A stretch of 64,000 nt of DNA from Oryzias latipes (taxonomy: Eukaryota; Chordata; Actinopteri; Beloniformes; Adrianichthyidae). The translations under genes were made by a program, and so were the position numbers. The DNA is taken from the NCBI RefSeq assembly GCF_002234675.1, contig NC_019862.2, positions 20,518,160 through 20,582,159 on the forward strand, in the 5' to 3' direction. The notes under the pieces are model-generated. The model ran no database searches, was not told where the DNA came from, and saw only the letters and a list, made by a program, of their open reading frames with translations. This document shows, one piece after another, positions 1 through 64,000 of this stretch. The stretch's first letter is position 1. The number at the start of each line of letters is the position of its first letter.

Positions 1-26
1 CTAATTGTACAAAACCTAAAATTATC

Positions 27-525
27 AGAATCAGAATCAGAAATACTTTATTAATCCCACACGTGGGAAATTTGTTTGTCACCATAGCAACTGACGGCAG
101 GAGGGGGGAAAAAAAGACTTAGAATGAAATAAAAAAACAAGAACAAAGAAAATGTAGCATAGATGCAAACATCAAAGTAGTAGTATAATTTAAAAAGCTA
201 TTTACAGAACAGTGCAGGCAAAAAGATGTGCAAAAGAAATGTGCAAAATAGAAAAAACACTAAATAAATAGATAATAAAAATGTGCAAAGGTTATCTTTT
301 GCATAGTGAGTTGTTGTACAGGGTTATTGCATTGGGTATGAATGATTTTTGGTACCGGGCAGTTTTGGAGCGGAGCTGTCTGAGCCTCCTAGAGAAGGAG
401 CTCCGCTGTTTGTCCAGAACAGGGTGAAGAGGATGCTCTGGGTTGTCCATTATTGAAAGAAGTCTGAAGTGACTTCCTCTCCATCACTGTTTCAAATGTG
501 TCCTGTTTGCAGCCAATGACAGAAC
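27..525 (-). mobile_element. LINE 3' end fragment, minus strand
   Basis: The left edge has the repeated hexamer CAGAAT followed by a motif which on the minus strand reads as a LINE 3' tail (GGGATTAATAAAGTA, then ATTCTG repeats). The sequence up to about 525 has no long open frame and looks like LINE 3' untranslated or degraded coding sequence. The family cannot be fixed by eye; CR1/L2/Rex1-type elements end in this kind of hexamer tail. Confidence 0.6.
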
Positions 526-526
526 C

Positions 527-590
527 TGCCTTACTATTACTACTTATTATTACTTACTATTACTACTATTATTACTTGTACAATAGCTAA
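527..590. repeat. ATT/ACT-rich simple repeat
   Basis: An imperfect run of TTACTATTACTAC-like words. It is low complexity and has no coding signal. Confidence 0.7.
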
Positions 591-599
591 TTGTTAAAC

Positions 600-1910
600 T
601 AAACAGACTAAACTAAACTGGGCATCCCTACCCTGAGACCCTCCATCTCAGCAAAGAAAAACTCAGAAAAAAACAGTATCTAGGGGAAAAAAAGTAAAAA
701 CCTCAGCAATGTACACATGAAGGAGGAATCCTCTCCCAGGATGGACAGGCGATGTACCAGAACTCCAAGAGAAGAATTCTCTTATCTAACACTACAACTA
801 CATGTTTAAATAGTGTAGCAAAGGGGCTTAGGAATGGGATGGGAATAGGCCGCCCTGGCCCGGTTTATGAAACCATATTCTCTCTGCTTAGATCTGCACA
901 GAAAAATCTACACTGGACAATAATTGAAAAAATTAAAATCATAATTATTCCCTCAAACTTCATTACAGTAGGTGAGGTAAGGGGACCAATAAGTTAAATA
1001 TTCTCTGATTACCAGCTAGTCTGGCAATAAGCCTGTCCAAAGAGGAATGTTTTAAGCCGAACTTTGAATGTAGAAACTGTATCGGCCTCTCTTACATGAG
1101 CTGGGAGCTTATTCCATAAAACAGGAGCTTGTTGGCTAAAGTCTCTACCTCAAACTTTATAAATTCTGGGAACCACAAGCAGTCCTGCATTCTGTGAGTG
1201 AAGTGTTCTGTTTGGGTGGTAAGGCACCATGAGGTCTTTAATGTAGAATGGGGTTATACCATGTAAGGCCTTAAATGTTAGTACAAGGATTTTAAACTTT
1301 ATTCTAGAATCAACTGGGAGCCAGTGAAGTGAAGCTAACACAGGAGTGATGTGATCTCTTCTGCTAGTTCCTGCTAACAATCTCGCAGCTGTGTTCTGAA
1401 CAAGCTGAAGACTTCTTAAGGAACTCTTAGGACATGCTGCTAACAAGGAGTTACAGTAATCCAGCCTAGATGTAACAAACGCATGGATAAGTTTTTCAGT
1501 ATCACTTTTAGATAATATAGTTCTGATCTTAGCTATATTGCGCAGATGAAAAAATGCAGTTTTACAAGTCTGTGATATGTGAGCCTTAAATGATAAATCA
1601 TGGTCAAATAAAACCCCAAGGTTTCTAACTGTGGAATTGGGGCTATACTTACACCATCCAGGGAGACTATCTGATCAGACAAAGAATCTCACAGGTTCTT
1701 AGGACCTAGTATAATGACCACAGTTTTTTCTGGATTTAGGACCAGGTACTTAATTGTCATCCAGGTCTTGATGTCTCTGATGCAGGCATTAAGTTTCTCT
1801 ATATGGTCATTCTGGTCAAGTTTAATGGATAAATACAACTGCGTATCATCCGCATAACAGTTGATTTTTCTGACACCCTTGAAAAACGTACAAGGCTTGT
1901 GTAGTTTCAA
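600..1910 (-). mobile_element. L2/CR1-like LINE, RT C-terminal part, frameshifted
   Basis: Read on the minus strand from 1910, the reverse-transcriptase core motif YADDTQLY is followed by the usual downstream block (NPEKT, then in other frames LDYCNSLL, LQLVQNTAARLL, HITPVLASLHWLPV). A C-terminal stretch like WNKLPAHVREADTVSTFK follows at about 1120-1050, and then an untranslated tail. At least two frameshifts break the frame, so this is a dead 5'-truncated copy. These motifs are typical of L2/Maui and CR1-group LINEs in fish. Confidence 0.85.
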
Positions 1911-2588
1911 AGAGTTTAATATGGTTTGTTATTGATGTAAAACAAACCAAAACGTTGCTAAATGTTTTAGATTTTTTGTTCAAGATCCTTGAAGTTATTT
2001 TTACAGAAATTGTTATATTGGATTTACTTTCAAGCTTTGCTTTATTGATGGAGTCATAAATCAGCACTGTGGGTACCCAACAATATGGAGCTTGAGCCCA
2101 GCACCATTCAGACTGATGAATCACTTGGGTGAGTTGGGAAACATTCTAGAAAGAACATTTTAAATCCAGATTTAAAGTCCATTCACTAAAAGAAACAGTT
2201 ATATAAAACAAAGTGAGTAAACCAGTAATTGTTTGCTTTTATTCATATACATTCAGGTGTGACCACCTAAAGAAAATGATGGCACAAAGGAAAACTTCAA
2301 CAGTATCTGTGATGCTACTGTTCCCCCTCACCCATCTATAATTTTCTAAGCATGTGGAGTTTGTCTTTCCATTCAGCCAACAAAATAATTGTTCAAAAAC
2401 TGCCAAAAGAGATAAGTTCCAAATATGATCATTGACCAGAGACAATGACCAGAGAAACCCCAAAACTCGCAAGAGATGCATGTCAGACTTTAAAGGGATG
2501 AACTTGCAAGTCAAATGGAAATATTCACAATCTTTGGATTTGAAGGAAAATCTCACTAAAGAACTGTAATGTAAGACATACCCTTTGT
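1911..2588. other. No recognisable feature
   Basis: AT-rich sequence with only short open frames and no recognisable protein motifs. I see nothing here. Confidence 0.5.
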
Positions 2589-2712
2589 TTCTCTTTTTTT
2601 TTTATACTACTGTATATTTTATATTATGTACTTTTCTCTTGTGTTTACTGCTATGGTAATGCAGAAATCGTGTGGGATCATTAAAGTACTTCTGATTCTG
2701 ATTTGTGATAGA
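2589..2712 (+). mobile_element. LINE 3' tail fragment
   Basis: Ends in a GGGATCATTAAAGTACTTC motif plus ATTCTG hexamers, the same type of tail as at the left edge of the window but on the + strand. It is a short remnant with no coding part. Confidence 0.6.
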
Positions 2713-3339
2713 ACAACAGATACAAACGCAAAGAAAACCCAAAGCTGGGAACAGTGACTTAAGTTCTTCAGAGAAAATAAACTGTGACAGCAAAAGAGAC
2801 AAACCTGAACTTGCACGTCACAAATAATTGACCGTAACAAAACTAAAATATAAACAAACTGAATCATACCCAGAAGAAACAAAGTGACATTTAAAGATCT
2901 GACCATGAAGAGAAGAAAACAGATTTGAAGACACTGAGGGTCATTGTCTAAGCAGATACAGCTGTGGGGACTAACTAAAAGCAGAAAAGTGAGCACTTAA
3001 ATGACACTTAAATCAGCCAAACAAAAGGAAACTGAACCAAATGACACAGATCTTTCCACTCTGTCAAGAGTATCTGAAGGTCTATAGGCATTTCTTATAG
3101 ACTAGTACCTTTTTCCATTTCCTCATATTTGCTTTGCATTTAGTAAGCTAGGTTCATCACAAAAGTCAGAATCCTGCCTGACTGAAATGCTTCATAAATC
3201 AATCGACACTATATGCCAAAAAATCTTCAATAAACTAACAACTTACGTTTGAAAGCCATGCTGCAAACAGGAAACAGGATTACTCGGGTCTTTCTTCTCC
3301 TCACTGCTGAATAAACAGTGACTCAGTTTGATATGTCAT
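2713..3339. other. No recognisable feature
   Basis: AT-rich intergenic sequence. Short open frames on both strands show no known motif. Confidence 0.5.
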
Positions 3340-4165
3340 ATGTTGTTCCTCAACTACAATGGGTTTATCTGTTATTACGATCTGGTGTGCCATTTTTTAT
3401 GGCTGGAAACCATTTTGGCTGATTGATGGCGTTCTGTCTTTATCAGATGGTCATGCATCATTTTGGAGTGTGGTTTTAACCCGAGGTCCGCTTCCATCTC
3501 CTTCTGAAGTTTGATGGCTCATTTTTATGACTCATTTTCAGAAAAAATAAGATTCTCTGTGGTCTCCAGTGTTGCAAGGATTTACTGCGATGTGGACATG
3601 GCTCACCAACAACCAAGACTGGAACTTTATCCGATGATCTGTGAACACTGCTGTGTGGTTTGGGATTCCAAGTACACACCAAACATGTTTTCTTTTTATC
3701 AAACAATCACCTGTTTAACTGACAACCCGTCCAAAAGTTGAAGTATACTTGGAACTGTACTCTTGCTTTTTCACCAAAGGAGGGATAATAAGCAGTTGCA
3801 AGTCAAAGACAAAGATGTGCATGATTTTTTTTATATCAATTCTTTTACTATCCATGTTTGTTATCTTCCAGCACATAATGTTGAAAACTTTAACTGTGGG
3901 GTTAAAGAAATCATTCCACCCAGAATAAGCGTGGAGCAACCCCGCACCCCCTTCCACTCCCCGTTGTTGAGAGCGGAAACAGCGAGCTTGTGGCCCACCC
4001 CACATCACAAATAAGCTCTTTTTTAAACTGCTTTTTTCTGTCTGCTCCTAAACCACAACAATTTAAATAAAGAAATGCAATTTTGAGTTAAATTTTCCTA
4101 ATGTGTTATCCATTGTCAAGGGATAAAAAGCCACAACAAAATTCTAAAAAAGCCAAAAACATGAT
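3340..4165 (+). repeat. Dispersed repeat family A, copy 1 (longest)
   Basis: The stretch around 3900-4165 (GTGGCCCACCCC block, then TCTGCTCCT, ACAACAATTTAAATA and AAATGCAAT words) reappears in diverged form at 12915-13160 and 19780-19930. No protein can be recognised. It is probably an old non-autonomous transposon or part of an old segmental duplication; each copy lies within about 0.5 kb of a TA-target MITE. Confidence 0.5.
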
Positions 4166-4665
4166 TCATCAGAGTGGATCTCTGGAGGTGTATTCTTTCT
4201 AGTTAAAGGCCTGGTAATGCTCAAAACTGAGAGCAGCAATCATCCTGTTATTCTTTATTTTATTTATTTTTTTCCAACAATTAGCAATTCCTTTGTGTTG
4301 TAGACCAGGTAGGTTTACAGATACAAAAAAATGAAATAATCATTGACTTGGATTTGTCTCTATTTTTGTCAAATTAATATGTCAGCCATTTTCTGAAAAA
4401 TGTAATGATGATGCCAGTAATTGTTTTAAAAAAGACATCAAGAAGAGAACAGGGAACAAGTCCTTCCTTCAAGTCCTTCAGTAAAATATAGTATAGTGGA
4501 TTCACTTTACTATGAAATATTTTCCACCCTGATCTTTTTCAAACTCAAATTAAGCATTATATTTTAGACTAAAAAAGATGAACTACAAGAAACTTCTTGT
4601 ACCAGAGGTAAACAGAAGTCAACATGGTGTTGGGGAGCCAACTATTAGTTCAAATAAAGAGTGTG

Positions 4666-4876
4666 TAACCCTTGTGCTATCCTAGGCACTTTAACATTGG
4701 GAGTTGGGTCATCTAGACCCCACAAGACAGTGCACTGAACCTTTTTTCTTCAATGATTTGTGCTCTTCACTGGTGTCCATGGATTACATGAAATCCTCTT
4801 CACCTTAATCCACCTTTGCTATGGTAGGGATAACAAGTCAATGTAAGGGTGGGGTCATAGGATAGCACAAGGGTTA
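4666..4876 (+). mobile_element. TA-target MITE, copy 1
   Basis: A ~207-bp element with inverted ends ACCCTTGTGCTATCCTA and TAGGATAGCACAAGGGT, flanked by TA on both sides (4666-4667 and 4875-4876). The same element occurs at 13209, 19407 (partial), 24636, 30145 and 31526. No open frame. Size, TIRs and TA target duplication fit a Tc1/mariner-type MITE; the parent transposase is not in this window. Confidence 0.85.
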
Positions 4877-6149
4877 ATGTGAGCTTATGGCACATTTACA
4901 GTTCCACAAATGGCTCCAAAGGTCAAGAATAGTCCAGGTAAATACAGAGTTCTGGATGTAGATCTATATTCACAGTATTAAGGTTAGAAAAGCAGCACAG
5001 TCCTGACCAGGAATGGTTCTCTGGCTTCTCCTGAACTCGACAGCTCCTCCGATCCACCAGCCTCTCTGTAAGCAGTAAGTTTGGTTTTTATCCATTCTGT
5101 CGAGCACAGCTATTAAAGGAAAATTGCAAGGGATCCAGAGCTGCATTACTCATCTGGAAAAATTCAACGGCATGTGGAAATGAAAGAAAAAGCAGCTCCA
5201 AGTGTCTGTTACATCATTGAACGTGTTGATTGTTCTCTGTTTACAGAAAACTGGCTGCAGCTGTTGGAAGCACTTCCCACATGCTGTCTGTGTTTCCTTT
5301 AATGCTTCAAAAAAATCTGTTTTATGGCCACATTTTAAATCAGCTCATGACGACATAAGGAAACCTTCCATCTTTGTGACTCAGTGACAAAGGAGTGTCA
5401 GTGCAGGACCTCCTCTGCCTCAGGATGACACCTCTGCCATGACGCCATGGTCAGAGCATCTTCCTGCTTCACACCTCCACTCTCCTTAGACGGGAACTAG
5501 AAAGTAAGCTCCAAAGAGACACGTAATTAAAGGCAGAAAAAGAAGGGCACCTTTAACAGAAGTTTAAAACTTATTAACAATGTTCTGCAAAGTTCTTTAT
5601 CCAATTTGGTGAAGCAAAGGTTAAGTCCACAATGTGCTAAACACAGCTGGAACATTTTATTAATGGGGGGGGGGGGGGTGGCAGAAAACTTTGGAAGGGT
5701 GGCAAATAAGAACATGTCATATAAAACATATCATTTTAGCTCCGCCCCTGGCTAAACGTAACTACTTAAACTTTGTTTTCTTGAGGAAGTTTTCCTTAAA
5801 TGTGTGCTTGGTTTAAATTCACAACAGAGTGAACACTTGACTGTTTTTGTCTTTATTGCTCTGCAAAGCTATAGAAGCAGCAAAGCATATGCACTCCCAC
5901 CTACAAGCTGATAGGATTTCCATTCAGTTGCAATGACATGGTGCCGTTTGCAACAAAGGAAACCAATGATGCCGTTGCTTTCTCAGCTGGGTATTATGCA
6001 ATATTGTCAAATGATAACAGTACTGCAGCAATGTCAGATATTTACAAGGAACACATCTGAGGATCAATCTCTCACTTAAATGTATGAAATTCTGCCCTTT
6101 TTAATGCGCCAATATTTAAGTCTCCTTTCTGTGCTTTTTAAAAAAACCA
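4877..6149. other. No recognisable gene; poly-G tract at ~5666
   Basis: Unannotated intergenic DNA with a homopolymeric G run near 5666-5678. No exon-like open frame flanked by splice sites was convincing. Confidence 0.5.
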
Positions 6150-6420
6150 TTTATATATTTTTTTAATATAAATCAATGACTTCTAGACAATTTGTTTATG
6201 TTTTATTTATTATCTATTGATTGTATTAGTGGTATGTGTGTGTTGGGATTTCATTTGTCTTTATTTATTATTATCCTAATAATTGCTATTATTAACAAAT
6301 ATTTTTTATTGTTTATTGTTTTATGTAAAGCACTTTGAGGTCCTTCTTAGCAGGAAAACTACCATGTAAAAAGTTAAATTGTTGACTTATTGAATAACAA
6401 AATAAAGGCTATTTTTTTCC
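6150..6420 (+). mobile_element. LINE/SINE 3' UTR remnant
   Basis: AT-rich sequence ending in TTATGTAAAGCACTTTGAGG, a motif typical of L2-type LINE 3' ends, followed by an A-rich end with AATAAAGG. No coding sequence. A weak but recognisable remnant. Confidence 0.45.
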
Positions 6421-9164
6421 AGGTTTTGTTGGTTTACGTTAAAATAGGCTTTTCTGGGTTTTATGCAACTAAAAACGGAACAAAATTGAAATTTGCTTAA
6501 ACACTAAAGGATGTTTAAAATGTTGTTAAGTAAACAATTAGATGATTTCGATAATGATTTAAAAAAAATCCATCCGTACGTTTGATAACAAAATTAAAGG
6601 GATTAGATTTTACATTTCTAAAAACTTTTTTACATTTCTCCTTATCTTAATTTCTGCAAGTCTTAATTCAAATGGTTTTGTTTTTTAAGGAGGAAACCAA
6701 AGGAAAAGGTGTGCTAATCCATTAAGAAAAAGTAGAAAATGTCGAGACTTGAAGTCATGATAAATAATTAATTTGGTATATTTTTTATACAGTCTATGTT
6801 TTAGTTTGTTTTGTTTTTCTTATCCTGCTTCTGGTCCTGAACTTTGGTTCTTTATCAATACATTTCACAACGCCTCCAGCGCAACAACCCTTGATGAATA
6901 TGGATATGTAAATACAAATGTTTTGTTCTCATCAATCCCAGTTGATCATATTTACGCTAAGATGCAGCTACTCCACAGTCCTCTAATACAGGGCTGCGTG
7001 TGGTTGACCACTTCCACACAAGAGCCGGCCTGGGCGGAGTCTCAAGTGAATGACCACTCATCACACAGCACAAACAAAAGTGGAATGTGAAAAAGCAAAT
7101 GCCCAGGAAAATTATAAATTGATATAACCATCTCAAATGGGAGCTTTGATGTTGTACAGCAGAGAACTTAAAGCATTTATGCTGAAGCGACGTTCACACT
7201 GCAATGCACGCTCAAGCAGTCACTTTCAATATAAATCTATGTAAATGCACATGAATGCAGGCTTCCACATTCAAAACTCTCCCATTTACATGTAGCTTTG
7301 CAACTTTCTATAACTGTGTTTGGACTCTACATGCAGAACATGTGGCCACTGAACGCGTGTTGCAGATTAAACCAGGTCAAACTTTGGCTAATCATGGACT
7401 CAGATTTGGTAGTGACATATGGATGGCGTCCCTTTTAATTCATGCGCCGACTTTTTGCCAATTGATCAAGGAGAAGAAAAAAAATAATTGTCGATTGTGC
7501 CCAACCGGAAACTATACGAAACCATGATTGTGTCCAAATTCCGTCACTACTCACTTCTTACTGCACTATATGGTGCACTCACTATTTTTTCAGGCTGGCC
7601 AAATCTTCAATTCCAAAATTAGTTGCTGGAAATTTTCCCAGAAGTCTCTGTAAAAAAAACAGCGTGCATCGATCCTCACTAGAATTGCAAATACAGACCA
7701 CAATGCATTGTGTGAAAAAAAATTTTTTTAACTCTTTTTTTGTTTTTTTATTTATTTTGTTTTTTATACAAAACATTCAAGTTTTCATCTGCAGGACACA
7801 GGAGATTCATAAATAGTCTTTGTAAAAATGTTTATATTTGTTAGGTTTTTACTTCAGGAAATTTGTGAAATTGGTCAAATTTGCACATTAGGAAAAAAAA
7901 GGTGGTGAGCACGGTGTCCGAATTGCTTTTAAAATCCAGGCACTAGATAGTCCCACACTATCTATTTTTTCTGTTAGAGAGGAAGGGAATTTTGACATAG
8001 CACAAGTCTTTCATGTATCGCAATAGAACTATGAAAGAAAAAGCTTGGAGGAAGATTCACAAGATTTGCAACACTTTAAATTCCACTTCCAATTGTTGGT
8101 GGTAAATATGCGCTAGTAAACAGTAGAACAAAAGAAAAAGAAGAAGACAGAGCCCCCTGCTTGTCCTGTGTGAAAACAATGGGCTAAATGCGCATTCAAG
8201 AACCTACATTTTAGGCTCGGCTGGAGTCTTTTATTTATTTATTTATTTTGGAGACAGTAAATAGTCGCAAAAGAGAAAAATTGTTCTTGACATGTCTTTT
8301 CTACATTTGACTTTGCATAGTGTTCTTGCGCTTTTGGCTTTGAAGAGCAGCACATCCAACCCAAACAGCAGAGCAGAATTTTCCGGGCTCGCCTAAATGG
8401 CCCGTGGCACAGAACACATGGTGCCTGTGTAAAGGGCTTCTGCAGTGATTGTTTACAGGTCCTGTCAGTAAGTCATTCATGTCCAGCAAATAATGAGCTT
8501 TGATGCGGCTACGTGAGGAACAGCATGCAGGTCCCGTTATCAAACGCAGGGGTTGCTGGATGGTCTTTACTTGCAGCTCTGATCATGGTGGCAACGCAAT
8601 GATGGATGAGTCATTACGATAAGAGTGTTTGGGAACAAAATCTGTGTCAAGTGCTTGGTGCTGTAACTCGGACTTGCTAAAAAAAACATTTGCTGCATGC
8701 TCGTTTGTGTTACTGCATGTAGAAAGATTAATCAGCTTATGAAGTCATGGTTGAACCCTCACTTTGCTATATTTCAGCACCCTGCATGATTTGCAGCAAT
8801 GATAGCTCAATTAATCTGTTTCAAGGCAATTTGAGTGAGCGTTGTTTCCAATTGCTCGTGCACATTGGTTTTCTTTTAAATTATTGTCTTTGTTTATGTC
8901 AAATTTCATGTTAGCCAGCCAGGTTTTGGACAAACTAGCACAAAGTCTAATATCTTGCTTGTTTCTACATGTTTTACCCCAGCTTCTTCACATATTTAGA
9001 TTCAATACTCCATTCCTAACTGGAGCATATAGATTAGAAGATGACTCTGGATTTCATATATGAAAAGTCACACCTTATTTACTTCGTTAAATCATAGTCA
9101 TCAATTCCTAAAAAACCTTTGTTTGTACCATGCTAACAATATTTTACGAATTTCATGAAATGTG
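6421..9164. other. No recognisable feature
   Basis: 2.7 kb of AT-rich DNA with a short TTTA repeat at ~8230-8250. Several 60-105-codon open frames exist but none shows a family motif or consistent splice context. Confidence 0.5.
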
Positions 9165-9500
9165 TTTCAGGGCTGCCCAGTGGTCAGCGGTCTCGCCTCA
9201 GAGCTTCAGACCAGTGCCCTGGTCTGAATCTTGGCTTAGCCCTTTCTGTGTAGAGTTGTGCATGTTCTCCTCATGGATTTTCTTTGGGTACTCCAGTCTC
9301 CTCCCACAGTCCCAAAACATGTTTACAAGTTAATTGATGACTAAATTGTCCATAGGTGTGAGTGGCTGTGTGGCCCAGTGGCAGACTGTCGACCTGTCCA
9401 GGGTGTGCCCCACCACGGTCAAACGGTAACTGGGTTGGCACCCCTTAACCCTGAGAGGGATTCAGCAGGTCAGAAAGATGCATGGATGGATGAATTTATA
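9165..9500 (+). mobile_element. tRNA-derived SINE-like repeat
   Basis: Begins with GGGCTGCCCAGTGGTCAGCG, resembling a pol III A box, and continues with the well-known fish repeat body (TTCTGTGTAGAGTTGTGCATG, CTCCTCCCACAGTCC, TTAATTGATGACT). It ends in an ATGGATGG-type tail. The B box is degraded. The same family is found on the minus strand in intron 3 of both His-rich fetuin genes. Confidence 0.7.
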
Positions 9501-12500
9501 AAACGTGTTTCAATCTTGCTATAACTTTGTCTCCTGACTCCTTGTTTCTTTCCCCATCCAAAGAAATCAGGGTTTCTGAAGGGTGGCATGCTTGACTTCA
9601 AACTGCCTGGTGCGTATATACCTTTTTCTTTGGTCAAATGCAATCATTGCTGCAACTCTGGGTTGCTATGAGGAGGATTCCAATTGAAATCAAACTTTTT
9701 CCTCAAAATAAAATGTCTTTTGCTGTACAGGTGCACAAATGTGCCATATACTTACACATTCTCTACCAAGTACATATTCATGTAATCCTGTCAAATCTTA
9801 AAAATGGAACATCAATACAGGTTTTTGTCATTAAAGTGGAAGCAGGGGTTCGCCATTCTGTGAAATATTACATGGGAATCACTTTCTACATCTATAAAAC
9901 ATCGTCTCAGATTTCTAAATGCCCTAACATTCAGAGAGCCAAAAGAACACTCTGCAGGGACACCGCTTAAGCTCTGATATTCATCCCCTCAGGAGCTGTT
10001 CTTCTCTGTCAAAGACGTGATGTAACGATGGAAATCAGCACATGGGTTCAAGAATACTTCTGAAAACCATTACGACTAGGAACAGTTCCCATGCTGAGAG
10101 AGAATTTTATAAACAAAGTGCAGTCACGGTGCTGCCTCTAGTGCACCTGTGTTCACTTAAGGCCGAGGCAAAGTGGAACACAGCGCTTTGCTACGACAGA
10201 TCAAACTGCACTCTTACGAGAAGGACAGGCGGCTGTGAGTCAGCGACGACGTGGGGCTGCTGGTGTACACGGGACCTGACGAACTTCACCTTTAGTGAGA
10301 CACCGGTGATGCTACGGTAAACAAAGCAGGTTTCAGGCCAACACACTTCGTCGCCCAGATGACTTCTACATCCAGGAAGGAACTGCTAGCTTTGGTAACA
10401 CAAATATTGTCATTGTGTTAGGGTGGCTCTGGAGTGACTCAAACATTTGCATAATAAATAAAAAACCTCAGTTATTCAATATTTCGTCCTTGCTTGGTCA
10501 CATTTGTTCCTTTGATTTGTGTGAGGAACCATAAATCAACCACTGTGCGTCAGAAAATTACAGCATAGTCTTGTTATCTAAACATGGACCAGTCCAGACC
10601 CCTTTGAAAAACAACCTTTAAACCAGACAGTTCAGATGACAGTTCATTGAAGCTAAATTAGGCTTTCCCATTATTATTACTATTATTATTATTATTTAAC
10701 ATTAGCGGTGCAGCAACATTAAGCAGGCTTTTATTACCTGTCTGACTTTGTGTTTCTTCTTCTCAGAGTGTTGGTGAAAAACACTTTTAGGAAATAAATA
10801 AAGTAAACAGCCAGGCCGCTCTGTTGCTGTGTGCAGTCTGATCTCAGGAGTGGTAATTATCTCGATTCCTCTCACAGTCGAAGGAGTCCTCCACAGCAGT
10901 GGATCTTTAAATTTCAAGTGAGGTTACATGTCTGCACTAGAGTGGAGAAATGAATCCCCACCAGAGAAATAATTGAGGAATACGCGTCACTTTGGAACTC
11001 ATGATCATGTGATCCAATTCACAGCTTCAGGTCGTATAGCTGTAGGATGCAAATCATTGTTTTTAAAGGCCAACTATCATTATCTGATGTCTTAGTGTGA
11101 AAATGTGGCTTTATGACAGTCTATGTCTTGTTTGTGGTCATCTTTGCTTAAGAGATAATCTTCATTCAACGTGAATTCAGCATATACTTTTAATCATAAA
11201 CTAAACCTAAATTGTGATACACAGCATTTTCTACATTTCCTACGGTGTAAGATGTAATAAAAGTAATTTTGAGCAAAAATTGACAAGAGGAAAAAAAAAA
11301 TCAAATCAGATTGTATTTGAAGGTATTCTTAGTTTATTTCTAAACATAGAAACAAAAAGATCAAGTAAAGCCATTTGGAATAAAAGTTGTAGGTCCTGCA
11401 CCTAAAGAACTTAGATAAATGATTAACAAATGTGAATAAAACCAGCATAAAGTTTAATGATCATTTAGGACCATATGTTTTTCCACATTCTTTGTTCTCT
11501 TATAATTCCCTTTTTTCATAATTACTATTGTATGTCATAGTCCAAGACTGGGTTATACCAAGTAAGCCTAAAAGACCGAAGGATCCAAAAAGAAAAAGGA
11601 AGGGATGAAATGTAACTAATGCTTATATTAACAATATTTACATGGACACAAAGAGTCATTACCTAATCAGTGCCACATGTCTTCAGCCTTTTCATCCATT
11701 TAGCTAAACTGCAGTGTTCAATCAACTAGCTTCAGTTAGCTAATCCTCAGAAGAACATTGCCTCTAAGTAAAAACACACACAAAAAAGGCCCACACATTC
11801 AAACACACATCATAAATGCTGTGTTATTTCCAACCATCCATTGTTGATCATTAAAAATAAACATTCATTGTCTCTTTTCAAATATGACAATATTTAGCAA
11901 GTTTATATATCACATTGTTAAAGTAAAAATATTTTTCATCCAAACTAAATTCATTGTTTTGTGCACAAACCTGTGTCCCAGTTAAGGTATCTTTAGTTTG
12001 GGTTGTGCTACAAGATTCTAATGACACAGAGTCTATGCAGTACCAGCTGGTTGAAGTCAAATATCAAAGGATGTTTGTCCAGGGGCTTTCTCCACATTTG
12101 TTATTTTGTTTTAAAAAAAAAAGTTTAAGTCCAAAACAATACGTTTCAGAGACAATTCAAATAAGGAGCTGTGGCGCCTGCAAAAATATCAGATCTTTTC
12201 AACTCAAAACATGGTCTAGCTTGAAAGTCATGACACAGCAGTGTGGAACCAGGCTGGTGACTATTGTGAATAAAAAATGCCAAACGTTTTGGGCTGAATG
12301 TTCCTTCCATAGTCTGTTGTTGAATAATTGATCATTTGATAAATAATAAATCTATTTTGTTTCTGCAGAATACAGTCATACATTCTACAAGACAAGAACA
12401 AGCAAGGCACAAAAGATGGTAACTTTTCAAGCTTTAGATTTGTTACAGTTTGGCAATGTTCCAACACAGAAACAATCCACCAAACACTATTATGTACTTT

Positions 12501-12839
12501 TGTGATAAGCTTCCAAAATTCCATACCACTGACCAAATGAACCAAGGGAAACATTACAAAGAAAGAAGGCTTTACATCAGATGCCATGACTCAACTACAA
12601 ATCAAGAACCTTCATTGACTTAGTGACCAAACAAAATCATTGAGTGGCTTTTTAGCTGGATTTTTCCAGCAGCACACATCAAGCGGAATTACATCTTTAA
12701 AAATATACGACGTGTTTTTCTTTTTGGGACAGTACATTTTAGAAAACTTATAGTCCCACTCCAATCATCTTTTAATCTCTTTTAAATGCATTCCCCGTGG
12801 TATTCTGATTATGATTAAAATAAAATGAAAACCTGTGTC
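9501..12839. other. No recognisable gene; ATT microsatellite at ~10672
   Basis: 3.3 kb of intergenic sequence. A short ATT repeat lies at 10672-10696. Open frames up to 125 codons on either strand show no recognisable domain. Confidence 0.5.
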
Positions 12840-13170
12840 GTTTTCTTAGACTTAGTTTCTGTAGAGTAGTATTAGTTCATCAGAAATTCTCCTCTGAGTT
12901 ATGAGAGGAACGGTCGGCATGTAACAACCCCGCCCTTCCCGTTGTCGACAGTTTGGTGCACGAAAGTTGTGGCCCGCCCAAAGTATTTGCTACATGACAA
13001 ATTTTTCCAACCACGTTTTTCATCTACTCCTCATTCACAACAATTTGAATACAGAAATACTAAGAAATGCAATAATCAGCCTAAATTTCATAGTATATGT
13101 CCTCCATTATCAGAAACATGCCACAAGAACATGTTAAAAACACAATCTTCACAAGAGTGGGTCCTTAAAA
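12840..13170 (+). repeat. Dispersed repeat family A, copy 2
   Basis: Shares words with the copies at 3340-4165 and 19553-19950: AACCCCGCCCTTCCCGTTGT, GTGGCCCGCCCA, ACAACAATTTGAATA, CACAAGAACATGTTAAAAAC. Non-coding. A TA-target MITE follows 40 bp downstream. Confidence 0.55.
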
Positions 13171-13208
13171 ACAACTTTAAACAACAGTTCTTTGTTTAAG
13201 TTGTATTT

Positions 13209-13412
13209 TAACCGTTGTGCTATCTTAGATGACCCCACCCTTCCATTGACGTGGTCTCCCTACTATGACAAAGGTGGATAAATGTGGAAAGATTTCATGT
13301 AATCCATGGACACCAGTGAAGATCACAAATCATTGAAGAAAAAAGGTTCAGCGCACTGTCTAGTGGGTCTAGATGACCCAATGTTAAAGTGCCTAGGATA
13401 GCACAAAAGGTA
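13209..13412 (-). mobile_element. TA-target MITE, copy 2
   Basis: The same ~200-bp MITE as at 4666, in reverse orientation, with slightly mutated ends (ACCGTTGTGCTATCTTAG and GATAGCACAAAAGG). TA lies at both borders. Confidence 0.8.
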
Positions 13413-15953
13413 CAAACTATCAACAGTCTTTGATAATTTCCAGAAAAAAAAAGTTCAACCCACACATAGATTCATTGCCAGTGAAATTTATGTGTTTATT
13501 TCCAAACGTAACATGGAAAAATAAATGTCAAAGACACATGCTATTGTCCAGTCAATTTTGGGGGAAACATTTTGTTTTCTGAAAGGTTACAGCCGCGGAT
13601 GTGTATTTTAAATCACTTTTTCTGTCTTTCAGGTGCCGGGTGTTCTTTTTCTCTTCATTTGTCATTTCCTCTAAATTCTAAAGCATTATAATGGACTGGG
13701 GACCTTCTAAGGACGCATTACTCTTCTGCACAACAAGACAGACTCCAAGTCCTGCCATCCATGACCCCGTTGCAATATAAATAGGGTATAGAAAAGTAAT
13801 AAATGGACTCCTTATATAATTCTCACAAGTGTGTGTCAGTGAGACTGTGCTGACATATACTGTAGCACTCTGAGTTCTCTCAGTGACCGATGCTGTATCT
13901 CCTCGAGGGAGGAACGGCCCAACAGCACAACAAACACTTGATCCCAGAGGAGGAGCGCAGAGCAGCGATGGGAAACTGAGAAAACGTGATGCACTGAGCC
14001 ATGCATCACTTTAATAACCCTCACCTGTTGTCTGTTTCCTGAAACATCTCAACTTGATTATACCTTTAGAGTCTAGCACAAAATTGCTTCCTTTTGTTTT
14101 CTTCTATGCAGTTGTTTGATTTGGATAAGTTTAAAAAAAATGGTTTCATTAATATCCACTTTAAAGAGCTTTCTGTTGTTTGGTTAACAGTTTCTCCAAC
14201 CAGTTGGAGTGAGGTGGTGCCAGGAGTTGCCAAACTGACATTAGACACCAATGCAAGAGTTCAGACAAATGTTGACCAGGTACATTGTTTCTTCAATTTC
14301 AGCCATTTTTATTGGGTTTCTGGATACAATTGTGTAAAATCTAATCCTCTGCTGCAAGTGAAGCTCTACTGTATATTAGAAAAAAAATCTGATTGTTTGT
14401 TTTCCCACCAAAGCACTGCACTCTCACACTGCAACACAACTTGTCTGTGAGACAGAATACCATGCTGAACTTATATTTTGAAAGTTTTAAGCCGCAGTTG
14501 GCTAGTGGGACTTGAGTCAGTTATGCTGTTTACTTGGAGTCATTCTATGACTAATATTTAATTTCCACAACATGCTTGTATTTTTTCATCCATTTTTTTT
14601 ATTCTGCCCAGTACAATTTCATTCCTCTAAACGTTACTAGTTCATCAATAGACATGCCAGTTAAGTTTCTCCAGCTCCACCATTTTGTCATTTCGTTGTT
14701 GTCCTCAGACTAATACTCCTGGCTTGTTGCCTCCTAAATAAGTAAGTGCGATCTTTGTCCCAATTATATCATAATGATTTTCTGTGTGAATGGAGCTGTA
14801 AGAACACTTAACTGCTCTGGACTCAGAATCTGTCTGGTGGACGTGTCTATCAAGAAAGAAAATGTATTGTTGCCTTTGATAGAAGAATAGATACTTACTC
14901 TTCATGTAAACCGACTTTTAACATCCTAATTTACCTTAAACTTTAAAAAAGTGTCAAAACATTGTCCTGGTTCTTTATTTTCTTGGGTTTCATAGGCATT
15001 ACCAGTACAGTAAATATTTCATTGATGCGATTTAAAGCCTCTTTCTGTGTTTCTGCAGTTTTTGCAGTTGCAAACGTGTCTCTTTCTCTGTCTTTTAGCA
15101 GATCTTCAGTGTTTTTCTGCCCCTTTCTGATCCCAACAACAATATTACAGGATCCGTTTTAGGTCTGTTTTGTCCTCTTATCTGTAGAATTATAGTCCTA
15201 CTGCAATGGCTTAGTTTTGTTTATTTATTGTAAACATAAAAAAACAACAACATATAAATTAAATACCCTCACTGATAATAAAAATCAGTCTTGACCCTTT
15301 TCAGTTGAGGGAAAAAAAGTCTTCATTTGACAGAACTTAAGAAAATAACATGTTTCAAAAGGAGATAGGCCGAAGCTGTAGTGTTGTAAGCCTACTCCTT
15401 AATACACATTCAACTGGGATCAGCCATCAATCACTTTATAAATACCAGGAATTTATTACAATCAACATGTGGCTCAGACATCAACACCATTGATTACATA
15501 ACCATTACCTATTAAATATTTAGATGTAGAGATTGAAAATAATTTCTTTGTATTTATTTTTCAATTGACTGATGTTTCTAGTCCTGAATGTAGATCATTC
15601 CACAGTGTTCTCTGGTTACTGTAATGCTAAATTTGTTCACCCTCGCTCTCTTTCAACAAAGTTTTTTTTTAAAGTGAACTAAATCTAATTTTATAAAGAA
15701 ATTGAACCGCCTTGTATGCTATGAAGTCTGATCATTTCAGTAATTTAGATTTGACAAATAGATAATTACTGTGGTTAATTGTTCTGAATTGAAGGATATA
15801 TAGAGGATGGATATGTTTCCCCAAACAGAACAGTATTGAAAATGTGAAAATACCAAAAGTAGCACAAAATATGTAATTAATTTTTTTCCAGGCTGTGTGT
15901 CCATTTGGCTTTTTTATGATTTAAATACTTTGAGGTATGGTTATTTAAACAGT
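13413..15953. other. No recognisable feature
   Basis: 2.5 kb of AT-rich intergenic sequence without recognised coding or repeat signal. Confidence 0.5.
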
Positions 15954-17330
15954 TATTATGGCCCGCAGCAGCAGTCACTGACTGCAAGGACCATATTGTT
16001 TTCGCAGTTGGAACGAAGACTTCGCCGCCTTTCAGCGAGAATTTGACCCCCGCCGCATGCTCGAAAAGTCACCAAAACGTGCACACACCTGGGATAAATT
16101 GAAAATGAATTTTCCACAAAGTCAACGTCACCCCCCCGAAGACGATGACATCACGGCCAGCGATCCCGTCAAAAAAATGAATGGGCCGAAAATCGCGTAT
16201 GGGGCCGAACAAAATGTACTTCAAAATACGGCCGCGAAACCAAGACACACGTGTCGGGGATATCCCAGAGATGTTTTGAAATCATTATGGGACGGCCACA
16301 CGACCTACGGCTTGGCGGCCATTTTGTGGCGAACTCTGAGAATTGGCGATTTTCGTGTTTTCCCACAATATGGGGAAAAGACGCTTTTGTTTGAGCGATT
16401 TTCACGCAATTGCACACACTTGCTGCCAGCTCCACTCTACAAACACCCCAGAAGTGTCGTTGACCTTTGACCTTGGGCAAAGGCCGCCATCTGGAATTTT
16501 CTCAAAAAAGCACCTTTAGCACCAGATACAAACGAAAACTCGTCGTTGGAATTTTCATCAATCGTCTCGTAACTTTTCGGGCACCAACGGCCAGCTACTC
16601 TGGACAAAATGTTGGAATTAGAAGTTGTAGATTTTGAACGGCGTGCGCGTGGCGAGCTAGCAACCGTTGCCATCTTGGCTAGCTCGCACATTTTTCATCG
16701 GAATGTCGTGAAGAGGAAATGTGCGATTCCTTGGCCCGCGCTGAACAAAACGATGCTACGCACGACAAGATCGATAAAGGAATGTGGCCGTGGTAAGCAA
16801 AAAACCGTCGCAAAAAAATGTGCCGACTCGGCAAAAACGAAAAAATTCGTAACTTTTTTTTTGAGAATGGACTAACGAAACCAATATACCCTTGTCCGCG
16901 ATATCCAAAGGACGTTTTGAAATCATTACGGGATGGTGACACGACCTACGGTTTGGCGGCCATTTTGTGCCAAAATCTGCCATTTTGCGTTTTTCGCGTT
17001 TTTACACAATATGGAAAAATGAACTTTTTTTCGAGCGATTTTCACGAAATTTGACTCGCATGTTGCTAGAGCAAGTCCACAACTACCTCTGGAGTTTCGT
17101 CCACCTTTGACCTCGGGAAAAGGCCGCCATCTTGAATTTTCTATAAAAAACGCCTTTACCGCTGGATTCAATCGTAAACTTGTCGTTGGAATTTTCCGCG
17201 ATCGTCTTGAAACTTTTTGGGCATCAACGGCAAGCTACTGTGAAAAAAATGTTGCAATTAGAAGTTGTAGATTTTGAACGGCGTCCGCGTGGCGAGCTCG
17301 CAAAGTCGCGCACTGCTATTCCTCATACCT
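15954..17330 (+). repeat. CpG-rich tandem array, 1,377-bp unit 1
   Basis: The unit starts with TATTATGGCCCGCAGCAG and is repeated head to tail at 17331. It contains two related halves of about 640-690 bp; for example GATATCCCAGAGATGTTTTG (16258) matches GATATCCAAAGGACGTTTTG (16900), and the block around 16481-16665 matches 17120-17300. CpG density is far above the surrounding DNA. Open frames occur on both strands (such as 137 codons at 16057-16470) but no protein family is recognised. Confidence 0.85.
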
Positions 17331-18697
17331 TATTATGGCCCGCAGCAGCAGTCACTGACTGCAAGGACCATGTTGTTTTCGCAGTTGGAACGACGACTTC
17401 GCCGCCTTTCAGCGAGAATTTGACCCCCGCCGCATGCTCGAAAAGTCACCAAAACGTGCACACACCTGGGATAAATTGAAAATGAATTTTCCACAAAGTC
17501 AACGTCACCCCCCCGAAGACGATGACATCACGGCCAGCGATCCCGTCAAAAAAATGAATGGGCCGAAAATCGCGTATGGGGCCGAACAAAATGTACTTCA
17601 AAATACGGCCGCGAAACCAAGACACACGTGTCGGGGATATCCCAGAGATGTTTTGAAATCATTATGGGACGGCCACACGACCTACGGCTTGGCGGCCATT
17701 TTGTGGCGAACTCTGAGAATTGGCGATTTTCGTGTTTTCCCACAATATGGGGAAAAGACGCTTTTGTTTGAGCGATTTTCACGCAATTGCACACACTTGC
17801 TGCCAGCTCCACTCTACAAACACCCCAGAAGTGTCGTTGACCTTTGACCTTGGGCAAAGGCCGCCATCTGGAATTTTCTCAAAAAAGCACCTTTAGCACC
17901 AGATACAAACGAAAACTCGTCGTTGGAATTTTCATCAATCGTCTCGTAACTTTTCGGGCACCAACGGCCAGCTACTCTGGACAAAATGTTGGAATTAGAA
18001 GTTGTAGATTTTGAACGGCGTGCGCGTGGCGAGCTAGCAACCGTTGCCATCTTGGCTAGCTCGCACATTTTTCATCGGAATGTCGTGAAGAGGAAATGTG
18101 CGATTCCATGGCCCGCGCTGAACAAAACGATGCTACGCACGACAAGATCGATAAAGGAATGTGGCCGTGGTAAGCAAAAAACCGTCGCAAAAAAATGTGC
18201 CGACTCGGCAAAAACGAAAAAATTCGGAACTTTTTTTTTGAGAATGGACTAACGAAACCAATATACCCTTGTCCGCGATATCCAAAGGACGCTTTGAAAT
18301 CATTACGGGATGGTGACACGACCTACGGTTTGGCGGCCATTTTGTGCCAAAATCTGCCATTTTGCGTTTTTCGCGTTTTTACACAATATGGAAAAATGAA
18401 CTTTTTTTCGAGCGATTTTCACGAAATTTGACTCGCATGTTGCTAGAGCAAGTCCACAACTACCTCTGGGGTTTCGTCGACCTTTGACCTCGGGAAAAGG
18501 CGGCCATCTTGAATTTTCTATAAAAAACACCTTTGCCACCGGATTCAAACGTAAACTTGTCGTTGGAATTTTCAACGATCGTCTCGAAACTTTTTGGGCA
18601 TCAATGGCAAGCTACTATGGAAAAAATGTTGGAATTAGAAGTTGTAGATTTTGAACGGCGTGCGCGTAGCAAGCTAGCAAAGTGGCGCACTGTTATA
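17331..18697 (+). repeat. CpG-rich tandem array, 1,377-bp unit 2
   Basis: Second copy of the unit at 15954. Roughly the first 1.1 kb is almost identical to unit 1 (the 137-codon frame at 17434-17847 encodes exactly the same peptide). The last ~230 bp is clearly more diverged. The array stops after GCGCACTGTTAT. Unit type unknown to me: a satellite-like or transposon-internal repeat. Confidence 0.85.
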
Positions 18698-19010
18698 ACT
18701 CCCATGCATTTCAATACAATACAGTGAAAATTGAATGCATAGATTAATGCCTGAAACAGAATACATTGAAAAACACTGGATATGGACATATAAGGAATGT
18801 GGGCGTGGTTAGCATAAAACCGCTGTTGCTAAGGACAACAAAAAGTTTACTTTTACCGATTTGTCCGAATCTAACGTCAATCTGTTCGTCCTATCGAGGA
18901 GACCAAAACATAAAATGGTTGCTATGAAGATAAAATTAACAAAAAAGCCGCCATTTTGGAAAAAGTGGGTTTTTTACTAACTTATGACATATAGCTCTCA
19001 CCAATGGAGG
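18698..19010 (+). repeat. Degenerate continuation of the CpG-rich repeat
   Basis: The stretch at 18793-18845 (AAGGAATGTGGGCGTGG, then AGCATAAAACCGCTG) resembles the array segment at 16780-16815 (AAGGAATGTGGCCGTGG, AGCAAAAAACCGTCG). An old, diverged piece of the same family therefore borders the array. The rest is unassigned. Confidence 0.5.
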
Positions 19011-19407
19011 AATGTGTTTTTCTGAGTCAGTTGATGATGCTGATCGCTATGCTAGCACTTTTAGTTATGTTAGCATAACTAGCATAGTTAGCATAATTAG
19101 CATTTTAGGTAATGTGTTTTTCTGAGTCAGTTGATGATGCTGATCGCTATGCTAGCAATTTTAGCTATGTTAGCATAACTAGCATAGTTAGCATAATTAG
19201 CATTTTAGGTAATGTGTTTTTCTGAGTCAGTTGATGCTGATCACTATGCTAGCACTTTTAGCTATGTTAGCATGACTAGCATAGTTAGCATAATTAGCAA
19301 TTTAGGTGATGTGATTTTCTGAGTCAGTTGATGATGCTGATCGCTATGCTAGCACTTTTAGCTATGTTAGCATAATTAGCATAGTTAGCATAATTAGCAT
19401 TTTAGGT
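19011..19407. repeat. Minisatellite, ~100-bp unit x 4
   Basis: Four direct repeats start with AATGTGTTTTTCTGAGTCAG at 19011, 19111, 19211 and (GATGTGATTTTCTGAGTCAG) 19308. The third is 3 bp shorter. Each unit ends in an AT-rich run of TTAGCAT/CTAGCAT words that is self-complementary (GCTATGCTAGCA, TTAGCATAACTAGC). It directly abuts a truncated MITE. Confidence 0.9.
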
Positions 19408-19552
19408 AGATAAAGGTGGAAAGATTTCATGTAATCCATGGACACCAGTGAAGATCACAAATCATTGAAGAAAAAAGGTTCAGAGCACTGTTTAGTGGGG
19501 TCTAGATGACCCAACTCCCAATGTTAAAGTGCCTAGGATAGCACAAGGGTTA
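19407..19552 (-). mobile_element. TA-target MITE, copy 3 (truncated)
   Basis: The last ~145 bp of the MITE found at 4666 and elsewhere, with the intact end GGATAGCACAAGGGT followed by TA. The other end is lost at the border with the minisatellite. Confidence 0.85.
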
Positions 19553-19950
19553 AGTATGATTATGCAGTTTTTAGCCAAAATCCAAAAGCCAGTGTTGTTT
19601 TCTAGGACATAGTTTCTAAACAGCAGTTCATTGGAAATTAGCGGTGCAGCAAAAATGGCGAGAAGCATTGGAACTTTCCTATTTTACAGTTTTGAGCCAA
19701 ATGTCAGCTTGGATGAGGAAAACAAAGACGTACATGGATCTGTTTGTCTGCAAGTGGATGTATCAGAATGAAGCAGAGCAGGGAGACTTTGGCCCGCCGA
19801 CTGTATTACCTATGTCACTGCTAAAAGCTTTTTCAAATGACATTTTTTTTGTCTGCTCCTGATTCACGATTTGATTTTTTTTTTTTAAGCTAAATTTTCT
19901 TGCCACAAGAACATGTTAAAAACACAAAAAAAAAAAAAAAATTTTCATTG
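19553..19950 (+). repeat. Dispersed repeat family A, copy 3
   Basis: Contains TTTGGCCCGCC, GTCTGCTCCTGATTCAC and CACAAGAACATGTTAAAAAC, matching copies near 4000 and 13000. Non-coding as far as I can tell. Confidence 0.5.
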
Positions 19951-20854
19951 GATTGGCCAAATCAAGCTGATGGCATCTAAGTTTGCACGTAAAACGTACA
20001 GAGCTCTTAAACGTTGCGTCACTCTCTGTTTTAGCTTTGTTAACATTTACACAGAAAGGGGTGGTCAGTTGGATGTGACATACAACATAAAGGAGCCTGT
20101 GACTGAAAAGCTCTGATTGGCTGGATTTCATTTCCCAATAAGCGACACTGATAACACTAAACAGTGAACACCAACTCATTATAACTAAGCACGTAAACAG
20201 GAAAGAACTTATCTAAAAAGTAAAAAAAATCACTTGTGTAAAACAAATGTGAGCTTTGAATACAACAATCCTTTGTTGATTAACCCAACTTTTAAATTAA
20301 ATGTGAGGCACTAAAAACCCAATTTTAACTGTGCGAAGGGCGCCTGAAAACGGTCCTTTCTTGAGCACATCATGGGGATTTACCTACTGCTGCCTGAGTG
20401 AGCTGGGAGACGTGCAGCTCCTGACGAGATGAAGTGTTTGTCAGTCACGACGGTGTGCCAAGAGCCACAGTTGTTCTTCATCCACCCCTGAGCTCATTAC
20501 TTTCCTTCTATTCAGCCTACTGCCCCCCAAAGTGAGCCCTTATTGTTGTCTCCCATGACCCGAAATGTTCTGTCTGTTCTGAAGACGCCATGAAGTGACA
20601 TGACCCCTGCTGATTGTCTCCTGCATGAATATGGATTAAGTTGAGTCACGTGTTGCTTTTATTTTTACTCATCCTGTTTCTATGAGCACAAAATGTTGTA
20701 ACTTTTTTTTTGTTTGTTTTGTGTCACGTAAACATGTCAGCATAAATTTATTTTCTGGAAATCTAATCTGATGTTTCCCTGTATTGCAGCACCACCTTGT
20801 GTTTGATATTGTCACCCTGCAAGGCTGCAGGGTCAGACTTTGTTCAACACAAAC

Positions 20855-20925
20855 CAAGAATGAATGAATGAATGCATGAATGAATGAATGAATGAATGAA
20901 TGAATGAATGAATGAATGAATGAGG
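20855..20925. repeat. (AATG)n microsatellite
   Basis: About 17 copies of GAATGAAT-type tetranucleotides with one GCAT interruption. An AT-rich LINE-tail-like sequence follows (TTTATACAGCACTTTACAA). Confidence 0.95.
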
Positions 20926-21417
20926 CTTAATTTATACAGCACTTTACAACTCCTTCAGGTTACCAGAGTGCTTCGAAATAAAAAAGAGTTTGGCTAATTT
21001 TGAACTTTTATTTTGTCTAATAATTTTTTTTTAATGGCATACAATTACAAATAACAACAGCCAATAATATAAAATCATTAATAATAATATTGCGCAATAC
21101 AAAATTTACATAAAAGATGAATAAGAATGCAATAAAATGAATAAAAGAAAATAAAATGCCACCATTGGAAAAAAAACAAATCTATAAACCCCTTAACAAA
21201 CACGATTATGTCATGACATCCCAATAACAAACACGGAATGCATTTATAAATATAATTGACAATAGTTTATAAACTAAAAAAGGGAAAAGACAGGAGGCAA
21301 AAACAGAAAAAAGAAAAGATTAAATAAAAGGAGTCAGATCTCAACCAAGCATCCATCTTCCATTTGTTTGTTTACTCATGTATTCATTATCATGTGTGGA
21401 TACTTACATCCACAATC

Positions 21418-22562
21418 ATGTGCATCAGGGGTCGGGAACCTTTTTGGCCAAGAGAGCCATAAATGCCACATATTTTGAAATGTAATTTCGAAAGAGCCAT
21501 ACAATAATGTAGTGTCCCTTTCCCACACTGAGGCACGGAGACTTAACCTCTTTTAAAGTTCTTTATTCCGATTACTGCAGACCGCAACAAACGCCGTTCA
21601 ATTAATTCAGCAACTCCTGAATCTCTCCCGCCGACACGAGAGCGCTTCTCCCAACTTTATATTCCCCTGCTCCCGCTGCAGCCCTCCCATTTCCCTTGTT
21701 CGGCCCATAGCTGAACCCCATTGGTCCAAACTACCTAACAACAGGCTGAGCGACAGAACTGAGGGCCAATCAGATCTCTGCTTGATCGATGCGTTCAATG
21801 AACTCCAGAACTTTTAACGCGGCCCAACAGCCATCCAACTCAGTCCGCGACAATTTGTTTAAAACTAAATATACAAATGAATGTGTGCATTTGATTTAAT
21901 TTCAACATTTTTAAAGTACAATAAGTCTGTGGATTCTTTTTTAATAACATTGTTATTCTGTTGCTAATAAATGATGAGTATTTCTCGTGGTAGTTTTGCT
22001 GATGGTCTAGTCCGGTTGATACGTGGTGAGTTTCTGCTTCACGCAGGCGTTGAGACTTTAACGTGATCTTAGGTCTGAATGTTCTGTAGATGTGACAAAG
22101 ACTGCTCACATGCAGACGGGGAGCCAAACACACACTCACACGCTGCAGTGAGTGACGGGAAGCGGGTTTTACGTTTTTACAATCCCTGCGCGATTCACCT
22201 GCTGCCTGTCCCCACAACACCTCAGCCCCACCCTCTGCTTTCTCCCTCACACATCCCGTCCCCGCATCTGCGCGCTCTTTCTCAGAGACGGGAGCGCGTA
22301 GTTTTAGGCACGGCAATTCACAGGTTTCCAGCTGGTACAAACTCTGTGAAATAATAGATAATAGTAACTGATAGCGCTGGCGCAGATTTCTCTCTCTAAG
22401 CACTGCTACTACTACGCGCCTCTGACATCGCATCGCGCCCGAGAAGGACTGGTCTAATGAAAAAAAAAACTATAATTAAAGATTTGTCTGCGAGCCACAT
22501 GTGACCATCAAAAGAGCCATATATGGCTCGCGAGCCATAGGTTCCCGACCCCTGATGTGCAT
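21418..22562. mobile_element. Non-autonomous hAT transposon with 8-bp TSD
   Basis: The terminal inverted repeats are CAGGGGTCGGGAACC at 21426 and GGTTCCCGACCCCTG ending at 22554, with subterminal AAGAGCCATA words at both ends. The 8-bp direct repeat ATGTGCAT flanks the element (21418-21425, 22555-22562). Eight-bp target duplications and this TIR are standard for hAT (Charlie-like) elements. No transposase is present. A solo LTR is nested inside it at about 21509-21852. Confidence 0.93.
21509..21852 (-). mobile_element. Solo LTR-like insertion inside the hAT element
   Basis: On the minus strand it starts TGTCGCGG and ends GGGACACTACA (TG...CA). It holds a TATA-like AATATAAAG and a polyadenylation signal AATAAAG about 50 bp before its end, the order expected in a retroviral or Gypsy-type LTR. 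A clean target duplication is not visible, so the exact right edge (21509 or 21513) is uncertain. No internal retroviral genes are present. Confidence 0.65.
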
Positions 22563-23994
22563 ACATGTTTCTATACAGTTATTTCTTTGGTTCTTCATTT
22601 AAAAGACTTAAACCTAAACATGAAATAGTTTTGTACTCCACTAATTGTATTTTAGATTTTAGTGTTTTTACAGAAGACCATTTCTCTAAAAGCATATTAG
22701 TGCATGCGTCAGATGTTATATAACCAGTTTTCAGAGAACGACATCAACGAAGGTAAATACAGATGCAAACAGCCTTCAGGTTGAGGAGAAAGGTTTCTTT
22801 GATCACAACATCAACCAAAAATCATTTTAGTAAAATTGCCTCCCACATCACAGTAATGACATAAAATATGTCATCTACATGATTCTAATGTTCTAAAATT
22901 TTCTATCTTTCAGCTGATGTCAAAACCGCCAGCTAATGTTCCTAAAAAGCTGTTGTGGAATTGTAAAGGGAGGTGCTCATATGATCTCTATAAATTAATC
23001 TTTTCAAGGAAGGATTTTTCTTGAACTGGCAAAATCTGATTTTCTTTTTGTCATGGGCGTCTTCATTATTCCTTTTCAATTTCAGCCACCACAAAATAAA
23101 CCTTATCTATAAAAGCCTTTAACATTCCTTCAAGTAAAAATGTTAGAATATTGCAAAAATAATTTATAAATACGTTTCAGCTTTGGTAATTCTGCATTTT
23201 TACATTTCGTCTTAGTTTTCTTTTTTTTCTCTTTTTTTCTTTGTTTAAGTTTGAAGAAAGTTAAAAAAAAGAAAGTAGGAAAAACACACGATCAGATCTG
23301 AGCTTTGGTCAAAGTACATTTTTTCCTGCAGTAACAGACTTACAGCATTGCACTAAACTTTGTTATTCTGTGGTATCTTGCATGGATAAGTGGAGTTAAG
23401 TGGAGTTTGTAGGCCTTGTTGCTTGATCTTAGTGCTACCCACACATTATCTGTAGGAGTTTGTGACACCTTGTCCAATACCTTACAGTGTAACTAAAGTC
23501 CAGTTTTGCTTTTTGGTTTACATGGTGAGATTTAGCTTCAAAATATGAACCCCTTGACGCCAATTGATGCAAACATGCATCAAACTACAAACTTTGTTTA
23601 GTGCTTTCCATTCGTAATGAAGCACAAAAAACAAAAAGCAAATAAAATACTCGTAAAAAATGCAGTTTTTTAAACATACACATTAAAAGTATAAAAAAAA
23701 AAAACAAGAAGGTCACAAAAATTAGCACTCCTCCCTTCCACCCGATCCCTCCCACCACCCACCTACTTCCCCCAATATAACCCTTGGCTGGACATAAACA
23801 TGAGAACTGCACCTCTAAAGTAAGAGCCTGCTCCAGAATTACTTTAATTTAGCATCCATTTGAATTCCAAAAACATAAGGGACTGTTTTTGTATTTCATA
23901 GCTGCAAATAAATTCAGACATCAAGGGGTTACGATACTTGTCTTTTTACATTTTGTTTATTAGTCTTTTGTGGTATACTAACCCATTCCGGACC
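22563..23994. other. No recognisable feature
   Basis: AT-rich intergenic sequence between the hAT element and the start of the segmental duplication. Nothing recognised. Confidence 0.5.
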
Positions 23995-24635
23995 AGAGCA
24001 ACCTCCAAAATGACCCATGTACCTAAACACACAAAAAATACTACATGTAGAATTGCAACTGTCACTAGTTTGCTTGACACACACAATAACAACAGAAAAG
24101 TTGAATTTAGAGACTAAAATGCTAAAAAGTCAACACTGTTGTGCAATACAGCATGTATTACTTGTTTCCATGTAAGTGGTAAAATAAACTTTGTGTCTAA
24201 TAACCGATTTTAGTTAAAAACCTTTATGATTTCCCCTTGGTGATCCCTGCTGTAATTCATTAGAAGTTGCATATGGTTTTAAGTTTTGGCTGAACTGAGA
24301 GGACTGATTGACTTGACATGTTACGCAACTGTAGTTGCAACAGCTGCACTTAAAACCATTGATTTTTAGGCAGGTGGTCCTATGGGTTATTTATTTAGTG
24401 GCAGACAAAGGTCAAATGTTTCACTGCTGAGCAGCTACAGGGGAGCAACTCCTTCCTCTCACTGCAGATGCTGCACGTAAACTCAATCATTCATTCAATC
24501 ATTCATCCAACGAGGTTTCCCCCAGAAAAAGTCAACAAGTTTTAAAGCAACACAAATAAATGTGATAGTTGTAAACTTTTTGCAAAACTGCAGCCATTCC
24601 ATTCCAGACTTTAAAAAGTTTTTTGTATCTCTTTG

Positions 24636-24844
24636 TAACCCTTGTGCTATTCTAGGCACTTTAACATTGGGAGTTGGGTCATCTAGACCCCACTAGACAG
24701 TGCGCTCAACCTTTTTCTTCAATGATTTGTGATCTTCACTGGTGTCCATGGATTTCATGAAATCTTTCCACCTTTATCCACCTTTGTCATGGTAGGGAGA
24801 ACACATCAATGTAAGGGTGGGGTCATAGGATAGCACAAGAGTTA
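24636..24844 (+). mobile_element. TA-target MITE, copy 4, upstream of gene 1
   Basis: A ~205-bp MITE with ends ACCCTTGTGCTATTCTAG and ATAGCACAAGAGT, TA on both sides. It is absent at the matching place upstream of gene 2, so it arrived after the duplication or was lost there. Confidence 0.85.
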
Positions 24845-24849
24845 AGAGG

Positions 24850-25437
24850 ACTGAACTCTTAACACAACTACTAGGAAACTTCTGCAGAGCCGCCAGAAAG
24901 CATTCTCCATCTGATTGCTACGGTGTGGTACTGGAGCTGCAACACTCAAGACAGGAAGGACTTGGCCCGGGTTGTGAAAACAGAACAGGTAATTGTAGGA
25001 GGACCTCTACCACAACTCGACTCAGTGTACGACAGCCAGGTCCGACGAAAGGCTGGTCGTATAGCTGCAGACCCCGCCCACCCAGAACATCAACTGTTGC
25101 ACCTCTTCCCTCTGCAAAGAGACACAGGAGCATCAGAACTCACAGCAATAGACTGAGAAGCAGCTTCTTCCCCAGAGCTGTGAAGCCCCCCCCCCAATCA
25201 CACACTTGTGTCAACACCCCCCACCCACACACACACTCACAGACAGATTTAACATAAACTACCTATCCCCCGTCATTACGCTGTTGACATGCTCTAACTG
25301 CACTTTAAATTTATGTGCAATACTCTTTTCATGTTACTGTACACTCTTTCTTATCATGTGTATTTATTGAAAAGAGCTGCTGGAAACAATTTCGTTGTGC
25401 ATTGCATAATGATAATAAAAGATTCGGATTCTGATTG
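24850..25437 (+). mobile_element. 5'-truncated L2/CR1-like LINE 3' end
   Basis: A degraded C-terminal ORF2 segment (frames containing FPRAVK after a run of basic residues) is followed by a ~280-bp untranslated tail ending ATAATAAAAGATTCGGATTC. It lies about 190 bp upstream of the gene 1 TATA box and is missing upstream of gene 2, where GATTGGTCCTATTGATCC continues directly. Confidence 0.75.
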
Positions 25438-25622
25438 GTCCTATTGATCCTAAAGAAGAATTCACTACTGCAGAGCTGATAAAACCTATGGTGCAAGTCT
25501 ATGCTGAAGTTGACTGTTTGGTACGCAGATAAGACGAAGGTGGGTGCTCAAGGGTTATATTTACCAAAGATGACAGGGGAGGTAGGGATTTTGTCATGGG
25601 TGCACATAGTACAGTAGCAGGG

Positions 25623-25630
25623 TATAAAAA
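25623..25630 (+). promoter_or_regulatory. TATA box of His-rich fetuin gene 1
   Basis: TATAAAAA lies 70 bp before the start codon, in a block almost identical to the gene 2 promoter (about 25440-25692 versus 39045-39309). A start of transcription near 25653 is expected. The word TATTTACCAAAG about 70 bp further upstream resembles a forkhead (FoxA-like) site, which would fit liver expression; that part is inference. Confidence 0.75.
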
Positions 25631-25692
25631 GGTCACCATTTCCTCCTCTGGGTATCTCTTCTGTTAGGCTGTGTGTGACAGAGTGGGCCTTG

Positions 25693-28600
25693 ATGATGAA
25701 GATCTGCATCTTGGGGTTGCTGGTGCTGGGGTGCGTGCATGGTGCACCCGTGAAAGAAGACCTGAAGCCGCAGTCGTGTGACGATCCACACGCCGTAAAA
25801 GCTGCCCATGTGGCTCTGACAAAGATCAACATGGATCGAAACAATGGCTACATCTTTAGCCTGCACCGCCTGTCCAATGTTCACCATTCCATGCACGTAA
25901 GCAGTTTTTCATGATCCACACTTTAATGGCCAAGACTTCTACTTTAGCATTGTGCTAAAGGTCTGAAAAGCCTGAAAAAACACTTCAATTAACATAATTA
26001 CAGTTTTTGAAAATAAGTCAATTGATTAAACTCTGATGGAACATGAAGCAAAAATATTAAAAATAATGGGCCCATTGACTGTAAGTGCTTATGTTTTATG
26101 TGTTTATGTTCTTCTGAAGTAGATGATGGAATGTAAAAAGAGGGAGAGAGATTGCCCAGTCATTCTTACACCAACACCCCCACTACCAAGGGTCCTACAT
26201 GTCTGAGGTGAAATTAACCCCCCCCCCTCCCCCCACACCCACACAGTAGCAGATAGAGAACAACCACCCGCCGGGCAACCACATCCACCACCCAGGCCAG
26301 GGCCAGCAGGACCGCCACAGGGGCCCCCAAAGCCAGAGAGCAGGGAGGTATAGGGGGAACGAGAGTGTAAGCCCCAACCCAACCAGGAGAGCAGCCTCCC
26401 TGCCGATTACAAAGAATTTATAGCAGGACGATGGTTGTCATGGAAACATTGGTGTCTTTTATGAAAAGATTCAGCCTTCATTCAATTCCTTCTATTCTCA
26501 GCATTTAAGAATGTGTTAAAGCAGGTGTAATTTTAAAACAGACAAAGTGGTCCTAAAGTAACATCTTCTTCCTTTTTTTGTGAAAAACAAGAAATCAATC
26601 AGTCAATCAATACTTTAGGAGCACCTTTTAAACAATCAGACCTAAAATGAATTACTTTTAAATGTCAGAAATTAAAGCTAATTTAAAACCATCCCAAATT
26701 CTCCAATATTTTCACTCATCCATTGAAGAAAATCCTTTAATCTGCCTAAATGATCAATTAAATGATCATTTAAAGTGGAAAAAAATGGGCAATGTGTCAT
26801 CCGTGGAGCCAGCTTCCTATTTGGAACGCAAGGTGGGAGGGGGCAAGATGTTCAGTGATATACTGTCAATGGATTTTTTTAAGCTCTCCTTTTTTGTCAT
26901 CATGTTTGGTAACTGTGCTCACGAGGATTTTCCCCGTTGAGCATGTGGCCCTTCAGTTAATATGATCCTTTGGAAAAATAAAAATATTGCAACACAGTCT
27001 TGACTTCCTTTAAAAAATATAATACAGTGAATTTCTCTGTTTGTGTTGCAGGGAGAGAACGGTGTGGTTTATTACCTGACTATGGATGTTGTGGAGACAA
27101 ACTGCAGCGTTCTTAGCGGGAAGGACTGGAAGCACTGTGAGGCTCGTCCAACCAGCGACCAGCCGGTCAGAAAACACACACCATCTGCAGACACAATGTT
27201 AAGGACGTAGACTCTCAAACTACATTTAAAACATATTTAATAGGGCTTAACTGATAACCATTTCATGATTCTTTAGGTTTATGGACAATGCAAAGCAGCC
27301 ATCTTCATCAATAAGGTGCACAGAGTGGATCGTCTCTACAAATACGACTGTGTTATCAAACCAGGTAAAAAAAAAAAAAAGGTTCCTAAAAATCTTTTTT
27401 AATCGCGTAGAATTTCTTCTCAGTCATTTATCAATCTTAAATAACATTTAATGCTGTTAATCTTCTAAACCGGTTTTGTCCCTTTCGGGGTCAGGTCACC
27501 AGTCTGTCGCTGGGCCACAAATCACGCACATTTATGCCTAGGAACAATTTAGAGTAACTATTTTACCTATGAAGCATGTTTTTGGACAATGGGAGGAAGC
27601 TGGAGTCCCCCAGAGAAAAAACCCATGCATGCACGAGGAGAACATGCAAACTCCACACAGAAAGGTCCCCCATTGGTGTTCTGTTTCAGGTTCCCCAGTC
27701 GGGATTTCTTGCTGTGAGCCAAGAGCGTTAACCACTGCGCCACCGTGCTTTTCTAATGCAAAATATTTTTGGCTAGAATGACTGAAATCATTCACAATAA
27801 AATCTGCATTTTCGTTTCACATTCTAATAATCACTAGAATTTCTGGGTCATTTTATGAGTATGAGTATCTTAAAACTGTATTTGTTGTCCAAAAACACAC
27901 TTGGTGTAGGTTTGCGTTTGTTGTGTTGGCTCCTTAATTATGGAATCAGTTGCCACCTGCAATTAGAGAGGTCAGGCTCTAAGAGAGTATGAAAAAAATA
28001 ATTGTTCCTCCATTTCAGTGCTTTAGCATCAGCCTAGCCCTATTATTTTGCTGGTTTTAATGTATTTTTAAAAATTGGTTTTATGCTTTTTATTCTTTTA
28101 TCTTTTATGATTGTTCAATGTTTTTTTCTCCCACTCCCACTTTAGGCTTCGTTGGCCAGTGGTGGGAAGGTGCTTTATAAATAAATACATGACAAATGAA
28201 TGATAAATTTGGTTAACATTATAATTGAGACTTGGTTCCCCTATGACTCAAATAAAGTTTTAAAAAGTGTATTAAGGTGTATTTGGGATACACATAAACA
28301 AATTAAACAACTTCAAAATTGCAGTAGACTGCCTAAAACAGATTTTCAAGAATGTTTTGCGAACTGCAAACATTATGAGGGTTATTGAACCCTATGATGA
28401 AGAGTTGTGTTTTTAAGATGCCAAAGTGTTACCGAAAAAAAATTGAACCTTGTCTGATCTAATCAATATTTTTAAAGCAATTGTCATATTCTTTAATTCT
28501 GAAAGAGAGAAATGGTTCACATCAACTCTGTGAGGTATTTAATAAAACTACAACATTTGAGAGGTCTTGTGTCAACAATGATGTATATGTTTTTCCAGTT

Positions 28601-30093
28601 CCTTCTGCCAGAGTGTCAGCGCTGTGTCCTGACTGTCCAACTCTAATAAGTGCAGACAATGAACAGGTCCAGAAGACTTTGTCTCTTTCCCTTGACAAGT
28701 TCAACAAGGAAAGTGGGCTGAAAAATCGTTTTGACAAGCTTAAGATCACACGCGCACGCGCCGGGGTAAGGTTTCCCCCCACCTTTGTCTCTCATGTCTA
28801 AGAAATAAAAAAAAGATGAGAATGATTCATACAAGAAATGTCTCCTTAATGTCTTCTTTTGATCTCAAGATGGCCATGCAGATGTATTATATTGTGGAGT
28901 ACACCATCCAGGAGACCACCTGTGCCCACAACACAGAGGGAACTGAAAAGTGTCCACTCATGACGTGCGAGTTTGCTGTGAGTCATGAATTCTGTTTAAC
29001 AACCAATACTATGTCTTTTGACCATTCATTCACCAACTATAACACATCTATCTTGCTGTGAGAAACTAAGCTGAGTTTTCTGAAAGAAGTTTCTTCTGAA
29101 CTGACTTTTTTTTTTGCTCTTCTCTCTTTTAGCACAAGGGCTTCTGCAAGGCTTCCCTCTACAGCCTTCCAGACAATGAACAAAGCATTAATGTGGAGTG
29201 TGAGATCTATGAGTCTGAGGTAATAAAGATTGCTATTTTTAAAAATTAAAATTTGCATAAAAAAAAATCAAAACAAAACTTTAAAAAACAATAGAAATCT
29301 TAAATGACCTAATGACAATTCTTCAATTGATGTCAGTTTAATACAACAATATTCTTCATGATGTCACACTGTCCAGGCCTCTGAGGGAGAAAAGGAGGAA
29401 CATCTGTTGGGCGGAGAGACTGACCACAGCCACAATGACACGCACGGCCATGACCACTCAACATTGCCCAACCATGACCACACCTATGACCACACCAAAG
29501 TCCACCACCATCACAACAAGACCCATGAGGAAGCCGACTCCCATGACCACCACCACTCACATGACCACAAGCCAGGCAGTGCCTACAGGCACAGCCACTT
29601 CCATTCCCACGAGCACGGAGTCAACCATGATCCCGAGCACTCACACCACACCTCTGCACACAACCACACCGGCGACTTTCCCAACCACCACCATGACTAC
29701 AAGCATGCTGAGGGCGTGCACACCCATGACCACGACCACGAGCTTGCCCTGGACCACGAGCACAAGCATGCTCACCTGCATGACCATGAGCATCACCATC
29801 ATCACCACTGCCATGACCATGAGACCACGCCCCACGACACACCAGTGGGCAGCGTGAGGGTGCTAACTGATGGGCCCATGATCCTGCCTTCCTTTCCAGA
29901 CCAACCAGCAGCCGGACCCAACCCCGGCGTCGTCCTGCCTCTCAGGCCTGACCCTCAAATCCCAGGGGCCCATGAGCCTATCATCCAAGCCTTCCCACGT
30001 GGAATTTCACACGAATGCAAAGCCCCAGCAGTCAAAAACAACTTAGTAGACCAGCTCTTTGCTGAGGACCCCACCTTCAAACCCTCTGCATAA
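25693..30093 (+). CDS. Secreted fetuin-family protein with long His-rich tail, gene 1
   Basis: Seven coding exons: 25693-25896, 27052-27165, 27277-27364, 28599-28765, 28870-28977, 29133-29219, 29377-30093; all GT-AG, though donor 2 (GTCAGA) is weak. The frame stays open for 494 residues. Residues 1-17 are a signal peptide. Cystatin-like domain 1 (about 18-135) has a QPVYGQC block; CPDCP lies at 145-149; cystatin-like domain 2 runs to about 256. Residues 265-410 hold about 54 histidines in HDH/HEH words, then a Pro-rich tail with one Cys (HECKA). The exon plan, Cys pattern and CPDCP are those of fetuins; in fetuin-B this motif blocks astacin proteases. The His-rich part suggests zinc, copper or heme binding as in HRG (inference). 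An unpaired-looking Cys sits at residue 401. The first ATG of MMK was chosen; the second is equally possible. It could be called hrg-like or fetuin-B-like; orthology is unsettled. Confidence 0.93.
26095..26405 (+). mobile_element. Fragment of the GC-rich retroposon in gene 1 intron 1
   Basis: TGTTTATGTTCTTCTGAAG and the following C-rich stretch match 36597 onward in the GC-rich retroposon. CCAAGGGTCCTACATGTCT matches its tandem-repeat unit near 37690. This piece is absent from intron 1 of gene 2. Confidence 0.75.
27455..27755 (-). mobile_element. SINE-like repeat in intron 3 of gene 1
   Basis: Reverse orientation of the repeat at 9165: ACTGCGCCACCGTGC at its right end, GAACATGCAAACTCCACACAG and GGACAATGGGAGGAAGCTGG in the body. 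The same insertion exists in gene 2 (42740-43025), so it predates the duplication. Confidence 0.8.
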
Positions 30094-30144
30094 AAATCTC
30101 TTAGAAATGTCCTTTTGTGGAGAAGGCGGGGGTCAGAAACTCCT

Positions 30145-30354
30145 CAACCCTTGTGCTATCCTATGACCCCACCCTTACATTGACGTGTTGTCCCTACCAT
30201 GACAAAGGTGGATAAAGGGGAAGAGGATTTCATGTAATCCATGGACACCAGTGAAGATCACAAATCATTGAAGAAAAAGGTTGAGCGCACTGTCTAGTGG
30301 GGTCTAGATGACCCAACTCCCAATGTTAGAGTGCCTAAGATAGTTCAAGGGTTA
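30145..30354 (-). mobile_element. TA-target MITE, copy 5, in the 3' UTR of gene 1
   Basis: A ~206-bp MITE inserted about 55 bp after the stop codon. Gene 2 keeps the empty site (ACTCCTTAAAACCGTG). Here the same flanks are split, with CA (a mutated TA) on the left and TA on the right, which demonstrates a 2-bp TA target duplication. Confidence 0.9.
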
Positions 30355-30517
30355 CAACCGTGTCCTTTATATTGATCATACCAATTGACAATGAAGCACA
30401 ACGTGACAGCCTCCCATGGATATGTCTGGAACCTGTAAATTTTCCTATCTCTCAGTATAACAATTTTTCTTTTTTTTAAAGATGTTTCTTAAATGTTTTT
30501 CTGTCAAAAAAACTTTC

Positions 30518-30523
30518 ATTAAA
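30518..30523 (+). terminator. Possible poly(A) signal of gene 1 (ATTAAA)
   Basis: The AATAAA used by gene 2 at the corresponding place is changed here to AACAAT. The nearest remaining signal is ATTAAA, just before the LINE insertion. No cleavage data are available. Confidence 0.4.
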
Positions 30524-30895
30524 ATTTCCCGGGCTACAAATTGTTCAGGAAAGACAGAGAAGGTGCAAAGGGTGGTGGAGTCATGCTATACATTAAAGAT
30601 AGTATTCAGTGCAGGAAAAATCTTTGGCGTAATGCTCATGAACTAGAATGCCTAGGTATAAATATTATACTATCGCCACAAATGTCATTTACAATTATTG
30701 TGATCCATCGTCCCCCCTCATCAGATGGTGCATTTTATGAACAATTTGAAAGGCTACTCAAAAACTGCAATCTAAGTAAAGAAATAGTTATTCTGGGAGA
30801 TTTTAATATAAATTGGGAAGATACTTTGCCAGAAAAAATCTTAAGCGAGTGACTGACAAATTTGATCTTGTACAATTTACTTAAGGGCCAAACAA

Positions 30896-31329
30896 GAATT
30901 TGTCATGGTTTGAGTTTGTTTTGTCTTGGTTTTTTCTTTTGTTCTTGTTCTGTCTTGTTTGGTTCTGTTTCCTGTTTTATTTTGAAAGGGTTCCTGTCTT
31001 GTCATGTCTTGAGTTTTACTTCCTTGGTCCCCATCTGCCCTGATCATGTTCACCTGTGTCTTGTCTGCCCTGTTTGTATACAAGTCTTGTCTCTGCCTTC
31101 CTCTTGTGCTGGTCCATTAACTTCTGGTCATCTGTTTAACGTCCTCTGGTCTTAGCGTCCTTGTTCCATGTTTCTCGTCACGTCACAGTAAGTTTTCGTT
31201 TTTGTTTGGTCATCCTGCTCTGCAGCGCCTTTTGTTTGTTTAATAAACCCTCTAGTCCTGAACCCGTTGGCCTCCCGTCTCTGCGTCTGGGTTCTACCGG
31301 CTCTCGAGCCTCCCCCACATGACAGAATT
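30896..31329 (+). mobile_element. Solo LTR with 5-bp target duplication (GAATT)
   Basis: Starts TGTCATGG at 30901 and ends CACATGACA at 31324 (424 bp, TG...CA). A polyadenylation signal AATAAA lies at 31242-31247. The direct repeat GAATT sits at 30896-30900 and 31325-31329. Removing it restores the LINE endonuclease frame. These are the marks of a solo LTR left by recombination of an endogenous LTR element, probably Gypsy-type. No viral genes remain. Confidence 0.9.
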
Positions 31330-31525
31330 ACCAACTCAAGCCGCACTCGGATAGATTTCATTTTTAGCAAACGTCCAGAAAGAATTACCAAAACATACAA
31401 CATGTTAGCTGGCCTCTCTGACCATAATCTTCCCTTAGTAGTAAGAAAGCTATCAAGAAAAGATAGAATTTTTCTGCCAGAGAGAATCATTTCATTGGGA
31501 TACCAAAAAACATAAAGGGGGAGTT

Positions 31526-31726
31526 TAACACTTGTGCTATCTTAGATGATCCCACCTTTGTATTGATGTCTTATTCCTACCATGATAAAGGTGGAAAGAT
31601 TTCATGTAATCCATGGACACCCGTGAAGATCACAAATCATTGAAGAAAAAAGGTTCAGCGCACTGTCTAGTGGGTCTAGATGACCCAACTCCCAATGTTA
31701 AAGTGCCTAGTATAGGACAAGGGTTA
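31526..31726 (-). mobile_element. TA-target MITE, copy 6, nested in the LINE
   Basis: Ends ACACTTGTGCTATCTTAG and TATAGGACAAGGGT with TA on both sides. It lies inside the LINE coding region after the endonuclease part. Confidence 0.85.
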
Positions 31727-31754
31727 AGAATGCTGTTGAGCAAACTGACTGGAA

Positions 31755-31950
31755 TCAGATGTTAATAATAATAATTTATACTTTATCCCACAATGGGGAA
31801 ATTCTTCTTGACCCATCCCCTCGGGGGAGCAGTGAGCTGGAGACCAGCTGTGCTTGGGGGGCGACAGCTGGCTGGGGAGAACGGGGATCAATCCGCCAAC
31901 CCTTCGGTTGTTGGACGACCCGCTCTACCGCCTGAGCTAAACTGCCACTA
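31755..31950 (-). mobile_element. tRNA-derived SINE nested in the LINE
   Basis: On the minus strand the head has an A box (TTAGCTCAGGCGGTAGAGC) and a B box-like GGCGGATTGATCCC. The body ends in a tail with AAAGTATAAATTATTATT. This is the layout of a pol III SINE. Confidence 0.8.
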
Positions 31951-34290
31951 AAGAGAGCTAACTGTGAAAGAGATTGTAAATTATTTACGAAAACACTTGA
32001 AGAAACAATTAAAACTTTTAGTTCAAGAATAGAATTCAAACAAAATAAAAACCTGCTACCTTGGATGAACTCTGACATTCTACAATTAATGACAGAGAGG
32101 GACCGAACACTGAAAAATACCATAAAAAATAGATCTCATAGTCTAAGATATCAATTCACAACATTAAGACAAAGTGGTAAAAAGCATAAGGAAGGCCAAA
32201 GCAGATTTTTTTTCTTGACAATAATTAAGAATGCCAAAGGGGATTCTAAAAAAACTTGGAGCCAATTGAAAAAACTTGAAGGAAGGGACACAAGACACAA
32301 AAAAAGTTTAGAAATAAAGGTAAGTGGACATATTACCAATGATCCAGTCACAATAGCAGATGTCTTCAATAGATTTTTCATTGAATTGGTTTCCTTAATT
32401 GCCACTCATTTCAAATCTAATAATTTGCATGTGTGTCCTACAAATGCGACAGAGCCTATATTTAGCTTAATTACTGTCACCGAAACTGAAGTCGCACAAT
32501 CAGGTCACTTAAGTCAAGCAGAACAAAATACATATTTGGTATTGATACTTTTGTGCTCAAAGAACTCAGCTCAACCTTGACATCTCCCTTAACCATTATT
32601 CTCAATCAATCCATCTCTGAATCACTATTTCCAAGTGCATGGAAATCATCAGCGGTGATTCCTCTCTCCAAAAACTGAGACTCCATGTTGCCTTCAAATT
32701 ACAGACCAATCAGTATCACACCCACAGTGTCCAATATCGCAGAAAAACGTATTGCCCAACAAATTATTTCACACCCCAACAATTCATCTTTTTCTCTTTA
32801 TCCAATGCAGTTTGGTTTCAGATCTCAGCACTCAACAGAAACAGCTAACTGCTTTTTCATAGAAAACATAAAATCTCTATTAGATAAAGGTGGGACATTT
32901 GGGGCTGTGTTTCTTGACCTGAAAAAAGCTTTTGACACAATAAGTCATAAAAAACTGCTGACTAAACTAACCAAATTCAATTTCTCCTTGAAAACTTGAA
33001 AATAAAATAGATAGGATCATATTTATCAAATAGATCTCAGTCAGTCAGGATAAATCATCATCATTCCCCTCCTCTCCATATCTCTACAGGTGTTCAGCAA
33101 GGTTTCATTCTAGGGTCTATACTTTTCTCTCTACATTAATGACCTCCCTTCTATTTGTTCAAATGTCTTCATTCAGATGTATGCTGATGATACTGTCATT
33201 TATGCACATGGCAAAAACACATCTGAGGTGGCAGAGAATCTCACTAAAACAATGGGACATGTACCAGAATGGTTGGAACAGTCAAGTTTAAGTCTCAATG
33301 TAAACAAACCAGTTGCAATGTGCTTTTCCAAAACAAACCGTAAAAATATTCTGTCTGATATTTTGTTGCAGGAGCGAAAATTTGAATATCTCGGCATTGT
33401 AATTGATACGACATTAAATTTTAAATCGCAGATCCAAAAAGTATGTAATCGTGTTAAGTTTAACATGTCTAATTTTAGATTTATTAGGGCATATTTGTCA
33501 CTGCAAGCTGCTACAATGTTCATGAATGCTATGATATTATCCCACATGACATACTGTCTCACTACCTGGTCGCAGGCAAACAAATCAGCATTAAAACCTC
33601 TGGGGTCACTTTACAAACAAACAATTAAAATACTGGGTAAAGAACCATTAAGACATCATCACTGTGACATTTTACAAAAACACAAACTGTTAAGCTGGGA
33701 GAACATCATTAAGTATACAAAACTGTGCCTGTTTTACAAACTCATCAAAGGTCTGTCATCCCCTCCACTCAGTCAGTTTGTTAAAATAAGATAATTCTCC
33801 CAAAGAGTGACAAGAGGGTCGGTTCATCAAGACTGTATAGTTCCTCTGCGGAGAAGTGTGTTCAGCCAGAGCGCCTTCTCCGTAACAGCAGCACAAGAGT
33901 GGAACTCTGTTCCTCACATTATTAGAGACCTCACCACATACACTCTGTTTAAAAAGCACCTAAAAAAACTGGTTCATATCACAATAAACATTTCTCCATT
34001 GAACTATATTAATGCCTGCCCCTCCTTGTCCGATCTGTCACCTCTGTCTTTTATATTTGTTTATATGTTTCTCACTGTGTGCATGTTTTTATGTATTTTA
34101 AATGATTGTTCATAGTACATGTATATTATCTATTAATATATTTAATTGATGCTTTGAGGTTTTTAGGTTAACGATTTTAACACCTGTCCGGGACTACAGA
34201 TGGAAAATAGCCTTTGGGCTAATTCTGGCGCATTGCAGCCATGCTTTTAATGTGCACTGTCCCTGTTAAATAAATGAATGAATACATTAA

Positions 34291-34690
34291 TTAATTAATT
34301 AGCGAATGGCTAATTTTTGGGATGAAAATATTTAAGAAACTTATTGAATAACAAGGATGAATCAGGGTATCTTGTATTGAATCAGTTAAACGACTAGTGC
34401 CTGACATCAGCAGCTTTGTGAACTCAAAGGAGACTTTCCGCTTTGTCATTTCTAAATCACTAATGGCTTCATTAGTGATTCATTAGTCATCAAGTCCGAA
34501 CTAGGTCCAAATGTCAGAATTTGAAGGGGAAAAAAAATACTTTCAATTATTTTTGACTCATCTAGACTCTTGTAAAAAAAAAAAGTGGAAATAAACTTTT
34601 GCACAAAAAATAGGATTCCTTACCACAAGCATTTTAAAGGCCATTTTATCACTTGACACATCTATCACAGTCCATTATGTCCTTAGAACT
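34291..34690. other. Duplicated non-coding flank between LINE and foldback element
   Basis: The stretch at 34410-34610 (GTCATTTCTAAATCACTAATGG, AACTAGGTCCAAATGTCAGAAT) matches 45205-45420 downstream of gene 2. It belongs to the segmental duplication and holds no gene. Confidence 0.7.
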
Positions 34691-35489
34691 TGTTACGGGC
34701 ACAGCCCTCTGCTTTGCTCTCATCTTGTTGTTTGTCACTTCAGTTGATTTCCTGATGATGTTCACCTGGGACTGCTGCTTCCTCAGCTGTGACTGGCCGC
34801 CTGCGGGTCATGTGGTGCTCCTCTACCAGGAAGCCGGAGTCTATTAAGCACACCTGGGAGCTGGGCCCGGCCGAGAGAGTCTGGTGAACTGTTTCTGGCT
34901 GACTCTCACTTTGATCCTGACGCTCTTTGGCAAACAAACTGCTGCATGATTCTGACTAGGCTGTTTTCCTCAGGTACGTGGTGGGAGGTTGTGATCAGGT
35001 AAGTCTGGGGCCCCATACATTTTCACATGCAGGCTGAACATTGTTAGACACACGAGGTAAGGGGTTGGTGCCATTTCTTGTTATGTTTTTATTAGACTAG
35101 GTAGGTAGTCTTTTGTTGTTCCTTTTGATTTATAGGTTGAGGTGCGGAGCTAGGCCTGGTTTTGTTATATTGTGTTTGTTTATTTGGCACGACCCAAACG
35201 TCATGACCTCCCCCACAGGTAATGGTTTGCAGCAGGTTTGTTTGCCAAAGAGAGTCAGGATCAAAGTGAGAGTCAGCCAGAAACAGTTCACCAGACTCTC
35301 TCGGCCGGGCCCAGCTCCCAGGTGTGCTTAATAGACTCCGGCTTCCTGGTAGAGGAGCACCACATGACCCGCAGGCGGCCAGTCACAGCTGAGGAAGCAG
35401 CAGTCCCAGGTGAACATCATCAGGAAATCAACTGAAGTGACAAACAACAAGATGAGAGCAAAGCAGAGGGCTGTGCCCGTAACAGAACT
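34686..35489. mobile_element. Foldback-like element with ~255-bp inverted arms
   Basis: The arms 34691-34945 and 35229-35484 are reverse complements with few mismatches, starting TGTTACGGGCACAG and ending CTGTGCCCGTAACA. The ~283-bp loop is unrelated. The 5-bp direct repeat GAACT flanks it (34686-34690, 35485-35489). Apparent 60-codon frames occur in mirror image in the two arms and are not genes. The superfamily is not clear: a foldback DNA element, or two LTRs joined head to head. Confidence 0.85.
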
Positions 35490-35689
35490 GAAAAAAGCAG
35501 ATTTTGCCAGCATTACAACTAATGCAATAATAACAATTTTACAAGCTATTATTTTTGCATCCAGGCCTGTGATGAAAAATTTGAAGTCATACTACATGAG
35601 AACTAGCTTAAAAATAAGCACATTTTTCAATTGCACTAGAAACGGCAATAGATATACATACATATATAAAAGATACTGCGCATGATCCT

Positions 35690-36011
35690 CAAGCTCCCAG
35701 GCCTCTGGTAGAGGACCTAAGCTCGGGTAAGAAACACCCCGTGGTGGAGGAGAGGGACATAATTATAAAAGGCCAAAAAACCCAATTACCACAGACACCA
35801 CTGTCACCTTCACTTTCTATGGTTTCTCCAGTTCTTCTCCGAGTCCCTGGTATTTCTCCAGTTTCCTTAAGTTCCTTCTTCCAGATGTTTCAGACACTTT
35901 TTACTGCCACATCCACCACAACGGGTTTACTGTGTTCTTTATCCACCACTACAATGTCTGGTTCGTTCACCATTACCATACTGTCGGTCTGTATCTGGAA
36001 GTCCCACAGGA

Positions 36012-36016
<5 letters not shown>
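35690..36016 (-). mobile_element. R2/R4-like LINE C-terminal fragment (upstream part)
   Basis: On the minus strand the frame contains ILWDFQIQTD and PDIVVVDKEHSKPVVVDVA, a conserved C-terminal block of fish R2/R4 (Dong/Rex6)-type non-LTR retrotransposons. Its continuation (YAEYELETPRSKWETLPKV) lies at 37989-38092, separated by the GC-rich retroposon. Confidence 0.7.
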
Positions 36017-36052
<36 letters not shown>

Positions 36053-37988
36053 TTGTCCTGTCCAACAGCTGGACAGTCAGATGAGAGCTGAGGGCCTCTT
36101 GGGTTGGACATATTTTACTTTAACAAGAGGGGTTATTAATCTTCAGACAAACCAAAGGTATGTCTGAATAAACCCCTTTTGTAATTGAGGCCAAACTTTA
36201 TTAATTTCAAACATGTCTGAAAATCTTTGGTGTTGGACCGGACGGAAAAGGAAAGAGGGGAAGAAGAGAGAGGGACGTTAGAGAGAGGGGGGGTAGGGGG
36301 TGATAATAGGAGGGGAAGGGGGATAAGACCATGAAGCAGCATAAAGCAACAAGTTTACTGGTTGTTAATCATTATGGTAAGGTTTAAATGTAAAAAAAAA
36401 ACAAAAAAAAGGGCGGAGCCTGTCCACACACACACTCAAATGTTATAAACACACCTGTTAGTTGCAAAAATGTCCACCTGTCGACATGTACACAAAACAG
36501 ATAGTGTTCACACGCATACTTATGCCTTAAAACCAACTAGTGTGAAATATTTCAGTCATTCAGTCTGTTGAGCTAACACCTGTGCTCAGGTGAGTGTTTA
36601 TGTTCTTCTAAAATGGATGGTGGAACGTGAAAAGAAGGAGGGAGAGTGCCCAGCCATCCCCACCCCAAGACCCCCACCGCACCAGCAGCGGCAGCCGGAA
36701 TCCCCCCAACGCCACATGGGAACTGGCAGGGAACAACCGCCGCCCGGGCGACCAAGCCCGCCACCCAGGCCAGGGCCAGCAGGGCCGCCGCAAGGCCCCC
36801 AGAGCCAGAGAGCAGGGAGGCACGGAGGGAAAGAGGGCGCCGCCCCAGCCCAACCAGGAGAGCAGCCCCCCCGCCGCGCCGGGAGAACCCAACGCAGGGC
36901 CCCACCGGAGAAGGACGCCCACAGCCCCAGACGAGCACCCCACCACCACCCAGGAGTTCCGGTCATCCCCCCGCCCCAACCCCAGGTACGAGCCAGGACC
37001 CCCCAAGGGAGACCCACTCCGCACTCCAGGCAGCCATCCGCCCGGCCCACGGTTGGTCCAGGGAGGAGCGAGGCAGGGGCCCGCCGTCCCCGCCCAGGAG
37101 GGGGGAACCCCGGGGAAAAAAGAGGGCCCACAAGGGGTGTTGTAAGTATGGCCCGACCAGGCTCGGCCACAGTTGGAAATTTGGCGGGGCCCAGCACTCA
37201 GGAGCAAGGACTATAACCCACCCCCCAGGGACACGAACACCCCCGGCTCAGATGTAATGTGAACCCCCCCACCGCGCGGAGAGAGCACCGCCGGGCCCAG
37301 GAAGCCGGTACCCCGGGGACACAGCCGCCGTTGCAAAGGGGCCCGTACCCCCCACCAGGGAAGAGGCAGGGGACAAATGGTCCTAGGTCCCACCTTCCTT
37401 GCAAAATGTGTGTGCGTGTATGTGTGTTTGAGAGAGTGTGTGTGTGCATGTGTGTGTGTTTATGTTGGGATGTATATATTGAGGGGGGAGGGGTGTGTGT
37501 ACTAAGGGGGGTGCAGTTAAAATTGGCAGGTAGGGCACTAAGGGGACATCTCCTGATTACTTACAGTGACGTCCCCTCACCCTCCCCACCAAGGGGCCCT
37601 AAATGTCTAATGTGCGGTTAAAATTGGCGGGTAGGGTGCTAGGAGGACATCCGCTGCTTGCTGGCAGTGATGTCCAAGCACCCCCCCTACCAAGGGCCCT
37701 ACATGTCTAAGGTGCAAATAAAACCGAAAGAGGGGGGGCCCACTCCATACGGCAACCACAGGAGGGGGGCCACTGCCTAGTAAACCCCCCCCCCAAGGCT
37801 CATCGCAGGCTAAGCCCCCCACCCCCTCACCCTATTATGAGGTTATATGAGGAAGGGGGTAAGTTGGGGACAGATGATAGACTGAGCCCCGGTGGTCAAA
37901 CAGCCCCCCCCCCCCCCCCCAGCAAGGGGGCCAGGCCCACCCAGCCCCGGGGCCCCACCCCCGGAGGCGCAGATCCCACAGGATCTTT
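36002..37988 (-). mobile_element. GC-rich poly(A) retroposon, copy 1, 15-bp TSD
   Basis: The direct repeat TCCCACAGGATCTTT stands at 36002-36016 and 37974-37988. A ~36-nt T run follows the left copy, meaning a poly(A) tail on the minus strand. The ~1.96 kb between is very C-rich on the + strand and contains a ~105-bp tandem repeat (two units, about 37513-37720). It therefore moved by target-primed reverse transcription. Long open frames on both strands are a result of GC bias; I do not recognise any protein. Confidence 0.8.
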
Positions 37989-38092
37989 GCTCTCATTCTC
38001 TGCCACCTTCGGAAGTGTTTCCCATTTTGACCTTGGGGTTTCCAGTTCATATTCTGCATACATGGTCCTGTATATTATTCCAGACTCTTTGG
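37989..38092 (-). mobile_element. R2/R4-like LINE fragment at the duplication junction
   Basis: Minus-strand coding continuation of the fragment at 35690 (YAEYELETPRSKWETLPKV). It breaks off at TCCAGACTCTTTGG and is joined directly to the sequence that starts unit 2. Confidence 0.75.
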
Positions 38093-39239
38093 AGAGCAAC
38101 CTCCAAAATGACCCATGTACCTAAACACACAAAAAATACTACATGTAGAATCGCAACTGTCACTAGTTTCTTGACACACACAATAACAAAAGAAAAGTTG
38201 AATTTAGAGACTAAAATGCTAAAAAGTCAACACTGTTGTGCAATACAGCATGTATTACTTGTTTCCATGTAAGTGGTAAAATAAACTTTGTGTCTAATAA
38301 CCGATTTTAGTTAAAAACCTTTATGATTTCCCCTTGGTGATCCCTGCTGTAATTCATTAGAAGTTGCATATGGTTTTAAGTTTTGGCTGAACTGAGAGGA
38401 CTGATTGACTTGACTTGTTACGCAACTGTAGTTGCAACAGCTGCACTTAAAACCATTGATTTTTAGGCAGGTGGTCCTATGGGTTATTTATTTAGTGGCA
38501 GACAAAGGTCAAATGTTTCACTGCTGAGCAGCTACAGGGGAGCAACTCTTTCCTCTCACTGCAGATGCTGCACGCAAACTCAAAGTTCAAGGAGGCAGTG
38601 AAGCTAAACGTGCATCTGCTCCCACTTCTATTTCTGCAGTCTGGAAAGTTAGTGTTAAAGCTGGGGAAAAAACACTTCATAGTGCATAACATTTCTGCCT
38701 GCAGGAACTGGAAGTCATTTTCACCCACCCACTTCTTTTACCATTGGATATTTGGTGTGTTGCAGACACAAAACACAGTCATCCCTGTTGGATGTAATCA
38801 TAGTGGATTTATTTAACTACTCATCCAACGAGGTTTACCGAGAAAAATTGTTGCATAAGGGCAACAAGTTTTAAAGCAACACAAATAAAGGTGATAGTTG
38901 TAAACATTTTCCAATCTGCATCCATTCCAAAAAGTTTTGCTTTTAAGACTGTAGAAAAATTTTGTGTCTCTTTTTAAAAGATCTTTTCAAGCAAAACTTT
39001 GTCCTTGACTTAACTCTTCTGGTGGCAGGATTAAATCTTCCGTCCCCCTGATTGGTCCTATTGATCCTAAAGAAGCATTCACTACTGCAGAGCTGATAAA
39101 GCCTATGGTGCAAGTCTATGAAGAAGTTGATTGGTTGGTATGGAGATAGGACGAAGATGGGTGCTCAAGGGTTATATTTACCAAAGATGACAGGGGAGGT
39201 GGGGATTTTGTCATGGGTGCACATAGTACAGTAGCAGGG

Positions 39240-39247
39240 TATAAAAG
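39240..39247 (+). promoter_or_regulatory. TATA box of His-rich fetuin gene 2
   Basis: TATAAAAG lies 70 bp before the start codon, in the same context as gene 1. The upstream region is uninterrupted here; gene 1 has a MITE and a LINE fragment starting about 190 bp upstream. Confidence 0.75.
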
Positions 39248-39309
39248 GGTCACCATTTCCTCCTCTGGGTATCTCTTCTGTTAGGCTGTGTGTGACAGAG
39301 TGGGCCTTG

Positions 39310-42300
39310 ATGATGAAGATCTGCATCTTGGGGTTGCTGGTGCTGGGGTGCGTGCACGGTGCACCCGTGAAAGAAGACCTGAAGCCGCAGTCATGTGACG
39401 ATCCACACGCCGTAAAAGCTGCTCATGTGGCTCTGACGAAGATCAACATGGAGCGGAACGATGGCTACATCTTCAGCCTGCACCGCCTGTCCAACGTTCA
39501 CCATTCCATGCACGTAAGCCGTTTTTCATGATCTACACTTTAATGGCCAAGACTTCTACTTTAGCATTGTGCTAAAGGTCTGAAAAGCCTTTTGATGTTG
39601 CAATTCAGATAATTAGAAAATTTTGAAAACAATTAAACTAATTAAACATGGAGCCTTCAGAGCCACATGAACATGCAACATGGAGCAAAAGTATAAAAAA
39701 ATGGGACCTTTAAATGTAAGTTAAAATATTTAAAACTCTAGTTATTAAAATACTCATAAATCTAATATTTATCAAAGTTATCCTAGAAGCAAATAACGAA
39801 GACAGTCAGTTTGCATAATACATAAAACCTGGAATAAATTATGAGATGCTGCTGAACCTAAATCTGATCACATTACTAAATGTATTTCATATAAGGGCTT
39901 TTAGTTAAATGTAATTTATGAGTGAACTGGATTGAAAAGATTTACAGATGTGCAAAGAATTTATGGCAGGATGATGGTTGTCATGGAAACATTGGTGCCT
40001 TTAATGAAAAGATTCCGCCTTCATTCAATTCCTGCTATTCTGAACATTTGAGATTATGTTAAAGTAGGTGTAGTTTTAAAACAGACAAAGTTTTCTTAAA
40101 GTAAGTATTTATTCCTGTCTTTGTGAAAAACAAGAAATCAATTAGTCAATCAATACTTTAGGAACTCCTTTTAAACGATCAAAATTAAAATAAAGTACTT
40201 TTAAATGTCAGAAATTAAAGCTAATTTAAAAAGATCTCAAATCCTGCAATGCTTTCTCTAATCTATTGAAGAAAATCCTTTAATCTGCCTAAATAATCAA
40301 TTAAATGATCATTTAAAAAGGAACAGTGTAATTTAAAATAAACTCTCAACTCAAGATTTATTGTCATAGAAACGTGGAAAAAAAGAATTCACCTTTCAAA
40401 TTGTTAAAAATAATATTTGCCTTTCATGCCGTACTCTGCAAGTTTGCAACATACCATTTAATTCAAGACTCCACTTAATTTAGCATAATCTTGAATAAAA
40501 ATTAATTACAAATAATTAATTGTTTTTGGAAATAAATTCAGGTATGAAGGGTTAAACATGAGTTTAACTCAAATATGGTATTAAAAATTCAGAAAATTAA
40601 AATGGATTTTTTTCTTCATAGAACCTCAAAGCCAAAGCTGGCACTTTTTTGAGAAAACAAAAAGAATCATTCCATTGACTGCAAATACAGATGAACGAAG
40701 AGAGTGTGACATCACCCATAGAAAATGCATTACCTCTGGCTTCAGCGAAATAAAGTGAATTCTGTCTCAAATTTTTCGCATTTAGGAACCAGACGACATT
40801 GATTGGTCTATGCTGGTCTGAGTCTCGTGTCTAGGGCAACAACTGTCGTCAATCATGAGTAATTTTCTTCAAAGTCCACCCCCCTCTTTCCGTCTCAGGA
40901 GAATCTGTCAATCTAACTTTCTAACTAATGGGCACCAGATGCTTTTACTGAGGCATCTGATTGGTCAGTTTATAACTTGAATAACTTAAACTTAAAGAAA
41001 AAATATTGTGAAAAATAATTAGAAGATGTTAAGGAAAAAAGTAGCAGAGCAAGAATGGTTATGTAAGGGTTAATGGGCGACAAAGTGTGCGTTATTACTT
41101 TTTAACGCACGCCGTGGAAGCCTGAGCGGAGGACGGTTCAGGCGACGTGCGTTAAAACGTAATAACGCACACTACGAAGGCCATTTACCCCCTTATACCA
41201 TTGTCACTTACAAAAGCAATACATATTAACCAGTTTTTAGTCCTTAATTCTTGTTTTTTTTCCGATTTGGATCGCTTTTCTCACAAAAAGCGGACTATTT
41301 GTTACGTGATGCGCATCACGTAACAAATAGTCCGCGTCGGGCCACCGCTGCAGTCAAGATTCGGTGATATATATATGATGATCTTTCCGATGGGTTGAAT
41401 AAAGCATCAGTTCAGAGACAAAGTTCACCTCTTACCGCTTGTTTTTGTCCAAATGATGAAGCAAAAGGTTGTTTTAAAGAAACCAGTGCAGTGATACAAA
41501 ACATTTAAGCTAAGTGACCGGAACTTCTTTTTTCACCGTGCGGTTATCAGGTTTTAACACACACACAGCAGCCAATCAGAATCAAGTATTCACCCGGACC
41601 ACGGTATAATCTGATAATTAGAATGACTGAGTAATAGCTGCTAAAAGTCTGTAGGATTTCGGCTCCTGGGAGCCAGCAGGTACTTCTTATGTGGAACACA
41701 AGGGGGGAGGGGGCAAGATGTTCAGCGATATACTGTCTATGAATTTTTTAAGTTCACATTTATTGTCATCATGTTTGGTAACTATGCTCACGAGGATTTC
41801 ACTGTTGAGCATGTGGCCCTTTAGTCAATATGACCCTTTGGAAAAGTAAATATTGCAACAAAGTTTCTTGAAAACAAGAAATCAATCAGTCAATCAATAC
41901 TTTAGGAGCACCTTTTAAACAATCAGACCTAAAATGAAGTACTTTTAAATGTCAGAAATTAAAGCTAATTTAAAACTATCCCAAATTCTCCAATACTTTC
42001 ACTCATCCATTGAAGAAAATCCTTTAATCTGCCTAAATGATCAATTAAATGATCATTTAAAGTGGAAAAAAATGGGCAATGTGTCATCCGTGGAGCCAGC
42101 TTCCTATTTGGAACGCAAGGTGGGAGGGGGCAAGATGTTCAGTGATATACTGTCAATGGATTTTTTTAAGCTCTCCTTTTTTGTCATCATGTTTGGTAAC
42201 TGTGCTCACGAGGATTTTCCCCGTTGAGCATGTGGCCCTTCAGTTAATATGATCCTTTGGAAAAATAAAAATATTGCAACACAGTCTTGACTTCCTTTAA

Positions 42301-44902
42301 AAAATATAATACAGTGAATTTCTCTGTTTGTGTTGCAGGGAGAGAACGGTGTGGTTTATTACCTGACTATGGATGTTGTGGAGACAAACTGCAGCGTTCT
42401 TAGCAGGAAGGACTGGAAGCACTGTGAGGCTCGTCCAACCAGCGACCAGCCGGTCAGAAAACACACACAATCTGCAGACACAATGTTAAGGACGTAGACT
42501 CTCAAACTACATTTAAAACATATTTAATAGGGCTTAACTGATGACAATTACATGTTTCTTTAGGTTTATGGACAATGCAAAGCAGCCATCTTCATCAATA
42601 AGGTGCACAGAGTGGATCGTCTCTACAAATACGACTGTGTTATCAAACCAGGTAAAAAAAAAAAAAAAGGTTCCTAAAAATCTTTTTTAATTGCGTAGAA
42701 TTTCTTCTTAGTCATTTATCAATCTTAAATAACATTTAATGCTGTTAATCTTCTAAACCGGTTTTGTCCCTTTCGGGGTCAGGTCGCCAGTCTGTCGCTG
42801 GGCCACAAATCACGCACATTTATGCCTAGGAACAATTTAGAGTAACTATTTTACCTATGAAGCATGTTTTTGGACAATGGGAGGAAGCTGGAGTCCCCCA
42901 GAGAAAACCCAGGCATGCACGAGGAGAACATGCAAACTCCACACAGAAAGGTCCCCAATTGGGATTCTGTTTCAGGTCCCCCAGCCGGGATTTCTTGCTG
43001 TGAGGCAAGAGCGTTTGCGCCACCGAGCGAGACTTGGTTCCCCTATGACTCAAAGTTTTAAAAAGTGTATCAAGATGTATTTGGGACACACATAAACAAA
43101 TTAAAAAACTTCAAAATTGCAGTAGACTGCCTAAAACAGATTTTCAAGAATGTTTTGCAAACTACAAAAATATAAGGGGTATTGAACCCTATGATGAAGA
43201 GTTATGTTTTTAGGATGCCAAAGTGTTACCTTAAAAATGGGTTATTAAAAATGGAACTTTGTCTGATCTAATCAATATTTTAAAGCAATTGTCATATTCT
43301 TTAATTCTGAAAGGGAGAAATGGTTCACATCAACTCTGTGAGGTATTTAATAAAACTACAACATTTGAGAGGTCTTGTGTCAACAATGGTGTATATGTTT
43401 TTCCAGTTCCTTCTGCCAGAGTGTCAGCGCTGTGTCCTGACTGTCCAACTTTAATAAGCCCAGACAATGAACAGGTCCAGAAGACTTTGTCTCTTTCCCT
43501 TGACAAGTTCAACAAGGAAAGTGGGCTGAAAAATCGTTTTGACAAGCTTAAGATCACACGCGCACGCGCCGGGGTAAGTTTTCCCACCCCTTTTTCTTCT
43601 CTCATGTCTAAGAAATAAAGAAAAGATGAGAATGATTCATACAAGAAATGTCTCCTTAATGTCTTCTTTTGATCTCAAGATGGCCATGCAGATGTATTAT
43701 ATTGTGGAGTACACCATCCAGGAGACCACCTGTGCCCACAACACAGAGGGAACTGAAAAGTGCCCACTCATGACGTGCGAGTTTGCTGTGAGTCATGAAT
43801 TTTGTTTAACAACCAATACTATGTCTTTTGACCATTCATTCACCAATTATAACACATCTATCTTGCTGTGAGCAACTAAGCTGAGTTTTCTGAAAGAAGT
43901 TTCTTCTGAACTGACTATTTTTTTTGCTCTTCTCTCTTTTAGCACAAGGGCTTCTGCAAGGCTTCCCTATACAGCCTTCCAGACAATGAGCAAAGCATTA
44001 ATGTGGAGTGTGAGATCTATGAGCCTGAGGTAATAAAGATTGCTACTTTTAAAAATTAAAATTTGCATTAAAAAAATCAAAACAAAACTTTAAAAAACAA
44101 TAGAAATCTTACATGACCTAATGACAATTCTTCAATTGATGTCAGTTTAATACAACAATATTCTTCATGATGTCACACTGTCCAGGCCTCTGAGAGAGAA
44201 AAGAAGGCACATCTGTTGGGCGGAGAGACTGACCACAGCCACAATGACACGCACGGCCATGACCACTCTACATTGCCCGACCATGACCACGCCCACGACC
44301 ACACCAAAGTCCACCACCATCACAACAAGACCCATGAGGAAGCCGACTCCCACGACCACCACCACTCACATGACCACAAACCAGGCAGTGCCTACAGGCA
44401 CAGCCACGACCATTCCCACGAGCACGGAGTCAACCATGATCACGAGCACTCACACCACACCTCTGCACATAACCACACCGGCGACTTTCCCAACCACCAC
44501 CATGACTACAAGCATGCTGAGGGCGTGCACACCCATGACCATGACCACGAGCTCGCCCTGGACCACGAGCACAAGCATGCTCACCTGCATGACCATGAGC
44601 ATCACCATCATCACCACGGCCATGGCCATGAGACCACGCCCCACGACACACCAGTGGGCAGCGTGAGGGTGCTAACTGATGGGCCCATGATCCTGCCTTC
44701 CTTTCCAGACCAACCAGCAGCCGGACCCCACCCTGGCGTCACCCTGCCTCTCAGGCCTGACCCTCAAATCCCAGGGGCCCATGAGCCTATCATCCAAGCC
44801 TTCCCACGTGGAATTTCACACGAATGCAAAGCCCCAGAAGTAAAAAACAACTTAGTAGACCAGCTCTTTGCTGAGGACCCCACCTTCAAACCCTCTGCAT
44901 AA
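39310..44902 (+). CDS. Secreted fetuin-family protein with long His-rich tail, gene 2
   Basis: Coding exons 39310-39513, 42339-42452, 42564-42651, 43407-43573, 43680-43787, 43943-44029, 44186-44902, with the same phases and sizes as gene 1, giving 494 residues. Domains match gene 1: signal peptide 1-17, two cystatin-like domains, CPDCP at 145-149, His-rich residues about 265-410 (about 56 His), one C-terminal Cys. By eye, exon 1 differs from gene 1 at 9 of 204 positions, whereas exons 2-6 differ at 8 of 564. Exon 7 has about 13 amino-acid changes, among them Gly instead of the gene 1 Cys at residue 401. Intron 1 is 2.8 kb against 1.2 kb in gene 1 and contains a partly repeated segment. The frame, splice sites and an AATAAA signal are all intact, so it should be functional. 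It is probably a plasma protein with metal-binding and protease-inhibitor roles, by family analogy. Confidence 0.93.
41055..41625. mobile_element. Putative DNA-transposon-derived insertion with inverted repeats
   Basis: This block is absent from gene 1. It contains a 27-nt inverted repeat (41085-41111 and 41146-41172, one mismatch, around GTGCGTTATTAC), a 46-bp perfect palindrome (41290-41335), and a right part with CAGCCAATCAGAATCAAGTA, a motif I associate with common fish DNA transposons. The outer ends are not clear. Confidence 0.5.
41290..41335. repeat. Perfect 46-bp palindrome
   Basis: GCGGACTATTTGTTACGTG... reads identically on both strands with no spacer, centred between 41312 and 41313 (ATGC|GCAT). 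It lies in intron 1 of gene 2. Confidence 0.97.
42740..43025 (-). mobile_element. SINE-like repeat in intron 3 of gene 2
   Basis: Orthologous to the repeat at 27455. Its right end, GCGCCACCG, is followed directly by AGCGAGACTTGG, whereas gene 1 has about 490 bp more, so one of the two introns has an indel. Confidence 0.8.
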
Positions 44903-45059
44903 AAATCTCTTAGAAATATCCTTTTGTGGAGAAGGCGGGGGTTAGAAACTCCTTAAAACCGTGTCATTTATATTCATCATACTGATTGACAATGAAACAC
45001 AAGCTGACAGCCTCCCGTGCATATGTCTGGAACCTGTAAATTTTCCCATTTCTTAGTTT

Positions 45060-45065
45060 AATAAA
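45060..45065 (+). terminator. Poly(A) signal of gene 2 (AATAAA)
   Basis: AATAAA lies about 160 bp after the stop codon, followed by a T-rich region. A second AATAAA lies about 45 bp further on. The equivalent first signal is mutated in gene 1. Confidence 0.7.
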
Positions 45066-45439
45066 GTTTTAAAAAAAGATGTTTCTTAAATGTTTTTCTG
45101 TTGAAATAAACTCATTAAAAATTTCAAAAACAACCCTACACTGGTGGTTTATTTAATAAAAAAAAAACATCTGACATTTTCATGTCTTTGTGAATTAATC
45201 ATTTTCTTTTTGAACTCTAAGGAGATTTTCTGCTTTGTCATCGCTAAATCACTAATGCTTCATTGGATGCCTTTTTGTGAATAAATCAAGGGTTGCTGAT
45301 GTTCAACATTTTAAGTCAGAACTAGGTCCAAATGTCAGAATAAAAAAAAAACTACTTTCAAATATTTTTGACTCATTAAGATTACATCTTGTAAAAAAAG
45401 CACAAATTATAGGCAGTTAATTAGGATTATTAAATAATC

Positions 45440-47507
45440 TTAATAAATTAAATAAATTATTATTATTTTTTTTTTTTAAACTTGTTCTGTCCAACAGCTG
45501 AGCAAACAGATTAATGGTAAATGGCGTATACTTATATAGCGCCTTTCTTCCTACAAGGACAAAGCGCTTTACAGTCACGGACCCATTCACCCAGTCACAC
45601 ACACATTCACACACTGGTGGTCGCTCCGCTGCCAAACACAGGCGCCTGCCTACCACCAGAGGCAAGGTGGGGTTCGGTGTCTTGCCCAAGGACGCTTCGA
45701 CTCATGGGTGTGCAAGGCGGGAATCGAACCTGCAACCTTATGATCATGGGACGACCGCCCTACCGCTGCACCACGGCCGCCCCTTTAGATTAGAGCTGAA
45801 GGCTTTTTGTGTTGGACAGGTTTTACTATCACAAAAAGAGGTTATATAGCTTCAAGAAACTAGAGTGTAAATTTGTATAAACCCCTTTTTATCGTATTAT
45901 TTTTTATTTATTTGTTACATTTAGTGTGTGGGGGGAGGGAGAGGGGAAGAATGTGAGGGGAGGGTGGAAGAGAGTAAAAGGAAGAAAGGTGAAAAGGTGG
46001 GGGATACAAGCACTCATTTGAATAAGTTATTATTTTAAGCTGTAACAATTATACCAGATCTGCTGGAAAGACGAATGTTACATCAAAGGTTAAAATCTGA
46101 CACTAAGATGAGCGAAAAAAATCTGTCCATCAATACACTGTGGGTAAGGAGGAGGGATGAAGCAGACAGGGAGCAGTGTGGCAGTGTGCACGTGCACGTA
46201 GGGGTGGAGATACATGCATGCTGCCAACGTGAACCGTGTGTTCATAAGGGGAGCCAGATCCTACCCAGCCAGACCAGCCAGACCAGCCAGACCAGGAGAG
46301 GGGAGGAGAGCCCCCCAGGCCAGAAGCCCCCCCAGCATCCGGACCCAGGCAGCCCGGGAGGGGAGGAGGAGGGGACCGCCCACCCCACCAGCCAGGCACA
46401 GAGAGGGCCCCCCTACAGGGGCCCCCCCAATGCCCAGAGGCACAAGCGAACCCAGTGTCCGGCCCCCAGGCCACAAGACAGAAGCGCTTAGCCGTACCAG
46501 GTGGCAGCCATGGGGGCCACCGGGCGCCGGACACCGAGACAAAGGCCAGGGACGAAGCCAGGGCCCCCGGAACCCATGAGCCGGCCACCCCCCGACCGGC
46601 GCCCCGTCTCCGCAAGCCAGCCCAGGAATGGGACCTAAGCAACCCAGGGATCGCCACGCACCCACAGCCACCCCCCATAACCCTACAACCCTACACACTA
46701 CAACCCCCCCCGCCATAATATCTGAGCCCCCCTCCCCAACCCTCTCAGTGCCCTCCCCTCTCTGTGATGGGGAAGGAAAGCCCCAGAGGGTCCCAGCGAG
46801 CCAGCCCCCAGGTCCGTCCTACCCATGCACTCACGCACACATACTCACAATCATCTGGTTACCCCCCCCACCCCCGCCGCCACGCAGTAACCCCCCCCCC
46901 CAGCCGGCCGACCCCCAGCGCCGTATGCCCGACCATTCCCGCAGCCGACAGGATACCCATAAGCCCGGCCGCCCTGACAGGACCAGGCGGGTGAAGACCG
47001 GCCGCCCCTCCCCGACCCCACCCATGTATGGAGGTGTGGGAGTGCTGTGTGTGTGCTGCAGGTAAAATAGGAGGTCCCCAGTGTGGGGGGCTCCACCGCT
47101 GCCAAGCCGCAAAGCCCCCCACTCCGGGGTCCCTCTGTGAGTGGTGTGTATTTGCTGTGTGTGTGCTGCTAGCATGCAGTGTGTGTCTCTACAGAGGAAG
47201 TTAAAATTGTGGGGGGGGGCCAGCAAAAGGTGAGCACGGATGTTTCACCGTGCCCCCCTCCACCAGACCCTCTCCACAAGGCCCTAGATGAATCAGAGTG
47301 TCTAATATGCAAGTAAAAAGCAGGGAGGAGGGCGGGTGCCAATGAGAACCCAGAGAGGGGCATCCCCAGTGAGCCCCGCCAGCATACCCCTCCCATCCAG
47401 TTCCCGGAGCCCTATGTGCCTGTGTGCAATATTTGTTTGGGTGAGAGCGGGGAGGAGCGGGCGGATGGGCACAATTTTTTTTTTTTAAATGGAAATAATA
47501 ATTGACT
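45440..47507 (-). mobile_element. GC-rich poly(A) retroposon, copy 2
   Basis: Starts, like copy 1, with a T run followed by AACTTGTTCTGTCCAACAGC. It has C-rich blocks and one unit of the tandem-repeat region (CACAAGGCCCTAGATG near 47275), then ends near another T run. The right flank is the same R2/R4-like LINE sequence as at copy 1. A SINE is nested at 45514-45786. No clean target duplication is visible at this copy. Confidence 0.7.
45508..45792 (-). mobile_element. tRNA-derived SINE, 6-bp TSD (AGATTA)
   Basis: On the minus strand the head carries an A box (GTGGTGCAGCGGTAGGGC) and a perfect B box (GGTTCGATTCC). The tail ends in GCGCTATATAAGTATACGCC. The direct repeat AGATTA is at 45508-45513 and 45787-45792. 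Copy 1 of the host retroposon lacks the insertion. A second copy of this SINE is at 48440. Confidence 0.88.
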
Positions 47508-48420
47508 TTGGGGTTTCCAGCTCATATTCTGCATACGTGTTCCTGTATATCATTCCAGACACTTGGTTGTGGCACTCTATGCATGCCTTCCCTGCCAGCT
47601 TTTCCTGAGCTGCCAGGATGAGTGCTTCAGTGATGTCCTGTAGGCCAGCCCTCTCTAGCTACTGGTAGTACTTCTTGATATCAGTCACTTCAGTTATGGT
47701 CTGGTGGTACATCCCATGCAGGGGATCGTCCTCCCATGAGGATCTGTTCTCCAGAACCGCGTCCTCTGCTCTCCATTGCCACTTTCAGGTTGTGCATCAC
47801 TTAACCGTTGTAACTGGTGTCAGGGTTTTCTGGTGTTCATTCTCGACATGATCTTGTCTCTCAGGACAGTTGCTGCCTCGCTCAGTGTAACATTAGTTAT
47901 TGGGGCTGTGGTTCCCAAGTTGGAGTTGGGTGTGTGGTATAGCCTCCTCTCTGACCTGCTGTTCTGGCAACACCGTGGTGTTGCATTTGAGTTGTACCGC
48001 TTCAGTCTCAAGTTGTGATAAGCGTTGCCGTTTGTGGATGTTGGAACGTTGAGCTATTAGTTGTTTGGCAGTTAACCTTGATTGTGAGTTTCGAAACAGT
48101 CATTCACTCCACATTCTCAGGGTGTAACCTCTCTGAGGAGGATTACATGCGTAGTAGCATAGTAGCGTAGTAGCAACAGAACCTTGTTCTCTCTACTAGT
48201 CCATTTTCGTCTTGTTCCAGTTGCCCACTTTCAGTCAGGGTGCTCTGGTTCCCCATCACCTGATGCAGACGTCTGAGCCGCCATGACATGTGGTTTATTG
48301 TCTCTGATGGGTTTTGAGGTAGGCAGTAGCGTTAAGGGTTCTTGCCCAAGGGCCCGCACTGGATTATGTTAATAGTTTGCCATTGTTATGGTAATTCCCC
48401 CATTAACAGTTCATTCTGCA
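47508..48420 (-). mobile_element. R2/R4-like LINE fragment
   Basis: The minus-strand sequence continues the YAEYELETP block seen at 37989 (CATATTCTGCATACGTG region) and runs on for about 0.9 kb with frameshifts. The part from 47820 contains a frame with PHTQLQLG-like words. A dead copy; the family call rests on the conserved C-terminal block. Confidence 0.55.
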
Positions 48421-48439
48421 GATAGATGAATGAATGGAT

Positions 48440-48675
48440 GGATAGATGAATGGCATATGGCTTATACTTATATAGCGCTTTTCTATCTACAAGGCCCAAA
48501 GCGCTTTACAGTCACAGACCCAGTCACACACACATTCACACACTGGTGGCGGCTCCGCTGCCGAACACTGGCGCCAACCCACTCCAGGGGCAAGGTGGGG
48601 TTCAGTGTCTTGCCCAAGGACAGATGGACTCATGGGCGTGCAAGGCGGGAATCGAACCTGTATTCTTATGATAAT
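48440..48675 (-). mobile_element. SINE, split by the RTE insertion (left part)
   Basis: The same tRNA-derived SINE as at 45514: tail ATATGGCTTATACTTATATAG, body CACTGGTGGCGGCTCCGCTG, B box complement GGGAATCGAACCTG. It is interrupted after ATTCTTATGATAAT; the remaining tRNA-like head lies at 51690-51740. Confidence 0.88.
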
Positions 48676-51600
48676 CTAGCCACAGGGGTCGCAAGCCAGT
48701 TGCCTCTGTGCCGGTCCCAAGCCCGGATAAATAGAGAGGGTTGCGTCAGAAGGGGAATCCGGCGTAAAAATTGCCAAAATAACCATGCGAATCATCCACA
48801 ACACTTTAGACATACCGGATCGGTCGAGGCCCGGGTTAACAACGACCGCCACCGATGCTGTTAACCTACAGGGTGTCGGTGGAAATTTGACTACTGTTGG
48901 TCGAAGAAAGAGGGGAGGCAGAAGGGCCCGTGGCCAGAGAGAGAAGGGAAAAGGCAGGAACATAGGTTTGAGAATAGGGACTCTTAACGTTGGCACAATG
49001 ACAGGGAAAGGCAGAGAGCTGGCAGACATGATGGAGAGAAGGAAGGTAGATGTACTGTGTGTGCAGGAGACAAGGTGGAAGGGCAGCAAGGCACGTAGTA
49101 TTGGAGGAGGATACAAACTGTTCTATCATGGTGTTGATAGGAAGAGAAACGGGGTAGGTGTGATTCTGAAGGGGGAGTTTGTAAACAGTGTTGTAGAGGT
49201 GAAAAGAGTCTCAGACAGGATGATGAGCCTAAAGTTAGAAATTGAAGGGGTGATGGTGAATGTAGTCAGTGGGTATGCGCCACAGGTTGGCTGTGAGTTA
49301 GAAGTGAAGGAGAGATTCTGGAGTGAGTTGGATGAGGTCATAGAGAGTTTCCCCAGAGGAGAGAGAGTTGTTATTGGAGCAGACTTTAATGGGCATGTTG
49401 GTGAGGGCAATAGAGGTGATGAGGAGGTGATGGGCAGGTTTGGTGTGAAGGAAAGGAATCTGGAGGGACAGATGGTGGTGGACTTTGCGAAGAGGATGGA
49501 AATGGCTGTAGTCAACACTTACTTCCAGAAGAGAGAGGAACATAGAGTGACATACAGAAGTGGAGGTAGGAGTACCCAGGTGGACTACATCCTATGTAGA
49601 CGAGGTCATTTGAGAGAGGTTATTGACTGCAAAGTGGTGGTAGGAGAGAGTGTAGCCAGACAGCACCGCATGGTGGTGTGTAAGATGACTCTGGAGGTCA
49701 GGAAGAAGAAGAGAGGGAAAACAGAAAAGAAGACCAAGTGGTGGAAGCTACAGAATGAAGAAACTTGTGAGGAATTTAGGCAGAAGTTGAGACAGGTCCT
49801 GGGTGGTCAGGATGAGCTTCCAGATGACTGGGAAACTACAGCAGAAATTATCAGGGAAACAGGTAGGAAGGTGCTAGGTGTGTCATCTGGAAAGAGGAAA
49901 GACGGTAAAGAGACTTGGTGGTGGAATGAGGAAGTACAGGAATGCGTCCAGAGGAAGAGGTTGGCTAAAAAGAAGTGGGATGTAGAAAGGACTGAGGAAG
50001 GTAGACAGGAGTACAAGGAAGCGCAGCGTAGAGTGAAGAGAGAGGTGGCAAAGGCCAAACAGAAAGCTTACGATGAGCTATATGACAGGTTAGACACAAA
50101 GGAAGGAGAGAAGGACTTGTACAGGCTAGCCAGACAGAGAGACAGAGATGGGAAGGACGTGCAACAGATAAGGGTGATTAAGGACAGAGATGGAAAGGTG
50201 CTAACAACCCAGGAGAGTGTACAGAAAAGATGGAAGGAGTATTTTGAGGAGCTGATGAACGTGGAAAATGACAGGGAAAGAAGGGAGGAAGATGTGGTTG
50301 TTGTGGAGCAGGAAGTAGCAGAGATTGGAAAGGATGAGGTTAGGAAGGCTCTGAAAAGGATGAAGAGCGGAAAGGCCGTTGGTCCTGATGACGTACCTGT
50401 GGAGGTATGGAAGTGCTTAGGAGAGACAGCAGTGGAATTTCTAACGAGGCTGTTCAATAGGATTTTAGAGAGTGAGAAGATGCCTGAGGAATGGAGGAGA
50501 AGCGTTCTGGTTCCGATCTTTAAGAACAAGGAGTAGTATGGTTTCATGCCCCGTAAGAGCACCACTGATGCCATTTTTGCTTTGAGAATGTTGATGGAAA
50601 AGTACAGAGAAGGTCAGAAGGAGCTGCATTGTGTGTTCGTAGATTTAGAGAAGGCGTATGACAGGGTGCCGAGGGAGGAGCTGTGGTACTGTATGAGGTC
50701 GTCTGGAGTGGCAGAGAAGTATGTCAGAGTAGTTCAGGACATGTATGAGAGAAGTATGACGGTGGTGAGATGTGCTGTAGGTCAGACAGAGGAGTTCAAG
50801 GTGGAGGTGGGACTACACCAAGGATCAGCTTTGAGTCCTTTTTTGTTTGCTATGCTGATGGACAGGCTGACAGACGAGGTAAGACAGGAATCTCCCTGGA
50901 CAATGATGTTTGCGGATGACATTGTAATTTGCAGTGAGAGTAGAGAGCAGGTGGAGGAACAGCTAGAGAGGTGGAGGTTTGCTCTGGAAAGAAGAGGCAT
51001 GAAGGTCAGTCGTAGTAAGACAGAATACATGTGTCTGAACGAGAGGGATCAAGGTAGAAGTATTAGGTTACAGGGGGCTGAGGTGAAGAAGGTGCAGGAG
51101 TTTAAGTACTTGGGGTCAACAGTTCAGTGTGATGGAGAGTGTGGAAAAGAGGTGAAGAGGCGAGTGCAGGCAGGTTGGAGCGGGTGGAGGAAAGTGTCAG
51201 GAGTGTTGTGTGACAGAAGGGTGTCAGCAAGACTCAAAGGAAAGGTGTACAAGACAGTGGTGAGACCAGCTCTGCTCTATAGGTTAGAGACGGTAGCAGT
51301 GAGACAGAGACAAGAAGATGATTTGGAGGTAGCGGAGATGAAGATGTTGAGGTTCTCCTTAGGAGTGACCAGGTTAGACAGGATAAGGAACGAGTACATC
51401 AGAGGGACGGCTCATGTTGCCTGTGTTAGCGACAAAGTCAGAGAAGCCAGACTGAGATGGTTTGGACATGTTCAGAGGAGGGATAGTGGATATATTGGTA
51501 GAAGGATGTTGGAGATGGAGCTGCCTGGCAGGAGGGCAAGAGGACGGCCAAAGAGGAGATATATGGTTGTCTTAACAGAGGACATGAAGTTGGCTAATGT

Positions 51601-51689
51601 TAGGGTAGAAGATGTCCATGATAGAGTGAGGTGGAAAAGGATGATTCGCTGTGGCGACCCCTGATGGGAAAAGCCGAAAGAGAAAGAAG
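48676..51689 (+). mobile_element. Nearly full-length RTE-clade LINE, 14-bp TSD
   Basis: Starts with the typical RTE 5' end (CTAGCCACAGGGGTCGCAAG ... GCCCGGATAAATAGAGAGG) and ends GGGAAAAGCCGAAAGAGAAA. The direct repeat ATTCTTATGATAAT flanks it (48662-48675, 51690-51703). It is 3,014 bp long and inserted in a SINE. High integrity and a perfect target duplication indicate a recent insertion. Confidence 0.95.
48785..51664 (+). pseudogene. RTE endonuclease/reverse transcriptase ORF with one stop
   Basis: A single reading frame of 959 codons, interrupted only by TAG at 50534-50536. The N-terminal part is an APE endonuclease (LRIGTLNVGTMTG, VQETRW, GADFNGHVG, STQVDYIL). The middle is a charged linker. 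The reverse transcriptase has VFVDLEKAYDRVPR, LHQGSALSPFLF and MFADDIVI. The C-terminus has LRWFGHVQRR and ends DRVRWKRMIRCGDP. Between FKNK and YGFMPRKST about 40 residues normal for RTE proteins are missing, so an in-frame deletion removed part of the first RT block. The same family gave rise to CFDP2-like database names; this is a transposon ORF, not a host gene. Confidence 0.92.
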
Positions 51690-51745
51690 ATTCTTATGAT
51701 AATGGGTCGACCGCCCTACCGCTGCCCCACGGCCGCCCCATATAC
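51690..51745 (-). mobile_element. SINE, right part (tRNA-like head)
   Basis: Second copy of the target ATTCTTATGATAAT, then GGGTCGACCGCCCTACCGC and CCACGGCCGCCCC, completing the SINE at 48440. Confidence 0.85.
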
Positions 51746-51750
51746 GGCCA

Positions 51751-51751
51751 T

Positions 51752-51799
<48 letters not shown>

Positions 51800-51822
51800 G
51801 GCAGACAGACAGACAGATAGAT
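51751..51822. repeat. (ACAG)n microsatellite
   Basis: About 16 GACA/ACAG tetranucleotides in tandem with one GGCA variant. Confidence 0.95.
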
Positions 51823-52937
51823 GACAATAGGGGTGTGATTATATAAATTGGCTTCTTCGTGCTCTCTTTCAAGCAACAAATTCCAACTGTGCATGACTTC
51901 AATTGTTAACCCTTTTTTAGGAATCAAGTGTACCATGTGTGAACTGACTGTATTACAAATCACAATATTTATTTATGGTCATGAGTAATTATATTGTCAA
52001 GATCCTGGCATAATCTTTTTTTATTTCTATTCATTTTAGTATTCAAGTGATTTTAATACTTGAAAAAAAATTATTAAATCAAATCAAATCAAGTATATTT
52101 TAAAAAAAATATACACAAGTAAAAAATGCTTTAATCAAAATCTACTAAAGAAAAAATTTGTAGCCTGGAAAAACTACATTAAAATGATTAAACAGCTTGG
52201 CAAAGAGCTTAAGCATGACTCATAATGATTGGATTATTATAGATGTCAAATGTGCGTTTCTGTTTTTTAAGGTTATTTAGGTAGGGTTTTTCAATATTTT
52301 TCATTTTTGATACTTGCTTAGAGTGACACAACAGGGCTAGGATAAGTTTTCCCTTTAAAAGTTGAGGAACAGCCAAAGAAGCCAATCCAGGTTTGTGTAC
52401 ATCCAACCATCTGCACACTAATTTAATTAATTCCACATGAGCTGCAGAGGACATGCTCAGAACTGATCTGCAGGTTTTCTTCTTTTGTTACTTTCATGAT
52501 GTCAAACTAAGAACAAATCCGTTGAAATTCGTTGATTTCAGTTATTTGTGGCATTTTTTTTAGAATTGTTTAGCATTCAGGACTGCATGCAGGAGACAAA
52601 ATTGTAGAAGCTCTGCTGTTAAAAAGGCGTTTGTCTTAATGAGTGGTTTTCCCTTTTCCCCAGTGCACTTTGACCCCCAGACAGTCAGAGCCAGGCATTG
52701 GCCCGCAGTGCAGCAGATAGCGCCTGTTTACTCATCCTTTTGGAGAGAGGGGAAAGTCCAGCATATGTCTCACATATCTGTTCAAACGCCATCCGTAAAA
52801 ACTAGGGTAACCAGTTTTTGGAAAGGACAATCTACGGACCAGTATATGTAAAAAATCTATCTGGATAGTTTTGTCCCTGTGGGTAAGATCAGGCTTTTTG
52901 TTGGATCAAGACTGTGAGTGTGTGTGTGTTTTAGAGG
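51823..52937. other. Upstream region of gene 3; nothing firm
   Basis: AT-rich sequence between the microsatellite and gene 3. A TATA-like word TATATGTAAAAA lies about 95 bp before the start codon but is weak. No other gene or recognised repeat. Confidence 0.4.
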
Positions 52938-55900
52938 ATGAGTGGGTTCCTGCTGGTCCTTTGTCTTGCTTTGTGGCACCAGGGGGGGACAGCAGGGCCC
53001 GACCCGCCAGGCTGCAGCAGCCCTGATGCGGTGAGGGTGGCAGAAGAGGCTCTGGAAAAGATTAACCAGGACAGAACAAGCGGATACATCCTGAGCCTCA
53101 ACAGACTGTATGATGTCTCCCACACGCCACAACAGGTTTGGGTGCTTTCTGAAATATGGATACATGTGCAAAGATAAAATTCTGCTAGTTTATGACACGT
53201 ACAGGTTTAAAGTCTAACATTGGATCGGATTTCTACCAGTCCTTGATTAAGAAATTTGAAAACCTAAGATGATTGGTTAGCAGCAACTATACTCAGGTTA
53301 GGCCACGCCCCAAGGAATGCATGACTTTAGGTCCTGAAGCAGCCAAAGGGAGGCGTTTCATCATTAATATACTTTTCACAAAGTTTGTAAAAAGTTGCAA
53401 TGTTACCTAAAACTGCATTTGTATTCTGTTTTTTTTATCCAATTGAGCAAGTTATCGTGTAAGTGTAAAAAAGATGAACCGTCACATACAAGACACTAGT
53501 AATGAAGCTGGAAATGTTGTGGTAAAAAAAGGGGTAACAGCTTAAAAGTCTTCTATCTTCAAATAATGCCTTCAGCAGATGGAAACAATGAAAACCTTAG
53601 TAGAAGAAAAAAGTGTTAAAATCTTCTTTTTTTTTTAAACATCCTATGTTACTGAATTTTGAAACAAATTGTGTTTTCACAGGAGCAAAGAGGGTCACAC
53701 TACACTCTGACCATTGATGTCATAGAAACAAAATGTCATATCAGCAGCAAGAAAGCTTGGAAACAATGTCAAGTCAGAGGCGTTGATAAAGTTCCAGTGA
53801 GTAAAATGTAGATTTGCAGCATTTTTAATAGAAAGGTGGTAATAACAGACTGCTAAAAAAACTGTGTGAACCATTATCTTTATTAAATTAGCTTCATTTT
53901 AATGATTTTTGCCTTAAAAAAAAAACAAATTTAAAAAGCAGCATGATTAAAGTTAAAAAAGATTTGTTCATCATTTTGGACTTGTCCAGTAAAAGAAAGC
54001 TCATGTAAGCTATGATTAACCATGCACATTAAGTATAGACTTGTGGAAAATGAAACAGGAAAAAGTTTTAATTTTAATAAAATCCACCAAAATAAAACAC
54101 AAATTCAGCACCCAACAGATAAAGCGTACAATTTTTCTTTCAGTTAGATTTTGTTATTTTTATGTAGGTTTTTTTAAAGGCCTTAAGGCATTTTATCCCT
54201 CTGTTTAAGTTGATAAGTCTATGTTGTATTTTAATATTTAGTTAGAGGTTATTAATAAGTTTGGTGTGAATAAAACTAAGAAAGAAACTCAAACACTACT
54301 GCATTCCCAAAATGTAGTAAATAAAAGCAATCATATTTACCTTTTGGCATATTGATTGATTGGCACAGTTTGTTTGGCAGAGAGTTTTATGCCAGATGCC
54401 CTTCCTGACTCAACCCTGTAATTTAGCCGGGCTCGGGACCAGCACAGGGAGACCTAAACTTGGGCCCCGTTGTGGCTACATAATTTGGCAGTAGCACGAG
54501 GGGTCTTGCCTGGAGTCCCACACTGGGTGAAGCTCATCACACCCCCTGGGAAATGATTGGCTAAATCCAGTGTGGGCCTTTATACAAGAGCCTTCCCCCT
54601 TAAGTAAATGAAGACAACAATAAGGAAAAAAAACATTAAAGTAATTTTTAATCACCTGGAAAATAATCAATTCTTTTTTTCCTGAGTCTTTTGACTTACT
54701 GTTTCTTTATGTCTTAACATGAACATATGTCCTTCAGGTGTATGGAGAGTGTCAGGTATCAGTGTTTGTTGATCCTCAAGTGAAACTTCAAAGCTACTCC
54801 TGTGTCCTGCGTGAAGGTAATCAAAGCATCAACCAGGTACCTTACTGATTATGGCTGCCGAGAGAAAAGCTGGGATGGATAAGCATTTGTCCTTAAATCA
54901 CAGGAAAAACATGTGTCAATCAAAACAGATTGATCTTCTGGTCCAACACTAATTTTGTGTGTTAAGTCGGTGTATCTGGGTTTCTATAAAAAGTACTTAA
55001 TGCAAAACAAGACCCTCTGTGAATAATTCACTTAAATAAATTATAAAAATAAGAAGCTATAGTCATATTAATTAAAATAATATAGATCCATGCGCAATCT
55101 GTCAGTTTCCTCATACTTCCAATACATGCTTGTGTTCAGTTCCAGCTACCGCAGTGGTGGACGTCTGTCCTGACTGCCCCACGGCTGAAAACTTGAACGA
55201 CCCGATTATCGTGGAGACCGCCAACATCTCCCTCAAACGATTTAACGAAGAAAGCTCTCTGGCCAACTACTTCACCCTGGAAAACATTACTAAAGCCAGT
55301 TCACAGGTAGAGAAATTGTAGAGCCAGTGCGATGGGACACTAATGAAACTGAAGGTGTGCTGTAGCGGGGAAATAAGTAAAAACATGCAAGGGTCCTCAA
55401 GGCAGCATTGTCAGATATTGTCATGCTTTGTGTGTCTTTTCAGTGGGTTGTCTGGCCCTCTTACTTTGTGGAGTTCACCATTCTTGAGACAGTGTGTTCC
55501 AAGAAAGCAGATCCTAGTGAGCTGAGCAGCTGTCCAACAATGAACTGTCAGTTTGCTGTGAGTTAAACATAAACCAACGTTTGAAAACCTCCAATTCACC
55601 TCTTATTTTGTGCCACTTTTTATAAATTTGTTTATCTTACTTTCTTAATGCAGCTCAAAACTCAAAATACATCAATGTTGCACTCATTTTTAAGGACACG
55701 TAACATCTTTTCGATTTCGTCCCTTGCAGCACAGAGGCTTCTGTTTGGGAACTCATGTTGCTCTTGAGGAGGAATTTGAAACCATAAACCCTGTTGAGAG
55801 AAAAGGTGGCTCTTTAAGGAATCACAAACCTGTCGAGGTGAAGTGTGAGATCTATGAACCTCAGGTTTGTAGCTTATTTCCAGAAAAGAATGAAAATGAT

Positions 55901-57339
55901 ACAAAAAATGAAAAACAACAACGGGCAATGCTGTTTTTTCCAGTGTCCTAATGTGTCAGATTTTCATGAAAATTAATACAAATTAATATAAATGCAACAC
56001 TCCCAATTCTCATGAGATGAACTCAAAGATATGAAACCTTTTCTAGAAACACAAAATAACAATATTTCTCTGAAATATTGTTCACAAATCTGTCTAAATC
56101 TGTTTAGACAGCAGGACTATTGCACAGGTGTGCCTTAGACCTGCCACATCAAAAGGTCACTGTGAAACGTGCAGTTTTGTTTAATTGGGTGTCTGCATCA
56201 AAAATCCAAAACCAGTCAGCGTCAATCAACAACCTGATCAACTGTATGCCAAGAAGATGTGTTTGCATGCCGCAAATGGTGGTCACATCAGATACTGACC
56301 GGTTTTCAGAGACACCCCATCTAACTAAAATGTCACATTTCAGAGCGACCTTTTATTAATAATAATAATAATAATGGATTGGATTTATCTGCGCTTTTCA
56401 AGACACCCAAAGCGCTTACATTGTGTCCATTATTCATTCACTCCTCATTCATACTTGGTGATGGTAAGCTACGGTTGTAGCCACAGCTGCCCTGGGGCAG
56501 ACTGACAGATATTGTATTTAATTAAGACACACCTGTGCAGTAGTCCTGCTTTCTAAACAGCATCTTGAAATGGCACACCTGTGAGACAGGATGAATCATC
56601 TCAACAAAGGAGAAGTGCTCACTTGACAGATTTGTGAACAATATTTCAGAGGAATAGTTATTTTGTGCCTGTAAAAAATCTGGAATGAAATGGGAGCAAA
56701 AGCAAAACTGTTGGGTTTATTTTTTTGTTTAGTGTGTATATATTTTCAAACTTTTCTCATGTTTTTCCACGTTAAGCCCACAAAAGTTTTGCACATTTAG
56801 GCTGTTAAGGTTATTGTTTTTGCATTGACAAATGAAAGCTTAGTGATTAAAATATCCGCTCATAACAGATTTTTTGAATTGCTTATTTATATGCCACTTA
56901 GTTTTTGTGCTGCACCCAATTGTAAGATTGAAACTGTGAGACTTAACCAAAGTAAAGGCAATTCAATGTTGTGTTGTGTTTATATTTAATCACGTGAAAA
57001 GTTATCAGCACTCCTATGTCAGATGTCCAAAAACCAATGGAGGCTGAGTTTTGTCAATGATGCTGACTCTTTCTTTTTGCTTTGAAGGCTGCTGCTGCAG
57101 AAAAACAGGCCCATGCAACTGCAGGCAGTGGGCATCCTGAGCTTCATGACCACAACCACACACACCTCCATGCACACGAGCATGTGCATTCAGACTCACC
57201 CAGCCCGGCGGCCTCTAACGCCCAAGGTCCCATCGGCACTGTAGTGCATCTGCCTGCCTCACCTCGATCTGCCCCTTTGGCGAGCTCCTGCCCCGGACCC
57301 CGTAGACACAACCTGCACATAGTCAAACTCAAGCTCTGA
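52938..57339 (+). CDS. ahsg: Fetuin-A-like secreted glycoprotein, gene 3
   Basis: Seven coding exons: 52938-53135, 53683-53796, 54738-54816, 55140-55306, 55444-55557, 55730-55864, 57088-57339, all GT-AG and in phase with genes 1 and 2; 352 residues. Signal peptide about 1-19; cystatin-like domain 1 with PVYGEC; CPDCP at 140-144; cystatin-like domain 2 to about 269 with CQFAHRGFC and KCEIYEP. The tail has a short His-rich stretch (about 285-303) and Cys337 in SSCPGPRRH, which resembles the C-terminal CPGR motif of fetuin-A whose Cys pairs with the N-terminal Cys. Fetuin-A binds calcium phosphate in plasma. Family and gene structure are sure; the symbol is my best match, and fetub-like remains possible. 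Introns 2 and 6 hold transposon insertions. Confidence 0.92.
54365..54612 (-). mobile_element. RTE 5'-end-like fragment in gene 3 intron 2
   Basis: The complement (GTGCTGGTCCCGAGCCCGG ... GAGTCAGGAAGGGCATCTGG) resembles the 5' end of the RTE element at 48676. No coding sequence. An old truncated copy or an RTE-derived SINE. Confidence 0.65.
55975..56735. mobile_element. Non-autonomous TIR transposon in gene 3 intron 6
   Basis: The ends form an imperfect inverted repeat of over 100 bp. AATATTGTTCACAAATCTGTC (56077 region) matches the complement of GACAGATTTGTGAACAATAT (56628 region), with related A/T-rich outer parts. A second SINE-like piece is nested inside. No transposase. It resembles Tc/pogo-type fish repeats; the exact ends are uncertain. 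Confidence 0.65.
56355..56510 (-). mobile_element. SINE/LINE tail fragment nested in the TIR transposon
   Basis: An (ATA)n run followed by TGGATTGGATTTATCTGCGC and AAGCGCTTACATTGTGTCC: on the minus strand a SINE body ending in a GCGC...AATCCAATCC(ATT)n tail. Confidence 0.7.
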
Positions 57340-57792
57340 TCGGTCAGACTGAGTCTCAACCCACATGATGTAACCGAAACATAAAGCTACTGTAACTTAT
57401 GGAAACAATCTTTCTCAGAATATTCAGATAACCTTAGATCGATTCAATTTTTTCTCCAAGTTGGAGATTTAAATGAAAACACATAGTCTAATAATTTTTG
57501 CCTTTTTAACACCTTTTTCTATTGGTTTTGATTGCTGACAAAGAAGCTGAATGCTTTTTGAGGCCTTGTCATCCATGTGAAATTACTTATAGGTTGACAA
57601 GCCAAAAAGATATCCTAATGCTGATGATAAATATGTGTTTGAAAGCTCCAAACTGAAGCAAAAACCCTCCTGCGAAAACGTTATGCATCGCAACGTATTT
57701 CTGCTGTGTATGTATACATTTGCCCATGGGTTTTTTAGACATTTAAACACAAATATATCAAATGTTTCACACATGTGTATGTGGTGATTACA

Positions 57793-57798
57793 AATAAA
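57793..57798 (+). terminator. Candidate poly(A) signal of gene 3
   Basis: AATAAA lies about 455 bp after the stop codon. It is the first canonical signal downstream; a CATAAAG at about 57380 is a weaker alternative. Confidence 0.5.
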
Positions 57799-57799
57799 T

Positions 57800-59785
57800 C
57801 TTAGATTTACATATCAAACTGTGGCATAATTATGCACAAACACAGAAAAAAAATCCTAAGCCCTGTAAAGCCCATTACATCAAAGTATTGACAGCAAATT
57901 CATATTTCATTGGAATATTTATGTTTTTTTTAAAATTTGATCAGTTCCACATAGAAAATTGCAAAATGATAATGTTTCTATGAGCTATAGATAGTATGAA
58001 GTATTAGATATTCTGTGATTTGGTAAGGTTTTGCTCACAACAATGTTTGTTTAAGATGAAAAATAATGACATGAGTGTTAAGGAAAAAAAGCACTTTATT
58101 TACCCTTATTTGATACACTAATTTTTAAGATGATGGAACTGTATGAAGTTTTTCATTCTTTCAAAACAGCAAGTAACCACTAAAAATACATAAATGATGA
58201 TTTATTGAGTTTTGAAAACTAGCTAAACCTTTTCCCGCCATAAGTGTTTTTGAGATTTAACGGAAGCAGCCATTTTGAAATAAGCAGCGGGGGGGGGGGG
58301 GGGGGGGGGGTTCTACTGCCCCTAGTGGAATGACAATGAACTACAGCACAAAATCCTGGACCAAATTATAAACAAGAGGTTTTGAGGAAGGTTTGGATCA
58401 TGTTTATAAGATTGTGGTCTCAGAAATGTGTATGACAAATATGAAATGAATAATTATATAAAGTTAATACAAATAGAAATGTAAATTTTCTTTTTGTGAT
58501 GTTTTTTTTTTGGTCATTTGAATAGCTAAAAAAGGGTGGAACAGTCCAAAAGGCCAAAAGTCAGAGCTTTTTGCCAGTCCTTGAATACAGCACACTTGTG
58601 ATACTGGAAGATTTAAAAGTTCCTCACAAAACTTTAAACATCAAAAAGATGTTTTGAAAAGGTACATGCACATTTCCTTGCAAAATGCTAGGCTTGTCCT
58701 TTTAAAGTTAAAGCATCTCAAGTTTAAATCTAATTAGTTTTTATGTTTTAAATATTACAAATCACTACTATAATCTTAATCAGAAGAAGGTTTATAAAAA
58801 AACATTTCAGAAGTTGAGGCACGTAAATAAAGTCAAGTGTCAAATTGTGACAAAGTGTTTCTGGAAGAGTCTTATCTTAAAGCTCTGAGGTCTAAATGAT
58901 TCTGCTGCTTTCTTTAGAGTTATTATTGATTTAATTAATTGGGAAGAGTTTTTTTGTTTGTTTTTTTGGCTTGTGAGTGCCACAATGTTTTGTCATTGCT
59001 CTCATTTATTACAAGGGCTCTGGGTTCTTGATGGGATGGATTTCTGAGTCAAATCTAGTCCCAGCACAACATATTTGTGTTCTTTCTTTGACACTTTTAT
59101 ACACTAAAGCCGGAAATATTCATCACACATGACAGACAGTAGGTCAATGTACAACAATTCAGAGAATGAACAAACTACAACGGGAGAACTAGTCTAAATA
59201 AAAACCCATAATGTTTTTTTGATATTTTTTCCAGCTGTCAATAAAGATGAGGAATAACAGTTGTAGTCGCACACTAGACTGGATTGATTGGAATGGCATA
59301 GGCTAAAAACAAGAAGAAAAAGATTCAGGAACCAATGGATTCAAATAACACTTCAATGTGTGTCTACTTGATGGCACTCTTTACAGCTAGATTTGTCTAT
59401 AAACCTTTTGGAGTTCCTTTTAAGAAATACGCAAGACTCTGTTTTAAAGATTTTCCAGTTCCCTGTACCTCCAGCCTTTATGACTACAAATAGTCTGCAG
59501 TGTATACTAATTGAATTTGCTGCAGAGAAAAAAACGCTCATTGCAGAATTACGGATGTCTCTGAAATTTCATAGAAGAAGAATTCTAACTTTACTTCAGC
59601 AACACTTGCTGACAGGCATCTCAAACAAAAACAAAACAAAAAAAATGTTCTGTTGTCTATTATAAAGAAGCAGAAAAATGATAGTTTGATGAGTAAAATG
59701 AGTCCAACCACACAAAGAATTAACAACAGAAAACAAACCCCAAAAAGGAAAACAATTTTTCACAAAAACAGTTACACATCATAGC
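57800..59785. other. No gene; poly-G tract at 58288-58310
   Basis: AT-rich DNA downstream of gene 3 with a ~22-nt G homopolymer. Nothing else recognised. Confidence 0.5.
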
Positions 59786-59789
59786 TCTG

Positions 59790-61620
59790 TGTTTGAATTG
59801 AATTTGAATTGAATTGAAATGGTTTATTTCAAGCAATTAAGTCGAAATAATACACAAAAGCAATATAATCATCAGTTATACATTCATACAGTAACTAATC
59901 AAACTTAGGATAATTAGACATATTAATAAATATTGCTTGAAAGGGAGTGGAAGGAAGCAAACTTATATAATCCCACCCCGTTATACTATAACCATTTTGT
60001 TACATGATTTATCAATATCCGGTTCCTAGCTTCTATCAGACAGAATTAAGAATCATAAGGTATTGATAAAGCACATGCCAAAGATGAATTACTTAAGTAT
60101 TACGCCAAAAATAACTATTTTAGAAATCAACATGGAAAATGCAGATATATATGCAGATTATGTTACTTATAAAAGTCATTCATATGAATAAAACATAACA
60201 CTATATCAGTAAAGTAGACACAACAGTGTTTCAGGAATTTTCACAGCAAAATTTAATCAAGTATCAAAAGTTAAAAACATGTGCAAAATTATGCTACATT
60301 AGGAAAGATTTTTAAATCAATTTATCAATTTTTGGAGCAAGTGAAGTAATATCATTAAAAGTCAATCAATTTAACGATTTTCAATAAGTGATTAATCATT
60401 TGTTTTACTTTTTTTAATATTTTTTTTTGTATTTTTATTTTTATTTTTTTTATATAATAAAGTAATGCTGTAAGGGAAAAAATAAAAAGGGTCCATAATC
60501 TGTCGATTGTCCAAGGTTGGTATTTCTTCTTCGGCTGAATGACAGCTGATCTTCTCGGTTCAAAACAGTTAATAGTTCTCTTCGATGTTATGTCTGCAGA
60601 CATTAGATTCAGGTCCATATCCTTCTTCAGCTGATATCAGCTGCGGTGAAAGTTGAGGTCAAGTTGTCTGCAGGTCAGAACTTTGCTGTTATTCAGGTGA
60701 CGTCAGACATACAGAGAAAGTGATGAATCCACGTGTCATATTTCCTGAAATTATTTGGCTCTGTTGTTTATTACTCCATGTTGTTTCAGACGACCGTGAT
60801 TAAACACTTTTCAAAGTCTTTCATGGTGTTCACAACCAGAACCTTGGCCCGGTCCGGTGGACCAATCGGTTTGACGTAAATCCTGCAGCCTTTAACCCAA
60901 ATGTTCTCAATCTGCTTACGCTTCCTGAGAAGCCGTGCATGTTTTCAGATTTCAGCATTCCTACTGGTCAGATGGTCGTTCAGATAAGCAGCCAAACCTT
61001 TCAGGTCTTTCCCTTGGGTCATCAAAGCTAGCTTGTGTTTGTGATTCACAAACCTAATGAGGATCGCTGGTTTATCCGTCTCCTTTCTCCTGGGGAGCAG
61101 GTGGCAGGTCTCGATGGTATTGAGATCCAGGGAAATCCCTTTAGATGTGAGAAATGTTTCCATTTGGAGTACCAGAGACTCTCCACCGATCTCCGTATTA
61201 GCACTGCTAGCTACGCTGGCGCTAGCATTAGCAGTGCTAGCTCCTGCTGTTAGCTTCGCTCGAGGCTCGATTGGTACTCCAGTGAGAATGACATTATTCA
61301 TCCTTACTTGCTGATCCACATCGTCCAGTCTTTTCTCCAGAATCTCGACCCGGTTTTCTCGCTGCTCGTTTTGAGCTCGAAATCTTCGGAACTCTTCCAT
61401 CATTTCCCAAAGTGGCGTTAGCTTAGCGGACACTTGGGGTCTATAAAACTTTTCAGCGTTTCTTGAATAATGTCAAGAGACTTTTTGAGGTCTTCGTATT
61501 CCTGGGTTTTCTTCGGGGGCATGGTCAGCTCTCTTTTTTGGAGAAAATCAACATTTTAAGTAATTTGAAGATAGTTGTATTCGCAGAGAGGCACGCCACG
61601 CGTCCTGCTGTGTAACCCGG
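59790..61620 (-). mobile_element. Internally deleted LINE with ORF1, minus strand
   Basis: The 3' end (on the minus strand: GCTTGAAATAAACCATTTC followed by AATTCAATTC repeats) is at 59793-59825. ORF1 sequence lies at 60795-61522. No reverse transcriptase is found between, so ORF2 is deleted. The region at 60355-60480 is T-rich. Confidence 0.65.
60795..61522 (-). pseudogene. LINE ORF1 (nucleic-acid-binding protein), frameshifted
   Basis: The start codon at 61522 begins MPPKKTQEYEDL. After about 30 codons the frame shifts to a 162-codon stretch (61433-60945) with a coiled-coil-like RENRVEILEKRLDDVDQQVR and an RRM-like core (ETCHLLPR, AILIRFVNHKHK, YLNDHLT). A second shift leads to KHARLLRKRKQIENIWVKG. 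This is the layout of ORF1 proteins of vertebrate LINEs. Two frameshifts make it non-functional. Confidence 0.75.
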
Positions 61621-61848
61621 AACCGGAAAAAAAAAAGGAAAAAAAAAATTTATTTAAAAAAAAAGCATTATTATAATGCTGGGTCATAGCCCGGAAAAAC
61701 ACAACTTGTCTAACAGTGGAGATAAGTCTTTTGCAGCAATTGCTGTAAAAAAAGAATTCTGGGTAGAACGTCCATCCTAACTGCCTCAATCCTTTAACTT
61801 AATGAAGAAGAAAAAATGCTCAGGGTTTGTAGACTTTGGTTTGGTTTT

Positions 61849-63118
61849 TGTCAGTTATGTCATGATTTTGGTCATATTCTGCTTGGTCTTGTCTCTTTGG
61901 CCGCATTTACACTGCATGGTTCAAGTGACCCAATTCCGATTTTTTCCTCTCATGTGGCACAGATTGGATATGACCAGTGAACGTGTAAGCAGGACAAAAG
62001 CGCACGGATTCCGATTTTCTCAGATCGGATTCAGGCCTCATTCATATGTGGAAATAAATCGGGTACGAATCAGATACGAGCATTTGCGTGTGCCATGTAA
62101 GCTGACAAATCGGATATTCCCCAGTAAATGCGAGTCGTACGTCAGTGACGTCAACTCAGGACACCGCCAACTGAGATCACGACTTATTAAGGTGCTTTTG
62201 TGCGCTGATCTTGCTGTTCGAGGACAGCTGGAGCCCCATCAGCGTGTTGCCTTTCAGCCTCAGGTTTCAGACCGTGGTCGGAAACCGCTGTTATTTTGGG
62301 TCCGGTCCTGGTCGGGACATAAACATTAACTAATGAAACGGGACACTGTTGCTCTGGAACAGGCTAGAAGCCATTTATTTCTTTGCTTGGATCAAACTGT
62401 TAGTACAGAACAACGTCTGCAAACATTTCCTCATTCAAAACTCAGAGAGAGCACATAAGCCGGCAGAGCAGCCCTCCTTTTTCCTCTCCTGCGCATCCCC
62501 GTCCAGCCTCATCCTAGAGCGCCCAAGGCAACGCCTCCTTCCGTCGCTGCGTTGCCTCCATGACAACCGCAGTCAAACAAAAGAAACACAACATAGAGGG
62601 GAGGGTTTCGCCATGCTAAACGTTTGCCATTCGGACCAATACGCATCTTCTAAATGTGCTTTTATCACTGTTATGATTATTATTAAGGGCCTGCTCACAC
62701 ATTTTTTTTTAAATCCCTGCGGTCAGTTTTCAGGTCCGCGGAAGTCGGAAATGCTGCTACATAGTCATCAGAACGTCTACGATTGATAGTTTCAGCATTG
62801 TATAGTGTGAATGCAAAAATCGGATACGGGTCACTTTTAAAAGATGATGTAAGCGGGTCATCAAAGAAATCGGACATAGTCAGAAAATCGGATGTGGGCA
62901 TCTAGACTTGCAGTGTAAATGCGGCCTTTGTCAGTCCCCACTAGTTTCAGGTTTATCATGATCCTCAGCTGTCTTCATTTCAGTTAATTGCCCTCAGTGC
63001 ATTTAAGTGTGTTAGGTCATCTGCTTTGCTCTGCCATTCTTGTGCTAGTTTTGTCATGTTTCATTTTATGCAGGTCTGAGCTTCTGTATGTTGGGTCCTA
63101 CACAACCAGTCCCTGACA
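61849..63118 (+). mobile_element. LTR-like sequence split by a TIR element
   Basis: Starts TGTCAGTTATGTCATG and ends CAGTCCCTGACA (TG...CA with matching ends), with sequence similar in style to the solo LTR at 30901. The 61899-62926 TIR element interrupts it. A target duplication is not clear (T-rich flanks), so this is tentative. Confidence 0.45.
61896..62929. mobile_element. TIR transposon with CCGATTT subterminal repeats
   Basis: 18-bp perfect terminal inverted repeats: GGCCGCATTTACACTGCA (61899-61916) and its complement (62909-62926). TTT lies on both sides (possible 3-bp target duplication). Many copies of CCGATTT/AAATCGG lie near both ends. The 1,028-bp element has no recognised transposase; an hAT- or Harbinger-type non-autonomous element is likely. 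Confidence 0.8.
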
Positions 63119-64000
63119 TTTCTTGATCTGAGCAAAGTCAAAGATATTAGTTCCCAACTTTCTGACTTCTTGTTTTTACTAACTGGTGACACATTTTAAA
63201 TGGTTATTGTATTTGGTCAAAATTAAAATGAGATTTCTCAGAGGAACCAATTTAATTAAAAAAATAATTACTTTTAAATAAATTCAAACAAAACAAAACG
63301 TATTACTCCCAGTGAGTGCATTTGACCACAATGGCGACTTAGCTCTGCGATCCACCTGTGAGAAGATGAAAAAATTAACTAGTCTAAAAAAAGGTGTCAT
63401 TCAAAAAGCAACAAAAAAAACCTTGCAAAACTAACTGAATGAAAGAGATCCAATGTCTTACAATGTCATGGACACATCTTTTGGTGATAGACAGCAGCAA
63501 ATTGTAAATCTGATAATTGCATATATTTACATGTAACCAAACACAAAACCCGATGGAAATTCTTGCTGACCACTTGTAATATGTGCAGCCAAGATGCATG
63601 CTGCTGCAATTCCTGCACGTCTATTAAGTCCGTCCAAGGCTAAATGTTGATGTTGGTCACATGCATGTATTGACCTGACCGTAACTGTGACCCTGACCTT
63701 AACCATTCCTTCAGGTCCATGCAGCCAAGACAAGATTTTGGAACTGGTCACACATATTCAGAAAACTACAAACAGCTAGTCACTTTCTTTACAATTAACA
63801 GCTTTTTTAATTCGTTTTTGTATTTTATACTATTTATTATACATATTTGGTCCTATCTATTTGTTGCTCATTTCCACGTATCACTTTTAAAATATATAAA
63901 AGTAAAGTACTTTTTGTACAGTCAAATTATGGGACGGCTTCCAGTTTCGGCTTTGTCCTAATGCTAGTCATGACGCAACTTTTTGTGTCTGTGTGAATCT
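63119..64000. other. No recognisable feature
   Basis: AT-rich sequence to the window end. No gene or repeat recognised. Confidence 0.5.

What the first reader, a model, noticed from the sequence alone, without database searches (positions are those of the whole stretch)
38093..44902. Gene 2 is a mosaic: older 5' part, recently exchanged exons 2-7
Against gene 1, exon 1 of gene 2 differs at 9 of 204 positions, but exons 2-6 differ at only 8 of 564 (counted by eye). In intron 1 of gene 2, a diverged version of the gene 1 segment 26575-27000 (40120-41865) is followed at 41868 by an almost identical second version which runs into exon 2. This is what an unequal exchange or gene conversion would leave if its left breakpoint lay in the word GAAAACAAG. 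The two genes would then share protein sequence but keep their own promoters and N-termini.
Basis: partly seen in the sequence, partly recalled or inferred. Interest (0 to 1): 0.75.

Follow-up and report, generated by a model that had tools for sequence, protein, structure and literature searches.

The report
Patchwork twin fetuin-B genes in medaka
Two neighbouring copies of a fish blood-protein gene (fetuin-B) are old duplicates, and most of the second copy was later overwritten with sequence from the first, leaving a visible repair scar in its first intron; it is a clear example of a well-known process, gene conversion.

Summary
Confirmed and extended. Genes 1 and 2 are tandem fetuin-B genes, almost certainly of medaka: the gene 2 protein is identical to a record named O. 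latipes fetuin-B. They lie in a tandem duplication whose ends I located (23995-38089 and 38093-47564). Unexchanged aligned parts differ at 111 of 937 sites (11.9%). dS is 0.17 in exon 1 and 0.055 in exons 2-7. Change-point analysis puts sharp changes at the intron-1 junction and at a SINE in gene 1's 3' UTR; between them 81 of 3070 sites differ. Native, diverged sequence on both sides excludes a simple unequal crossover, so this is ectopic gene conversion, gene 1 to gene 2. The double segment is real: version b sides with gene 1 at 52 of 57 variable sites. Its junction has almost no homology, so I favour a homologous copy finished by end joining; that step is inferred. Correction: the 5' part is not uniformly old. 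A single-copy block upstream of each promoter differs at only 5 of 491 sites and the core promoter at 1 of 155, so 'own promoters' is not supported. The process is ordinary; the scar is unusually legible.

The parts
23995..38089 (+). copy 1 of the tandem duplication: upstream block, fetuin-B gene 1, intergenic stretch
   Evidence: homology starts abruptly at 23995/38093; far end 38027-38089 matches 47502-47564 at 57 of 63; weaker hits in the same order at 34414/45206, 36028/45457, 36058/45766
38093..47564 (+). copy 2 of the tandem duplication, with gene 2
   Evidence: as above
25693..30093 (+). gene 1, fetuin-B, exons 25693-25896, 27052-27165, 27277-27364, 28599-28765, 28870-28977, 29133-29219, 29377-30093; 494 aa
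   Evidence: intact frame and GT/AG sites at every intron; Pfam Cystatin, two stretches; solved fetuin-B chains are the five best PDB matches
39310..44902 (+). gene 2, fetuin-B, exons 39310-39513, 42339-42452, 42564-42651, 43407-43573, 43680-43787, 43943-44029, 44186-44902; 494 aa
   Evidence: protein identical to P0001, named fetuin-B [Oryzias latipes]
38093..38583 (+). upstream near-identical block U (gene 1 counterpart 23995-24486), candidate second conversion tract
   Evidence: 5 of 491 mismatches; found at only these two places in the 734-Mb genome
39048..39647 (+). promoter, exon 1 and start of intron 1: patchy, 35 of 595 mismatches (gene 1 counterpart 25431-26031)
   Evidence: 11 of 154 at 25431-25584, 1 of 155 at 25585-25739, 8 of 121 at 25776-25896
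39953..40323 (+). unexchanged intron 1 sequence; its end is the left part of diverged version a
   Evidence: 42 of 370 mismatches to 26410-26780
40324..41682 (+). 1.36-kb insertion within version a; its second half is a dispersed repeat
   Evidence: insert positions about 727-1297 match other chromosomes at 85-90% among the 40 scored of 6369 candidates
41683..41867 (+). right part of diverged version a (gene 1 counterpart 26813 to about 27006)
   Evidence: 18 of 174 mismatches
41864..41878 (+). junction: gene 1 coordinate about 27006-27012 jumps back to about 26583; 1 nt shared strictly (3 if one A of a run is allowed to slip)
   Evidence: read by eye, gene 1 standing in for the lost left parent
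41868..44956 (+). exchanged tract (version b, exons 2-7, start of the 3' UTR)
   Evidence: 81 of 3070 mismatches; change points at 26979 and 30134 in gene 1 coordinates
27749..28226 (+). 478 bp of gene 1 intron 3 absent from gene 2, with an old repeat copy
   Evidence: query 165-444 matches other places at 75-85%
30147..30352 (+). SINE-like element in gene 1's 3' UTR, absent from gene 2; coincides with the right end of the tract
   Evidence: dispersed, best other copies 93-95% (40 scored of 2199 candidates); uninterrupted site in gene 2
44957..45123 (+). native gene 2 sequence after the tract
   Evidence: 24 of 170 mismatches to 30352-30527

Best explanation
A segment of about 14 kb with one fetuin-B gene was duplicated in tandem. 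The copies diverged to about 12% at sites free to change. Later, gene 1 served as template for a repair of gene 2 that overwrote everything from the end of intron 1 to the start of the 3' UTR (exons 2-7). Shown: the patchwork, both boundaries, native flanks on both sides, and the direction (gene 2 carries the rearranged junction; gene 1 keeps the simple order). Inferred: a break lay in old gene 2 just upstream of exon 2; the exon 2 side invaded gene 1, was extended leftward about 0.43 kb past the position of the break, and was joined to the other broken end by end joining, leaving the double segment. On the right the tract stops at a SINE present only in gene 1, where homology is interrupted. 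A separate, later or repeated exchange made the upstream block U, and perhaps the first 0.67 kb of the main tract.
For: dS 0.172 in exon 1 (like unexchanged noncoding DNA, 11.9%) against 0.055 in exons 2-7. Noncoding columns: b 19/955, c 30/834, U 5/491 against baseline 111/937, Fisher p 1e-18, 6e-11, 1e-15. Noncoding change-point fit (4 segments by BIC; 5 segments nearly tie, 1434.8 v 1433.5) puts its three changes 35, 10 and 14 aligned columns from large insertions or junctions; three random points do so in 0.1% of draws. Version b: g1=b at 52 of 57 variable sites, b=a at 2, g1=a at 2 (both at the junction itself), all different 1; gene 1-like from the first diagnostic site 26600. Native flank after the tract and at the end of the duplication. 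No third close copy: 2 places for exon 2 DNA; the protein search finds these two genes plus two distant relatives. Cell-culture precedent for copy-then-end-join with microhomology: PMC5104497 (abstract, passages).
Against: The left parent at the junction is lost, so the shared letters there are judged against gene 1 only. An independent small tandem duplication followed by ordinary conversion stopping at the junction leaves the same footprint. The tract is not of one age: 5 of 672 (26584-27255) against 76 of 2398 to the right (permutation p 0.0045), so more than one event is likely. Exon 7 alone (24/717) is not lower than exon 1 by a convincing margin (Fisher exon 1 v exons 2-7 p 0.16). Segmentation ran on blocks that BLAST could align, and block edges are also the sites of the large insertions, so the coincidence is less independent than 0.1% suggests. 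At 7 of 16 amino-acid differences in exons 2-7 (91, 255, 260, 263, 293, 331, 342) gene 2 has the usual outgroup residue and gene 1 does not, which says nothing for the direction and shows gene 1 changing faster since.
Confidence: 0.8

Rival explanations
1. Two steps: a 0.43-kb tandem duplication arose inside intron 1 of old gene 2, and later ordinary in-register conversion from gene 1 replaced the downstream copy and exons 2-7, stopping at the junction because homology ends there.
For: Tract ends here coincide with breaks in homology; several exchanges clearly happened (block U).
Against: Needs two events where one suffices; no trace of a-type sites at the start of b (first diagnostic site 26600 is already gene 1-like).
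Confidence: 0.3
2. Simple unequal crossover between misaligned tandem genes made a chimeric gene 2.
For: The left junction is out of register.
Against: A crossover would carry gene 1's downstream flank along and leave a further copy; gene 2 has its own downstream flank (24/170, 6/63) and no third close copy is found. Breakpoint sequences are not homologous.
Confidence: 0.04
3. No exchange: exons 2-7 and their introns are just more constrained.
For: Proteins of this family are conserved across fish.
Against: Introns and silent sites show the same drop, and version a against version b of the very same intron segment differs fivefold or more.
Confidence: 0.02
4. Assembly artefact: gene 1 sequence pasted into gene 2.
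For: Near-identical tandem genes are a known trouble spot; I could see no reads.
Against: The tract still differs from gene 1 at 81 of 3070 sites plus a 478-bp and a 206-bp length difference, so it is a separate locus; the deposited O. latipes protein has gene 2's exon 1 with gene 2's exons 2-7, though it may derive from the same assembly.
Confidence: 0.04

Closest known systems
Ectopic (interlocus) gene conversion between tandem duplicates (established knowledge)
   Same: patch of low divergence including silent sites and introns, native flanks on both sides, both genes intact
   Different: left end is a non-homologous junction with a 0.43-kb duplication instead of an in-register homologous end
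Non-canonical termination of homologous recombination / long-tract conversion ended by end joining (PMC5104497, abstract and passages; the 2000 Mol Cell Biol report on coupled homologous and nonhomologous repair is recalled, seen only as a reference)
   Same: homologous on one side, end-joined with little or no microhomology on the other, partial duplication
   Different: reporter assays in cultured mammalian cells; here a fixed, old germline product in a fish, mechanism inferred from the scar
Fetuin-B (fetub), cystatin superfamily
   Same: signal peptide by eye, two cystatin stretches, CPDCP in the linker, seven coding exons, His-rich tail as in other fish records
   Different: two tandem copies that are mosaics of each other

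Membership tests
Tandem segmental duplication | homologous units side by side with definable ends in both copies | tested here: met
   ends at 23995/38093 and 38089/47564; collinear remnants between
Ectopic gene conversion | localised low divergence at silent and noncoding sites against an older background | tested here: met
Ectopic gene conversion | recipient keeps its own sequence on both sides of the tract | tested here: met
   version a on the left, block d and the duplication end on the right
Ectopic gene conversion | gene tree of the tract conflicts with that of the flanks in related species | not testable with these tools
   no DNA of other Oryzias held; proteins only, 18 differing residues
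Unequal crossover | flank switched with the tract, or a further or missing copy | tested here: not met
Homologous copy ended by end joining | one end homologous, other end non-homologous with 0 to few nt shared | tested here: inconclusive
   junction fits, but a prior tandem duplication would look the same
Fetuin-B | two cystatin domains and closest solved relatives fetuin-B | tested here: met
   Pfam Cystatin 78.4 bits, two stretches; five fetuin-B chains at E 1e-42 to 3e-39
Fetuin-B | inhibits astacin-type metalloproteinases | not testable with these tools
   needs an assay; CPDCP linker present in both translations (its role is recalled)

The most novel reading that the evidence does not exclude
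Tandem fetuin-B genes in spiny-rayed fish repeatedly re-make each other by ectopic exchange, with different tracts in each lineage, and the medaka pair preserves a germline event in which a homologous copy was finished by end joining, with tract ends set by insertions that only one copy carries. In 3 of the 4 other same-species protein pairs kept (Periophthalmus, Scortum, Oreochromis; Amphilophus did not) exon 1 and parts of exon 7 are nearly identical while the middle exons differ strongly, the opposite of medaka.
Probability: 0.3. Interest if true: 0.5.

Novelty: new member of a known kind. Interest (0 to 1): 0.3.

Why it matters
Gene trees of fetuin-B, a plasma and egg-coat protease regulator (function recalled), would mislead in fish if whole proteins are used, since different exons have different histories. 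The two intron versions side by side in one gene also make a rare dated pair: one shows the age of the duplication, the other the age of the exchange. It does not change what is known of gene conversion.

Tried and rejected
Rejected: that block U is a mobile element (only two places in the genome); that the whole 5' part is old; that GAAAACAAG is a homologous recombination site (single occurrence); unequal crossover. Rfam: no match in the window at gathering thresholds. Global MAFFT alignment of the whole loci misplaced version a, so block-wise alignments were used instead.

Literature: five searches on fetuin-B in medaka or teleosts, and on conversion limits in tandem genes listed no paper, by title and abstract start, on exchange between medaka fetuin-B genes; two searches returned none at all. 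Only open-licence PMC text was searched. One paper was opened: PMC5104497, abstract and passages. Searches were seen as listings.

Dropped rows: of six same-species protein pairs picked by eye from the 120 listed hits, Poecilia formosa and Takifugu were set aside as probably one gene each; the four others are gene predictions, at least two with odd splices, and chromosomal adjacency was not checked. Only 120 of 225 hits were listed.

Full report
What it is. The window lies in a 734-Mb, 25-contig genome at C4:20518160-20582159. Both genes have seven coding exons with GT/AG introns and encode 494 residues with two Pfam cystatin stretches; the five best solved structures by sequence are fetuin-B chains. 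Exon 2 DNA occurs at two places in the genome; a protein search finds only these two genes plus two distant relatives, one at 52914-55557 of the window.

The observation. Counts by eye were exact: 9/204 in exon 1, 8/564 in exons 2-6; exon 7 has 24/717. Silent sites carry the point: dS 0.172 in exon 1, 0.044 in exons 2-6, 0.064 in exon 7. The double segment in intron 1 is present, with the diverged version interrupted by a 1.36-kb insertion that holds a dispersed repeat.

The frame around it. Homology between the two loci begins abruptly at 23995/38093. At the far end, 38027-38089, just left of copy 2, matches 47502-47564 at 57 of 63, and three weaker matches lie between in the same order. So this is a tandem duplication of about 14.1 kb, the second copy now 9.5 kb. 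The collinear matches inside the intergenic stretch are short and partly low in complexity; the end match is the strongest of them.

Divergence map (mismatches over aligned sites): U 5/491; between U and promoter 13/111; promoter to start of intron 1 35/595; a short stretch after it 8/49; intron 1 left 42/370; version a right 18/174; version b to the 478-bp gap 20/1157; from there to the SINE 61/1913; after the SINE 24/170; duplication end 6/63. Background pooled from six blocks: 111/937. Change-point fits on noncoding columns gave four segments with changes at 24452, 26979 and 30134; with all columns a fifth segment splits off at 25982. The fit used pre-aligned blocks, so unalignable sequence between blocks is left out; this understates the background.

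Finer patches. Within the promoter block, 25431-25584 has 11/154, 25585-25739 1/155, 25693-25775 1/83, 25776-25896 8/121, 25897-25975 2/79, then 12/51. The quiet stretch covers the TATA-like site, 5' UTR and signal peptide, so constraint and a short conversion patch cannot be told apart. Block U is noncoding as far as I can see, occurs only twice in the genome and differs at 1.0%; either conversion or extreme constraint would be needed, and I favour conversion. The first 672 columns of the main tract have 5 mismatches against 76 of 2398 after (permutation p 0.0045), so the tract is probably a composite of at least two exchanges.

Mechanism. Version b agrees with gene 1 at 52 of 57 variable sites of the segment, with a at 2, and is followed without a break by exons 2-7. 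Gene 1 shows the simple order flank-segment-exon 2, and the same flank precedes version a in gene 2 (26410-26780 / 39953-40323), so gene 2 is the altered copy. At the junction the sequence runs from the counterpart of about 27006-27012 back to about 26583. The parents share one letter there strictly, three if a run of A is allowed to slip (by eye; the true left parent is gone). Homologous crossing over does not act on that; end joining does. A repair that copies from a homologous template and ends by end joining is described in mammalian cells (PMC5104497, abstract and passages: microhomology or added nucleotides at every such join studied). On the right the tract ends within about 40 bp of a SINE in gene 1 that gene 2 lacks. 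The SINE's nearest copies among those listed are 93-95% identical, so it is probably older than the exchange, and a stop at that heterology is plausible but not shown.

Against this reading, a two-step history (small tandem duplication, then in-register conversion) fits the same letters. The age is not well fixed: another O. latipes record, P0002, shares gene 1's residues at 255, 260, 263, 264 and 293, unlike most outgroups, but gene 2's at 91, 288, 331, 342, 401, 403, 438 and 474. It looks like a gene 1 relative from another strain, which would put the exon 6-7 exchange before the strains parted; this is a single predicted protein. So 'recently' holds only relative to the duplication.

Wider look. 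Six same-species fetuin-B pairs were picked from the 120 listed homologues; two look like one gene each and were set aside. In Periophthalmus exon 1 differs at 1/69, exons 4-6 at 31/123, exon 7 at 7/233; in Scortum exon 1 at 0/72 and the last part of exon 7 at 0/74 but exon 6 to mid exon 7 at 50/205; in Oreochromis exon 1 at 4/72, exons 2-6 at 58/185, exon 7 at 25/230; Amphilophus shows no such contrast in exon 1 (19/72, 90/177, 50/230). These are protein predictions and could be chimeric gene models, so this is a lead.

Verdict.

Noticed in passing
52914-55557: Third fetuin/cystatin-type gene on the + strand, 38-47% identical to gene 1 over four exon-sized stretches.
   Followed up: partly
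24382 and 38479: The O. latipes record P0002 begins MGYLFS, which block U can encode at both places, and has no exon 1 sequence: a misprediction or a strain copy without exon 1.
   Followed up: partly
15953-18696: Tandem repeat of 1.37 kb, two units 98.1% identical, each with inner 0.43-kb repeats about 81% alike.
   Followed up: no
4664-4875, 13208-13416, 19404-19558, 24633-24846, 30146-30357, 31525-31732: Copies of one SINE-like dispersed element in the window, two of them beside or within gene 1 and none in gene 2.
   Followed up: partly
48731-51664: Two adjoining long open frames that look like a LINE endonuclease and reverse transcriptase (by eye), just downstream of the duplication.
   Followed up: no
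25693-30093: Gene 1's protein departs from the usual outgroup residue at 7 of 16 differing sites in exons 2-7 where gene 2 keeps it, so gene 1 seems to be changing faster since the exchange.
   Followed up: partly
26100-26405 and 36594-36876: A 72% identical stretch shared by intron 1 of gene 1 and the region upstream of gene 2, probably an old repeat.
   Followed up: no
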